Shown: positions 1 through 64,000 of the stretch, piece after piece | How positions within the stretch are numbered: position 1 is the stretch's first letter | Layout: every line of letters begins with the position of its first letter | Assembly: GCA_029204225.1 (NCBI GenBank) | Contig: MU832165.1 | Coordinates: 19,907 to 83,906 of the forward strand | Length of the DNA stretch: 64,000 nt | Reading direction: 5' to 3' | Source of the DNA: Diphasiastrum complanatum | Lineage: Eukaryota; Streptophyta; Lycopodiopsida; Lycopodiales; Lycopodiaceae | Translations under genes and position numbers: made by a program | The notes under the pieces: model-generated | What the model was told of the DNA's origin: nothing | What the model saw: the letters and a program-made list of their open reading frames with translations, nothing else | Databases searched by the model: none

Positions 1-524
1 CGCTGAAAATGAGACGGTAGTAGGGCGCTGGACAATAGCTACCAAATATGCAAAAACAATGAAAATTTGCCGAAAAAAATTGACGAAAGTGATGGGTTAC
101 CGCTAAAAATGAGATGGTAGTAGGGCGCTGGACAGCCTCCAATCAATATAAAAAATGGACAGCGAATCGGTGACGAAAAGTGTCAAAAATGATGAGGTAG
201 TAGGGCGCTGGGCAATAGCTACCAAATCTGCAAAAACAATGAAAATCTGCCGAAAAAATCGATGAAAGTGATGGGTTAGCAGGGCGCTGGACAGCCTCCA
301 CCAAAACTGCAAAAAATGATGAAGAAATCGTCGAAAGTGATGGGCAGTAGGGCGCTGGACAGCCACCACCAATCTGCAAAAATAACGGAGAAAGATCGAT
401 GAAAGTGATGGGTGGTAGGGCACTGGACAGCCTCCACCAATCTGCAGGAAGGTTGACGGAGAAAAATCGATGAAAGTGATGGGTGGTAGGGCGTTGGACA
501 GCCTCCACCAATCTGCAGAAAAGT
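1..524 (-). repeat. Regularly spaced GCGCTGG minisatellite in an LTR-element leader
   Basis: The core GGGCGCTGG, with minor variants, starts at 23, 123, 203, 282, 350, 418 and 489, so the period is about 68-100 bp and tightens to 68-71 bp at the right end. The right-hand units are near copies of each other (core, then CAGCCTCCACCAATCTGC, then an A-rich stretch and GATGAAAGTGATGGG). The left-hand units are more diverged. The array stops beside a reverse-oriented tRNA-Met primer-binding site, so it lies in the 5' leader of a - strand LTR retrotransposon. The long open frame across it on the - strand is a by-product of the repetition. Confidence 0.85.
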
Positions 525-536
525 GCTCTGATACCA
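525..536 (-). other. Primer-binding site (tRNA-iMet type)
   Basis: GCTCTGATACCA is the exact reverse complement of TGGTATCAGAGC, the usual plant LTR-retrotransposon primer-binding site complementary to the initiator tRNA-Met 3' end. It orients the element on the - strand, with its leader to the left and its 5' LTR to the right. Confidence 0.85.
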
Positions 537-904
537 AGTTACAAGCTAAGATTCACTAGCTATGCTAGAAAGCAGGACTTAAGCTAGAAAGCAGGAAGAG
601 AATGCTTAAGGAGGCTAAAGAGGAGCAATCATCATAAACTGAATAAAGGAATACAATGTTGCCCTACTTATACCCTCTCCCTGAATCAAATGGAGGATTC
701 AAAAAAAGGGAGGGAAAAGGATTTGGAGGGAAAATAGTGCGCCCTCCCAGTAGGAGGACCCCGCTCCAAATCAATGAGACCAAGTCCTAAAAATATAACC
801 AAATAGGGCCCAAGGCCAGTATATGAATAAAAAGGGCCCTTAGGCCTGCTTATGCATAATAACAATAAAAGAATGGACGCGGCGAATGTAATGAGCCAAG
901 TCCA
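537..904 (-). mobile_element. 5' LTR remnant of a - strand LTR retrotransposon
   Basis: This non-coding stretch sits on the LTR side of the primer-binding site at 525-536. It holds short internal duplications (GCTAGAAAGCAGGA twice, 565-600). No second LTR is in the window and the outer end cannot be fixed, because LINE-A sequence begins near 905. The LTR assignment rests on position alone. Confidence 0.5.
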
Positions 905-912
905 TAACTCTC

Positions 913-1442
913 ATGGAGGCATTTGGTGTCACTATCACTGATCTTCCCTCGGGTACGCACCAATACATTAGACGTTTTTTATACAAAGCATATCTCGACC
1001 ATACTTGGCGACGCCAGTTGGGGGTTAAGCCCGATTACTACCAAATTCACTTTTTGGAGCAAGATGCTACTGGTCTTCCAGTTTTACCTCGATATTTGTC
1101 TTCACTGGTCTCTGTTTCACTTTGGAACAATTTAGAGACTCCTCGCACCAGTTGGCTATTGAGATTGGCAGATTCCAGGGTACACCACGAGAGGAGAGAT
1201 TATGCCAGCTATGTTCTTTACATGAGATCGAGTCCGAGGACCATTTCATCTTTAGATGCCCTATATATTATGGGATTAGAAGGAGATATCACTGCCTATT
1301 CCGAGACATGCCTACTACACTTAGATCACTTATTGCATATGAGGACCTTCGCTGTGTTGCGGTTATGATACGAGAGATGGTCTTGCTACGACAGGATATG
1401 TACCAATCAGCTCACCAGCCACATCCTAGCTCTCAGGCTTAG
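913..1442 (+). pseudogene. LINE-A ORF2 C-terminal fragment with CCHC motif, frameshifted
   Basis: The frame from 913 encodes a segment with ITDLPSGTHQYIRR, matching DLPRGTHSYIRG in LINE-B. Near 1125 the homology moves to another frame, which carries SSHQLAIE and the zinc motif CQLC...HFIFRC (C-x2-C-x9-H-x4-C), then PIYYGIRRRYHCLFRD, ending at 1442. The one-base shift makes this a dead copy. In LINEs such a terminal Cys/His motif is thought to bind template RNA or target DNA. Identification is by direct comparison with LINE-B at 5852-6538. Confidence 0.88.
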
Positions 1443-1827
1443 ATTACGTCATTCTTCTCCAGGAGACGACCACGTCGAGACCTTGAGTTTGATGATGATG
1501 ACGACGATACACCACCTCACAGATATCAGAGACAGTGTATCACTCACAGTCATGTGGCAGCTCGCACTACCCGTCTTGTCATGAGAGCACACAATTTTCA
1601 CCCTCCTAGATGACGTCAGCGACGGTCCATATTACCTCCTGCAACAGCTCGATCACATCCTTTTTCAGCAGCAGTGCTAGATGATATGACTCTATTCTTA
1701 GCAATTATTTTGCTCCCACTTATGGACAGTTTGTAGTTTACAGTTATATTGTTCATCTTTTATGCATTTCTTGGAGACGTTTATATACGCTCCCATGGTT
1801 ACCGTTACTTGACATGTACTCTTATTG

Positions 1828-1857
1828 GTCTTATATGCCTTTTGGCATGGAAAAGAC
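1828..1857 (+). other. LINE-A 3'-terminal two-tier hairpin
   Basis: Outer arms GTCTT (1828-1832) and AAGAC (1853-1857) enclose inner arms ATGCC (1835-1839) and GGCAT (1844-1848) around a TTTT loop. The same layout with different, still complementary, inner arms occurs at the 3' ends of four other copies here. It is probably the RNA element recognised by the LINE reverse transcriptase; that role is inferred. Confidence 0.75.
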
Positions 1858-1868
1858 GTTAATAAAGC

Positions 1869-1890
1869 TTCCTCTCTCTCTCTCTCTCTC
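1869..1890 (+). repeat. (TC)n tail of LINE-A
   Basis: A pyrimidine tract (TTCC then TC repeats) directly follows TTAATAAAGC. It takes the place of a poly(A) tail and marks the junction with LINE-B. Confidence 0.85.
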
Positions 1891-2032
1891 ATGACAAAGT
1901 TACGCTCATTTTTGTAAAACTGCTTGATTAGGGTTTTGCTTCCTCTCTCATCTATCTCTTGCAAATCATCCTACGGCTTCGCTTCGCCTTCCTCTAGGCT
2001 TTGTCTTCCGCACAAAGCGTGCTAAGAAGTTT

Positions 2033-2999
2033 ATGTCTATAGGCTCTCGCAAACGTCTTCGTACTTTGGAAATTGCATCCACCATGCCTATCGATTCTGT
2101 CAGCGCTCCGCCGCCACAGGTTGCTGCTTCATCCTCAGCTGCTATGGGAGACACATGCCACACCTACACGTGGCACACCACTCCTGAGAACATCTCCTCG
2201 TTGAATGAGTACATTTCTAAGCAATTTGCCGCTTTTCTTTCACAACTCAATGAACTTCGTGCGGATTTGCATACTAAGACTGCCACGATTGACGCTCAAC
2301 AAGCTGAAATTGCTTCTCTTCGTGCTGTGCTTAGTGCTTTGCAGAGGGACATCATCCCTAATATCTCCCGTGTTGTTGAGGATACTAAGGCATCCATGAG
2401 TAAGCTTCCCCTACTTGAGCGCCAGATACATGAAACTGTTGAGTGCACTTCCCGGATTCCCGTTCTTGAACAGCTCCTTCATGAGACGGTGGAACATGTA
2501 TAGAAAGTACCTACTCTCGAGCAAGAAGTACGTGAGACCAAATCATGGGCTTCTACCCTGAGATCATCTACCACCTCTTCGTCTTCTGTAGCACCCTCCT
2601 TAGACACCATGGTACAAGGCGTCTTGGCAGAACAACAACGTCGGGACGACAAAAAAGCTCAACTTAAGATTCCGAGGTCTTTCTACTAAGGGCACAACAC
2701 CGGACCAGGTTACCTCTTTGTTTGCTTCACGCATGGGGCTCTCAGTTCCAGGTATCCAGTATGCTTGGCGCCTCCAGCATGATCCCAAGGTATTATTTGT
2801 CAAATTCAAAACTATGGACGACCGGCAGACAGTTCTTCGTGCGCGTCGTACTCTCCGAGGCTCTCATATTTACATAGATGATGACCTTACTCACTGCCAA
2901 TGGTTACAGCGTAAAACTATTATTCAGGAGGCAAGGACAAAACAACAGCGGGTGGTATTTACAAATGGCAACCCTTGCTTTTTCTCCAAGCGTCAATAG
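2033..2999 (+). pseudogene. LINE-B ORF1 (coiled coil plus RRM/CTD-like), broken
   Basis: The ORF opens at ATG 2033. A Pro/Ala/Ser-rich start is followed by a long heptad-like helix (from about 2190) rich in Leu, Glu and Gln. The first break is an in-frame TAG at 2501-2503. The second is an extra base near 2672. After it, the frame ending at 2999 encodes the C-terminal half, with TLRGSHIYIDDDLTHCQ matching TLRGTTIYLDEDLTFIQ of the intact LINE-C ORF1. The likely role, by analogy to L1 ORF1p, is to coat the element RNA. The terminal TAG (2997-2999) is in the same frame as ORF2. Confidence 0.82.
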
Positions 3000-5900
3000 G
3001 AAGTTGGGGTACTCGGGCATGGGAGCAGCCCGATAGCCCCAGCTAGCGTCACATTCGGTTTTTGGAATTGTGGCGGCCTCTCCACCTCTTCTACAGCGGC
3101 TGATCTTGACACCTATCTATGTTCGGCTGATTTTCTACTTTTTGCACAGACATATGAGTCTTCCACACACCCACTTCCGCACATTTCTGGTTTTCAGTGG
3201 ATTTCTGCTCCACGACCTATGCTACAGGGCAGAATACTTCGAGCCTCTGGTGGAGTTGCATGTTTGTACAGGTTGGTGTATACTCCTTCTATTCGGTTGG
3301 TGTCTCAGGATACTTATGGCCGTTACTTGTGGCTTCAGATTACTGCATCCTTCTTGGGGCTGGACCAGGATTTGTTTGTTGCAGTGTGCTACTTTGCTCC
3401 CCACACTTCAGTGTTTATGGATTTGGGAGGTGATCCTTTTCAAGCCCTTTCTGACGGCGTGCTAGACTCTCTGTACAATGTTACATATTGCTTGCAGGGG
3501 ACTTTAACGCACGCACAACCGCTCGCCAGATTGAGTTCTATGCTGACACACTCTCTCTTCATCCGTTGGATACCTCTTATGCCCATTATTCTCAGGACTC
3601 ATCAGCGACAATTACTCTTTTTGGGGAACAGCTTCTGAGGTTGTTTAAGCACACGGTCTCATTATTCTCAATGGTCTTCTTCAATGGCCATCCTCCTCTG
3701 CATATACTTGCCACCCATTTGGTGGCGGTCACAGCGTAGTGGACTATTTCATTGCATCTCCTGCTTTATTGCCCCGCCTGGCATCCTTCACCATCGCTAC
3801 CCCGTCCTCGCTGATCACTCTCTGCTCTACCTCTCCTTCTCCCCAGCGCCGAGTCCGCCTTCTCCTCCACCTTCCCTCTTTGTTCGACCCACCCGCTATC
3901 GTATACCTCCTCATCAATCCCAGGCCTATGTTGCCCACGTCTCTCGTCTTCTGGACCACTTTCCTTCCTCCTCCGATGTCACTACCCGAGCCTGCTTTTT
4001 AACACACGCTCTGACTACTGCCGCTCATGCCATTGCACCCCCTCGCCGCTTCTCTTCTCATCGTCGTACCCATACTAAATGGTATGACAACGACTGTTCT
4101 TTCTTCTAGAAATATGTCGAGTTCCTCAAATTCTCCAATTCTACACTGTCTTCTTCCGCAGAAAAGCAGCTTCGTTCCCTTCTCCGCAAAAAGAAAGTGG
4201 CCTACTTTTCTTCCCGTTCCTCCTACCTCCTTCGCTCCCTCCACTCTGCTTCCTCGGCTACTTTTTGGAAGATCTTTCTTCATAAGCCCCTATCCATTGC
4301 ACCCATCCCTCTTCAATCTTGGGTCGACTATGCAACCAACCTATATACAACTGCTCACCCTTCCATCCCTCTTTCTTCTCGTCCTACCCACTCTGACCTC
4401 TTTTCTCCTGACATGGTTGAAGCCACCATCTGCAAACTCAAGAACAATCGTACGTCTGACATTGACCTCCTTTCAGCCAAGCTCCTCAAACCAATTGCCA
4501 AACTCGCCTCCCCTTTCTTGGCCCGCTGTTTCAACCGCTCTGTCGTTGATGGTTTCCCCATACCTTGGGCCACCGATCTCCTTCATCCCATTCTTAAAGC
4601 AGGCGATGCCATGAATGTCCACAACTATCGCACTATTATGATTGGTCATACCATGGCCAAGTTGCTATTCTCCAGAAATTCGTTACGGCAGAGGGCCGAG
4701 GCTGATTCTCGACTATTATATAAGACTGGCCAGGCTGGCTTCCGCCGAGGTTATAGCACTCTTGATCATGTCCTCACTCTACGTACTATCATTGAGGAGG
4801 CAAAGCATATGGGCAAGAAGGTATTTGCTTGTTTCATTGATCTCTCTAAGGCCTTTGATACTGTTCCCCGTCATCTTTTGATCAGCAGACTATGTCAGCT
4901 TGGCTTTTCCGACTCTATTCTCGCGGCAGTGGTTGCTCTGTATGAGAGAGTTCTAGCACGTATTCGGCTGGGTACTGATTTGTCTTCTCCCATCCGTAGC
5001 ACTGTTGGCGTCAAGCAAGGCTATCCACTATCCCCTCCGCTCTTTGCATTTTATATTGATGTTCTAGAGCGCCTCATTCGTGAAGAAGGTGGAGACGGTT
5101 GCCCGCTGGCTCATTTGCTCATCCCCATTCTGCTTTATGCTGATGACATTGTCCTGCTTTCTTCCTCACTAGAAGGGTTGCAGTGTCACTTACAGGTCTT
5201 ACATCGCTTTTGTGTTGCTTGGGGTCTCTCTATTAACTTAAAAAAGACGAAGATCATGATTTTCAACACCAATCGACAAAGCCTTCACAATTATCAATTC
5301 TTCTATGACGGCCAGGAAGTTGACATTGTTGCCTCTTATACTTACTTGGGAGTCTTGTTTACTGCGCCCCTTCTTGGTTTCCGCCAGGCTGCATTTGCGC
5401 ACATTTCCTCCGGTCTTTCAGCATTGGTCCAGTTCGAGCGTGGTTGTACAATGAATTATATTTTTGATCCCGCTACTAGATGCCAATTGTTTCACACGCG
5501 GGTGGTTCCAGCAATGATGTATGCCTCCGAGATTTGGTTGCCAGGACTTTCTCTCCGGGACTGGGCAGGCATTTCCCGCATTCAGGCCACTATGTTGGGT
5601 CGCATGATATGTGCGAAGACTACCACCCCTCATGATATCCTATCTGCTGAGTTTGCTACTCTTCTATCATCCTTGAGGGCTTTTTCCGCCTTATTCTTTT
5701 TCTTCAGCGGATTCAGGAGATTCGTGCATCTCACCCGGATAGATACATAGTTGTTGCGGTTACTTCTTCACGTGTCCTAGCTGATTCCCATGCCAAGCTA
5801 TCCTGGTACCAGCAGGCGTCTGATCTCTTACGACATCTGGGCGTCTCTATCATGGATCTTCCTCGTGGTACGCATTCATATATCCGAGGCTATGTATTCC

Positions 5901-6538
5901 ATCGATATATGCAGCAAACTTGGAGCTCCCTCCCACCTTCCCGTATTCGACTGAGCTATTACCAGACACACTTCCTCTCTCTGGATCCTTCTGGTTTGCC
6001 ATTTTTGCCGCTCTATCTCTCACAGCCCCTATCACACGGCATGCGCTATCGTCTTGGGCAGTTGCGCATTTCCTCTCATCAGCTTGCTATTGAGGCCAGT
6101 CGTGCATGGGATATCCCCCGGGAGCGTCGTCTATGTCGCTTGTGCTCGTTGAAGGAGGTGGAAGATGAAGCCCATTTCCTCCTCAGATGTCCGTTGTATT
6201 ATGAGATACGGGGGAGGTATTATTGTCTCTTTCGCGATGGCCCGCATACACTTTGCAGTTTTGTCTTCTATCCGGATGCTCGTTGCTTGGGACTTCTTGT
6301 TCGTGAGATGCTTACCCTCCGTCAGTCTCATCTGCCTGCACCAGATCACCTGGGGTTAGACTCCCGGCAGCTGCTTCTCACTGGCTTCTTTCGGACTCGA
6401 GCACATGCTGATGATTCCGATGATGAGATTCCTATCGCTGTGCCACCGCGGAAAAAGCCCAGATGTAGTCGGCACTCGCCTCCATCGGGGCCCATTGTAC
6501 GGTCCACTCAGCGAACACTTCACACTTACTTTCGCTGA
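3000..6538 (+). pseudogene. LINE-B ORF2: APE endonuclease, reverse transcriptase, CCHC motif
   Basis: The endonuclease starts around 3048 (FGFWNCGGLS), with the catalytic-loop motif AGDFNAR near 3495 and HSVVDYF near 3735. The reverse transcriptase runs from about 4400 to 5400, with FIDLSKAFDTVPRHLL, GVKQGYPLSP and the catalytic LLYADDIVLL (YADD codons 5136-5147). The C-terminal part (5852-6538) has the zinc motif CRLC...HFLLRC. Frames break near 3480, 3725 and 5680, with a TAG at 4107-4109. No ATG lies between the ORF1 stop and the endonuclease; the frame is simply open from 3000. The protein would nick the target and copy LINE RNA there. Confidence 0.9.
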
Positions 6539-6554
6539 TATGTACTTATTCTCC

Positions 6555-6625
6555 ACCTGGCCCGGGTTGTGGGCATTGGTACTTTTTCTGTAGTTCTTCT
6601 GTTATACCTGGCCCGGGTTGTGGGC
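6555..6625 (+). repeat. 20-bp direct repeat in the LINE-B 3' UTR
   Basis: ACCTGGCCCGGGTTGTGGGC occurs at 6555-6574 and again at 6606-6625. Each copy contains a CCCGGG palindrome. Confidence 0.85.
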
Positions 6626-6716
6626 TACTTTCATTCGTCGCTAGTTTATAGCATTTTACGACCACGTCCTCCTATGGATGATGCTCCCGCTGTTGCTTGT
6701 ACATATTTTCTTTTTG

Positions 6717-6763
6717 GTCTTATGCACCCACGGGTGCCCAAAAGACGTTAATAAAGCTCTCTT

Positions 6764-6823
<60 letters not shown>
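6717..6823 (+). other. LINE-B 3' hairpin and (TTTC)n(TC)n tail
   Basis: Outer arms GTCTT (6717-6721) and AAGAC (6742-6746) enclose the inner stem GCACC/GGTGC (6724-6728 and 6733-6737) with a 4-base loop. Then come GTTAATAAAG and a CTTTCTTTC(TC)n tract from 6757 to 6823. The inner stem sequence differs from LINE-A yet still pairs. Confidence 0.8.
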
Positions 6824-6826
<3 letters not shown>

Positions 6827-6890
6827 CCTAGCGCTCCTCTCTCGCGATGGCCTAGCGCTCCTCTCTCGCGTTGGCCTAGTGCTCCATCTC
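6824..6890 (+). repeat. 24-bp tandem repeat at the LINE-C 5' end
   Basis: Units begin with TGGCCTAG at 6824, 6848 and 6872. The first two are almost identical and the third is partial and diverged. Tandem units at the 5' end are common in LINE promoters; a promoter role here is only a guess. Confidence 0.8.
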
Positions 6891-7070
6891 CAGCGCTCTG
6901 CTGCCTCCAACCAGCGAGTGTGATGCCCTCCAGCGGAACCTGCCTCCAGTAACAATGGCAGCGAGTTTACCTTCAACCGGCGACCTGATCAACATCGATG
7001 CATAAACCTGCCTTTAACGGAACAAATAGATTGCAGAACCAGGACTGTTTGATTGCAGAGGATTCGAATC

Positions 7071-8069
7071 ATGGCCAAAAGTAAGAGGGGTGGTGGACCT
7101 GCCCTTCCTGCCAACATTGCTTCATCCACTTCATCCTCTTCATCTACCACATCTTCTTCTTCCATTTCAGACCCGTCCATCGCACCTACCTTCGATCCAC
7201 CTTCACCTTCACCTTCCATTCCAGTTGCAATCCCTATATCTCCGTCAGATCCTATTCTTGATAATAGTGAATCCATCATAGCTGATCCTTTGACCCCGAA
7301 TACCCCAGAAGAGGAATTACCTCTGCCTCCAACCTTTATGATCTCTGTCATTCGTGCAGATCAGTTACGTTCCTATGAATATTTCAACGACCATCGGAAA
7401 AAACTTCTTTCTCTTGAAGCTATGATCCAAGCTGTTCAATCTCATCTTCAGAAACTAGATTCGTCTATCGATGATCTCAAGAAAGAAGTTGCAGCTGTCA
7501 AAATCGAAGCTTCCTCTCATTCGACTACTTCAGCTAAGATCCAACAACTTGAAAGTCAAGTGGAACAGCATCATACCGCTGTCCGATCCTGGGCAGATTT
7601 GCTTAAAGGTCCTAATACTGCTGTTCTACCACCTCCACCTTCTTTTATCTCAGCTACGTTCACCAAGAGCCGTTTGCGAGAGCAAAAGGCTCTTAATGTC
7701 CGAGTAAGAGGTATTACGAACTCCCATGATGTTGTTGGTGAAGCTAAAAATTTTCTTGAAGAGAGTCTTCAACACCACCACAAAGATATGGATACTGCAT
7801 GGCGACCTAAGAAAGATCCAAGTACTCTTGTTATACGCTTTGCATCTGCCACTGGTCGTCATGAAGCGCTAGGGAAGAGATCTACATTGCGGGGCACCAC
7901 AATATACCTGGATGAAGACCTTACTTTCATTCAGGTTCAAGAACGGAAAAAAGAAAAACAGGAGGCTCTAACGAATGGAAAGCGGTTGATCTACAGGGAT
8001 GGTATCATCCGTTTTGTAGATATTAAACCTGCTACTATTAACGAGATATCTGAGACTATTCAGAGTTAG
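7071..8069 (+). CDS. LINE-C ORF1 protein (332 aa, L1-ORF1p-like architecture)
   Basis: This is an uninterrupted 332-residue frame from ATG 7071. Residues 1-85 are Ser/Pro/Thr-rich and probably disordered. A coiled coil spans about 100-175 (hydrophobic heptads around QAVQSHLQKLDSSIDDLKKE). An RRM-like segment begins near 205 (NVRVRGITNS, then TLVIRF near 253). A basic C-terminal domain follows, with LRGTTIYLDEDLTF and RLIYRDGIIRF. This order matches the trimerising, RNA-binding ORF1p of L1-type elements (Transposase_22-like). No CCHC zinc knuckle is present, unlike many plant L1 ORF1 proteins. With no ORF2 partner in this copy, it may bind its own RNA and rely on ORF2 from relatives; that is inferred. 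Confidence 0.82.
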   Translation: MAKSKRGGGPALPANIASSTSSSSSTTSSSSISDPSIAPTFDPPSPSPSIPVAIPISPSDPILDNSESIIADPLTPNTPEEELPLPPTFMISVIRADQLRSYEYFNDHRKKLLSLEAMIQAVQSHLQKLDSSIDDLKKEVAAVKIEASSHSTTSAKIQQLESQVEQHHTAVRSWADLLKGPNTAVLPPPPSFISATFTKSRLREQKALNVRVRGITNSHDVVGEAKNFLEESLQHHHKDMDTAWRPKKDPSTLVIRFASATGRHEALGKRSTLRGTTIYLDEDLTFIQVQERKKEKQEALTNGKRLIYRDGIIRFVDIKPATINEISETIQS

Positions 8070-8229
8070 TGAGAGAGTTAGAGCACTGAAGAGATGCCAG
8101 TTGAATCTGTAAGTGGTCTACGTACCATATAACCCTGGACATTATCCTCTTCTTAGTTAGTTTTGGTTTAGTTATGTTGTTTGACGGCAATGTTCCGTCT
8201 TGGTTTCACTTTATCTGATGTAGTTGCTC

Positions 8230-8329
8230 GTCTTATACGCCTTTTGGCTTGGAAAGACGTTAATAAAGCTTTCTTTCTTTCTTTCTCTCTCTCTCTCTCT
8301 CCCTCTCTCTCTCACTCTCTCTCTCTCTT
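8230..8329 (+). other. LINE-C 3' hairpin and pyrimidine tail
   Basis: Outer arms GTCTT (8230-8234) and AAGAC (8254-8258) flank GCC-TTTT-GGC (8239-8248). GTTAATAAAGC and a (TTTC)n(TC)n tract follow to 8329. The inner stem is shorter than in the other copies. Confidence 0.75.
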
Positions 8330-8668
8330 AATGACATATTATCCACTAGAGATTGTTGCACGATTCATCTTTTTGTGGTAATTTTTTGGTACATGTAATG
8401 CTTCCTCTCTGATCTTTTCATAAAAGTGAGCCCCTATAAATACACAGGTCTAGAAATACCGATCTTAGAAACAGAAGTAGCAGGTTGAGTGTGAAATTGA
8501 GTAATGTCCTTATGTATCTCTGGACCTCAGCCAAGCATGACAGAAGGAGACGATATCGTTTCTCAGAAAAATGCATGATGGTAATCTAAGAGACAATTAT
8601 TTCCTAAAATTGATGGTGACCATAAAACGAACAGTTGGTCGTAACTAGGAATGAGTAGCAAAAACTTG
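8330..8668. other. Unassigned sequence between LINE-C and the hAT-like element
   Basis: No coding segment is recognised. A TATA-like CTATAAATA at about 8433 is followed by unremarkable sequence. It could belong to an old LTR or to the intron upstream of the DCN1-like exons. Confidence 0.4.
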
Positions 8669-8676
8669 CTGCAGAA

Positions 8677-9491
8677 CAAGGTTGCATCGAACCGCGGTTC
8701 AAACTGCCTTTCACGGTTCGAACCATCGAATCGTTCGGACCCGGTTCGAACCGTTCGAACCGTCTGCTGCCCTAAACCCGTATTCCGAACAATCTACAGT
8801 CCAAACTCCTATGGTCTAGACTCTACCTAGCTAGTAGCTACCTACTACCTAGTACCATTTAATATCCATAATACATAATACATATCAATAATCAGACTAG
8901 TTAGTGACTCAGACTTCAGTGGTCACTAGTAAGTACTAAGTTGTAAGTTGTAACCTGTAACTAGCTAGTAGTCAGTGGTCACTGGTCAGTGCCAAGTGGT
9001 CACTATTATAATTTATCAGCTCTGAGCTCAAGTCTCAAATTTCAATTATACTCCTAATTTCAATTTTCTAAACCCTAAGTTTCAAGTTTGAAGTGGCAAG
9101 TTTCAACTCCAGCATACAAACTCCACAGTCTCGACTCTCCTTAGCAACTTGCAAGCAGATCCTTATACCCTGCAACTTACAACTTACTGCAGTTCTCTTA
9201 AGACAAACTTGGGTCATTATGTTTTGATACGACAGGTCACAGGTCACGACTCTGATCTGATTATCTTGATTCCTGATATCTGTAAATTTGGAGAAAATTG
9301 TTTAGCTATTAGGTGTCTGTACAGTGAATATATGACTTGTACATTAGAAAATTTTTTTTTTTTTTTGAAAAATGGAAAAGACAGGTTTAAACTGTTTTCC
9401 GATTCGAACCTGACCTGCCGGTTCGAACCTCAAAGAATCGGTTCGAACCGGACGGTTCGAATCGACCTGTTCGAACCGGGGTGTAACCTTA
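8677..9491. mobile_element. Non-autonomous hAT-like DNA transposon
   Basis: The 815-bp element has short imperfect terminal inverted repeats, CAAGGTTGCA and TGTAACCTTA. It is flanked by an 8-bp direct repeat CTGCAGAA (8669-8676 and 9492-9499). Both subterminal zones hold clustered GGTTCGAACC-type palindromes, common in plant hAT elements. The interior has no transposase frame and many short CTAGTAG/ACTAGTCA-like repeats. The 8-bp target duplication is the hAT hallmark. A shorter relative lies at 50907-51096. Confidence 0.75.
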
Positions 9492-9499
9492 CTGCAGAA

Positions 9500-9887
9500 A
9501 GTTTTGGCATTCTTGGGTCCGAGGGTCAGTGCTCGAGTCTACTCCTGATTTGGGATGCCATAGACTAGGCATATTGGCCTCATTATTAACAGATTTTGTT
9601 GCATTGGAGACTAGTTTCATACTTTTCTTAGATTTATTAGTTGGCTTTTTTCAGCTTAGATACAGCAGATTCTCCCAGAGTGTCATTGTTCTTTAATAAT
9701 TCACGATTACATTGCATTTTTCTCTCTCTATGTGTTTCGTCGTGTTGATTTGATCAATTATATTTTAGAAGATTTTTTTAATCAAATTTGTTTATGATTG
9801 AACGATAATATAACAGATCCTAGCTCTTGGCAGTGTTGTCTCCATTAAGCAATCAATCAATTAAATGCAATTACTTTTTCTGGGCAG
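9500..9887 (+). other. Intronic sequence upstream of the first recognised DCN1-like exon
   Basis: The stretch is AT-rich and non-coding, ending in a pyrimidine-rich acceptor (TTTTTCTGGGCAG) at 9887. I searched it for the preceding DCUN1 exon and found none. Confidence 0.6.
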
Positions 9888-12800
9888 CTTGTCATTTCAT
9901 GGCACATGAAAGCAGCAACCATGTGTGAATTTTCTAGACAAGAGTTCATTGGGGGACTGCTATCTCTCGGGTGAGCAACTATTTTTTAAGCCTAGGCTTT
10001 GATGCTTACATATCATGGTCTATCTTGAAAAGTCTATGTGGTTGCACTTCGTTGCTATAATACCACTTCATCTTTTCCTTGTAGTATTATGAAAAGTCTT
10101 CTGAATTCAGTTAGTCCTGTGCATTCTTATTTCATGTGGCAGGGTAGATTCAATCGATAAGTTGAAATCCCTTCTTCCTACACTCAGAACAGAGCTTAAA
10201 GATGAACGTAAGTATTTTGAAGTTTGAGTTTTTTCAGCTCAACTTGTATGTTGATATTTTGTGGATAAAAAGAATGAGAAAAAAGAATGTATAGTGTGAA
10301 CACTTCCTTTTGGAATGCTGAACATTGTCATCTTATCGCTGAACTTCCTTATAGCTAAATGACCATGTGTTTTCTAGAGCAAACTGTCTCATTCAATGCA
10401 CCTTTGGGTGATTTGTTACAAAACCTATTTTATATGTAATGGTTTGATTAAACTGGCTTTTGCACAAGGATACTCTATGAAAGTTTTGTTGGTTTTGAGA
10501 ACATGATTACCAAGCAAGCCACACCCCCAAGGCATCAATCCCTTTACTACAAGGAGTTAGTTATACTTTGGGAGGCACTATGAAATTAGTTTTGGCCAAA
10601 GTAGAAGAGATCCAAAGGATGATGAAGTCCTTAAAGATACTTGAAGGTCAGTCCCACCTTTGCGTTATTGCCACTGTACGCCTCTTCCTCTTCAGGCGTG
10701 ATAACCTCTTACTTTCATAGGGCTCTTGTTTGACAAGAATACAAGAGTATTCACAATTCAGCCAACAATGCCTTAGCCCTAAGTATGCTACTTACACGCT
10801 CAACTATGGACTCGTTCTTTCTGTCAGCAACACCATTTTGTTGAGGAATATCTAGAGTAGCAAACTGACGCTTGGTTCCACTTGAGTTGCCGATTCCTTA
10901 GATTTTTTGCTTCAGAAAATAAACCCATACCTTTTGTGAAAACATTGATGAACATCATGAAGTAGAAAGCCCCTCCTACAGATCTAGTTTGCATGGGTAC
11001 ACACAGGTTTGAATGAACAATTTCAAGTACTTGCTTTTCCCCGACTTTTGATGTAGGAAACCTCTTCATTTGTTGTTTTGCAAGTGCACACCCTTCACAA
11101 AAGTAATTGCTCAACTTGATAGAGGGGAGATCCAATTGCTAATTTCAGGGTTGTTAGGGTAAATTTATCATAAAGTGGTTGACTTAGGATTTAAATTGAA
11201 AAAACAGCATTCATAACTAGCGTGATAGAAAGCCAACCATGCTACTATCTTTTGAAATCAAATGTGTGCTGAAGTATGTGTTGATTCCTTTCTAGCCTTG
11301 CTGAAGCCTACCTGTGCTCCCCATAAGAGCGTCAAATGCAGCCCATTAATGTCTCTGTTGACAAAGGAGCCATGAAGAAACACGAAGAACCTTAGTAAAG
11401 AGGTAGAAGATGCTGCACTGAAGGCTACCTGTTCTGTATGTAATTAGCCTCCTTGCAGCCTGTTTTGAATACGCCCATCTTCCTGCACGATATGAAATGT
11501 GCCATCTGCTGTCCTTACTGCCCTCCTTTCTCTGAAAAATAGTGTTGGAAACCATCCCACGATCGTGGATGATGGATGTGTGTGAAGCTTCTATGAAGAA
11601 GTCGTGATGGTGAACAAGCAAGGCGGGTTCCACGAGGGATTTCTTGATGAGACAAAAAACAAACTAAACTAGGTCCCAAACTCCTATGTGGAGGGTCGAG
11701 TCTTTGATGGAAGTTTTTTGGTCTTTCAACAAAAACTTGGGTCCTACACTTGTCCCTTCTGCTGAAAGTGTTGACCTTCCTTATTCCTTATGGCTCCAGC
11801 CCTTTTGTGAAAATTTCCCTATAAACTTGTTTTTGGGATTTGTTGGTGTACATTTAATTTGGTGGGTGATTGTGTTTGTGTGATGCATTATGTTAACTGT
11901 GAATTTTTGTCAAGTTTTTAAGCCGTAGGGGTCAATTATAAATTGGGTAACATATATAGAAGTCTGTTCTCTCATGCAAGATGCGTCAGTGGTATCAGAG
12001 TGAGTCCACAATTGTCCTAAGTCACCAAAGTTGGTATCAGAGTACTGAAAAGTGCAAATCTCTCCCAACAAGATGTCACAATGGAGTCAGAGAATGAAGG
12101 GATTCAACCAACCCCCTGATACCGCTGATGGGAAGTTGGGATCTTGGGTTGAACCATGGATGAAGGCCGGATAGAGCCGACTTGGCAGCCGTAGCTATTG
12201 CTACTGACTACGGTCCAATTCTCTTCCAAGCCCCAGATTGCTTTTGTTGATTTGTTGTAAAATTAAACTTCTAAACAGCAGATAATGTTGAGTAAAACAA
12301 CAGCGGAAAGATATTTACTGCTAGCATGCATTCCAATATTGCAGATCAGACACATCACAGAATAGAGCATTGCGGAAATCGCTTCTATTATCGGAACTGA
12401 ATCTTTACAACTGGAGAAAAGGTTTCAGTCTAGTCAACACCATACTTCTGAGAGAAACCTTTTGCTACCAATCTGGCCTTGTACTTTGATACGTTGCCAT
12501 CAGGTCCATACTTGTATTTGAAAACCCATTTGCACTTTACAGTCTACCTGTCTGCCAGTAATGGCTCCAGATTCTAGACTTTGTTTTGCTCCATGGAATT
12601 TATCTCGTCTTCCATTGCTTTAATCCACTTGTCCTTATTTGGACAGCTGATAGCTTCCTCATACGTTTGAGGTTCTCCGCCAAATCCACAGAATTCTTCT
12701 GATACAGAAGCTGAGCTGTCAGGCACAAATCTGATAGGTGCTCTTCTTTCGGATCTTCTTGGAGAGTCAGATCGATGGCCTTGTCTTTGTCAAGTCTCTT

Positions 12801-14815
12801 GCCTTTGCTGACTACTGAACTGTGGTGAGTAGCCGGTGTCCTGGGTACCACTGAAGGGATTCAACCAACTCCCCTGATACCGCTGATGGGAAGTTGGGAT
12901 CTCGGGTTGAACCGGGGATGAAGGCCGGATAGAGCCGACTTGGCAGCCGTAGCTACTGCTATTGACTACGGTCTTATTCTCTTCCAAGCCCCAAATTGCT
13001 TCTGTCTATCTGTTGTAAAATTAAACTTCTAAAGAATAGATAATGTTGAGTAAAACAACAGCGAAAAGATATCTACTGCTAGCATGCATTCCAATATTGC
13101 AGATCATACTCATCACAGAACAGAGCATTGCGGAAATCGCTTCTATTATCAGAACTGACTTTACAATATTTTCTTGAGCGTTGTCTGTTTCCCAGATCAG
13201 CAAGAGAGGTGTTCTCTCTCACGAGTAATATGACTAGCTATTGCTAATCCGTAAACTCACTCTGGAGCTATCTCAAACTTTTACAGGTCTGTCTTTTCTG
13301 TGTCCATGACTGATATGTCTCTTGATCTCTGTATCCTTCGTTGATCCTTTATGTGATCAATCCAAGGAACTGAGTAGGCTAGAAAACATCTCTAAGGCAT
13401 TTGGAGACAGTGTCGCTTTTTTCCAAAAATGTGAAAAATGCGACAGTGTCGGGACAGTTGGCCAAAATTATTCTCTAAGTGTTTTTGACATAGTGATGCA
13501 ATTTCCTCATGACCAAAAAATGCGAACTGTGCAACGAAACAGTTCAAAAATGCAGACTGTGGGAAACATAGTTCAAAATGCAACATTCAGGAAAAACAGC
13601 AAGGAAAAACTAAGAAAAATGCTAAAGCTTTGAAGGATAGAAACTCTTAGTTTCTTCAGAGAAAGAGTCTTTTCTGCATGCATGTGCCTTAAGACGTGAC
13701 AAAGCATGTGCTGTTAACAAAAGTTTCCTGTTTTTTGAGAATGCATGTTACGATGGGGAAACGGTGCAATCACTTTTGTCATATTACTCTGCAATGTGAG
13801 GTTAGCGTGGAGTTTTATGCTTTCTAACTCCCCCCATTCTGACTTTTTTGCAGACAAATTCAAAGAAATATACAATTTCGCATTCACTTGGGCAAAGGAA
13901 AAGGTGATCATAGTTACTATTTATGTAGGGCTTCTTAATTTTTTTGATTCCCTTGCTGTTATGGCTTATTTGCAGTCTCATAAATGCTTAATGAATTTTC
14001 CATTTTGGTGCAGGGTCAAAAATCTTTAGCCCTAGACACAGCACTAGGTATGTGGAGACTAATGTTTGCAGAACGACCTTGGCCCCTTGTTGAGCACTGG
14101 TGCAATTTTTTACAGGTGATCCAATCTTGAAGCTGTTTTTTGTCTCTTCCATTTTCTTGTAAGCATGGTTAGGGTTGAAAGCTCTACAAGGTTTTGAGAT
14201 TGTAAACCTTATTCATCAAAAGTTTGATGCTCTTGTCACGCATATTGCCATTGCCACCTAAACTCTATGATGGCTGGCTTTCTATCAAAAAACATTCTTA
14301 GTTTCAGCTAATTTATAATCTGTTTTGGATACGGTTTACTCTTATAGCTAAATTTAGTTATTTTTTGCAAATTTTTGCGAAGCTATTTCAGCTGCATCTG
14401 TAATGATCAGAAATCTAATTACAAACTTCAAAGTACAAATCTTGTAGCTCTTTATCCTTCTTTCCCATGTCCTCTATTTAATGTCAATGCACTGGAAAAA
14501 AAAGTTCATAATTGCACTTAACGTTCTGTGCTGTTTTCAGACTAAACATAATAAGGCTATTTCAAAAGATACATGGTCTCAGCTCTTCGAGTTTTCAAGA
14601 GTGAGTTTCTTGTGGGTTCAGTAAATTTGCATTTGGAAAAAATGTCTGATTACTCGTGTTTCCCTGAACGTGAAGAGCTGTTTATTTCTAACCTCAAATT
14701 TTTTGATGAACAGATTGATCCTTCATTATCCAACTACGACGCAGAGGGAGCATGGCCATATCTAATCGATGAATTTGTGGAGTACCTAAATGAAAAAGGA
14801 CTCAGAGTCTTGTAA
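9888..14815 (+). CDS. DCN1-like protein (DCUN1 domain), C-terminal six exons
   Basis: Exons: 9888-9970, 10143-10207, 13854-13903, 14014-14115, 14541-14600 and 14714-14815 (TAA). All introns are GT-AG and phases join exactly. The joined product (about 154 aa) contains [19 protein letters not shown], then [53 protein letters not shown] and [20 protein letters not shown]. These are signature stretches of the DCUN1 (PONY) domain. DCN1-like proteins bind cullins and the NEDD8 E2 UBC12 and promote cullin neddylation. Plant homologues are about 250 aa with an N-terminal UBA-like region, so roughly 100 residues are missing. They are not in the 9.9 kb to the left, so either they lie outside the window or the gene is 5'-truncated. 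Confidence 0.93.
10500..11650 (-). mobile_element. Copia fragment inside DCN1-like intron 2
   Basis: On the - strand, 10824-11135 encodes a Copia pre-integrase/integrase piece: [10 protein letters not shown] (the second CxxC of the integrase zinc finger), then [22 protein letters not shown], where HSD would be usual (the catalytic Asp is replaced by Asn). Flanking sequence to 11650 is decayed and has no clear frame. The opposite orientation to the host gene is typical of tolerated intronic insertions. Confidence 0.6.
11990..12043 (+). other. Tandem primer-binding-site-like motifs
   Basis: TGGTATCAGAGT occurs at 11990-12001 and again at 12032-12043, each one base from the canonical TGGTATCAGAGC. 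They imply a + strand LTR ending near 11989; its other end is not defined. Confidence 0.55.
12097..13160 (-). mobile_element. Collapsed Copia: direct repeats flanking a reverse transcriptase start
   Basis: A block of about 310 bp at 12097-12408 is repeated at 12853-13160, beginning with GAAGGGATTCAACCAAC. Between the copies, the - strand reads into the Copia integrase-RT linker and RT N-terminus: [25 protein letters not shown] and [14 protein letters not shown] (roughly 12700 to 12430), with stops. Both repeats include a CTGATACC primer-site remnant, so the duplicated unit is LTR plus primer site, not an LTR alone. Confidence 0.65.
13161..13740 (-). mobile_element. LTR-derived sequence related to the Copia-2 LTR
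   Basis: The stretch holds AGTGTCG, GACAGT and AAAAATGCGA runs like those in the Copia-2 LTR (20440-20540 and 30890-31080). It probably continues the right-hand LTR of the collapsed Copia to its left. No ends are defined. Confidence 0.5.
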
Positions 14816-14955
14816 CTATTTTGAAGTACTTATAATAACAGCTATATTTTCAAAGCATAATGTACAAGCTACACAATTCACAACTACAATCCTAGCTTTA
14901 ATGGTTGGATTTGAGTTTTGATATGTTAATTCTTGTTAATTTTTATCAATTTTTT

Positions 14956-14961
14956 AATAAA
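14956..14961 (+). terminator. Poly(A) signal of the DCN1-like gene
   Basis: AATAAA lies about 140 bp after the TAA stop in an AT-rich 3' region. Confidence 0.5.
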
Positions 14962-17900
14962 GAGATGGTCTTGAACATGATTTGACTTGTCAGGTGCAAT
15001 ATATAAATTGCTATGACTCATTCTATTCTTAACAGGTTCACTTTCGGTATATAGGATATACTTGGCTTTTCGGTGATGGCTTCTTATGAAGTCTGGTAGA
15101 AACTAATGATTCAAATTTGGAAGTTCTATGTTTGAACATCAAGCAATTCTTTGAACTGTGTCAAGTATAAAAGTTTCACTGACAATATTGCAACTTCAGG
15201 GGATGAGAAAGGCATCTAGAGCAATGGTTTAACACTCAAAAGTAATAATTTATTAGGGTACCAGAGTAATATTGATGCTAGATATCAATTTTAGTTGATG
15301 CAAACGAAAGCTTTTCTACAATAATATGAAGGCATGTGACTACTTGGAGGTGAATAGATCTTCTGTAACTTTGTCCCTGGACAGCAAAACTGGTGTGCGG
15401 TCTTAATCAAAATATTTGCGCTCTTTGACTGCAATAGGCCTTGGCCTCTCCTCTCTGTGTTTGTGTCTAGAGAATACAAAAAGGTAACTGTTTTCCAGTC
15501 AATGCTACATACTGTGTACTTCATTACTTTTTCTGTTGATACTGCTTATAGTGTCCAGGTGCAATGAGTATATGAACATTTGATTAATGTAAAGGCTTTA
15601 TTCAATAATGTGGATGATGTATATCAATCATAAAATGCTTGTTCTTCCTCTCTCCAAATTAAAGCAAGCTGTGGCTGTTTTCACCCATCATAGTTTTGGG
15701 AAAAGGTTAAAAAATAGAAACATCGAGACTCCGAGAAAAAACAAACTCAAAAGGATATTTAGGTATGGGAAAATGAGAAATGGATTAACATGTTATAGTA
15801 GCACTTGTTGGAAAGCGGGAGAAATGAGGAAAGGTAAGAATAATGAGGCGACATTTGTTTTTCCCAAAATGGAGAAAAGTGTGACATGCCTTATTTTTCT
15901 TTTTACTTCACAGTTCTTGTCAATATCTGGAACTCCATTTTCAACCTGGGCACTATTTCTTCATAGTACGTTCCAATACATTCTTAAACAACATACCCTA
16001 GAAATACCTCCTTGGGTGGAGAATTACCTTATTCTAGTGGCTTTGAAAATAAATTTCCTAACGAAACAGCATGCTTGCCAGCAAAGCCAACAAGTTTCTT
16101 CGGAAACTATTCTGCTTCTTATCAATACATAGCGAGTAAGCATGACTCTATGCCATAGTCATCCGTTTCCTCATGTTTTGAGTTTTCTTTGTGCTGGGGC
16201 CTTGTTTCTCATGTACATGGCTCAATGACCTTGGATAGACCACCTTCAATACTGATCATGAAAAACGATGCAAACCATATTATAAGAAGCAATGAAATAG
16301 TGAGCACAAATTACATTGAAGCATAGTTGCCCGTTCTGGAACTTAACCAATTTTTTTTTTTGAAAAAATACTTATTTTTTTAATGAAGGAATCAAGATGT
16401 ACAAATTACAATACATCCTTATTTGTGAAGCAACTATTCATTTTTGAGGTAGCAACAGCCACTTATGATCATATTAGCAAGACTGGCACATAGACAGTGA
16501 TCCACTTTGAAGGCAGCAATTTGTGAGACATTAGCAGCAAACTGTTACTGATCTTAAGAACATGGCTCATATAGCGATTCTAGGATCGATGTGAGCTGCA
16601 AGAATTTCATCATTTTAGCCCGATCCTTTGGCTATAAGCAGCTCTGTATCAGCACACAATCACATAGGTATAGCGACTTCGAGGGCCCATGGTTGCATGA
16701 GTCAGACAAGATGCCATTCTAGGAGCAATGATCTTTAGTCTAATTATTGGAGGTGTAGCTTATTTGTACTTTCTGGAGCAGCGATTGTCTATCTTATTCA
16801 CTCCTGAGGCAACAACATCTGTGTAAGCAAATTATCAACAACAATGTTCAACAATAACAAAATTTATCTAGGTTCTTTGACAACAATTTTATCTAGCATC
16901 TCTCAATGTATTATAGGAAGATCTCGGCCCACATGCGTCACTTTAATACCTGGATTTTTTATTTAAAAAGCAAAACACTCCGGGACCTACTATACGGAAT
17001 GTATGGTATGTTCCGGCCCAAAAGGGTTGAAACGCGTTTTGAAGAATTGAAGACATCTCTAGGATTAGAACACATGATACTCAAACCCAGTTGGCATGTA
17101 TTCGGTGGTTGCATCTTGATGCACCTAACACGATGCAACATATGTGGCACTTTATAAACTTAAAATGAGATTTGATAATATGCTCATTTAGAGTTGATGA
17201 AACTTGCCATCATTCTTGTTGATTTCTATGCTAGATCAACCTTGAGTTTGGTAACATAAGGATGCAAACTAGATCGTGTAAATTTTTCTATAGGATCCGG
17301 TAGGTTGCAACATCATCAAAGATGGGTGGCCACACTCAACACATTTTAAAGAAGAGGTTCACTTCAAGAGAATCAATTATACATGTGCATTTGTTGAGTG
17401 AGTAGTAGCTCAAGGAGCAACTTAAAAATCACTAGCACCTCAAGTTTTTTATCCCTCTTATAAAATCTAGCAAGTGGTGGAGGATTCCATTATGGGATAT
17501 TTCTTAGTTCTTTCATTTGTGGAATGAAAGCAAGTAGCTAGAGCTAGATGAGAGTTGTTGACTTCATGGTGATGAATGAATGACTTATTAGCACCACCTT
17601 GACCTAGTTCCTAGACTCCACAATTGATTGGGGCATCAATAAATAATCATTGGGTGTTCAAAACAATTTCGCCAATAGTTTAAAACAGACATTATTATGC
17701 CCTTGAGTTATTGCATCGTATGGATTTATTAGAATTTATGATGTCATCAAACATAAGATAGTCATCACCTTTCTATCAATCATGCCTTGAATGACTATTT
17801 TGTTATGGTACATGCACAATAAGACTTGGACGTTCAAAGAAATTTTGTAAGCTCAATAAAGAGATATATGGTAATTTAGTATGCCCAATGTGCTTTCATG

Positions 17901-18295
17901 TATACTAGACTTTGTCACCTCACCTCATATCCATGTGCCTTGGGAATTTCATTTGTTGTGGTGCATTTCTTCAACTTGGGACGAAAGATTATATAGAAAG
18001 AAATGCAAATCATTAGCGTATCCTTGTGTTTGGTGTTGTCATCTTGGACAAAGCAAGTCTCTTTTGCGATCAACCATCTTCATGGAAACTTAAAACCTCA
18101 TCAAAACCAAACTATACCTTTCTCCAACAGCTCACTTTTCTTGACATCATTTCATGGTAGAAAAGCCTTCACATGTAGGTCTTTGCTCGGCTGTCAATCA
18201 AGCACTCTTCTTTAACACATCTCTATGACATTTGCAACTTTTAATATGATGTTATGATGTGTTCCTAGCACAATTTCTTGATTTTTAGTAGATTT
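14962..18295. other. Intergenic AT-rich DNA
   Basis: No gene is recognised. A 174-residue frame at 15608-16132 has no recognisable domain and compositional features of chance. At 16905-17100 is a sequence sharing GGCCCAAAAGGGT and flanking bases with 49480-49700, probably a dispersed repeat. Confidence 0.5.
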
Positions 18296-18297
18296 GC

Positions 18298-18375
18298 CTA
18301 AGGGGGGTTGGCTTAGTTGGTTAGCTTGGCATCAAAGTTTATTTGGTCCCAAGTTCGAGCCTTCCCTTGGAAACC
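18298..18375 (+). repeat. tRNA-like / SINE-like sequence with A and B boxes
   Basis: TGGCTTAGTTGG near 18308 matches the pol III A-box consensus TRGCNNAGYNGG exactly. AAGTTCGAGCC near 18352 resembles the B box GGTTCGANNCC. The spacing (about 32 bp between boxes) fits a tRNA head. No full cloverleaf is evident, so a tRNA-derived SINE head is likelier than a tRNA gene. Confidence 0.55.
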
Positions 18376-20192
18376 TGAAAGCATTTTCAGTAACTTCACT
18401 CTCTTTAATATCGTCATCTACATTAAAGCTTTCTTTTCGACATTCATGTCCATCTCTACATGTGCAAACCCTTTCTTTATGATATCTTCACTCTCTACGA
18501 CACTTTTTCCAGATACTTTATTAATAGTCTAGTTCTCCTCTCTTTTTATGTTATTCGTTTTTCTTCTTTGAGTACCCCAAGTATTTCTTAGATTTTGGCC
18601 ATTGGGGGTGTTTGCCATGCATAGAGACTTTGAAGATTTTCCCTTGTTCATCTTTTAAGCTCCATTTTTCTTTGAGCAATTTCGAACACCTTAAAGTTGG
18701 ACTTTTGTGCACAATTTAAAGTTTGGTTTTTAAAGTATGAAATGCAAGCATAAACTCAGGTCCCCTTGGTTGCCAAACTCATTAATCACTTCAGTATCTC
18801 AAAAACATTGAATGACCTTATTGTTCTCATGTTAGACTTAATGCATGTGCGCATGAGATCGATGTGTGACCTATAAATGACTAGAGCAAGTTTGATGTGT
18901 ACAACATAGTCTTTGTACCACTTAAAACTTTCACGAAAAGAAATCCCAAGTTTGGTAAATTTGAAGAATTGATGAAATACGATATCACAAAATTTCAATA
19001 GGGGTCAATACTCTTAAATTCCCTTCTCCACACTTTCTCTTCCCCAATTCGAGGCAAAAATTATAGACCATTTTGGTGCAACATTGCCTCACTTCATTGA
19101 TGTAATATACAAATTGCATTATGAAAATTTTAAATTGAGAGCCTTCGAGTTTGTGTGCAAGTCAAGGGCCCTTATTTAGTTAAACCTTGTTGAAACCATG
19201 TATGATAGAGCTAGTACTTGATCTTTAAATAAATGATGTAGCATCAAATTGAGTATGATGCTCCTAAGGTTTGATCTCAAGATACTTCACATATTGGACC
19301 ACCATGTCATATGTATCACCAACATTTCAAGTATAAGTGTAAACATTTATATACAACTAGCTTTTTTTGGTGCATATTCCATGTGCCTCTAATATTCCTA
19401 TTGTGTGTCACATCACATTGATAAGGATAAGGAAATCGTTCACATGAGGAAAAGAGTGCTTCCTAATTTCAAACTCATTTATCATTTGGTGTTTGACCAA
19501 ATTTTATTCCTTTCTTGTTTCTACTTTATTTTGGAGGGAGCTATTTAGCTTCAAGCTCTCTATTTCACTTATGTTTGAATGGTTTGAATGTATAGTTGAC
19601 ACTTATGAATAGTTCGTCATTTCATAATCAAACCATGCTTTAATTGTTGAGAGTTTTCTAGGGTTTCAAAGGTATGATAATGAGGATGGAATCCTTATGG
19701 CTTGGAAACAATCTATTGTGAAGAATAGGCAATTTCATGTACATAATGAAATCTCACATGTGTGGATCATGTTCCCACGTGTGGAGGGTAGGCATAATTA
19801 CTTTAGTTCATTTATGATGAGTTTGAATAGTCAATAGGCCTTAATCTTGAGTTTTGGGGGTGCTTTGACTTTTTCACCCCTTGTACACATATTGGTAGGC
19901 GATTAGGCCAAAAGTAGTCCATGATGTAGCTCGAGGTAGTGTAGGCTCTTTGCACTTGGCTTGATGGTAGAGGGCTAGTGACATCTAATTTTGTGTTGTC
20001 ATGTTGTCATGTGACCAATCAAAAGAGAGAGACCCATAGAATTGGTCCAATCATGTGTAGGATGTTGGGGTGCTCTCGAATAGATTAGGTGTGGAAGAAG
20101 AGACACAACTCCAACATAGAGAACTTTACAAGATCTTTACCAAAACTACAACAGAGCATTAACTTAGATCGAATGGAGAAATGTCTTGGTAG
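18376..20192. other. Intergenic AT-rich DNA, Copia-3-like scrap at its right edge
   Basis: No coding sequence is recognised. The last 40 bp (20153-20192, ACAGAGCATTAACTTAGATC and on) match 34897-34936 inside Copia-3, in the same orientation. Copia-2 thus probably landed in a relative of Copia-3. Confidence 0.5.
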
Positions 20193-20545
20193 TGTTGGAA
20201 ATTAAGCCCACAATTGTCTCCTTGGAATCACAACTCAGACAGCCAATTTATTTGAAGAACGTCTACAATGGTCTTCCGGCTGATCTCCAGCAAAGAGTAA
20301 CCAATCCTATCATAATTTCAAGTTCAGATGTTAAGTTCAATAATTTGAAGTCATTGAAAACTTGGCCATCTTCAAGGACTTCCACGAGATTAGCATTTAG
20401 AACAAGTCTGCAAAAATACATTACTTTTGCAACAATCTGCAAAAATACTCTAAGTGTCGTGACAATCTATAGAAATGAGCTATGTTTGCGACAACTTCGT
20501 CTTCTTTGCATTTTCCCAAAATGCGACACTTAGGCACAATTCAAC
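20193..20545 (+). repeat. Copia-2 5' LTR, truncated
   Basis: It matches the right LTR from 30667 for about 350 bp (CACAATTGTCTCCTT, CTTCCGG, TGATCTCCAGCAAAG and so on), then diverges. The R/U5 half and the primer-binding site are absent. Confidence 0.8.
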
Positions 20546-20608
20546 AGTTTAAAGTATTTTGCAGCACTTATTTCTGAAGAAGCTAGGCAAAGCTATAAAC
20601 TTTACAGA

Positions 20609-22906
20609 ATGAACAAACTCAAGCATGGTAGAAGTGACAAAGCCCTCTTTGTCAAGGACAAGCATAAAAGGAGGAGTAAGAACCAATTCTCTCAAGCATC
20701 CAACAAAGACAAAGCCAAAGATCGAGACAAAGATGGTGAAGAGGATGATACATCTCATCCTTCTACTCATTGCTATCATTCTTTGTTGCTTAGCATGCTA
20801 GATTGTGGTTAAGCCATAACTTCTGTACTAGATCTTGCTAATCAATCTAGAATCAGGTTATTGTGCTAATCATAAGGCTTAATTAGATCTAGCATACTTG
20901 TGGATCTTCCCCACACGTGTGAATTCTATAAATTTTGTCACAGAAGGCCTTAGCATGCATCACACTCAATCTGGCTGACTCCCAAATATCCCATGTTACC
21001 ACATGCAAACCCTCTAAGGATGCATTAGATTTGTTATCAAATCTCTATGAGACTCATGATGTAACCACTAGATTACTTCTGAAAAGGAAGTTCTTTACTC
21101 TTAGCATGTTTGATTCTACTACCATCACTTCTCACATCAACAGCTTCAAGTCTTTATTGGATCAGTTATCAGCTGTAGGGTGTTCTATTCAAGATGATGA
21201 TGTCGTCATGACGTTGCTTTCTTCTCTTCCAAAGTCATATGAGCACTTTGTGGTGATGATCTCCACACAACCCAACCTCACTCTTCAAAAGGTGATTGGT
21301 CACCTACTTCAAGAAAAAGTACGGAGAAAGACTTGCAGCCTGTCTATCAAAGACAAATCCATGGCTCTATACACCAAGAAGAAAGACTACTCCAAGGGCA
21401 AGAATCAAGTGTAGCAACAACAACAGAAGCCTCATACTCAAGGTGAGAATAGTGGATCACGAAAGAAGCTTTTCTACAGAGCCAATCATGACATCAAGGA
21501 GTGTCGTATCCGGATCTACAATGAGGCGAAGAAGCAACAACAGCAGCAGCCAAACTCCTCCAACACGGCGAAATTCAAAGAGCAAGATACACATTTGTTA
21601 ATGGCTTACATCAACAACAACTAAGACTGTTATAGCTGGTACCTAGATAGTGGCGCTACCCAACACGTGACCTCTCGCAATGAATGGTTTATCGAGTATG
21701 CAGCTTACGGCATAGATCAATTCATTTACCTCGGAGATTCAAGCACCATACACATGGAAGGCAAAGGAACAATGAAGATCACTTTCAACAAAGATTTTTC
21801 TATTTGTGTTCCCAACGTCCTTCACGTTCCTCAACTATCAAAGAACTTGTTATCAGTCTCTAAGATAACTGATGAGGGCTACACTTTTACTTTCTCATCT
21901 GAGCAGAGTACAATATTCGAGGAAGATACTACTCTGATTACATGCACTAGAGTCAAAAATCTTTATGTACTCTCTAATTCAGTTGCATTAGCTAGTATCT
22001 CTAGTGAAAATGTAAACGATAATGCTATTTTGTGGCATAGTTGACTTGGACACGTGAATACAAGATCACTTTCCCATATGTGTTGTAATAACTTAGTTGA
22101 TGGATTGTATTTCCCTTCTTCATTAGATGGGAAATCTTTCCTTTGTGAATCATGCGTCTATGGCAAACACTCTAGAAGCAAGTTTTCCAAGTCACATTCC
22201 ATAAAAAAACAAAGCATGTATTGGATCTTGTACATAGCGATCTCTGTGGTCCAATGCCAACTCCGTCCTTAGGAAATGCAATCTATTTTATCACTTTCAT
22301 AGATGATTATCTAGATGGTCTACAATCATGTTCATTAAGCACAAATCTGAAGCCTTTGATTGCTTCAAGAGATTCAAGCCCATGGTTGAGACACAAACGT
22401 CTACAAAAGTGAAGGCACTCCGAACTAATGGTGGCGGCGAATACCTCTCTAATGAGATGTCCGACTACATGGCTGAACATGGCATTAGAAGACAGTTCAC
22501 CACTTCCTATTCACCTCAACAAAATGGGATTGCAGAAAGGAAGAATCGAACTCTTCTCAACTCAGATCGCAGAAAGAAAGAATCGAACTCTTCTCAACTC
22601 AGCCGGATCCATGCTACATCAAGCACACCTATCTACGAAGTTCTGGGCAGAAGCTACTACCACAGCCTGTTACATGCAGAATAGATCCAGCACCAAAGCC
22701 ATCAACAACAAAACTCCTCATGAAGTTTGGCATGGGCACAAGCCTAGTGTCAACCATTTAAAAATCTTTGGTTGTATATGTTTTGTTCACATTCCTAGAC
22801 AGCTTAGGAAGAAACTGGATCGAAGACAAATAAATGTATTTTTATTGGCTATCCTGATGAACATAAAGGTTATGAAATTTATGATCCATCCACCAATGTA
22901 GTATTT
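20609..22906 (+). pseudogene. Copia-2 gag, protease and integrase, frameshifted
   Basis: A detached basic gag piece (DKALFVKDKHKRR) sits at 20640-20700. From 20935 come the UBN2-type gag (RLLLKRKFFTLSMFDSTT, LLSSLPKSYEHF) and a decayed knuckle region. The protease WYLDSGATQHVTS is near 21640-21675. Then come the GAG-pre-integrase part (LWHS-stop-LGHVN; the stop TGA is at 22042-22044), the zinc-finger end CESCVYGKH, the integrase HSDLCGPMPTPS (near 22230) and the third catalytic region NGIAERKNRTLL (near 22525). Multiple frameshifts and a local duplication around 22545-22590 disrupt it. The frame stops at the Copia-1 insertion. Confidence 0.85.
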
Positions 22907-23447
22907 TGAGAAGTTTTCACACGTGTGAACCAGCTGCAAGTACAAAGGATGAATGATTGCACACTAAACTAGCTTCTATTCCAAAAACAATGAGATGGAA
23001 AACATTGGAAAGCTAGTTAGCATGAAGGCAAGAGCATTCATCACAATCTAACTATCATTACACCTCAAATGGATCAAATGGAAGCTTTACTTGAAGAAGT
23101 GTATACTTGTGGTACAAAGCCACCTTATTTATAATACAAGAGGCCTTCTAGAACTCGTGGAGAGAGAGAGAACAATCTAGATGCCACATTGCCTCTACCT
23201 CTCTACTAGATGACAAAAAAGAGAGATGGATAAGACTTGAGAATCTCTCTTTTTGAGAATCCTTTGACATACAAGAGTAGCCTCAAATTCTTCTTGATAG
23301 ATTCTAGACCTACACATCACTATGAAGACAAAAAACTAACTTGACTCTAATTGGAAAGTTACTAGACTAGTCTACCTCAAGTTTGGACAAACCCCAAAAC
23401 TTGAATCTCTAAGTTTATTATTATTCTAATTTTACAATATTTTCACA
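22907..23447 (-). repeat. Copia-1 3' LTR
   Basis: Its outer edge on the + strand is TGAGAAGTTTTCACACGTGTG, containing a TTCACACGTGTGAA palindrome with a CACGTG core. The inner edge is TTTTCACA beside the polypurine tract. Confidence 0.93.
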
Positions 23448-23456
23448 GTCCTCCTT
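23448..23456 (-). other. Copia-1 polypurine tract
   Basis: The - strand reads AAGGAGGAC directly before the 3' LTR, in the position and composition of a plus-strand primer. Confidence 0.75.
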
Positions 23457-23472
23457 AAAATAAAAATAAATT

Positions 23473-25257
23473 TTACATTACTAAGGACTTGGAGATCAAG
23501 CCAAGATTTGATCTATGTCTTTCAAAGTCCTTCTTAGCTAGAGGCTTGGTGAGTAAATCTGCATAACAATTTGAAGTTGATACATGCTCAAGGAGAATCT
23601 CACCATCCATAACTTTTTCTCTTACATAGTGGTGTGCTACCTCTATGTGTTTACTTATTGCATGGAAGATTGGATTACTTGCAAGATATTGGGCCGAGAT
23701 GCTATCACATTTGATGCAAGGTATTTCCTCCTCTTGAATGATCCCGAGCTCCACTAGTAATCTTTTGATTAAAATGACTTCCTTCTTTGTGATAGTCAAA
23801 GCCTTGTACTCGGCTTCACATGAGGATAAGGAGATAGTGTCTTGCTTCTTAGATTGCCAAGAGACAAGATTACCTCCCAAAAATATTGTATAAGCACTTG
23901 TGGACTTTCTATCCACCTTATCACTTGCAAAATCCGAATCTAAAAAGGCAACAAGGCTTAAATCATGTCTTTTAAAACAAAGTCCATAGCCTTGAGTAGA
24001 TGCAACATATCTCAAGATCCTCTTCCCCTTTATCCAATCATGGATCTTTGGATTTTGCATGCTTTGACTAAGCTTATGCACACTAAAACTAAGATCAGCC
24101 CTACTGATAGTGAGCCATATTAAAGAGCCTATTACACTTCTAAAAAGTGTGATGTCCTCAAAGGATGCTTCATCACAAGTTTTAGTGTCTTTAACATTAG
24201 ACTCCATAGGAGTATCTATGCTTTTACAATCTTGCATTTTAAACTTCTTAAGCATAGATCTTACATAACTTTCTTGAGAAATGAAAGCTAAGTCATTAGA
24301 GATCTTAAATTCTAATCCAAGTACATGATATAAAAATCCAAGATCTTGCATTTTGAATTCCTTTCCTAAGAAGATCTTGGTATCAATAAGTAAATCCATG
24401 TTGCTTCCACATAATAGAATGTCATCAACATAAATAAGCAACATGATTATATCATTACCAACATGTTTAAGATATAATGATGGATCATATGAACTAATCT
24501 TGAAACCAATAGAAAGAAGATAAGTGTTCAACCTCTCATACCAAGCCCTTGGAGCTTGTTTCAAGCCATAAAGACTTTTCAAAAGTAAGCATACTTTTGA
24601 TCCTTTGCCATTCACAACAAAACCTGGAGGTTGATGCATATATATTTCTTCTTCTAAGTAACCATTTAAGAAAGAATTGGAAACATCAAGTTGAAGCATT
24701 TTCCAATCATAAAAGCAACAAATAGTAATGAGAATTCTAATGGTTACCATCTTTGCTACTGGAGCAAAGGTTTCTTCATAATATATGCCTTTGATTTGGG
24801 CATAGCCTTTAGCACAAAGCCTTGCTTTGAACTTATTGATTGATCCATCATTATTGAGCTTGATTCTATAGACCCACTTGCATCCAATGGCATGCTTGTC
24901 ATTAGGTGGATCTACAAGTTGCCAAGTCTCATTTTGCATCAAAGCTTCATACTTGGTCTCCATATCTTTGATCCAATCCTTTGATTGAAGAGTTTCCTCC
25001 ACACTTGATGGTTCTTCAATGGAAGTGTGAAAAACATGTAGAGAACTTGAATCCTCCACTTGTTTGTCTTTTTCCAAGTAGGCGAGTCTTCTAGGCTCGG
25101 ATCTCTCTCGGGTTGGTCTTCTTGGAGTCATTGGTAGACTCGGCTTCTCTTGTGATCTTGGCCCCAACAAGTCTTCATCTTGATCAATACTTGATGAAGA
25201 GACTCCTCCTTGATGAATAAGCTCTTGAGATTCCTGCACATTGTCCTTCACGTACAT
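23473..25257 (-). CDS. Copia-1 pol, reverse transcriptase and RNase H half (594 aa)
   Basis: This begins with ATG immediately after the in-frame TGA that ends the upstream half. It contains the RT start WQLVDPPNDKHAIGCKWVY, KARLCAKGYAQ, the FLNGYLEEEIYM region, the catalytic YVDDILLCGS and the RNase H segment (KSTSAYTIFLGGNLVSWQS, LSSCEAEYKAL, KHIEVAHHYVREKV). No further stop or frameshift is seen. RT/RNase H makes and processes the element cDNA. Whether this half can be translated by itself depends on the preceding stop. Confidence 0.93.
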   Translation of the reverse strand: MYVKDNVQESQELIHQGGVSSSSIDQDEDLLGPRSQEKPSLPMTPRRPTRERSEPRRLAYLEKDKQVEDSSSLHVFHTSIEEPSSVEETLQSKDWIKDMETKYEALMQNETWQLVDPPNDKHAIGCKWVYRIKLNNDGSINKFKARLCAKGYAQIKGIYYEETFAPVAKMVTIRILITICCFYDWKMLQLDVSNSFLNGYLEEEIYMHQPPGFVVNGKGSKVCLLLKSLYGLKQAPRAWYERLNTYLLSIGFKISSYDPSLYLKHVGNDIIMLLIYVDDILLCGSNMDLLIDTKIFLGKEFKMQDLGFLYHVLGLEFKISNDLAFISQESYVRSMLKKFKMQDCKSIDTPMESNVKDTKTCDEASFEDITLFRSVIGSLIWLTISRADLSFSVHKLSQSMQNPKIHDWIKGKRILRYVASTQGYGLCFKRHDLSLVAFLDSDFASDKVDRKSTSAYTIFLGGNLVSWQSKKQDTISLSSCEAEYKALTITKKEVILIKRLLVELGIIQEEEIPCIKCDSISAQYLASNPIFHAISKHIEVAHHYVREKVMDGEILLEHVSTSNCYADLLTKPLAKKDFERHRSNLGLISKSLVM

Positions 25258-27426
25258 TCAATCTTCATGGAAGATTACATCTCGACTTATCATAGTTTGA
25301 TTAGTAGATGGAACAAAAATCCTATAGGCTTTACTTGAGTAGCCTATCATAATGCATTTAAGAGCATTAGCATCTTCTTTTTTTCTTGTTTCAAGAGGTA
25401 CATGTACAAAGCATACACATCCAAATGTTCTAAGATGATTGGCCTCGGGTTTCCTTCCATACAACTTTTCATAAGGTGAAATATCTTCTATAGCATGATT
25501 TGGCAAAAAATTGCAAAGATAGTTAGCACATCCTATTGCTTCTCCCCAAAAATCTTTAGAAAGAGAGGCTCCTAGTCTAAGTGCCTTTGCACATTCACAT
25601 AGAGTTCTATTTTTTCTTTCAGCCACTCCATTAGATTGAGGAGAGTAGGAACAAGTGAAATCTCTTCTAATGCCAAAATCATTACAAAAGTTTATGAACT
25701 TTGTGGAGATGTATTCACCTCTATTATTACTTCTCAAAGCTTTAATTTTACAAGATAGTTGATTCTCAACAAAATCTTTGAACTTCACAAAAGTTTCATA
25801 TGCAAGTGCTTTGGAAGATAAGAGGTAAACCCAACAAAAACGTGAGTAATCATCAATAAATGTTATAAAACATGTAGCTCCACCCTTGCTTTTGGTGGAT
25901 GAGAAATGGATGTCACTATGGATGAGTTCCAAAGGTGCTTTGGACTTGATGGTTGATCTTTGATGTGGCCTTGCATGTGATTTGGCCAATGCACATGCAT
26001 CACAAGGACTTGGCTCCTTGATCATGGACTTAGGCAAACCATGAGCTAGCTCCAACTTGCACATACATTGCATGGCCTTGGAGTTGGGATGGCCCAACCT
26101 CCTATGCCATAGATCTTCATTTGAAAGCTTTCCTTGTAGCACAATATCTGAGCAAAGATTGGCATTTCCATTTCCATCAATCTTGAATAACCTTCCAAAA
26201 CGAGAACATGATGCTATTATATCATCATCTTTTGTGATCAAGCAAGTACCATCTTTAAAATCTACTTGTAGACCATCATCATTGAGTTGGCCTACACTTA
26301 TTAGATTTTTAGTCAAACTAGGAACATAGAGCACATCATTGAGATCAAGCTTATCTAGAGATATGCTTCCTATGCGTTCTATCATACATTCCTCATCATT
26401 TGCTGTATAGATACAACTTCTAGATCCTTTGTATGGTACAAGATTACAAAAAGAGTTTTTATCACTACTCATGTGGGATGAGGCACCACTATCTAGCCAC
26501 CATAGATTAGAATGCTTGAAAGAGGAAGATGAAAAGTTAGACATCATAAGTGAATCTTCTTTGTCACAAGGAGATTCATCTTCACAAGTGATGTGGGCTT
26601 GCTTTTTCCTTTTGTAGCATTGGGAGGCAAAATGGCCCTTTTTGCCACATGAGAAACAAGTAAACTTGTACTTGTTCTTCTTCACATTGGATGAGCTTGG
26701 GTCTTCCTCGGATGTCTTCTCCATTCCTTTTGTGTTGTCCTTGGAGCTCTTGCCATTCTTCTTGTCTTTTCTCTTCTCCTTGGATTTGGTGAAGAGTGCT
26801 TGATCACTTCCTCCCTCCTTGAGAGACAATCTCTCAAATCTTGCTACCTGAGTTTGATGCCTATACTCCTCGACTATCAAGACTCCTTGTAAGGCTTCTA
26901 AAGAGGGTAAGTCATCTTTAATTGCATAAGATTGAACAATGGTATCGAAATCCTCAGTTAATCCATTCAAAATAACTTGAACAATTTCTTTGGATTTGAT
27001 AGAATCATCTATGCAACAAAGATCTTTATGGAGATCCTTGACTCTAGAAACATAGGATGAAGCACTTTCATCCTTTCTTTGAAAACTTTGAAAAATCATA
27101 TTTCTTAGAGTAAGGACTCTTGAAGTGTTTTTAGACTCATAAATGGATTGAAGAGTACTCATTGCTTCTTGAGCATTGACACAAGAACTAATCTTTCTTA
27201 GAACTTCATTAGAGACATTTAGCTTTAAAACATAAAGAGCAACACATGCTCTTTTCTTGAATTTGGGAATTTCTTGAGGATTAGTAGGTTCCTCCTCATT
27301 CCCATTCACTATATCTATTAGATCTTGAAGTACAAGAATGGATTCTATCCTCACTTTCCATGTACCATAATTTGTAGAAGTGAGTCTCTCACTTTGTTCT
27401 AATAGATAAGATCCCATTGAAGTCAT
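25258..27426 (-). CDS. Copia-1 gag-protease-integrase half (722 aa), ends in an in-frame TGA
   Basis: ATG at 27426. The gag (UBN2-type) spans about residues 10-200. A CCHC knuckle CFSCGKKGHFASQC lies at 257-270. The protease active site is LDSGAS at 311-316. GAG-pre-integrase LWHRRLGHP is near 439. Integrase has D505 (HSD) and E603 (AERKN), but the middle acidic position reads LRSNNRGEY where the family has LRSDNGGEY, so D567 is Asn and a Gly is Arg. It ends at TGA 25258-25260 in the same frame as the RT half. Without the middle Asp this copy should not integrate. Confidence 0.93.
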   Translation of the reverse strand: MTSMGSYLLEQSERLTSTNYGTWKVRIESILVLQDLIDIVNGNEEEPTNPQEIPKFKKRACVALYVLKLNVSNEVLRKISSCVNAQEAMSTLQSIYESKNTSRVLTLRNMIFQSFQRKDESASSYVSRVKDLHKDLCCIDDSIKSKEIVQVILNGLTEDFDTIVQSYAIKDDLPSLEALQGVLIVEEYRHQTQVARFERLSLKEGGSDQALFTKSKEKRKDKKNGKSSKDNTKGMEKTSEEDPSSSNVKKNKYKFTCFSCGKKGHFASQCYKRKKQAHITCEDESPCDKEDSLMMSNFSSSSFKHSNLWWLDSGASSHMSSDKNSFCNLVPYKGSRSCIYTANDEECMIERIGSISLDKLDLNDVLYVPSLTKNLISVGQLNDDGLQVDFKDGTCLITKDDDIIASCSRFGRLFKIDGNGNANLCSDIVLQGKLSNEDLWHRRLGHPNSKAMQCMCKLELAHGLPKSMIKEPSPCDACALAKSHARPHQRSTIKSKAPLELIHSDIHFSSTKSKGGATCFITFIDDYSRFCWVYLLSSKALAYETFVKFKDFVENQLSCKIKALRSNNRGEYISTKFINFCNDFGIRRDFTCSYSPQSNGVAERKNRTLCECAKALRLGASLSKDFWGEAIGCANYLCNFLPNHAIEDISPYEKLYGRKPEANHLRTFGCVCFVHVPLETRKKEDANALKCIMIGYSSKAYRIFVPSTNQTMISRDVIFHED

Positions 27427-28169
27427 GCCTAGAGAATTGATTTTGGATTACTAAATGAATGTTTTCAGAGGTTCAAAACTAATCAAATTAAACTATTGAT
27501 CTCTTGGAATCAAATAACAAATGATTGAGAACTCAAAGAAGGCCAAAAATAACAATTTCTAGGTGTTAGTCAAAATTTGCACTTAATTTTTCAAAGCAAA
27601 AAGAGATGAAGTAAATATGAGTTCACACGTGTGAAATAGCTTAAAAAAGTCAGATTTATCATTTAGAAAATTTCATCCATTCATAGGATCATAGATCCAA
27701 ACAATGCTTCTTAGATTGAAGAAAATTGAAAAATAGTCAAAATTTGCTATTTTGACTCCTACAATAAAGGATCTTTGATAGTACAGCCTTCAAGCATGTA
27801 AAACTCTATTTTTCTTCTTCAACATGCCTCACTTTGAGTCCAAAGAACTCTCTTTAGGATCCACCAATCCTCTTGAGGTCACTTGCATCACAATCTACAC
27901 TTGATTAGCTTTCCATTCATATGCAACATGGATGGAAAAGATGAGAAATAACATAGCCCCCACTCTATCTTGATTAGAGGCCTCACACGTGCTGCTACAA
28001 TAGGTCGTACAACTCTGAAATCAGAGAAAAAGATACATTAATAAGTGATGATGAGAGTGGATCTAGTTAGCTCAAAATTGAGTGCTAGTAAGAGGCAAAA
28101 TTTCACCAACAATGATGAGAAGTCATTCCATTTGACAAAGCAATGATTAGATGGGTATTCTCCTATCAA

Positions 28170-28181
28170 GCTCTGATACCA
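28170..28181 (-). other. Copia-1 primer-binding site
   Basis: GCTCTGATACCA on the + strand is the reverse complement of TGGTATCAGAGC and directly abuts the 5' LTR with no spacer. Confidence 0.92.
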
Positions 28182-28729
28182 TGAGAAGTTTTCACACGTG
28201 TGAACAAGCTGCAAGTACAAAGGTTCAAGAGAATGAATGATTGCACACTAAACTAGCTTCTATTCCAAAAACAATGAGATGGAAAACATCGGAAAGCTAG
28301 TTAGCATGAAGGCAAGGGCATTCATCACAATCTAACTATCATTACACCCCAAATGGATCAAATGGAAGCTTTACTTGAAGAAGTGTATACTTGTGGTACA
28401 AAGCCACCTTATTTATAGTACAAGAGGCCTTCTAGAACTTGTGGAGAGAGAGAACAATCTAGATGCCACATTGCCTCTACCTCTCTACTAGATGACAAAA
28501 AGAGAGATGGATAAGACTTGAGAATCTCTCTTTTTGAGAATCCTTTGACCTACAAAAGTAGCCTCAAATGCTTTTTGATAGGTTCTAGACCTACACATCA
28601 TTATGAAGACAAAAAAACCAACTTGACTCTAATTGGAAAGTTACTAGACTAGTCTATCTCAAGTTTGGACAAACCCCAAAACTTGAATCTCTAAGTTTAA
28701 TATTATTTTAATTCTACAATATTTTCACA
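28182..28729 (-). repeat. Copia-1 5' LTR
   Basis: It pairs with the LTR at 22907-23447, with a small insertion (TTCAAGAG) relative to it. It carries the same TTCACACGTGTGAA palindrome at its inner edge. Confidence 0.93.
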
Positions 28730-30653
28730 TATTTGTCTCTAGGGATGTAATATTTCAGGAACATACATACTATGATTTCAAACAACCATCGATAAACAAT
28801 GCTATGTCATTTCATCCTATTTTATGTAGCATGGAATCTTCCAACGATAATGTTTCTTCTACAAAACCTGCAACTACAACTATAGAAGCCGAGCAGCGCC
28901 GAGCAGCAGATGATACTTGTCATCAGGCCAAACCAAGCCAGCTCGAGCGGATCTGGAGAAATTCAAGAAAAAGCGTCATTGCATCCTGGTCAACCAAACG
29001 TCCGCAGATCCTCACGGACTCGAACAATTCCTGAGAGGTATACACCTCAATCATTCTGGACTTCATCAAAAGAACCAGAGAGCCTAGCTGAAGCAATTAA
29101 CTCCAAGGATGTTGTGAATTGGCAAGAAGCTATAGAAGACGAGTACAACTCACTTTTGACAAACCAGACCTGGACACTGGTCGACTTCCCCACTCACAAG
29201 AGAGTTGTAGACAACAAGTGGATCTCAAGAAGAAGATCAACTCTGATGGTTCCATTGTTAAATGGAAAGCACGACTGGTGGCTAAAGGATTCACTCAAGT
29301 CCAAGGAGTGGATTATCAATAAATTTTCAGTCCTATCGTCAAGATGCAGTCAACCAGGAATCTGATTGCATTAGCAGCCGCAGAAGACCTCGAAATGTAC
29401 CGAATGGATGTCAAGACAACATTTCTCAACGACAACATCGAAGAAGAGCTATATACTTCCAATCGGAAGGATTCGAAGTCAAAGGCCAAAAGCACAAAGT
29501 GTGCAAGCTGCACAAAGCAATCTACGGTCTGAAACAGGCCGCAAGGGCATGGTTTGATAGATCAACTCTTATCTCATTCAATTGGGATTTGCAAACAATT
29601 TAGCTGATTGTAATGTTTATTCAAAGCATATAGGCACCAATTCAGTTCACATAGCTCTTTACGTAGATGATGCATTTATTTTGTCTAACCACACTTCTCT
29701 TTTGCACACTACTAAGAGTGATCTGTCAAAGGAATTTGACATGATTGATTTAGGAGCTGTCCATTCTTTGCTAGAAATTCACATTACTAGAAATAGGCTT
29801 CAGAAAAAGATCTATTTTAGCCAACAGGCATATCTAAAAGGGGTTTTAGGAAAATTTCATATGTCTGATTGCAGACCAATTGATACTCCAATGGATCCAA
29901 ATATAGTATTGACTAAACCTACTTGTGTTGATTTTGATAGTGAAGTACTCGACATAGCGAAATACCCTTATCATTCACTAATGGGATCTTTGATGTATGC
30001 AATGTTGTGTACTAGACCATATTTAGCATACACTATTAGCACGTTAAGTCAATTCATGTCTAATCCTAGGATCTCTCATTGGAAAGCATTAAAGAGAGTG
30101 ATGAGATATATTCAGGGAAGTTTAGATCACATTTTATGTTATGATGGAAATGCTATCGACCCGCTCGTCCTGTGAGGCTACTCCGACTCAGATTGGGGAG
30201 GAACAGTCTCTACCAGAAAATCTACCTCTGGATTCTGTTTCTATTTGGTAGGGGGGGCCGATTTCATGGAACTCAAGGAAGCAGAAATCAATTGCGCTTT
30301 CTTCGACCGAGGCAGAGTACATTGCAGCATGTCAAGCTTCAAAAGAAGCTGTATGGATTAGGTTGTTACTTCACAACTTACATCACACTCAGTTCAATGC
30401 TACCACCATTCTATGTGACAACTTGAGCTGTATTTCACTGTCACTGAATCCCAAACTTCATGGCAAATCCAAGCACATAGAAATCCAGTATCATTTCATT
30501 AGGGAGAAAGTTTTCTTAGGGCAAGTGATCCTTCAATACTGCTCCACAATAGAAATGGTCACAGACATCTTCACCAAAGCGCTTTCCAAGATCAAGCATC
30601 AGAAGGTCTTCAACATGCTGAACCTGATGAAGATACCAAGGCACCAACCGTGA
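28730..30653 (+). pseudogene. Copia-2 pol, reverse transcriptase and RNase H, frameshifted
   Basis: After the Copia-1 insertion the frame resumes at the integrase-RT linker, then goes through [52 protein letters not shown] (near 29665), IDTPMDPN, and RNase H: SSTEAEYIAA near 30300 and KSKHIEIQYHFIREKV near 30470. It ends at 30653, just before the polypurine tract. There are at least four frame changes. Confidence 0.87.
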
Positions 30654-30666
30654 CCTTAAGGGGGAC

Positions 30667-31450
30667 TGTTGGAAATTAAGCCCACAATTGTCTCCTTAAA
30701 ATTACAACTTAGACAGCCAACATATTTGAAGAATGTCTACAATGGGCTTCCGGTTGATCTCCAGCAAAGGGTAACCAATCCTATCATAATTTCAAGTTCA
30801 GATGTTAAGTTCAATAATTTGAAGTCATTGAAGACTTGGCCATCTTCAAGGACCCACGAAATCAGCATTTAGAACAAGTCTACCGAAATACATTACTTTT
30901 TGCCAAAATACTCTAAGTGTCGTGACAGTCTGCAAAAATGAGCTATGTTTACGATAGCTTTGCCTTTTTCACATTTCTCCGAAATGGGACACTTAGGCAT
31001 AGTTCAACAGTTTAAACTATTTTGCAAACAGCTTCGCCTTTTTTGCATTTCCCCGAAATGCAAAACTTAGGCACAATTCAAAGTTCAACCATTTTAGGGC
31101 ACCTTCGGCTTTTTCGCGAAAAACCCGAAGAGAGAGAAAAAGCAAAGGTCGTCTATTTTAAACGAAGGACGTTCCCAACCACTTCCCAGAATTTGCAAAG
31201 TGAGAGAAAACCACTTCCCCTAAAAGCGAAGTGAGAGAATTTGCGACATCCTCGTCTGCGTCAGCGATCCCGAAATTGAATACATTATAGCTGTCATTCT
31301 GTCATTGTAGCTCAACTACTTCCTAAGTACAGTGAGATACTTAGTTAGATGACAAGCACTCATTGTAATTAGATACAGAGATGCGGTGTATAAATACATC
31401 GTCAAAGCACATTTTACATGATGCTCCATCCATGAGACATATTATTTGAG
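30667..31450 (+). repeat. Copia-2 3' LTR
   Basis: It starts TGTTGGAAATTAAG after AAGGGGGAC. It contains a TATA-like GTGTATAAATAC near 31387. The end near 31450 is approximate, because Copia-3 LTR sequence follows and no matching target duplication (GGTAG expected) is found. Confidence 0.75.
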
Positions 31451-32197
31451 CCTCAGTCATTTTAAAAAAAAACTATCAAAAGGCATCCGTAGTGCAATAC
31501 ACATGAGAAGAATAGAGAATCTAAATTAAGCAGTTGTGAATACAATGATCAAATCACAATCCTGTGCCCAAGAATGGTTCACAGTAATGATGCACTGTTT
31601 GCAATGATCTTACTTAGCAAGTTATAGATTAAACAACTATTTCTATCTTCTGAATGGCTTTCACTCTCTCTATGGAATCAGATAATGAAGAAACAATTGA
31701 GTTCGCGCAGGAACTCTGTTTTACTCTTCTCCACTTGCATGCATTCATCACAGAGTGACTCATATGATTTACGTGAGGTGTTGTTATGTATATATGTACA
31801 TGGAGCAGTTATAATGACTACATAGGCAACAAGCGTGAAACATTGCAGTTACTAAAAAAAGTGTTAAAGTGAACTGTGACTTGGTCTACGTCTGACATGG
31901 CAATATGGATGACGTGGATCTCGAACCAAAGACTTTGAGTTCGTATGAGAACGAAGAGGATGTAGTCGAGGATCTTGAACTTGAAGAGTCATCGTCGATC
32001 CCGCTTCTACACCAGTTGATTGGTTGCAACTTCAGTAGGTAAGACTGCAATGTTGTCATAGAGAGAGTGTGTGTGTATATTTACATAATGCATTGGTGCT
32101 CAAAAATTGAGATGCAAACTCGAATGATTTGTGTTTTGATGATGCAAATACAAATGAGTCGAATTCTGGTGAGTTGGAGTGATGCTTAATTCCAATA

Positions 32198-32220
32198 CCC
32201 CCCCCCCCCCCCCCCCCCCC
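32198..32220 (-). repeat. C23 homopolymer at the Copia-3 polypurine tract
   Basis: Twenty-three C on the + strand make a G run on the coding strand, between the RNase H stop region and the presumed LTR edge TATTGGAATTAAGC. It is longer than normal G-rich polypurine tracts. Confidence 0.85.
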
Positions 32221-32222
32221 TC

Positions 32223-34870
32223 TCAAGCTGAACTCCTAGGATCCAAAATGAAATTGAGCAAGCTACATAATGCAACATGCTTTTCTCTTGATAGAGGCTT
32301 AGTCAAGATATCAGCCAACATACTGGCAGTAGGACAGTAACTTAATTGGACATCTTTATTTTGAACTTTCTCTCTAAGAAAATAAAATTGAACTTCAATA
32401 TGTTTAGTTCTAGAGTGAGTTTGTGGATTCAGAGATAGAGCAATGCAACTCTGATTGTCACAATAGAATATAGTTTGGCTGATTTTAATGATCATAAGAT
32501 CCTGATGCAATCTTCTGAGCCAGATGATTTCCTTCACTGCAGAGGTAACGACGACATATTTTGATTTTGTGGAAGACAAAGAAATGCATTTTTGCTTTCG
32601 ACTGTTCCATGAGATGGGTCCTCCCGCTAGAAAGCAAAGATAGCCAGAAGTGGATTTTCTTGTGTCCACATTACCAACCCAATCAGAAATAGAATAAGTA
32701 GTTAATGTCAAAGCATCCTCTGAATTTCCATCATAACACAAAGCATAGTGCTTAGTGGCTTGAATGTATCTTAGTACTCTGAGTAGAGACTTCCAGTGAG
32801 GTAGGCCAGGATTTGACATAAATTGGACAATGTGTTGACTGCAAATGCTAGATCAGGTATGGTGCAGACCATGCCGTACATGATCGATCCGATTATCAAC
32901 TGATAGGGGTATTTGTACATCTCTTTCTTTTCTGTGGGCACATATCCTTTGACAGTTTGAATCTTGGGTCCATAGGCGAGTCTATGGGCTTGTAGTTTTC
33001 CATGCCATACCTGTAGAGTACACTGGTTAGATACCTTTATTGACTTAGTGTGATACTTCTCCTCGCTTTGTCTCTGTTTATCTCAATTCCCAAAAGTAGT
33101 GCACAAGGCCTGAATCAGTCATTTCGAATTCCTTCGACAGAAGATTCTTTGTCTCATGAAGTAGCTGATTCGAATTGTTGATGATCAGTGAGTCATCAAC
33201 ATATAGAGCTATTATGACATAACTTGAGTCTCTATGTTTGAGATAAACATTAGAGTCAACAAAGTTTGGGATGAAGTCATGCTGCAACAAGAATCGATTG
33301 ATTCTATCAAACTCGGCCTTTAAAGCTTGCTTTAGCTCGTAGAGAGCTTTCTGCAACTTACATACTTTGTGTTCTTGGCCTTGAAGGACGTAACCTTCAG
33401 GTTGATAGATGTAAATATCTTCTTGTATGTATCCGTTCAGAAAGGCTGTTTGAACATCTGGTGTATTTCCAGATCTTCGACAGCTGCGAAGGCAAATAAG
33501 GATCGAATTGATTGAAGTCTTAATACTAGACTATATGTCTCAGTGTAGTCAATCTCATAAGTTTGTGCGTATCCTTTGACGAGTAGATGAGCTTTCCATC
33601 TGGCTGTAGAACCATCTAGATTGAGCTTCAACTTGAAGATCCACTTGGTGTCGATGATCTTTGCATCTACAGGAGCTTCAACAAGATGTCAGTTCCCGTT
33701 CTTCATCAATGAGTTGTACTCAGCATGCATGGCGGAATGCTAGTTTTCTGCATTCGAGCTTGACAAGGCTTCAGTTACTGAAGTGGGTTTATCATTGCTG
33801 ATGAATGCCTAAGGGACAAAATGATCAGGTTCTTGTCGATGTCGTGCAAATCTCCAAACAACAGATGATTCTCCTTGCTATGCAACAGGGATATCTTTGA
33901 TGTCCATCGAAACAGTCATAGGTCGAGGCCTGTCGATGGTGGTGGAAGTCGTTGGGACGAACTCTTGATTGGCTGCTTCTGCTTGAAGTCGAAAAATTTA
34001 TCTTCGAGGAAGACAACATCTCGACTAATTTAGATTCGGCTTGTCTCAACATCAAATATTCTGTATGCCTTGTGTGACGTTGTCCACCACTGTCAATAGG
34101 AAGGGTTTTGAGTCATTGACCATTCTGTGTCTCAACGAATTGTTGAAGTCTTTAAAATAGTTAAAAGCCTCAGACTTGTTCTTAATGAACATGATGCTGG
34201 TAAATCTAGAATAATTATCAATAAAAGTGATAAAATATAATGCAAAGAGAGGGAATATTCATAGGGCCACACATATCACTATGTATTAATTCTAGAACGG
34301 ACTTAGCTCTATTGGCTTGTCCCTTTGGAAATCTTAATCTAGGTTGTTTGCCTAGTAAGCACATCTCACAGACATGTCGTATGTCAGTGGAGTCAAAGTT
34401 TAAGTCCTTGACCTTAGAATTATGATGCATATACAAGATTGATCTCATGTTTAGATGTCCTAATCTTTGATGCAAAAATTGGGCATTTGAAGTACTCACA
34501 TTTGTGAAAAGTGCATATTCGTGACCTAGAACATACAAATTACCTTCTTTGTTTGCAGAGAAGATTTCTTTATCGTGCTTGTCCAGAGTGGTACACTGCT
34601 TCGAATCGAATGAGGCCTTGCAGCCCTGATCAGTAAACTTGCTAACTGACAATAAATTTTTGGTCAGTTTGGGTACGTATAGTACATCCTTGAGCAAGGT
34701 CAGCTTACCATTAGGAAGATAGAGAAGTATAGATCCTTTGCCTCCAATCTGTAGTGCACTCGAGTCACCTAAGTAGACATAGTTCGAATCTGGTGGTGTG
34801 AGTTCTTCGAATAGAGCTTTGCATGAGGTCATGTGCTAAGAAGCACTAGAATCGAGATACCAATCCATTG
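32223..34870 (-). pseudogene. Copia-3 protease to RNase H remains
   Basis: On the - strand, from high to low coordinates, it reads a protease/pre-integrase part (HMTSCKALFEELTPPDSNYV; VLYVPKLTKNLLSVSKFTDQ; LHQRLGHLNMRS), the integrase zinc end CEMCLLGKQPRLRF and HSDMCGPMNIPS. After gaps come the RT (KWKAHLLVKGYAQTYEIDY; ALYVDDSLIINNSNQLL near 33170) and RNase H (KSTSGYLCFLAGGPISWNS; LSSTKSKYVVVT; HIEVQFYFLREKV). It is broken by stops and frameshifts at many points. Confidence 0.85.
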
Positions 34871-35515
34871 CATCTCTAATGGGTAATTCTCTACAAAAAC
34901 AGAGCATTAACTTAGATCGAATGGAGAGATGTCTTGGTAGATGTCAAAGACAACCATGAAGGGAGCGAATAAGTAGGCGTCTGATACAGCCATGCTTCCT
35001 TCAAGATTAGACATTCCGAATTGAGTGTGTTTTATTAAAGAAAGAAAACCATCAAAAGGCATTCGTAGTGCAATACACATGAGAAGAATAGAGAATCTGA
35101 ATTAAGCAGTTGTGAATACAACGATTAGATCACAATATTGTGCCCAAGAATGGTTCATAGTAATGATGCATTGTGTGCAGTGATCTTACTTAGCTAGTTA
35201 TAGATTAAATAATTATCTCTATCTTATGAATGGCTTTCACTCTCTCTAAGATTTCTGATTCTAGGGAATCAGATAATAAAGACACAATTGAGTTTGCGCA
35301 GGAACCATTATGTATATATGTACATGGACCAGTTATAATGACTGCGTAGGCAACGAGCGTGAAACATTGCAGCTACTAAAAAAGGTGTTAAAGTGAACTG
35401 TGACATGGTCTACGTCTGATAGGGCAGTATGGATGACGTGGATCTCGAACCAAAGACTTTGAGTTTGTATGAGAACGAAGAGGATGTAGTCGAGGATCTT
35501 GAACTTGAAGAGTTC

Positions 35516-36615
35516 GTCTTGTTTTTTAGTGCAAGTTTTGTTTTGTTTTGTTAAAAGAGCAGGGGGGAGATTTTCCGTGTCATAATGGTTCATGAGTTTT
35601 GGGTTGTAAACAATCAAATGAGTTAAATTGACAAACCGTGCATAGAACTTAGTTGAGATTTATTCACAAAATTTGTAATTTGTTAAGTAATAATACCAAG
35701 TAATGTACATGCTAGATGAAATCCTCGTGTTGGTACTCATTCTAGACATCTATTCCCTCAAAACAATTTTCTAGCCACCTTCATCATATTGGTACCTTGT
35801 CTTTCATTAACCAATACGGGCTCGAGAGGTGTTGCCAAAAATATTTTCTTCTCTGTATTGACTAAAATAAGTTGAGGCCCATTTGATTAGTTCAAGCCCT
35901 ACCTCTGTGAAACTGCAAAACTAGTCCATATTTTATGACCTGAGTTCCAATGCTATGACTCAGTGGATATTCTTAATAGAGCTAAATTGAATCGGTTATG
36001 TAAAGGGTTGTACTAGTATGTAATGGATGTATAAATTTTTGAAATGTGTCAATATAGGTCTTGGACCTCTTTGGGATGAAACTTTGGATGTGGTTTGGTT
36101 TTAATTAGGCAAAGATTTTTTAAAGCCAAATTGAGTGTCGATAAGGTTGTCTAGCTTGGAAATAGTCATTTGTTGGAAAGTGTTAATATTCTTTGATCAT
36201 TGATTTGGTATCTAATGAAAAGGTTCAAATCAAAGGATGTTTCAATTATGGATCTTAGGCCAAGAATGATAGCACCAACAAAAATGCTAGTCACTCGTTA
36301 GCTTGCTAAATTGATCAAAATATTAATCAAATGCATATAGAATCAAAAGAGAAGCACAATCAACTCAGATCTGAACCTAAGTCTCTGTAAACATGCCATA
36401 CATCCTCATAAATTCATTTAATCCATTTATAAATTACATATACATCAAGCTTACAGCACAATCTCAACATGTATGAATGATGGTATTTCACCAAAACTTC
36501 TCCAAATTACAAATGAACTTTGGCTAACCATTTTCTAGACCTACTATTTATAGATGATAATGATGATTCTCTATCCTCTCTCTAGGTAACTGTACCTAAA
36601 ATAGTCACTATGTAC
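35516..36615. other. Unassigned AT-rich sequence
   Basis: No frame or repeat match is recognised. It lies between Copia-3 and the LTR starting at 36616. Confidence 0.4.
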
Positions 36616-37283
36616 TGTAGAACCCCAAAAATTGATCTAAAGCGACATTTGAAGAGTACAAAAATTTGATACTTTTTCAAACTGTCAAAAGATAAAAATT
36701 TTACTGTTTCGATGTAGCTCATTCATGCGAAAAAATTAATCCTAAATTATGTACAATTTAGGCCTCATTATGACCCAAAAATAGACAAGAAATAGTTGAC
36801 AAATTTTCACAAATTCCTATTAAGTTTTATAGGCATTTGGTATAGGTCCTGAGCTAGTTATGATCTAGTATGTTGACCATATGGGACACCTATGGCCAAA
36901 GAATCCTGATAATGACGCCAAGGAGTTTTGTTATGACTTTGGACGACTTATTCTGGTACGCTATGTACAAATAGCACTTTCATATTAATAGGTATGTGAT
37001 ATGCATGCCGAGAGACTATCAGTTGGAACTGGAGTTTAGTCCGGTTCGTGTGGGGGCTGCATGGACACATGCACAAGCTTCTAGGGTCTATATATCCTAG
37101 TAGAAACTTGCCCTTTATCATTTTTGTTTTTCAAGTTTTGGTTACTTGTCTCTTCTCTCTCATCAAGTATTCACACGTTTTGGCTTGGGGTAAAGGTTAG
37201 GTGGACTAAAGTTGAGCTTCTTGCCAGCTGGGTGGTTTGGCTCTACAGTGTCCTTGTAAGTAGATTTCTTTGGTGTCTTCACA
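36616..37283 (+). mobile_element. LTR (668 bp) of an element missing its body
   Basis: It begins TGTAGAACCCCAAAA and ends TTCACA, directly before a primer-binding site. A TATA-like CTATATATCC occurs near 37090. TG...CA ends plus the adjacent primer site make it a 5' LTR. The internal region runs only to about 37440 before Penelope-like sequence. The family is not identified; an LTR starting TGTAGAACCCC would fit Ty3/gypsy. Confidence 0.72.
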
Positions 37284-37285
37284 AC

Positions 37286-37296
37286 GGTATCAGAGC
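37286..37296 (+). other. Primer-binding site
   Basis: GGTATCAGAGC lies two bases after the LTR end and matches 11 of 12 positions of the tRNA-iMet site. Confidence 0.8.
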
Positions 37297-38019
37297 AAGG
37301 CTTACAGTTGGATCAAAGGTGAAGTTTGGAGCTATTGGTTTCAATTTTTTGGAAAGGAATCATTACTTTAAGCTACTAATGTTTATGGTGCTAGACTTTA
37401 TCTCCAATTAAGTGGTTTTCTCTTATTTTTATTCATTCCATGGTTAGGAATCAATGATATGTCCTCGTTCCATAGCCATATCAATTGTGCTTGAGAAATT
37501 TCACAATTGCTATTGATTTTCACTGCTCTTTTAATTTGAATAATCCGAACTCAGTCATTTCCGGTTCAGGAACGGGAAAGAAAAAGCATGTCTCAGATTA
37601 CAAAGCAAAGGAAGGACAGAGCAGTGGAAACAAAGAGGACTTACCAATTAAAAAGCTGAATTTTTACAGATCCTAATCGATGTGCAGGATGAAGAAGACA
37701 ATGTTAGAAGACAAATCAGCGTTTCAGCAACCGGACGTCTCCAGTTTTCCACTAGTAGCCACTCAGGGAGACTTTTTTTACATTTATGTTACCGAAATAG
37801 AGTATTTGAGTTTATCCATGTCAAGCATTATTACGCTTACGTTATTAGCAAAATTTTTGGTATTGTTGACGAACTCTTTTATGATATTACGTTTGGCTGG
37901 ACTTATCTACCAAGTGTTAAATGTGAAAGGCAAAACAATCACAAGACTGACACACTTCGGATATAAACCTACTCTATCAATGGAACGACTTCTTGATTGA
38001 TAATTGTATTGTCAACCTA

Positions 38020-38640
38020 GGAAACAAAACCTGAAGACAAGTACGAGGTATCCCTAGTGCAATTGGTATCTTTCCTTTTTTGAAGCACAATTTATTAAGA
38101 GACTTGCTAAACTGGGCCTGACCTCGTTCATGAATGACTTTCGACATTCTTTTTTAGATATATAGATGACATTTGCTTCATCAATAACCCTAATATCAAA
38201 CTTTTTATGGACAAAACACAGGTAAGGAACCCTGAAACCCGTTTTGGATCAAACCCTTGGACTTTCTAGAAATAGAAAGAAAAGTGACTGAAGGGAATAA
38301 AATCAGCTTTTTAAATATTTCTATTACCTTCAATAATAAATCCGGCCTGACTTGTCTTTCTAAATACAACAAAAGAAGAGAACTACCCTTTCCTTACTTA
38401 CAATATATACATCTTGCTTCGAATAGACGAATCTATAATTCATATAAGGTTATTGCTTCACAAGTCATTGCCACAATGAGGTTGGAATTCTTGTTGATGC
38501 TTTTCAAAAAAATGGTTTTATGAGAGGTAAGCTCTGTCGTATCATCAATAAGTTGCTTACTTTGGAATCGTTCCCCGGTTTGTCGTACACTTTACCACAT
38601 GACATTGATGTTCTTTTGGTGGCCAGTTAGTTATCCCTTT
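38020..38640 (+). pseudogene. Penelope-like (PLE) reverse transcriptase fragment
   Basis: Read across frames, it gives QVRGIPSA (cf. the GIPMG motif before the catalytic loop), then FIKRLAKLG and the catalytic YIDDICFINNPN (near 38160-38200). An uninterrupted stretch at 38257-38523 follows, with ISFLNISITF, LPFPYLQYIHLASNRRIYNSY and a tail toward NGFMRGKL-type sequence (after 38510). The (R)YIDD followed by a FLDI-like strand and a YIH..SN/SNR block is the Penelope-type order, not that of LINE or LTR RTs. No GIY-YIG endonuclease is seen. It is truncated and frameshifted. Confidence 0.68.
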
Positions 38641-38675
38641 CGGGGAGCTAACTACCCCGAAGGGATTCACTAACT
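38625..38675. repeat. 51-bp inverted repeat (hairpin)
   Basis: Outer arms AGTTAGT (38625-38631) and ACTAACT (38669-38675) and inner arms ATCCCTTTCGGGG (38633-38645) and CCCCGAAGGGAT (38655-38666) pair with one unpaired T. The loop is AGCTAACTA. It sits between the PLE relic and the long (TC)n. Confidence 0.85.
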
Positions 38676-38691
38676 GTGGGTCAGTTGGTGG

Positions 38692-39642
<951 letters not shown>

Positions 39643-39659
39643 TTTTCACATTCGAATGT

Positions 39660-40560
39660 TAAGTCAAGTTATCTGAAGGACATTGAAGACTTGGCCATCT
39701 TCAATGACTTCAACAAATCCCCAGAACAAGTTTGTAGAAATACACTATCTTTGCAATAGTCTGTAGAATTGAACTGTTTGTTGCATAGTTCGCATTTTTT
39801 CGAAAGGCAAAAAATGCAAAGTACTCGTCTACTTCGACAAAATGGCAATTCCAAGTTCATTGTCACATTTTCCCAGAATTCAAAATATGCAAAGTCCCAT
39901 CTACTTCGATGAAATAAAAGTTCCAAGTTCATTGTCGCATTTATCTGAAAGGCGAAAAATACGACCGACTCTCACCAAAGTGTCCAAAGTGTTCGGGGAC
40001 TCCTACTTCTTTAACCATCAAGTCACTCGACGACCGAAGTCACCGAAGTGTCCAAAGTGTCCACAATCTTCGACTTCTTCAACAACTTCGACCATCAAGT
40101 CATCCAAAGTGTCCGAAGTCTCTGATGTCACCAATGTGACCGAAGTCTTCAAAGTATTCGACATCTTCGACTTATTAGACTACTTCGATGATCTATTGAT
40201 CTAACTACTTTGAAGTCATCCGAAGTGTCCGAAGTATCCGACGTCTTTGACGATCGACTTATTCAATTACTTCGATGATCAACTTATCCATCCACTTCGG
40301 TGATTGAGTCAATTGACTTATTCGACTTCCTCGATGACTTCAAGTCATCTGTCTCGTCGGCTGATAAACACATTGTACAACTATTCAAATATTTATTGTA
40401 TTTAATTACAAGGATGCAGTGTATGAATACATCACGCATTATCCCGGTGATGCTCTGCCAACAGAGCGAATGATATCGAGCATCCAAGTTACACCTCCAT
40501 TTCTGGCTATAACGTATTCAATGTTGTTCAAGCTTTCTTTGTAATATAGAAGTAACACGT
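39660..40560 (+). mobile_element. LTR fragment related to the Copia-2 LTR, with CGAAGT-rich expansion
   Basis: 39680-39760 matches 30828-30900 of the Copia-2 3' LTR (GAAGACTTGGCCATCTTCAA). 40405-40430 resembles its TATA region (GATGCAGTGTATGAATAC). Between them, 39960-40340 is a degenerate run of CCGAAGTGTCC/TTCGACTTC units not seen in Copia-2. Confidence 0.65.
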
Positions 40561-40989
40561 TCTATCATCTGTGTTTAACGTAGATGTATGATGTTGTGAT
40601 TTGATTACACTCTTACTGTTTGTTCACGCTTGTTCACTCACTTTGATCAGATCACGAATGTCAATGACTTCTTAGTATCTGATCAGACTACGGCTGTCTT
40701 TGATGCCTGAGGAACTTGCATCATCACTTTTTTACATTTTGAATTGAACTTCATACTGAAAACCAATTTACAGTAATACCACACATCATCTAATCTCTTC
40801 AGTGGACTGTACTCATGTTTGTTTAAGTATTAATTACCTATAAGATCTTGTTGGTGAGAACGCTTGAGCTGTGATTATATCTTTGCATTTACATTCTTTT
40901 AAACCGTTCTTGCTTGTAGCAACCCATAATAACGGGAGAGTTGTTCCGCAACTATTTTCTTCTCTCTTTCTTTGTTCATGTTACCCATT

Positions 40990-42350
40990 CTAACACAACA
41001 TTAATGTATGATTCAAATGTCCTAATCTATTATGCCAAAGTAATGACTTATTGACTAGAACCGAGGTATTCGAGGCTTGACTTGTGTCAGAATAACAATG
41101 AATCAGTCTATATAAGTATCCATGCCTCTTGTCGAGTGTTAGGATCTGATTTGTCCTATCGATATTTCGACATTGATCAGATTCAAACTCTACCCTATGA
41201 CCTAAATTAGTGATTCTACTTACTGACAACGGATTTGTAGAGAGTTTAGATACATGTAAAATATTCGATAGTAGTTTGAATTGATCATGCTAGAACATCA
41301 ACCTTACATTGCCTTCGCCATCGATAATATGTCTACTATCATCACCAAGATGAACGAATTTCTTTGTACTGTAAGGTGTATACGAGTGAAAATGCTCACG
41401 ATGATTGGTCATATGTTGAGTAGCTCAAGAATCAAGAGACCAAGAATTATCAACTTGCACCTTTTCGCTCCTTCCTCCATGTCAAATACGGGAGATTGAG
41501 ATGATACTGCAACTGCATTTGCCTGTTGATCTGGTTGCTTGTTGGAGTTCTTTGATTTCAATATCCTACAATCCTGGATTTCATGGTTAGTGCGCTTGCA
41601 ATACTTACAGACATCTTCTTCTTCAACTACAAATTCGATAATTGTTCTTGATTTTGTGTCAACTTCTAATCCAATGTGGTCTATTTGGAGCTTTTTTTCT
41701 TTTACCATTTCAAAATTGTCAAATTCTAGCTTTTAGATCTAAGTTTTGTAGATAACTTGATCCTACTCGTGTGGAGCCTGTTCCCATGTGTGGATGGTAG
41801 TCATAAATGTATTTGAATTTAGTTAGACAGAAATCATCTTGATTTACACAAGTGTGAACTAGTGAAAAGCTAGACTTCAGGTAGGAAATTGCCACTTGGC
41901 ACCATTTTATTGATTGTTCATGCATTCCCATGTGAATGAGACATGGTTCTCACGTGTGAGAGGTTGTTCCCATGTGTGAAAAGATCAGTAGCTTATCATA
42001 GGAGTTAATCTTGTAAGATCCTATAAGATTAAAATGATCTCCTTGTTGAGTACGTTGTCCAAAAAAAGAAAACTTTATCTCGATGTGCTTGCTCTCAGAA
42101 TGATACCTAGGATTAATAGAAGCAATTGTACTGTGATTGTCGCAAAAAGTGGAAGTAGCTTGTAACTGACTAAAATTCATGTTCGATGCCTTAACTAGAT
42201 AGCTTCCTTTGTAGCATGGGTAACAACAATGTATTCAGCCTTTGTAGAAGATAATGCAATTGAATTCTGCTCCTTGCTATTCCATGAACCTTTGTTGAAC
42301 ACAAAGACACAGTCTGATGTCGATGCAAACATAACTCAATGGTATGCAAA
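40990..42350 (-). mobile_element. Two Copia fragments, - strand
   Basis: From high to low coordinates: RNase H remains at 42350-41950 (SSTKAEYIVV; FCDNHSTIASINPRYHSESKHIEI), then a gag knuckle at about 41610-41570 (CKYCKRTNHEIQDC), then pre-integrase at 41229-40990 (YLYRLIHCY; LLWHNRLGHLN). RNase H preceding gag means two different copies meet near 41750-41950. That join is full of CACGTGTGA-like motifs. Confidence 0.72.
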
Positions 42351-42359
42351 CATAACTTA

Positions 42360-43654
42360 CAATCCATTAGTTATGAAAATTTCACTCATTCATGAATCTA
42401 AAAAAAAATAGTTTCAATCAATGAACTAATAACACTATTCGTGCATGGCTCATCAACACTGAAAGTCATTGTATATCAGTGATTCATACCAAGACATAGT
42501 GACCATTCTAACATGCATCAACATTCCTATGAAAATTAGGAATTTTTAACTATAAAATTGCCAAAACTTTGAATGACATTATCTTTCGCTGCAATGCACC
42601 AAATTAAGTATTACAAGTTGAAGATAAGAGGTAGAGTATGTTAGAAAAATGATTGTCATTTTAGCTAGGATAGTATGAGCCATGTGTGTGAGATAGAACT
42701 ATGCAAAGAACCAGTAGTAAGTCACACTTTCTACATGATAATGTTTCCAAAATGCACCTTAGAGCTTGCATAGCTTTAGGAAAGCATAAAAAATAAACTC
42801 TAAAGCTTCATCGGGGATGATTGAAGCTTACTATTAGGTTAGTATGAGCAATATAAATCTGAAACAAGCAAAAATAGATTTTAGGAAGGCAAACTAGCAA
42901 CTTTTTTCAAGAAATTGTTGCACAAGCCTCAATTAACCAAAAGCAAAATATGATGGTTCCATCTAGAGGCCAAAGATCCTTAAAAAGTTGCTAACTATTG
43001 ACCAATGATCCAATCAAGAGGTTGAAGTACAAGACTCTAAAAAAAGCATGAAAGAAGCCGTTTTTTAGACTTTACAGACATAGTTCAAGCTCCACATCTT
43101 GTTGCCATTGCCTAAATCCTTAAAAAAGCTTCAATTTATCTTGCATAACATGCATGAAAATTTCACAACAATGAAAACCATTCTACACATAGGAAACATG
43201 AACTTTCAACCATCCTACCCATGTTCTTGGGGTCAAAAATCACAATTTTTTTGTATGTTTTGATACTTTCCAGCCCCATGCGAGTACATCTAGACCATAT
43301 AATAACCAAAAAGACCCACGTCCAGCTGATACATGCCACCATCCCACAAAACAAAACCACACAAGCTAGTTTAGTGAGGAAGACAGGTGTCATAGCTGAA
43401 CGACAGTGTGTCCAAAAGAAGTTATACTACTTAACAGCTTTGAATAGCATTTTAAAACATAGTCCGGTCTTCCCAAACACACAGTGTTTTAGCGATAGGC
43501 CAAGCCGTTATATCACCGTATCAAGGCGAGTGCCATACTGATCAGCTTACGATCAGTTGGTCCGTATCAGTTCGTTTTAATCAAAGAGGAGTATGAAAAG
43601 TTTAAACCGTTAGGAGTTTTATTTAGCCAAAAGACCTAGTGTGAACACGTGTGC
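42360..43654 (+). mobile_element. Probable LTR upstream of the primer site at 43655
   Basis: The sequence is non-coding. It ends just before a primer-binding site, so its right part should be an LTR. The left edge cannot be located and no partner LTR is seen. Confidence 0.4.
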
Positions 43655-43666
43655 TGGTATCAGAGC
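43655..43666 (+). other. Primer-binding site
   Basis: An exact TGGTATCAGAGC follows GAACACGTGTGC. It sets a + strand LTR element whose leader runs rightward into the periodic array at 44613-45125. Confidence 0.85.
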
Positions 43667-44604
43667 AAATCCATGCTATACTGATCCAAGTGACCCTTAC
43701 AGCGTAAGGTATGTCATGCAATGTTGTCCATACTCCTGAGCATATCCATGCTTTCCAGTTGTATCTCACCAAAAGTCTAAAGTAACACTAATAGAGGAAA
43801 GGTAAAATGTTACCATGAATGTTATATCAGAATGATATAACATCCACGATATAAGGAGACTGTATAGGAAAGATGTCATTAATACAGAGTAAGAGACTAC
43901 CAATGTTTATACTGGGTAGTAGGGCAAATCCGTGCCATTCTACTCCCTTAGTATAAACTATGATTCTTACGCCTATCCATATTGTCTAAGATCATAGTAC
44001 TGGAGTCCTTACTGTTACTTTTGGTGACAAATTCTTATTTCTAGGTACTTTAGTTTGATTTGAGTGTGGTCTTATGTCGTTACTTGCTTTCGAACAAGGA
44101 AAGTAGAAAAGCGGAAAGAAAAAGTGAATTTGTGTAGAGTGAAGATATATCATATCCTTTATGGAACCAAAACTACCATACTTACCGAAGTTGTAAAGAG
44201 TTTATTTAAACTTGGAAAGCGTACCTGAATAGTTGTAGACATAGCTTCTTGAGAGTCAACCATAGTAATTTTTAAAAGCGAATGAGTTCTTACTCTTTTA
44301 GATCATAAGAAAGCCAAAAAACCGTGAAATGAGCGTATTGATTCGAAAAGTTATGTAGACAGCACTTTACAAGACATCTCTTGACTATCTTAGTTAACTT
44401 ACATTGTAGAGATCCAGTTGGTTGCATACCTTTCAATAGTGAGTAGTTGGCGGTTCCAGAAAGAACCAAGTAATATTCTGACGAAGCTGGAGCAGTATAA
44501 TGAAGCTACATCATGAGATATCATTAGCTACATACTATGAGATCACAAGATCTATGAACACTTGTAAAGAGAGTACATATGTAAGAGCTAAGTTTGAATG
44601 TGTC

Positions 44605-45130
44605 CATCCTTCCATCGCTGGTTGGAGAAGGCTAATAAAGTGAAGAAGCCTATGAACAGATAACATAAGTTCACGGTACATCGCTAGACAGTTAGCCATA
44701 AATGAATTTACAGTATTAACATTTGAAAAGGAGACCGCTCTTTTGTCCATCGCTAGAACAACAGAGTCTCTATGTATAGATTGGTGAATAAATGTGAGTC
44801 TATCATGCCTATGCAATCCATCGCTGGATAGAACATAGCAATATTGATAAACACTCATCTTTTGGACAGTTTGCAGCAATCTGTCCATCGCTGGACAACG
44901 CCCAATCACGAAAAGTGCATATAATATGTACAAGAGTGAGACAGCCCTCCATCGCTACTCTCTGAGCCATAAGGAGGAAGCCATACTATGAAAAAATCGT
45001 AATTATATCATTACTATCACCTGCATTTTTAGAAGATTATCACATAACCAAAACTGTCCATCGCTGCCTATTGAGACAGGGTGAACGGTTTCAAGAATCA
45101 AAAAGTGACATTGTTGTCCATCGCTAGACC
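44605..45130 (+). repeat. Regularly spaced GTCCATCGCTGG array
   Basis: CATCGCT starts at 44613, 44679, 44748, 44819, 44886, 44950, 45059 and 45119, giving intervals of 66, 69, 71, 67, 64, 109 and 60 bp. The fuller core is GTCCATCGCTGG/AGA. Sequences between cores look unrelated to each other. The array lies about 950 bp right of the primer site at 43655, within a presumed leader. The last three cores are also present in the inverted arm at 39460-39642. Confidence 0.85.
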
Positions 45131-45623
45131 TCAAAGTGTTCTTGACCTATCACAGCCTTTACATGGTTTAGAGAGATGAATGGCATATCAAAGCAGAGCA
45201 TTATTAAAGCATCATTCTCCGAAAAGTAGAGTACATACGAGAGGAGTGTAAGAGAGAAGCAGATACATACCGTAAGCTATCAAATCGTTGATCTATATAT
45301 AGGTAGGACGCACTTTTAGCGAGTGACAGAGGAGCAAAGTTCTTCACCGGTGTTGTACAGCAAAAAAACATGCACTTATAGTGCCCAGTAAGGTAGTAAC
45401 CTAGAAGGAGAGAGTGAGAGTGGAAAATTCCATTTCCCTCCAAATTATTTTAAACAGACCAAACCATTTCAAATTTGTGAAAAACCCTCTAAGTTAAAAA
45501 TGGGACTTCATCATATGCAAGGGTACAACAATAAAAAACCTTGTAAGTTTGAAGTAGTGGCACGTCAATATCTGTCCACTTTTCTGTTAATGCAATAGGG
45601 TGAAACTGAACAAATGAGCATCC

Positions 45624-45626
<3 letters not shown>
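44938..45626 (-). repeat. Inverted-duplication arm 2
   Basis: This is the reverse-complement partner of 38946-39642. It differs by scattered substitutions and small indels. The similarity stops near 44938, inside the periodic array. Confidence 0.88.

Positions 45627-45654
<28 letters not shown>
45626..45654. repeat. (GA)n microsatellite
   Basis: This short GA run sits at the same edge of arm 2 as the long TC run does in arm 1. Confidence 0.9.
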
Positions 45655-45657
<3 letters not shown>

Positions 45658-47781
45658 TTGATGTTAAAAATGCTCAATGATCATACAAGAGATCATGAAG
45701 ATGACTAATATGAAAATGTACAATGATGAGCATTCCAACTAACATCAACTTGAGTGAAATAAGATATACAAATTAGTGTTGCGATGACTCATTATCCCCA
45801 AAAATTGTATATTAGTTGCAATTACCAATTATCACAAAAGCATGTGCAAGTCTTAGATCATGGATGGCAGAACCTAAATGCCACAAAATCACTAATCACA
45901 TTAGCAACAAAGAGTCACATAAATAAAAATGTCCTTGATTATCTCCACATAAAGTGCTGAGTTTCCATATATATAAAAGTATTGAGTTTCTATCACTTGT
46001 TTGCCATGATACACGTAATAACTTCTAACTACAAAGGAAACTCACATATCATCACTTGAACTAGCTTAAGAACATATTTCTGTCTACCTACAATAGATTG
46101 TGCACAAAGTGCACAATAAAAAATGGAAAGAATTGACACACAATAAAATGCTATATTGTGACAAAGATCTTAATTGTATTGATTGCATTTAGTATTTGGC
46201 AAAATTGAGATTCTACACTTACTATGCTTACGTATTTATTCTAGTGATGTTCTTCCAAAAATCTACGTTTACAACCAACAGGTAGACAACATTCCCACTT
46301 CAACACCTCGGTTGTTTCCTTCAAGTGCACTGTCAACCCTGGAATACTACTAAAAACAGACTTGCAATTTTCAACCTTGTGGAGTCCATCCATTTAGTCT
46401 CAACAATTGGTACAACATTGTTACTTTATCATAGTGTGAGTATGTATCACTTATTCTTTAGGATTGAAGGTAATCATTGATGTTACCAAGTTCCAAGAAT
46501 GCTCCACTTTGCATTTTTTTTTTTTGGATGTGTTGATATATGATGATCCGATGTTGTCGTCTTGATGGATCCCAGCCTTGCATATCCTAAATTAGATAAT
46601 TGCATATGATTGATTGAAGTAGCTAAACAAATCACATTCATTAAAACGCTTGGTCATGACAGTCATGGGAAGCCATGGCCGTAAGACTCGTACATTCACA
46701 CAATTTCTAGGTAGATTGATCTTTTTATACTTGTTCTGATGCATCAGATATTCAATCCACATATAGAAACAATTGTTCTCTGCCTTATGAAGATGCATGA
46801 CCTCAGAAGATGAGATTCTGAGAACAACATATAAGCACTGATCTGCCGTTATATGTAAAACCTGATCTCAATTTTCAAAAATTTACATAAAAGCCACTCG
46901 ATTCATCAACTAATTGCTTCTATATGTCGGTGGAATAGATGTTTCCATTGAAAATTTGAGAGAGTACCAAAGCTGATACCAAGACTTATCACTGGGTTTA
47001 AAATCTACCTGAACATGCCAACCATATACTCCTATCCAATATCAATAAGGGTGCTTCATGTAAAAAACTCTCATGTAATGAATCTGCACAAACTGCATAC
47101 TCACATGTACCACTCTAGTAAATACTTCACATGCAGAGCATCAATTCACTTTGATGCATTGAAATGTTCAACAAGTCTGCAGTGAACTGCATACTCACTG
47201 AATTGCAGTATTTAGATTAAAAAACAAACTCAAACACCTTAAGGTGTATAGGAAAGCTTATAAAACTGAGGTCAAACTCTTAACTGGACACGATTGCATT
47301 ATGAATAAAGAATGGGATTTTAAAACTTTACAGCCGTTGCAAAACTGCTCATCACTGATACACAATTAATTTCTTCACCCTGCTATTGCCCTAAAACGTT
47401 GAAGGCTTTAAAGATTATGCTGATAGAATAGCATCCTGCTAATTGTGAGAATCCGTACTGCAAACCAACAAAAAATTCAACTTTTTAGACTCCTGAAAGA
47501 ATGACTGAAGAAAAGACACAAAAAGGATTGCATTCTGCACAAAATAGATTACCTTATTGTATTGAAGGGTCTTCTTGCCAAAAAGGTGCATTCCTGGAAG
47601 CTGTTGCTCCAAACCAAAAATTCTAATGCATGCAGTTATGGATGAGATTCGTGTACCGTGGAGAATGTCGTTTCATGTGTTTTCACATAAATTATCAAAT
47701 GCTGCTTCAACTCTGCAATGAAAATGAACTCCAGGTATAGTGGGAACGGCAGTCGGGAGCTACATTATGAAACCATCCTTT
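45655..47781. other. Intergenic sequence downstream of the importin gene
   Basis: AT-rich with no recognised gene. It is the 3' flank of the - strand importin-4 gene. Confidence 0.5.
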
Positions 47782-47787
47782 TTTATT
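47782..47787 (-). terminator. Candidate poly(A) signal of the importin-4 gene
   Basis: TTTATT on the + strand (AATAAA on the - strand) lies about 80 bp past the stop codon. Confidence 0.45.
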
Positions 47788-47867
47788 GAACCAACCTTCC
47801 TTTTAGAAGCTGCAGCTTGATTAGTTGTGCTCCGTAGAAAATGTCCCGCATCCACATAATGTTAAAA

Positions 47868-50580
47868 CTAAGTAACACTGGGCATAACAGACGCTAGGGC
47901 ACTTGCTTCCACTGAACTAAGATTGCTTAGCAATGGTTGCATTTGGTCCCTATATTGTGATAGCAGGTGAGACACTGTCCTTCCTATGCCTTCTTTAATT
48001 TCTCCGTTTGTGTCTTCAGAGACTATTATCTGCGCAAAAATACTTATGATCTCTGGAACATGTGGCAATACCTGCAGTCAGCAAATATCTGTTAAGCTCA
48101 CATCAAAAGTGGCTCTGACATCGTTACAGTTAAATAATTAACATGATCGAAAAGAAGAACTGTTTGTTCGCTCTGTTATTGTCTGAATCATGCAAGGGCA
48201 AAATAAACCCAATTACAAGAGTTTTCAATTTGGCATCTGAATTCTGTAGCAACATAGGAGTTTGATAGAAGGGAAGCTGAGGAAAAGTGAACTGACTTAT
48301 GAGCCTCAACCATGACAAAATACTAATCACTTTGCATCTGTTAAAAGCCTTACCTCTGGGCGAGAAGCTAGGAGCAGATTGCATAGACAGCCATAAACTA
48401 TGGATGACTCTTCCATATCCTCCTTTAACGGTAAGGCATTTACAAAGGCAGGAAGTACCTAATCAGAAAGTGAGAAAGAGTTTACAATAAGATGTGGATA
48501 ATCACTAAGATTTGAAATGAGTATCTGCTCAGAAAACAAACTTAATCAACAAAATACTTCATACCCAGATATCAAGGAATTTCTAGCTAGAGATGAAACT
48601 AGCTGGTGCACATGATATATTGCTTATTGAGAATATTTTTGAATCTTCCTTTCATAACTCAACTCTTACGAGTACAAACTTAGCAGTGTATTAGATAAGA
48701 AAGCCTTTCTCCCATAAAAAACCAACAGCATCAGAAGATAGTTACTGTCAGGAGCTAACCTAGTATAGGATGCCTACTCAGATTAAACTGCCTCTTTAGG
48801 GAGATACTGCTGAATCATAAAAATGATTCTTTTTCCAGCTTTATCCCATGATTTCCTATCAGAGAACTTTTCAAGAAAAGGAGCAGCAGGAATAGAGATA
48901 GGAACACAATCTGAATTCAGCCTTCACAGAGTATTTCCCTTGAGAAGGGAAAAAACTGTTTGCCCGTTTCGGAACAGAATGCATTCTGGAACGCGTTCTG
49001 TTCCAGAACTTCATCAAAATTTTCTTTTCTAGAAATATGTATTTTTTTAACAAAGGAAAAAAGTGATTTTGATTCTCGATTCTTTTTCCCATGTTGAAAG
49101 AACGATTTTGGACTGAGTAAACACATGGCATTTCAAAGGAACTAGGCATCATCCAAAAGAGTTCCAAACTTCTGTTGTAGAAGTTACAGAAAACTTACAG
49201 ATCTGTGCAAGTATTATGAGGATCCATTATGCCTGCAGGTCTTGCCTTCCTCTACTTTGGCTCTTTATTTGTTTTGTATTTACTCTAATGATCAGTTATA
49301 ACAAATGAATAGTTCACTACGATATATTCACAGTTCTGTGCACCAACAAATTTTTTTGATTGCTTAGACCAATAACTTATGACTATTAGCAATGATTTCC
49401 TTGACAAGAGTTGAACTAGTTTTTGCATATATCTTAGAGATCCCAAGTCTTTAGCTCTCAATCAACGTATTATCAAGATGCGTCCCCCCTCAAAAAGAAG
49501 GAAAATCGCGACCAGCAGGTGCTTTAATACCTCTTTTGTTTGGATTCAAAAAAAAATTCCAACCAAGTATGTTCCAGAACGTACCATACGTTCTGGCCCA
49601 AAAGGGTCGCAACGTGTTTCTAAGATACAACAGCAAGGTGTTGCAACAATGTTTTCTGCATAGACTAAAGTTCGTCAACTCGGCAACGACATTTCAAGTC
49701 AAATCCCTTACTCTTATCTAAGCTTTTTGCAAATGCTGAAATTGGCTGGTTTCTCAAGTTTCTAGTTTAATTTAGAAGAATATATTTAGGCCAAACTCTC
49801 TACAAAAGCCATCCTTCTGTGGTAAATGCCTGTCAAAAAGTGCGCAAGACAAGCGCTTGTTGAGGTTCCTTGGTATACACATACACCATGATGATGAGAA
49901 AAAAAAACTGTTCCATTAAGACTACAGTTATATTATAATGGACATAGAAACCGGAAGAGCACCTTCCTTGTCATTGAACTTTGGAATGAAAATGTCTTCA
50001 TTAAAAGTCAAGTTGCGGCATGCTCGATAATTGTTGGCATATGCATCAACTGCTAGTCAAGAATATGATGCCAGCAAGTGGTTTGAAATGATACGTCAAT
50101 CCAACCTTGGAGTCCTTTTCACTGATATGCAGAAGAGCTATATGACCTTTGAGTGATAAATTAACGTAGCTTTGTGCCAAGATCTCATTGTTGAACCGCA
50201 TCTACTAAACAATGCTACATCCATGGAATTTTCATTTGACAATGATCATCAAACGGCTACATGCAAACATCGAGGGGTTTCAACTCAACAAAATTGAAAA
50301 CAGCAAACATAGTTTATCCCCAACATAAAGTAGCATAAACAAATGAACGCAAGAAATTGTCAATGAGTTCATGATTCTCCCAAAACAAAAAATAGAACAA
50401 TGCACATTGGATTGCATTGCAACCTCTTAGAAAAAAAAAATCCTGCTACTTACGGTCTCCCATGAAGGAGCACTCAAATATATCACCCCTAGAAATCCAA
50501 TTATAGGCTCCTACCGTCCAGCATGCCAAAATTTCAGGTATACACAGAAAAGTATGAGAGCTTTCAGACGAGAAAAAACC

Positions 50581-50634
<54 letters not shown>

Positions 50635-53600
50635 ATCCGGAATCTCAGCCTCTCCATCAGAATCAGTACTCTCCTGTCTCTGTCTTCGACGGGATAAACA
50701 CTCCTGTATGCTCGGCTGTATCAAGGGGGAGGTGTCAGCATCTGTCTAGCCTCACCATACGCAGGTCTGACATCTCTCGGATCATCAGTGCAACACATCG
50801 GTCCTCATACGATATCAAGGTAGAGAGTGTGAATGGGTGATCTCGAAACAAGCAATAGTACCTCCCTCGGATCTCGTAGTAGGTTGGGCTGCTGGCAGTG
50901 AATCATAGTTGCATCGAACCGCGGTTCGAACCGTTCGGAGCTGGTTCGAACCGGATTTTTTTTTTTAAAAAAAACCCTAAAAAGCCAAAAAAAAACGTTT
51001 TGGAATTTTTTTTTTTTTTCAGTTCGAATTGTTTTCAAATTCAAACCTAGCCTGCTGGTTCGAACCGGAAAGAATTGGTTTGAATTGGGGTGTAGTGACA
51101 GCTGGGCATCTGAAGAGAAAATGAAACTCATCCTCTACATCGTGTGTATCACATACTACAAATCCGAGCATCTCTCGGGGTGCCACTGTATCTACCAGTC
51201 TCAATGGCTAGCTGGTGAGAGGAAACCCGAAACTGACCCATCACTATCCGCAGTCCATGTGAGATACTATCCACCAGATATCTGGGTACTAGAGCATACC
51301 CAGCGAGATCCCGGGATAGAAAATGTGCCTGATAAAACTCCTTCTTCACCCCAGACAAACCCTGACAAGTGCTCTGAAGATATACAGGTGTCCTCAAACA
51401 TACTGATGAGTACCAACTAGTAGATCCGTAATATGAATACCCAATGTGGAGAGGAGACGACAGGCCTGGGAATACCACAAGGAGTGTCCCTCAAAATGTA
51501 AGTGCTAGGATGATGACAAAGCTGCTGCAGCATAGTGTGTGCCTCTACCCCGAAGATCCTCCAGCACTATATGAATGTGACAATATGGAACAGTGCCTCT
51601 ACTTGAATAGGGGGGACGGCAAACTCCGCCAGTATAATATGATGTGGTAGAGAGGACTTAGCCCGTATGATCCGAGGTAGCATATTAATCTGAAGTCGTG
51701 GGATGCGTGCCCACTCGGTAGCCGTCAGGCCAGTACTCCATGTCTCTGATGCGTACAGGGCTGAGGGGACTACCATAGTGTCAAAGAGTCGGCACTTACT
51801 AGTCGCATCCCTAATGTGTGAGCTGAAACATAGTCTCTCCAAATCTACCAATGATGCATAGCCCTTTCGTAACCGGGAAACTGTCGCCTGTCGCATGCTG
51901 AAAGTGGGACCAGAAAATACCGTGCCCAAGGTATGTGTAGGAGTCAACTACCTCAAGTGGATGTCCATCCCATAGAAGCTCCTATCACATCATGAAGGAT
52001 CTGGAGGTGTTAAACACCATAACTTTGGTCTTGGCCACATTCACTGATAGTCCCCACTGTATACAAAAGGAGTGAAGCGCATCCAGATGCCGCTACAGGC
52101 CTTCCCTCGTCCTCGAAAGCAAAACCACATCATCAGCATATAATAGGATAGCGATAACGAGGTCACCCAATGTACATCCCTCTCCTCCCTCTCTCTGTAT
52201 AACCTGCTCAAGCTCATCTATATATAAACCAAAGAGTGTAGTGAGAGTGGACATCCCTGCTTAACCCCAATAGTACTCTCTATCTTTGGCGATACAAGTC
52301 CTGATACCTGAATCCGGCCAAAATAATTTGTCTGTACAATGCCACAACTGCCTGTATGATATCCTCCTGGAAGCCACGATCCCGAAGCCTCTATATCAGT
52401 AAATGTCTAGGCACAGAGTCAAAGGCTTTGTGGAAATCCACAAAGTAGTAGTATACACGCTCTCTCCTGGCCTTAGCCTCCTCAATGATGGATCTCAGGG
52501 TCAAAATATGATGCATGGATGTGGGGGAAGTGGAGGTGTGTCAGGTACAGTGCACAACGATGTGGCATAGGTCACCCATGTGCTAAGGTTTGTAATCCGG
52601 GGTGGAGGTGCTCGTGAAAGGAATTTTTACCAAAATGATCTCGACGAAGAGCTAAAGAGAAGGTCTATCATCTTCTTTCATATGTAATTTTCTATTTTTG
52701 GGTGGTTCTACGATATACAAGAGATAAATGGAGGAGAGACGACAATCCCATGAAATAGTCAACAACACTACATCCTCCACTGTGTGGGAAACAGTTATTA
52801 GGTATCAGGCCACTGCAGTAAGCCATTATAAATGGCCAATCCATGAGCCTCTCGCCCAACTGAAGCATCTGCTCTCCATATGCAGTAACTGGACCCTCCG
52901 CATCTGTTGATCATCGCCGGAGGCCAAGATCATCCCAGTCTAAAGCATGTAGCCGCTATGGGTCATCCTCTGCTCTGTGGAACTCCGTCTGCCTAGACCC
53001 AGTCCTGGCATTAAAGTCGCCAGCTAAAAGAATATAACCCCGCTCCTCATAACTAATAATATCTGAAGAGATATTCATGTAAGGTGACTCCTCATTTGAT
53101 GTGAAAACTGATGTATCCGGTGGAAAATAACAAATGGCCATAAAGAGGTCTCGGTCTAGGCTCATCAAAGTCCGGTCCACCCGAATCCAAATATAGCGAG
53201 CTCACTCATCAGTATGTACCAACTCAACCCAAGGCTGAATGAAGTCGCGGACTAAGCAGGCCACCCCACCAGAACCCCGATCTGTCAATGCTCTCGTCGC
53301 CCTCCAATGTGCAGAGTACCAACAAAAACCTGCAACAGCCGGTAGTGCTCTCTCTGGACTCTCATGTGTCTCGGTGAGTAGTAAGATATCACCCTCTGCA
53401 CAAAAATCTCTAAAATCCCCTGCGGTAGCTGAAGAGTGATGCCATTGCAGTTTCATAACCTCAACCGCAATGCTCTAGAAAGAGCCCCCGAACCGCTACC
53501 TAGTTTGGAGGGCCTTAATCCTTATTTGTTAGTATTTGGAGGATCAATGTATCGAGCCTTACCATCCCGATAAATTACCCTTCCCCAAAGCTTTTGCCTC

Positions 53601-56600
53601 ACTGAATGCTTTCTTCCAATCCGCAACCTGTATGGGAGTGAGATCATCATCCATAAAAATAAGTGTACCTCTTAAGAAGAAGAAGCTTTATTAATGTCTT
53701 TTCCATGCCAAAAGGCATATAAGACTAATCAGTTTATCAAAACAATGGAAAACTAGATGGATAGATGCCGTCAACATAAAAAAAAAAAGATCTAACTAAG
53801 AAGAGAATAATGGCCAAAATTATATGGTACGCAAACCATTTAACAGTTCGACTAGACATCTCTTCAATTCTCTAGCTCTCAATCTAACTCTAAACAGTCT
53901 CAGATATCTCATTAATAGCAACAGGTTTAATATCTACAAATCGAATAGTGCCATCTCTGTAGATCATCCCCTTTCCATTTGTTTGAGCCTCTTGTTTTGC
54001 TTTTTTCCGCTCTTGAACTTGAATGAAAGTAAGGTCTTCATCCAGATATATCTTAGTATCCCGAGAGAGAAGACACTTCAACGCATCTAGGAAGTGTAAT
54101 TGGAAGTATTGCTTCTAATTTTATCAAGGTGTGACCCTTTTCTTATCTCCTCAAAATGGTCCTAAAAAGTGAACTCCAGCCTAGCAATGATTGTATAACA
54201 TCAAGAGGTTGGTTCCACTGTTGAAGTCCAAGTGAATGCATGAAGGGCCTACCTAGACAGGTTAAGAAATACATGAATGGAATCAAAGAAAGAGCAGATA
54301 ATGACGTGTGACAAAGCACTCTCCTTCAAAGAATACCATACGAATTTAGAGAGAGAGAGAGAGAGAGAGAGTGCAGATCTCCTGCAAACAACTGCACCTG
54401 AGCCTCCTACAAAGGACTCAGAGCATCAAACCAATCAACTGTAGAATGCCTGGCAAAAATCCTACTTCTAATCTTCTTAAGGCCGTTAAGGGAACTTTCC
54501 AAGATGCCACCAGATTAGAGTTTTGACAGATGAAAAATGTGGGGACATACATTGGTTGAATCACATATGACAGATTGATGGAAGTAACTCCAACGTGAGG
54601 AAAGCAAAAATGTGAGATATGCAGATGATTAGTTCCAACAATTTACAACGGTCGATGGGCATGAATGAAGAAGAAACGCACATGAAAAGAGGATGCTATA
54701 GAGCGTCCTACAATTGACCAAAAGATGTGGAAGTCAAGGCTCCAGCTGAGACCTAATGCAAACATAACCGACTCAATGTTTAGGGTACCTTTTTGAAACA
54801 TGTTTCGAAAGGGTCTTTCAAAATAGGAAAACATGTTTCGGACTTTCAGTTTCATTTTTTAAAGTTCCTTTTATTCCTCACCTTCAATTATCGCAAAAAC
54901 AAGTGTTTTTTTGTAGTGTAAAGTTTTGCCTTTATCCAGAACCTTAATATCTAGCCATTTTTTGGAGGTGCTACGAATACATTGGTGGGCACCGACAAAT
55001 ATTGGCTTTTTCAAAAAGAGGTGCCTATTACCTAAAAATGGCATGGCACTGCCACACGTGGCAGAGCCACGCGACCATTGCCACGCAATTGCCATGAACA
55101 CTGCCACGTGAGGCCCGACGGGTCAAATGTGTTCTTTCTCCCTCTCCCTCTCCTTGCCTTTCTCCCTCTCTGCCATTGCTAGTGGCCACATAAGAACTTT
55201 CCAAAGATATGGGTTGTGGCAAACCAGGGCTCGCACCCAGAAACGAGTTTTGCCTTTTCGAATTGAATACCCTCAAATTGGCGGATTGGGGGACTATGAA
55301 CTGACTCAAACTTAGTCATCTATTCTTGATAAATTCAAAATTCATTTGTCAAAGACATATCCAATGAGGTCAAAATAGTAATCTTACTGGAGTATGCAGA
55401 AGGCATATGATTTGGCTGGGGCAAAAAGAAGGCTCTTGGGTCCTATGCCACATGATTTGGTTGAAACATCATCCAAATTGTCAAAATTCAATAAACCATA
55501 ACCCTTTACATGGTGATCAATCAATCAATGCACTGATTAGTTGTGGTTCTCACTTTTTGCTAGTCCTCAGGCTGCCCGAGTGACGGCCATTCCCTCAGCC
55601 AACTTGCTTCATGTTTGTATGTGCAAGTTCTCAATGGGCATACAAGGTTGTTCGGATGGTGACTTTCTTAGAGAGGCATTTTTTAAATAAAACTGAAACT
55701 GAATTTCTTGGTGTTGCTTGCTGTATACTGAAGCTATTACTCATACTGCCAGCTAGCAAATTTTCCTACAAGTAGTGAACTTTTCCACATGAGTCGTTTA
55801 CAAAACAGCCAATGAAAGGAAGAAAAAATGTCAATATGTGCCTTTGACTACATGCAAAAGAACGAGTTGTATGGACAGATTCGCATGCTAGATTCAACTG
55901 TCATGACCTCTCTATAAAATTAAAATGCTATCTCTCAATTATTGTGATAAACAATTCACAATAACCAGAGCAGCTTTCAATAAATTGAATAGAACATTTA
56001 ACTTGTTTGTGTGACGAAAATGTAAAGAGGGCGAAAGGAAAAAAAACACAGCTGTTATTTTATTTTTAAGCTTCATATATAAGTTCATTTGGAAAACGAT
56101 ACAAAATTCAGTGATGTGCCTGGCTCAATGGCAGGGCCTGTGGCTGGGCGAGAATCATGCGAGCTACTGCACCAGCAGCATTGTCCCTTACAGCATTTTC
56201 CTCCCCTTCACCAAAAAGTGGATTTAATCCAACGAGAATGTTGTTGTAGTATCTTATCTTGATCAAGGAAAAAGTACTCAAAATCTATTATACTTTGAAA
56301 AACCAACAACTTATTTCAGTAGCTTAAGAACAAATCACAAACATGTTGATCAGGATACTGCAAGGCTTTCTCTCCTCCATTTTTACAGAGTTCACCTACA
56401 CAAAATGCAGCGTTCCGACGGTTGGTGGCCTCTGTGGATGACAGATCTTTTATGGCAACAGGCATGACAGACTGCAATGAAGAAAAAACGCTGGTCACTA
56501 TAATACTTTTTCTATCTTTGACACGTTATAGCGACAAGAAAACAAACGCTATCAAACTGCAGTCTACTAGCCTACTGAAAGCATATGCAGATTCCTTGTC

Positions 56601-58124
56601 AAAGTCCAAAAATGCATTGTAAAAAGTTTATTATAGTTAAAGCACCACAGAAGCAGCAAAGGGCCATTCTGGCTGGCAAGTGGAATTGAATGTCACATAT
56701 TGGACAGATATAACACAAGGTGAGATACTTGACTTATTTTCCCAACTGTACAACATAAGATATGCTAAAAGATTGAAAGCTTCTCATGTTACAGAATTTG
56801 ATTTATGCCACAGTAGTACTGCTTCTGAAAATCCCCACTTTTACTAGTACCTAGTTTTCCTCTCACAAATCATTGTAGTTTGCATAGAAAAGAACCTATA
56901 CCTCAACATAAGCGGTAATAGCTGGACCAATTTCTCGGGCAACCTCAGCTATACATGCAATTACCATAGTTCGATCACTAGGAGGATGTGCAGGTTTCTG
57001 CAAACATAAACTTAACATTTTATCATGGATAAGCCAATCTTGTAATAGTTCATCATGGTCCCTATTTTGTTTGAGGCACATAAAACAAAACTTAACTGTC
57101 AGAAACTGAAAATAATCTATTTAAAATGCTGAAGTTCATCTTGCTGACCACAAATTTCATCAATGGTGCAAAAATGTTGACGAAATATGGGCTCAAAGGC
57201 TGGTCCCATGCGGGATGCAATAGCAGGAAGAATATCTGTAACAGCATCCATCAGGACTTCATCATGCTCAATGTCATCATCAGCCTCACTGTCAGTATCA
57301 CCACTTTGTTGGCAAACCGCATCTTGACGAAGAAGGGAAAGTACTGCCACTGAGAGTGGCATAAGAACTGAAGACACAGTGAGCAATGGATTTTTCAAAG
57401 ATTGTATGGAAAATCTACAGTACATCAAAGAGGAAAATCTTTATCCACAATTTAACATAGAAGACCTCATTACACAAACACGATCTGATGAAACTAAAAA
57501 GTCACCTTTCTATCTGACAAAGAAAAGGTATAAGAAAAAACCGAAAATCCAGAATTACATTGTTCAATTGCACTGAAGGTTTGAGATTTGATAATATCCA
57601 CAATGCAGGAGCAGACTTGAGCAACAGTATCTTTGTCATCGTCCTCGTTCAATGTTCTAAGGTAAAGCTCCATGACGATATCTGCTCAAAGAAAAGCCAA
57701 AAGAATAGGCATCACGTGTGACATATGCAATTATATATAGTTTCTGAAAAAGGATATATCTTTAGAGTTTATACAAATATGAAATTCTTACCAAGGACAT
57801 GCTTAACCTCTGTTGAGATATGCTGCACAGCAGAGATGAGTTTATTACAAAAAGTCAGCCAGAATATAATTCATATCTAATACCAATAGAAGAACTTGAA
57901 GGTTTGATAATTGCACAACTGAATGCCAAGAAGTTTCTAATAAAGGCATATCAACCAGGATTGATGCTACATTACGAAACCAAAGCATGAATCAAGGCAA
58001 GCTACTCCATTACAAGGATAGCAACTTCAAATGCAAGTTAGCTGCTTACTTTGCCACTTGGAAATGCAGCTTCGGTTGCTGTCAGCAGATCTGCAGTTTT
58101 GAAGCATACATTAGCTGAATCCAT
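47868..58124 (-). CDS. IMB4: Importin-4 (IMB4/IPO4-type karyopherin), nine C-terminal exons, one frameshift
   Basis: Exons from 5' to 3': 58124-58050, 57822-57792, 57681-57559, 57367-57149, 56997-56902, 56471-56343, 56257-56120, 48458-48354 and 48071-47868 (stop). Phases join throughout. The product (about 373 aa) shows FKTADLLTATEAAFPSGK, DEVLMDAVTDILPAIASRMG, DRTMVIACIAEVAREIGPAI, ATNRRNAAFCVGELCKNGGE, AVRDNAAGAVARMI, PLKEDMEES and GRTVSHLLSQYRDQMQPLL. These are the C-terminal HEAT repeats of importin-4, a Ran-regulated nuclear import receptor. Full-length proteins are about 1050 aa, so the N-terminal two thirds lie outside the window or beyond the gypsy/LINE block. In exon 57149-57367 a T5 (57170-57174 on the + strand as A5) shifts HFAPLMKF out of frame. 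The intron after 56120 is 7.7 kb with a GC donor. The symbol is by homology. Confidence 0.92.
48459..50580 (-). other. Importin-4 long intron, part with no recognised element
   Basis: Non-coding. It contains palindromes around 48965-49010 (GAATGCATTC, GAACGCGTTC, TTCTGTTCCAGAA) and the dispersed repeat at 49480-49700 also seen at 16905-17100. Confidence 0.5.
50640..53456 (-). pseudogene. LINE-D ORF2 (endonuclease, RT, CCHC), broken
   Basis: Endonuclease: DILLLTETHESP, DRGSGGVACLVRDF and ILLAGDFNARTGSRQTEF (53456-52956). RT: STIGVKQGC (near 52270), then ILLYADDVVLLSRT and KTKVMVFNTS (near 52020). C-terminal: SSHQLAIETGRYSGTPRDAR, then CDTHDVEDEFHFLFRC, split by the hAT-like insertion from RDPREVLLLV (near 50870). 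There are many frameshifts. It is the best-preserved endonuclease core among the LINE copies here, with LLAGDFNAR intact. Confidence 0.85.
50907..51096. mobile_element. Short hAT-like element inside LINE-D
   Basis: It begins GTTGCATCGAACCGCGGTTCG, like 8681 onward in the larger copy, and ends with GGTTCGAACCGG, then GGGGTGTAGT, like 9479 onward. Only the two ends and an A/T-rich core remain. It splits the LINE-D zinc-motif region. A clear 8-bp target duplication is not visible. Confidence 0.7.
53676..54100 (-). mobile_element. LINE-C': 5'-truncated ORF1-only LINE
   Basis: On the - strand, an ORF1 tail (TKIYLDEDLTFIQVQERKK ... IYRDGTIRFVDIKP, 54081-53890) leads straight into a 3' UTR homologous to that of LINE-C. 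It ends with the hairpin (outer 53721-53725 and 53696-53700; inner ATGCC/GGCAT 53705-53718), then ATTAATAAAGC and a (TTC)n tail. There is no ORF2. LINE-D begins at its tail. Confidence 0.85.
54101..56119 (-). other. Importin-4 intron, right part
   Basis: No element is clearly identified. A short (GA)n lies at 54348-54371. 55040-55110 is rich in GCCACGTG/TGGCA-type palindromes. A weak pol III B-box-like GGTGCGAGCCC occurs on the - strand near 55230. Confidence 0.45.
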
Positions 58125-58975
58125 CTGTTGAGCTTCCAAACGAGATAAATTAGATACTGCACCCTTGACAAAAAATTCAGCTCACAATAATTGTGTATTG
58201 TTGAAATTAACTATACATCCCCTCTTCCTTGTTTCGGTCAGAATAGAGACAAAAAGGTTATGAGATGGTCAAGCATGGCCTTGATGAATGACAAAAAGCT
58301 CTCTCAAGGTGAGAGATGTTGTGAAACCATTCTAAGATTTTCCAGTGGTCTCACAGTACCATTGAATTGGCCCAATTTGTCCCAATGTCTAGAGATTCTA
58401 TCTAAGCCTCAACGTTGTGGATTGAGCTAGCATGTTAGGCTCTGGAGATTGTGTCATTCTTGTTGCTCGACATGCTCAGGATTAAGTTGTACTTACTCAG
58501 TCAAAAGGGTGTAATGCCAAAATGTCCTGTTCAATTGTTCATGGGTTGGTTCAAAGTGGCCGATTTGTCTGATAAACAAATATTTGGACTCTGAAGAGCT
58601 TTCAAGGGAGGAGGGAATGTAGGAAATGCCACATCGTCACATTGGTTTTTTATTCTGAAAAACAAAGTTCAAGCACTTAAATTATAGATAATAGGCATAG
58701 AAATTTTGACAAGAGAAAAGTACTCTGAGAGGGAAAACAAGGTGCACATACCTTAAGCTACTTAGAGAAGGCAAGGGAACAACCTAGGAACATGGGGAAA
58801 ATGAGTGGACACACTCTCTTGCACCTACATGAGGATTGTGTCCGACAAAAAATGAGAAACGTAGTTGAAAACCATACATCAACATAAAAATAGAGTAAAC
58901 CCAATGGGAGAATGCTTCGCACTATTGTACACGAACTCAACTAGTGGGAGATACCTTTCCCAATCTGAATGTCTA
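58125..58975 (-). other. Intron or gypsy flank with no recognised exon
   Basis: I looked for the next upstream importin-4 exon and did not recognise one. TGTAGGAAATGCCACATCG at 58618 looks like an LTR start, but no partner is found. Confidence 0.4.
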
Positions 58976-58979
58976 CGAG

Positions 58980-60720
58980 AAACATACACCCTAAGCATAT
59001 CTTCCATAGACTAGATAATACATTCGGCTCTACCCATCATATTCTAGCTGATTAGACAACCCAATGATGATAATCGTCTCCAATTTCTCAAAAACCTCTA
59101 GCCAATGAACTTGATATCACAATCATTAACAATATTGTTCGATAAGCCATACAACCTTAACAGCTTATCGACAAAAGTTTGTGCAAGCTCTGAATCCTTG
59201 ACAGTACCTTGGTAGGAATGATTGTGCCATTTTGTTAGCTTGTCAACTACTACCCAAACGGTGTCATGACCCTTGACATTCCCTGACAATAATAAATGTC
59301 AAATTTGAGCTCCTAAATGAGTTCCGAACATCTGGCCTTTGGACCTCTCAGATCAACAACTGTAATGATATACCCAAGGGACAGGTGATCATTGTGACCA
59401 TATATATACATATTGCCTCTAAAATTTCAACACGTGAATGACTACAAGAAACTCCTTCTCATATGTAAAATATCTACACTGAGCTGGATCCAGCTTCTTG
59501 CTTTCAGAAGCAACTGGTATGCCATCACGATAAAGGATTGCTCCTACAACATAGTTGCCAACATCCATTTTAACAAAGTAAGGTTTGTTCGGATCAACTA
59601 TGTGTAGAAAAAAAGGTGCCATGGACACAACATACTTGAGAGTTTCAAGACTCTCAATTCATGTCATTAGTCCACCATATTGTTGGCCTGAACTTACTAC
59701 AGCTACTCGTTTCGTCACCCCCTTAGGGTGGTAACACTATGTTAGCATAGCCCTTAATGAATCTATAAAAAAAATCTTGTAAAGCTAAGGAATGATGTCC
59801 CATCTCGAATAGTTTGTGGAATTGGTCATTCTCGTACCTCATAATCGATCTCAATTCGATGACCTTATATGATATGGCTCAAGTACCTAAGCTCAATCTA
59901 AAAGAACTCACACTTTGACTCTTTAGCATAGAGCCTTTCTAGCCTTAATGACTATAACTAGAGCGAAAACCTCTTAGAAACATGTTTTCCCTTTAGTCCT
60001 TATTTGATGGTATCCTAATTTGAGGTCAATCTTGATGAATAATTGTGCACCATGAAGATGATACATCATCTCATCCATCCTAGGATATTCTTGATAGTTT
60101 GCTCATTTAATTTTTATAATAAACACAAAATTGTATACCATCGTCTTTCTTACTATCCACCAATATCGGGCCTCTCCAGGGAGACTTCAGAGACCTAATG
60201 TGATCCAACCTGAAAATTTCTCAACTTCATCCACTTTCTCATTGCTCATTCTTAAAAAAACAATGATACAGGGGAGACATTAGGAAGTAATTCTATGCAA
60301 TGGTCCAACCCCCCCTCAGGCAAATGCTCTTGAAAAGGCCATCAGATTCTCGCCTAATTCTAACAAAAACCCTAGCCTCGAGTGAATCCTCAACTATAGG
60401 GTTGTTAAGAGAAACTCATTGGGCATTTGAGATACATCAAGTTTAAGCTCTATATAAACATCTATATAAACAACATCTTTTTCAATAAGCAAAGAACGAC
60501 ATGATACTCGCAAAAACTTTTCAAACATTTAATTCACTTTCCAAGCAGATACGAAATGAATTTCAAGTTTACCCAAATCACCTTTTTATTTTACTAATGA
60601 GCCATTATGCAAGATGACAGACTACGGGTCACATAGTCTTTCTTTAACAACTCATTTCTAGCATTGAACCACTCTTTGCCTAATATAGCATCCACCTTAA
60701 TGAAGGTTTCATAGCACGAA
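58980..60720 (-). pseudogene. Ty3/gypsy pol relic (protease to integrase)
   Basis: In order on the - strand: AILGKEWFNARNEL (near 60680, protease/RT junction type), decayed RT, RNase H at 59628-59419 (KPYFVKMDVGNYVVGAILYR, ESKKLDPAQCRY) and integrase at 59289-59098 (VKGHDTVWVVVDKLTKW, NIVNDCDIKF for the usual SDRDPKF). The PR-RT-RH-IN order is Ty3/gypsy, in contrast to the Copia order elsewhere. There are multiple stops and frameshifts, and no LTRs could be assigned. Confidence 0.82.
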
Positions 60721-61384
60721 ATTCCAAACTATCTACATAACTTTAAATTTTCAACTATACATAAGGGACAAATTTTGATCCTACACTTGAATGTCCCCTC
60801 TCATAGCTATTTTTCACCACATATTGGTGGTTACTTGGTACGGTTGCGACTTTGAGTCTCTGAACCAATTTGAGATTCAAAAAGTTAAGAGTTCAAGCCA
60901 TCATCAAACAAAAATTTCATCGCTTGTCTTCAGTGAACCCATTCATAAGACCAAAAAAAACTGTATTAAAACAACAATCCTCACATACTTACCATTTGTA
61001 ACAGGCACGTAAAACACAAGGAATTTTAGAACTACCTAGTGCCTGGAAAGAATGAGGCCCTCCTAACAAACTTCTTTTCTTTGAAGTGTGTTTTGTTGCT
61101 CCTTGCTTTTCCAGACTTGCACATGGATGTTCCAAAAAATTTGGCGAATTGCACCGACTTGTTCGAGCATCTGAGGTTGGTGTTTGCATGAACCTTCCAA
61201 ACCGACACGACTTTCAATAAGGCCACCAAATAGAATTGTAGTTGGATCAAATAAGGGTCTACCTTGGATGCACAGCCATGGGTGCCGACCAAGGTAATGG
61301 CTCTATAGAGGAAAATGTCTGATAAAATTGTGAGTTACCCCGATTGGAGGTCCATGATAGTTATGTGACCAAAAGATCCAAAAG
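60721..61384. other. Unassigned sequence between gypsy relic and LINE-E
   Basis: No coding region is recognised. Near 60825-60895, GAGTTCAAGCC resembles a pol III B box, but a matching A box is not convincing. Confidence 0.4.
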
Positions 61385-61500
61385 ATAAGAGAGAGTATAG
61401 AGAGGAGAGAGAGTAGAGAGGAGAGTGCGAGAGAGAGAGAGAGAGGAGAGAGATAGCGAGAGAGAGTGAGAGAATTAAGAATCTAGAATTATTATTATTT

Positions 61501-61535
61501 AACGTCTATTGTGCCCAGGGGGCACATAAGAACAA
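61501..61535 (-). other. LINE-E 3' hairpin
   Basis: Arms TGTGCCC (61510-61516) and GGGCACA (61520-61526) form a 7-bp stem. On the - strand it is preceded by TTCTTA and followed by ATAGACGTTAA. The sequence differs fully from the A-type stem but pairs perfectly. Confidence 0.78.
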
Positions 61536-61719
61536 ATAGAGAGTACAAAATGGTGAGAAGCATTGGTCCGCATAAGGAACTTATATTCAATGAAAGACAG
61601 TAAAACTAAAACCTAAAATATCGATTCCTCTCTGTCTCTAAGAGAAAAAGTATCCAAGCTTGTACACCCAGCAGGTGGAGGGTACAAAGCAAGAGCTTAA
61701 CCACCGTTCAGCCGCGGAG

Positions 61720-63968
61720 GGAAACAGCAACGAGCAAGCTGAAAAGTAATGAGTTGATGGGTAGTAGTGGGTCGTGATGAGGCTGGTGGGAGGGCGTGAT
61801 GAAAGATCTAGTAGCACTGGATCGAGCCGAAACTATCTCTGTGATCTTCGATCTTCGTACGGGGAACGTCAATTCCCGCAACCGAAATATCCACTCTGGT
61901 CTCGCTTCTGGAAAGAAACTGAGTAAAGTTAGCCTGACTGAATCCATATCTGAGAGCGTAGGTAGAAGGTGAAGCCGTAAAATACACAGCTCTCTCAAAA
62001 GAAGACCCACACATCTAGCATCTGTGATACTCGAGGAATGAGCTCAACGTGATGGGAATAATTTCTCGGTATAGAACAATGGTATCGTCCTCAATCGCAT
62101 AGTATAATCTGGGGCAGCGAAAGATGAAATGAAACTCAACTTCCACCTCCTGAAGAGAAAAAGCTGACATATCCGTGCATGCTGGGAGTGTCGTGTTATC
62201 TACCTGTCTTGATAGCAAGCTGATGAGAAGTAGACTCGAGAGCTGTCCTAACACGATATCTCCAGACCAAAAGATAGCGTCTGTGTAAGATAAACTGGAA
62301 GAATAGGCAAGCCCGAAACGTCCAGCCGTAAAAGATGTGTGCCATAATAATGTAGCTTGACCCTATCTGGATCAGGATGTGACCATATAGTGCGTATGTA
62401 GCTCCGGTAAATCTGCTGTCTGATATAAGCATGGGTTCCATTCGGAAGATCAAGTGCGGATAAACCCCAAGTCTGAAGAAGGGCTGAGACACTGCGATAC
62501 CAAGAGTGCTTGGCTCCCTGATCTGCAAGGGTACAAGATGAAGTGAGAGCAGCAACAATGTATCTGGAGGTATCTAGATCTGATACCCTGTGAAGAAAGG
62601 TGATGATCTGAAACATAGCACCAACAACTAATGAAGGAGAAGCAAACTCGGCTAGTATGATATCATGTGGTACTGAGGGCTTAGCCCGAATTATCCTACT
62701 GAGCATGAGAATCTGGATACGAGTAAGATCTCTCCATGTATCGCGTGATAAATCAGGGCACCAAGTCTCAGCCGAATATAGCTCAACAGGGAGACAGTAG
62801 CAGAAAATTAGTAGGGCATCTGGTAGCATGATCCTGCACATGAATAAGTAGAGCAAAATCTCTCCATATGCACTATGCCCTTGCGGAGACCCTGGCGGTG
62901 GCTGCCTGGTCCGAAAAGTGAGTAGGCGGACCAGAGAAAAGAACTCCCAAATAGGTGTGTAGGAGGTCACGATCTCAATCGTAGCCCGTCTAAAGAGAAA
63001 TCACATCTCTCATATGCTGTCTGTTGGTGTTAAACACCATAATCTTAGTCTCTTAAGGTTAACCGTCAATCCCCAACGCTGGCAAAAGTGATGTATAATC
63101 AGAAAGGTGACTCTGTAAACCAGCTGCAGAGGATTGAGAGGAGAAACCACATCATCAGCGTACAAGAGAATGGGGATAATAATGTCTGCTAGGGGACAGC
63201 CCTCTCCACCTTCCTCGCGAATAATCCGCTCGAGGTCATCTATATATAGTGAAAAAGAGTGGGTGATAAGGGGGCAACCCTGCTTCACCCCAATGGTAGA
63301 ATGTATCTGTGAGGACCAGCCACTACCATCTCTGAAACGTGCCAAGACTCGCTCATATAAAGTAATGATCGCAGCAATAGTATCCTCTGAAAAGCCAAGT
63401 GAAGACAGTCTCTGGAAAAGAAGATGTCGTGGAACAGAGTCAAAAGCTTTGCGAAAATCCACAAAGCAACAGTAAATTCTCTGTTTCCGATGTCGAGCCT
63501 CCTCAATAATGCATCTCAAAATGAAGATCTGGTCTGAAGTAGATATCCCGGTCTGAAACCAGCTTGACCCATAGCGTGTAAACCCTCAGTTTCAGCAAAA
63601 GATCCAGTGACTGTCTGTAGTATAGAGCCATATATCTTAGCTAGAGTGTGGCCAATCATAATGGTGCGGTAGTTTCCTACATTCATGGGATCACCTGCCT
63701 TGAGGATGGGGTGAAGGATATTAGTACACCAAGCCGTAGGAAAACCAGAAGTAACAGCTGTGTTAAAAACATGAGCAATGTAAGGGGAGATGAGATGTGC
63801 TACGGGCTTTAGGAAGTCTACACTTAAGGAGTCATAGTCAGTGGCTTTATTTAGTTTGGCATGTTTAATGGCGTTTTCAACCATGTCAGGGGTGAAAAAG
63901 TGAGCAGTGGTCAGGTCTCGGTGAGAGTGAGGTAGGAGGAGAGTCCGTGGTATATAACTCCGTGGCAT
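61720..63968 (-). pseudogene. LINE-E ORF2 (RT and CCHC), frameshifted
   Basis: RT from 63968: FFTPDMVENAIKHAKLNKAT, ILKAGDPMNVGNYRTIMIG, GQAGFRPGY; then FVDFRKAFDSVPRHLL, STIGVKQGCPL and ILLYADDVV (codons near 63151-63163). The C-terminal region has YSAETWCPDLSRD, DLPNGTHAYIRQQ, TSHQLAIKTGR and a decayed zinc motif (VEVEFHFIFRC, 62120-62090, the preceding CxxC altered). Frame changes occur near 63516, 63010, 62500 and 62200. Confidence 0.87.
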
Positions 63969-64000
63969 ACTCGATCCAGGATTCGATGGCTATGGGGGCC

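Follow-up and report, generated by a model that had tools for sequence, protein, structure and literature searches.

The window is the whole 64-kb stretch of DNA analysed here. It has 39.6% GC and carries Copia sequences together with several LINE pieces (Table 1). A Copia LTR retrotransposon with long open frames lies on the minus strand at 23473-27447 (gag, integrase and RVT_2, E 1.3e-72). Positions 1-526 hold a tandem array of ~68-bp units (the TRF row covers 242-526 and related repeats begin at position 1).

Table 1. LINE carriers, ORF1-only elements, hairpin tails and pyrimidine tracts of the window
Feature	Position	Strand	Description
LINE-1 fragment	895..1640	+	ORF2 C-terminal part with CCHC motif, broken; tail A behind
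Tail A (LINE-1)	1828..1868	+	Outer GTCTT/AAGAC, inner TATGCC/GGCATG, loop UUUU, 3' GTTAATAAAGC
Pyrimidine tract after A	1869..1890	+	Followed by LINE-2
LINE-2	1890..6716	+	Stops and frameshifts; tail B behind
LINE-2 ORF1 remnant	1928-2969	+	
LINE-2 putative endonuclease region	about 3000-3700	+	GDFN motif
LINE-2 reverse transcriptase	4110-5750	+	C-terminal CCHC part reaches 6538
Tail B (LINE-2)	6717..6757	+	Inner GCACC/GGTGC, loop CACG
Pyrimidine tract after B	6758..6824	+	Followed by element C
Element C	6825..8269	+	~1.45 kb: 24-bp 5' repeats, ORF1, ~160-nt 3'UTR, tail; no ORF2
ORF1 of element C	7071..8069	+	332 aa, open
Tail C (ORF1-only element)	8230..8269	+	Inner stem as A with one mismatch, pair 9-20
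Pyrimidine-rich tract after C	8270..8328	+	(TTTC)n then (TC)n
LINE-6	50633..53675	-	Putative endonuclease, reverse transcriptase, C-terminal part; truncated in ORF1, where it abuts D's TTC tail exactly
(TTC)n tail of D	53674..53684	-	Abutted by LINE-6
Tail D (ORF1-only element)	53685..53725	-	Hairpin identical to A's; 3' core GACATTAATAAAGC
Element D	53685..54063	-	5' truncated: ORF1 end, 3'UTR, tail
Tail E (LINE-5)	61493..61532	-	Inner TGTGCCC/GGGCACA; outer stem incomplete; 3' end unlike that of A-D
LINE-5	61533..64000	-	Reverse transcriptase and C-terminal part; runs off the window

A LINE reverse transcriptase is present at this locus. RVT_1 matches LINE-2 with an E-value of 8.4e-30 and LINE-5 with 1.9e-15. 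The 10 PDB matches of the LINE-2 reverse transcriptase are all R2 and LINE-1 type proteins, with R2 scoring higher (94.1 bits) than L1 (74.9 bits). A search of viral_contigs and genome_contigs with the same query returned no relative. Exo_endo_phos matched one LINE-6 piece at E 7.7e-4, and the 19.7 bits of this match are under the cut-off of 24.5. The LINE-2 pieces gave no Exo_endo_phos match and a PDB search with the putative endonuclease region gave none. LINE-2 and LINE-6 both have a GDFN motif, which we take to be APE-type. Tails A and B belong to LINE 3' ends, and the RVT_1 match in LINE-2 bears out the initial annotation on this point. That annotation also gave five positions as the 3' ends of the copies. 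They are actually the 5' starts of the hairpins, and D and E lie on the minus strand. No 3'UTR or hairpin was seen in LINE-6, where the C-terminal coding region passes straight into (CT)n (50581-50633, minus strand).

The pattern GTCTTAT-gap-AAGACNTTAATAAAGC has 4 matches in the window and 0 in 100 shuffles. Tails A-D (40-41 nt) share the form GTCTTAT-hairpin-AAAGAC[G/A]TTAATAAAGC, and the identity of the block counted on their alignment is 68-98%. The outer stem GTCTT/AAGAC is invariant across these four, as had been claimed, and the loop sequence varies between tails (UUUU, CACG, CCU). The claim that five copies share the hairpin and its 3' sequence holds for A-D but not for E, which has GTTAAATAATAATAAT in place of their 3' core and an imperfect outer stem. 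With a model trained on A-D these tails reach 59.5-68.7 bits, as they must by construction. Tail E scores 10.3 bits with this model, which is rank 7 of 8 with an E-value of 2.3 over the window. In a search of 151 nt the E-value is 0.0054. Fitted to the model, tail E is paired at 6/6 inner positions and fails at 2/5 outer positions. It is weak by score, and its support is its position behind LINE-5. An Rfam search at the gathering threshold gave no match. The 16-mer core occurs at 37 loci in viral_contigs, none with the hairpin. The gapped hairpin pattern matches once in genome_contigs and once in viral_contigs, and the hairpin is absent at both places.

The 30-31-nt hairpins A-E fold with z-scores of -3.4 to -4.8. 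Shuffles fold as well in 1/200 cases for E and in 0/200 for each of A-D. The fold energies of A, B, D and E are -12.7 to -13.2 kcal/mol, and that of C is -9.7. With 10 nt of flank on each side (50-51 nt) the z-scores are -3.1 for A, -1.8 for B, -1.5 for C, -3.3 for D and -4.3 for E. Shuffles equal the flanked folds of B in 11/200 cases and of C in 18/200, so these two are not outstanding.

The most informative comparison is A vs B. Their hairpins differ at 12/30 positions, and five pairs are kept in a common register, enclosed by the outer arms that both share. Pairs 8-21, 9-20 and 10-19 are changed on both sides and are still Watson-Crick. Slid registers show no such double changes, and 11/500 shuffles reach three. 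In a neutral simulation with free positions and an equal number of changes, all five pairs survive in 0.9% of the outcomes, and in 0.3% they survive together with three double changes. A stricter null allows changes at the 12 differing positions of A and B and nowhere else; all five pairs are then standard in 8.7% and Watson-Crick in 3.7%. The initial annotation stated that the sequences differ and the pairing is kept. This is right for A vs B and for E, but A and D are the same over the hairpin, and in the window copy of C pair 9-20 is altered on both sides yet unpaired (C·U). Upstream of the tails the 3'UTRs of A-B, A-D, A-E, B-C, B-D, C-E and D-E are similar only at the level of shuffles. 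There is a weak likeness for A-C (reached by 6/200 shuffles) and B-E (4/200), and the 3'UTRs of C and D are truly related. The ORF2 C-terminal parts of LINE-1 and LINE-2 have 40-44% protein identity. The putative compensation comes from two or three lineages rather than five, and is confounded with descent.

The exact core AAAGACGTTAATAAAGC occurs 1,710 times in the host genome (1.745 Gb), and the reversed control occurs 0 times. We examined 88 copies from the first 100 listed places. These places all lie on two contigs (C1 and C2), and the copies do not form a random sample. The 12 places left out are mostly close to another listed place, so clustering is if anything undercounted. Since the copies were collected by the exact 3' core, the constancy of the outer 3' arm among them is by construction. 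GTCTTAT is exactly preserved in 76/88. In four of the remaining 12 it is replaced by ATCTTAT, with loss of the outermost pair, and the others differ in other ways or are cut short within the hairpin. By the first letters of the inner stem, 73 of the 76 fall into the groups ACG (32, the class of tail C), ATG (16, that of A) and G (25, that of B, with one A-type tail, L050, that carries a deletion). The five inner pairs are all standard in 14/16 ATG tails, 23/25 G tails and 0/32 ACG tails. ACG is the commonest class (32/73 grouped tails), and it has a C·A mismatch at pair 9-20 in 32/32 copies, the group having been chosen for C at position 9. This means a perfect inner stem is not needed in the commonest class. 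Inner-stem variation without complementarity, which the initial annotation had set against its own reading, is therefore seen at one pair in that class and is absent from the other two. Copies within a class are nearly clonal, and since the classes are few the covariation comes down to two or three events. The class series U-A, C·A, C-G could be a compensatory change caught midway.

What stands of the selected, covarying structure first proposed is a conserved 3'-terminal hairpin with compensatory changes. The block is kept beside diverged 3'UTRs, and two lineages have double changes. It must be set against this that there are three classes, few independent events and one class with a fixed mismatch.

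The initial annotation missed the ORF1-only carriers of the tail and its pyrimidine-tract setting. Element C looks complete, running from (CT)n through the 24-bp repeats, an open ORF1 and about 160 nt to the tail. The 24-bp repeats number about three (6813-6890) and are possibly promoter monomers. Of the 88 copies, 41 have ORF1 as the feature nearest the tail, 34 have ORF2 and 13 have neither. Between the end of the ORF1 match and the core lie 192 nt in the median (at most 351 nt in 37/41), and an ORF2-type match lies elsewhere in the locus in 3/41 ORF1 loci. With a looser class call that covers all 88 copies, ACG-type tails stand behind ORF1 in 33 cases, behind ORF2 in 0 and behind neither in 3. 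Non-ACG tails by the same call stand behind ORF1 in 8 cases and behind ORF2 in 34 (class vs element, Fisher 5e-14). Since the ACG class is found behind ORF1 and never behind ORF2, there is an HAL1-like family of several copies that encodes only ORF1 and shares the LINE tail. The hairpin tail is common to ORF2-bearing LINEs and non-autonomous ORF1-only elements. HAL1 (half-L1) of mammals is described, in the part of the source used here, as a non-autonomous L1 derivative encoding ORF1p alone (PMC5753468), and the present family is like it in being ORF1-only and non-autonomous.

The ORF1 of C compared with that of D has a dN/dS of 0.16 (54 codons, p about 2e-4). Some of the fetched copies have long ORFs (355, 333, 319 and 303 aa) and most have shorter ones. 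The ORF1 of C is 30% identical to the LINE-2 ORF1 remnant; the window lacks the ORF1 of LINE-1. Two low-confidence models of ORF1 (pLDDT 48.9 and 57.9) have a long helix followed by RRM-like and C-terminal parts. The best PDB match for the last 137 residues of the second model is human LINE-1 ORF1p (2yko_B, E 2.7e-4, TM 0.47). It is the sole PDB match of that model under 0.001, and many RRM domains rank behind it. Sequence searches with ORF1 gave no L1 ORF1p-type match.

A pyrimidine run of at least 11 nt stands directly 3' of the core in 84/88 copies, with a median of 53 nt. In the window there is such a run directly behind A-D, and behind E its length is 1. Most tracts of the 88 copies open with units of TTTC or TC, and could therefore be made by the element rather than supplied by the target alone. 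Elements often lie head to tail within pyrimidine tracts. Within 1.4 kb upstream, the 88 tails together have 44 pyrimidine runs of at least 20 nt on the strand of the element, against 5 on the opposite strand (binomial 8e-9). Among the ORF1-class loci, 21/41 have a pyrimidine run 950-1415 nt upstream, and 1/41 has a purine run there. The order of elements in the window and in the copies would fit insertion into tails and TC microsatellites. It must be noted that upstream tracts are not always junctions, since in two copies (L071 and L102) a (CT)n stands before the same stretch of internal LINE-2 sequence and by eye looks like an expansion inside the element. Target-site duplications were sought briefly at three junctions, the only matches being of 6-7 nt.

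TC-repeat targets are known among fish Tx1 elements. Microsatellites have been named as targets of non-LTR elements (Kojima and Fujiwara 2004; some Hero families; Togen), and Tx1- and R1-clade elements are given as target-specific in the portion of that literature we draw on (PMC4640811). The difference from these microsatellite-targeting elements is that target use is read here from the flanks of the copies.

The main rival for the arrays is template jumping. The reverse transcriptase would pass from the 5' end of one RNA to the 3' end of another, and no insertion into a tail or microsatellite would be involved. The 5' truncated LINE-6 abuts the tail of D exactly, and the further core tails found upstream are 7 on the same strand and 0 on the opposite, both of which suit template jumping. 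However, 9/44 of the long upstream pyrimidine runs scored as directly behind another tail. By eye a few more stand behind degenerate tails, but others stand behind unrelated DNA. LINE-2 is broken and the ORF1 of C is open, which suggests different ages. We consider template jumping a rather unlikely account of the arrays, and tentatively prefer insertion into tails and TC microsatellites.

As for the block itself, we argue from its conservation, its fold, the double changes in two lineages, its sharing by both element types and the adjoining pyrimidine tract that the 41 nt probably serve a stringent-type LINE family as the module for recognition of the RNA at its 3' end, in cis as well as in trans. 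The core could instead be kept mainly as a transcript-end signal, with the hairpin incidental or auxiliary. It is true that TTAATAAAGC contains AATAAA, a poly(A) signal, and is among the most constant parts of the tail, and that a mismatch is retained in the commonest hairpin class. However, what follows the core in the DNA is a pyrimidine tract and not poly(A), and a poly(A) signal leaves both the preservation of GTCTTAT and the double changes in the inner stem unexplained. We think this reading improbable. Slightly more improbable again is that there was no structural selection, with the classes being founder sequences of subfamilies, the palindromes accidental and the tail shared via recombination or template switching; the near-clonal classes with their few independent events, the mismatch kept by the C class and a strict null that is not extreme (3.7-8.7%) agree with this, but A and B hold five pairs in one register despite their differences, and E fitted to the structure pairs throughout its inner stem.

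A recognition module of this kind has precedents. HAL1 belongs to the poly(A)-recognising L1, and unlike HAL1 the ORF1-only element here has a hairpin tail with a class-specific mismatch. The closest precedent is the monocot L1 hairpin of Ohshima. Plant L1 are mostly described as ending in poly(A), but in the sections of PMC3747384 relied on here the lineage 'monocot 1a' (LINE1-1_ZM) has a covarying 3' hairpin that is shared with the SINEs ZmSINE2/3 (Ohshima 2012/2013). The likeness is close: a 3' hairpin on a LINE, compensatory changes in its stem and a non-autonomous element that shares it. The differences, going by the same sections, are that monocot 1a has a constant loop UCU and a constant 3' flank CGAG, whereas here the outer stem is constant and the loop and inner stem vary. 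Its partner is a tRNA-derived SINE and the SINE tails are (T)n, whereas the partner here encodes ORF1 and the tail consists of (TTTC/TC)n. The other comparison is with ZfL2-1 and ZfL2-2 (and UnaL2), where a 3' stem-loop is required for retrotransposition and the ORF2 protein binds it between EN and RT, as reported in the excerpted part of PMC4176376. ZfL2 is of another LINE group, its loop is specifically read and its binding has been demonstrated; here the loop varies and binding is proposed by analogy.

Folded as RNA, the block has a constant 5-bp outer stem and an inner stem-loop that differs by class, the two being separated by a short internal loop; single-stranded GUUAAUAAAGC follows. 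From ZfL2 and the monocot L1 hairpin we infer a putative binding of the hairpin by the reverse transcriptase: the ORF2 protein would bind the module, and target-primed reverse transcription would then start. The single strand GUUAAUAAAGC would end the template. The (UUUC/UC)n end of the RNA may pair with (GA)n at the nicked target and help priming. Priming on (GA)n would make new copies land in old tails and TC microsatellites. The ORF1-only family could be copied in trans via the same module.

A more specific proposal can be made tentatively. The tail may be a code of two tiers, in which the outer stem marks the LINE group and the inner stem marks the partner. The ORF1-only family, whose inner stem is distinct and has a fixed C·A, would be copied in trans, and the hairpin and pyrimidine tail together would steer elements into (TC)n microsatellites and into each other's tails, giving head-to-tail arrays. 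We hold this to be possible, and less probable than the module itself. If it is true, the code describes an HAL1-like parasite of a stringent, microsatellite-seeking LINE, probably in a plant, a host assumed from the initial annotation and the Copia content. The principle is known. As far as the literature was searched, novelty lies in a two-tier tail whose loop varies, in a partner that codes for ORF1 alone and has a distinct inner stem, and in the setting in TC tracts; in the open-access part searched, neither this tail nor a plant ORF1-only LINE was found. The family has a hairpin tail in place of poly(A), present in more than 1,700 exact copies, along with a coding ORF1-only partner. One outer stem is combined with three inner stems, and class and element are cleanly linked, which offers a natural experiment on recognition by the reverse transcriptase.

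Two other sets of repeats lie in the window. Short repeats with TTCGAACCG occur at 8716-8763, at 9439-9479 and near 50950, with one stretch inside LINE-6. A 731-bp repeat pair (38919-39649 and 44936-45654) is 90% identical and has (TC)n at the same edge of both members, one of these tracts being ~250 nt long.
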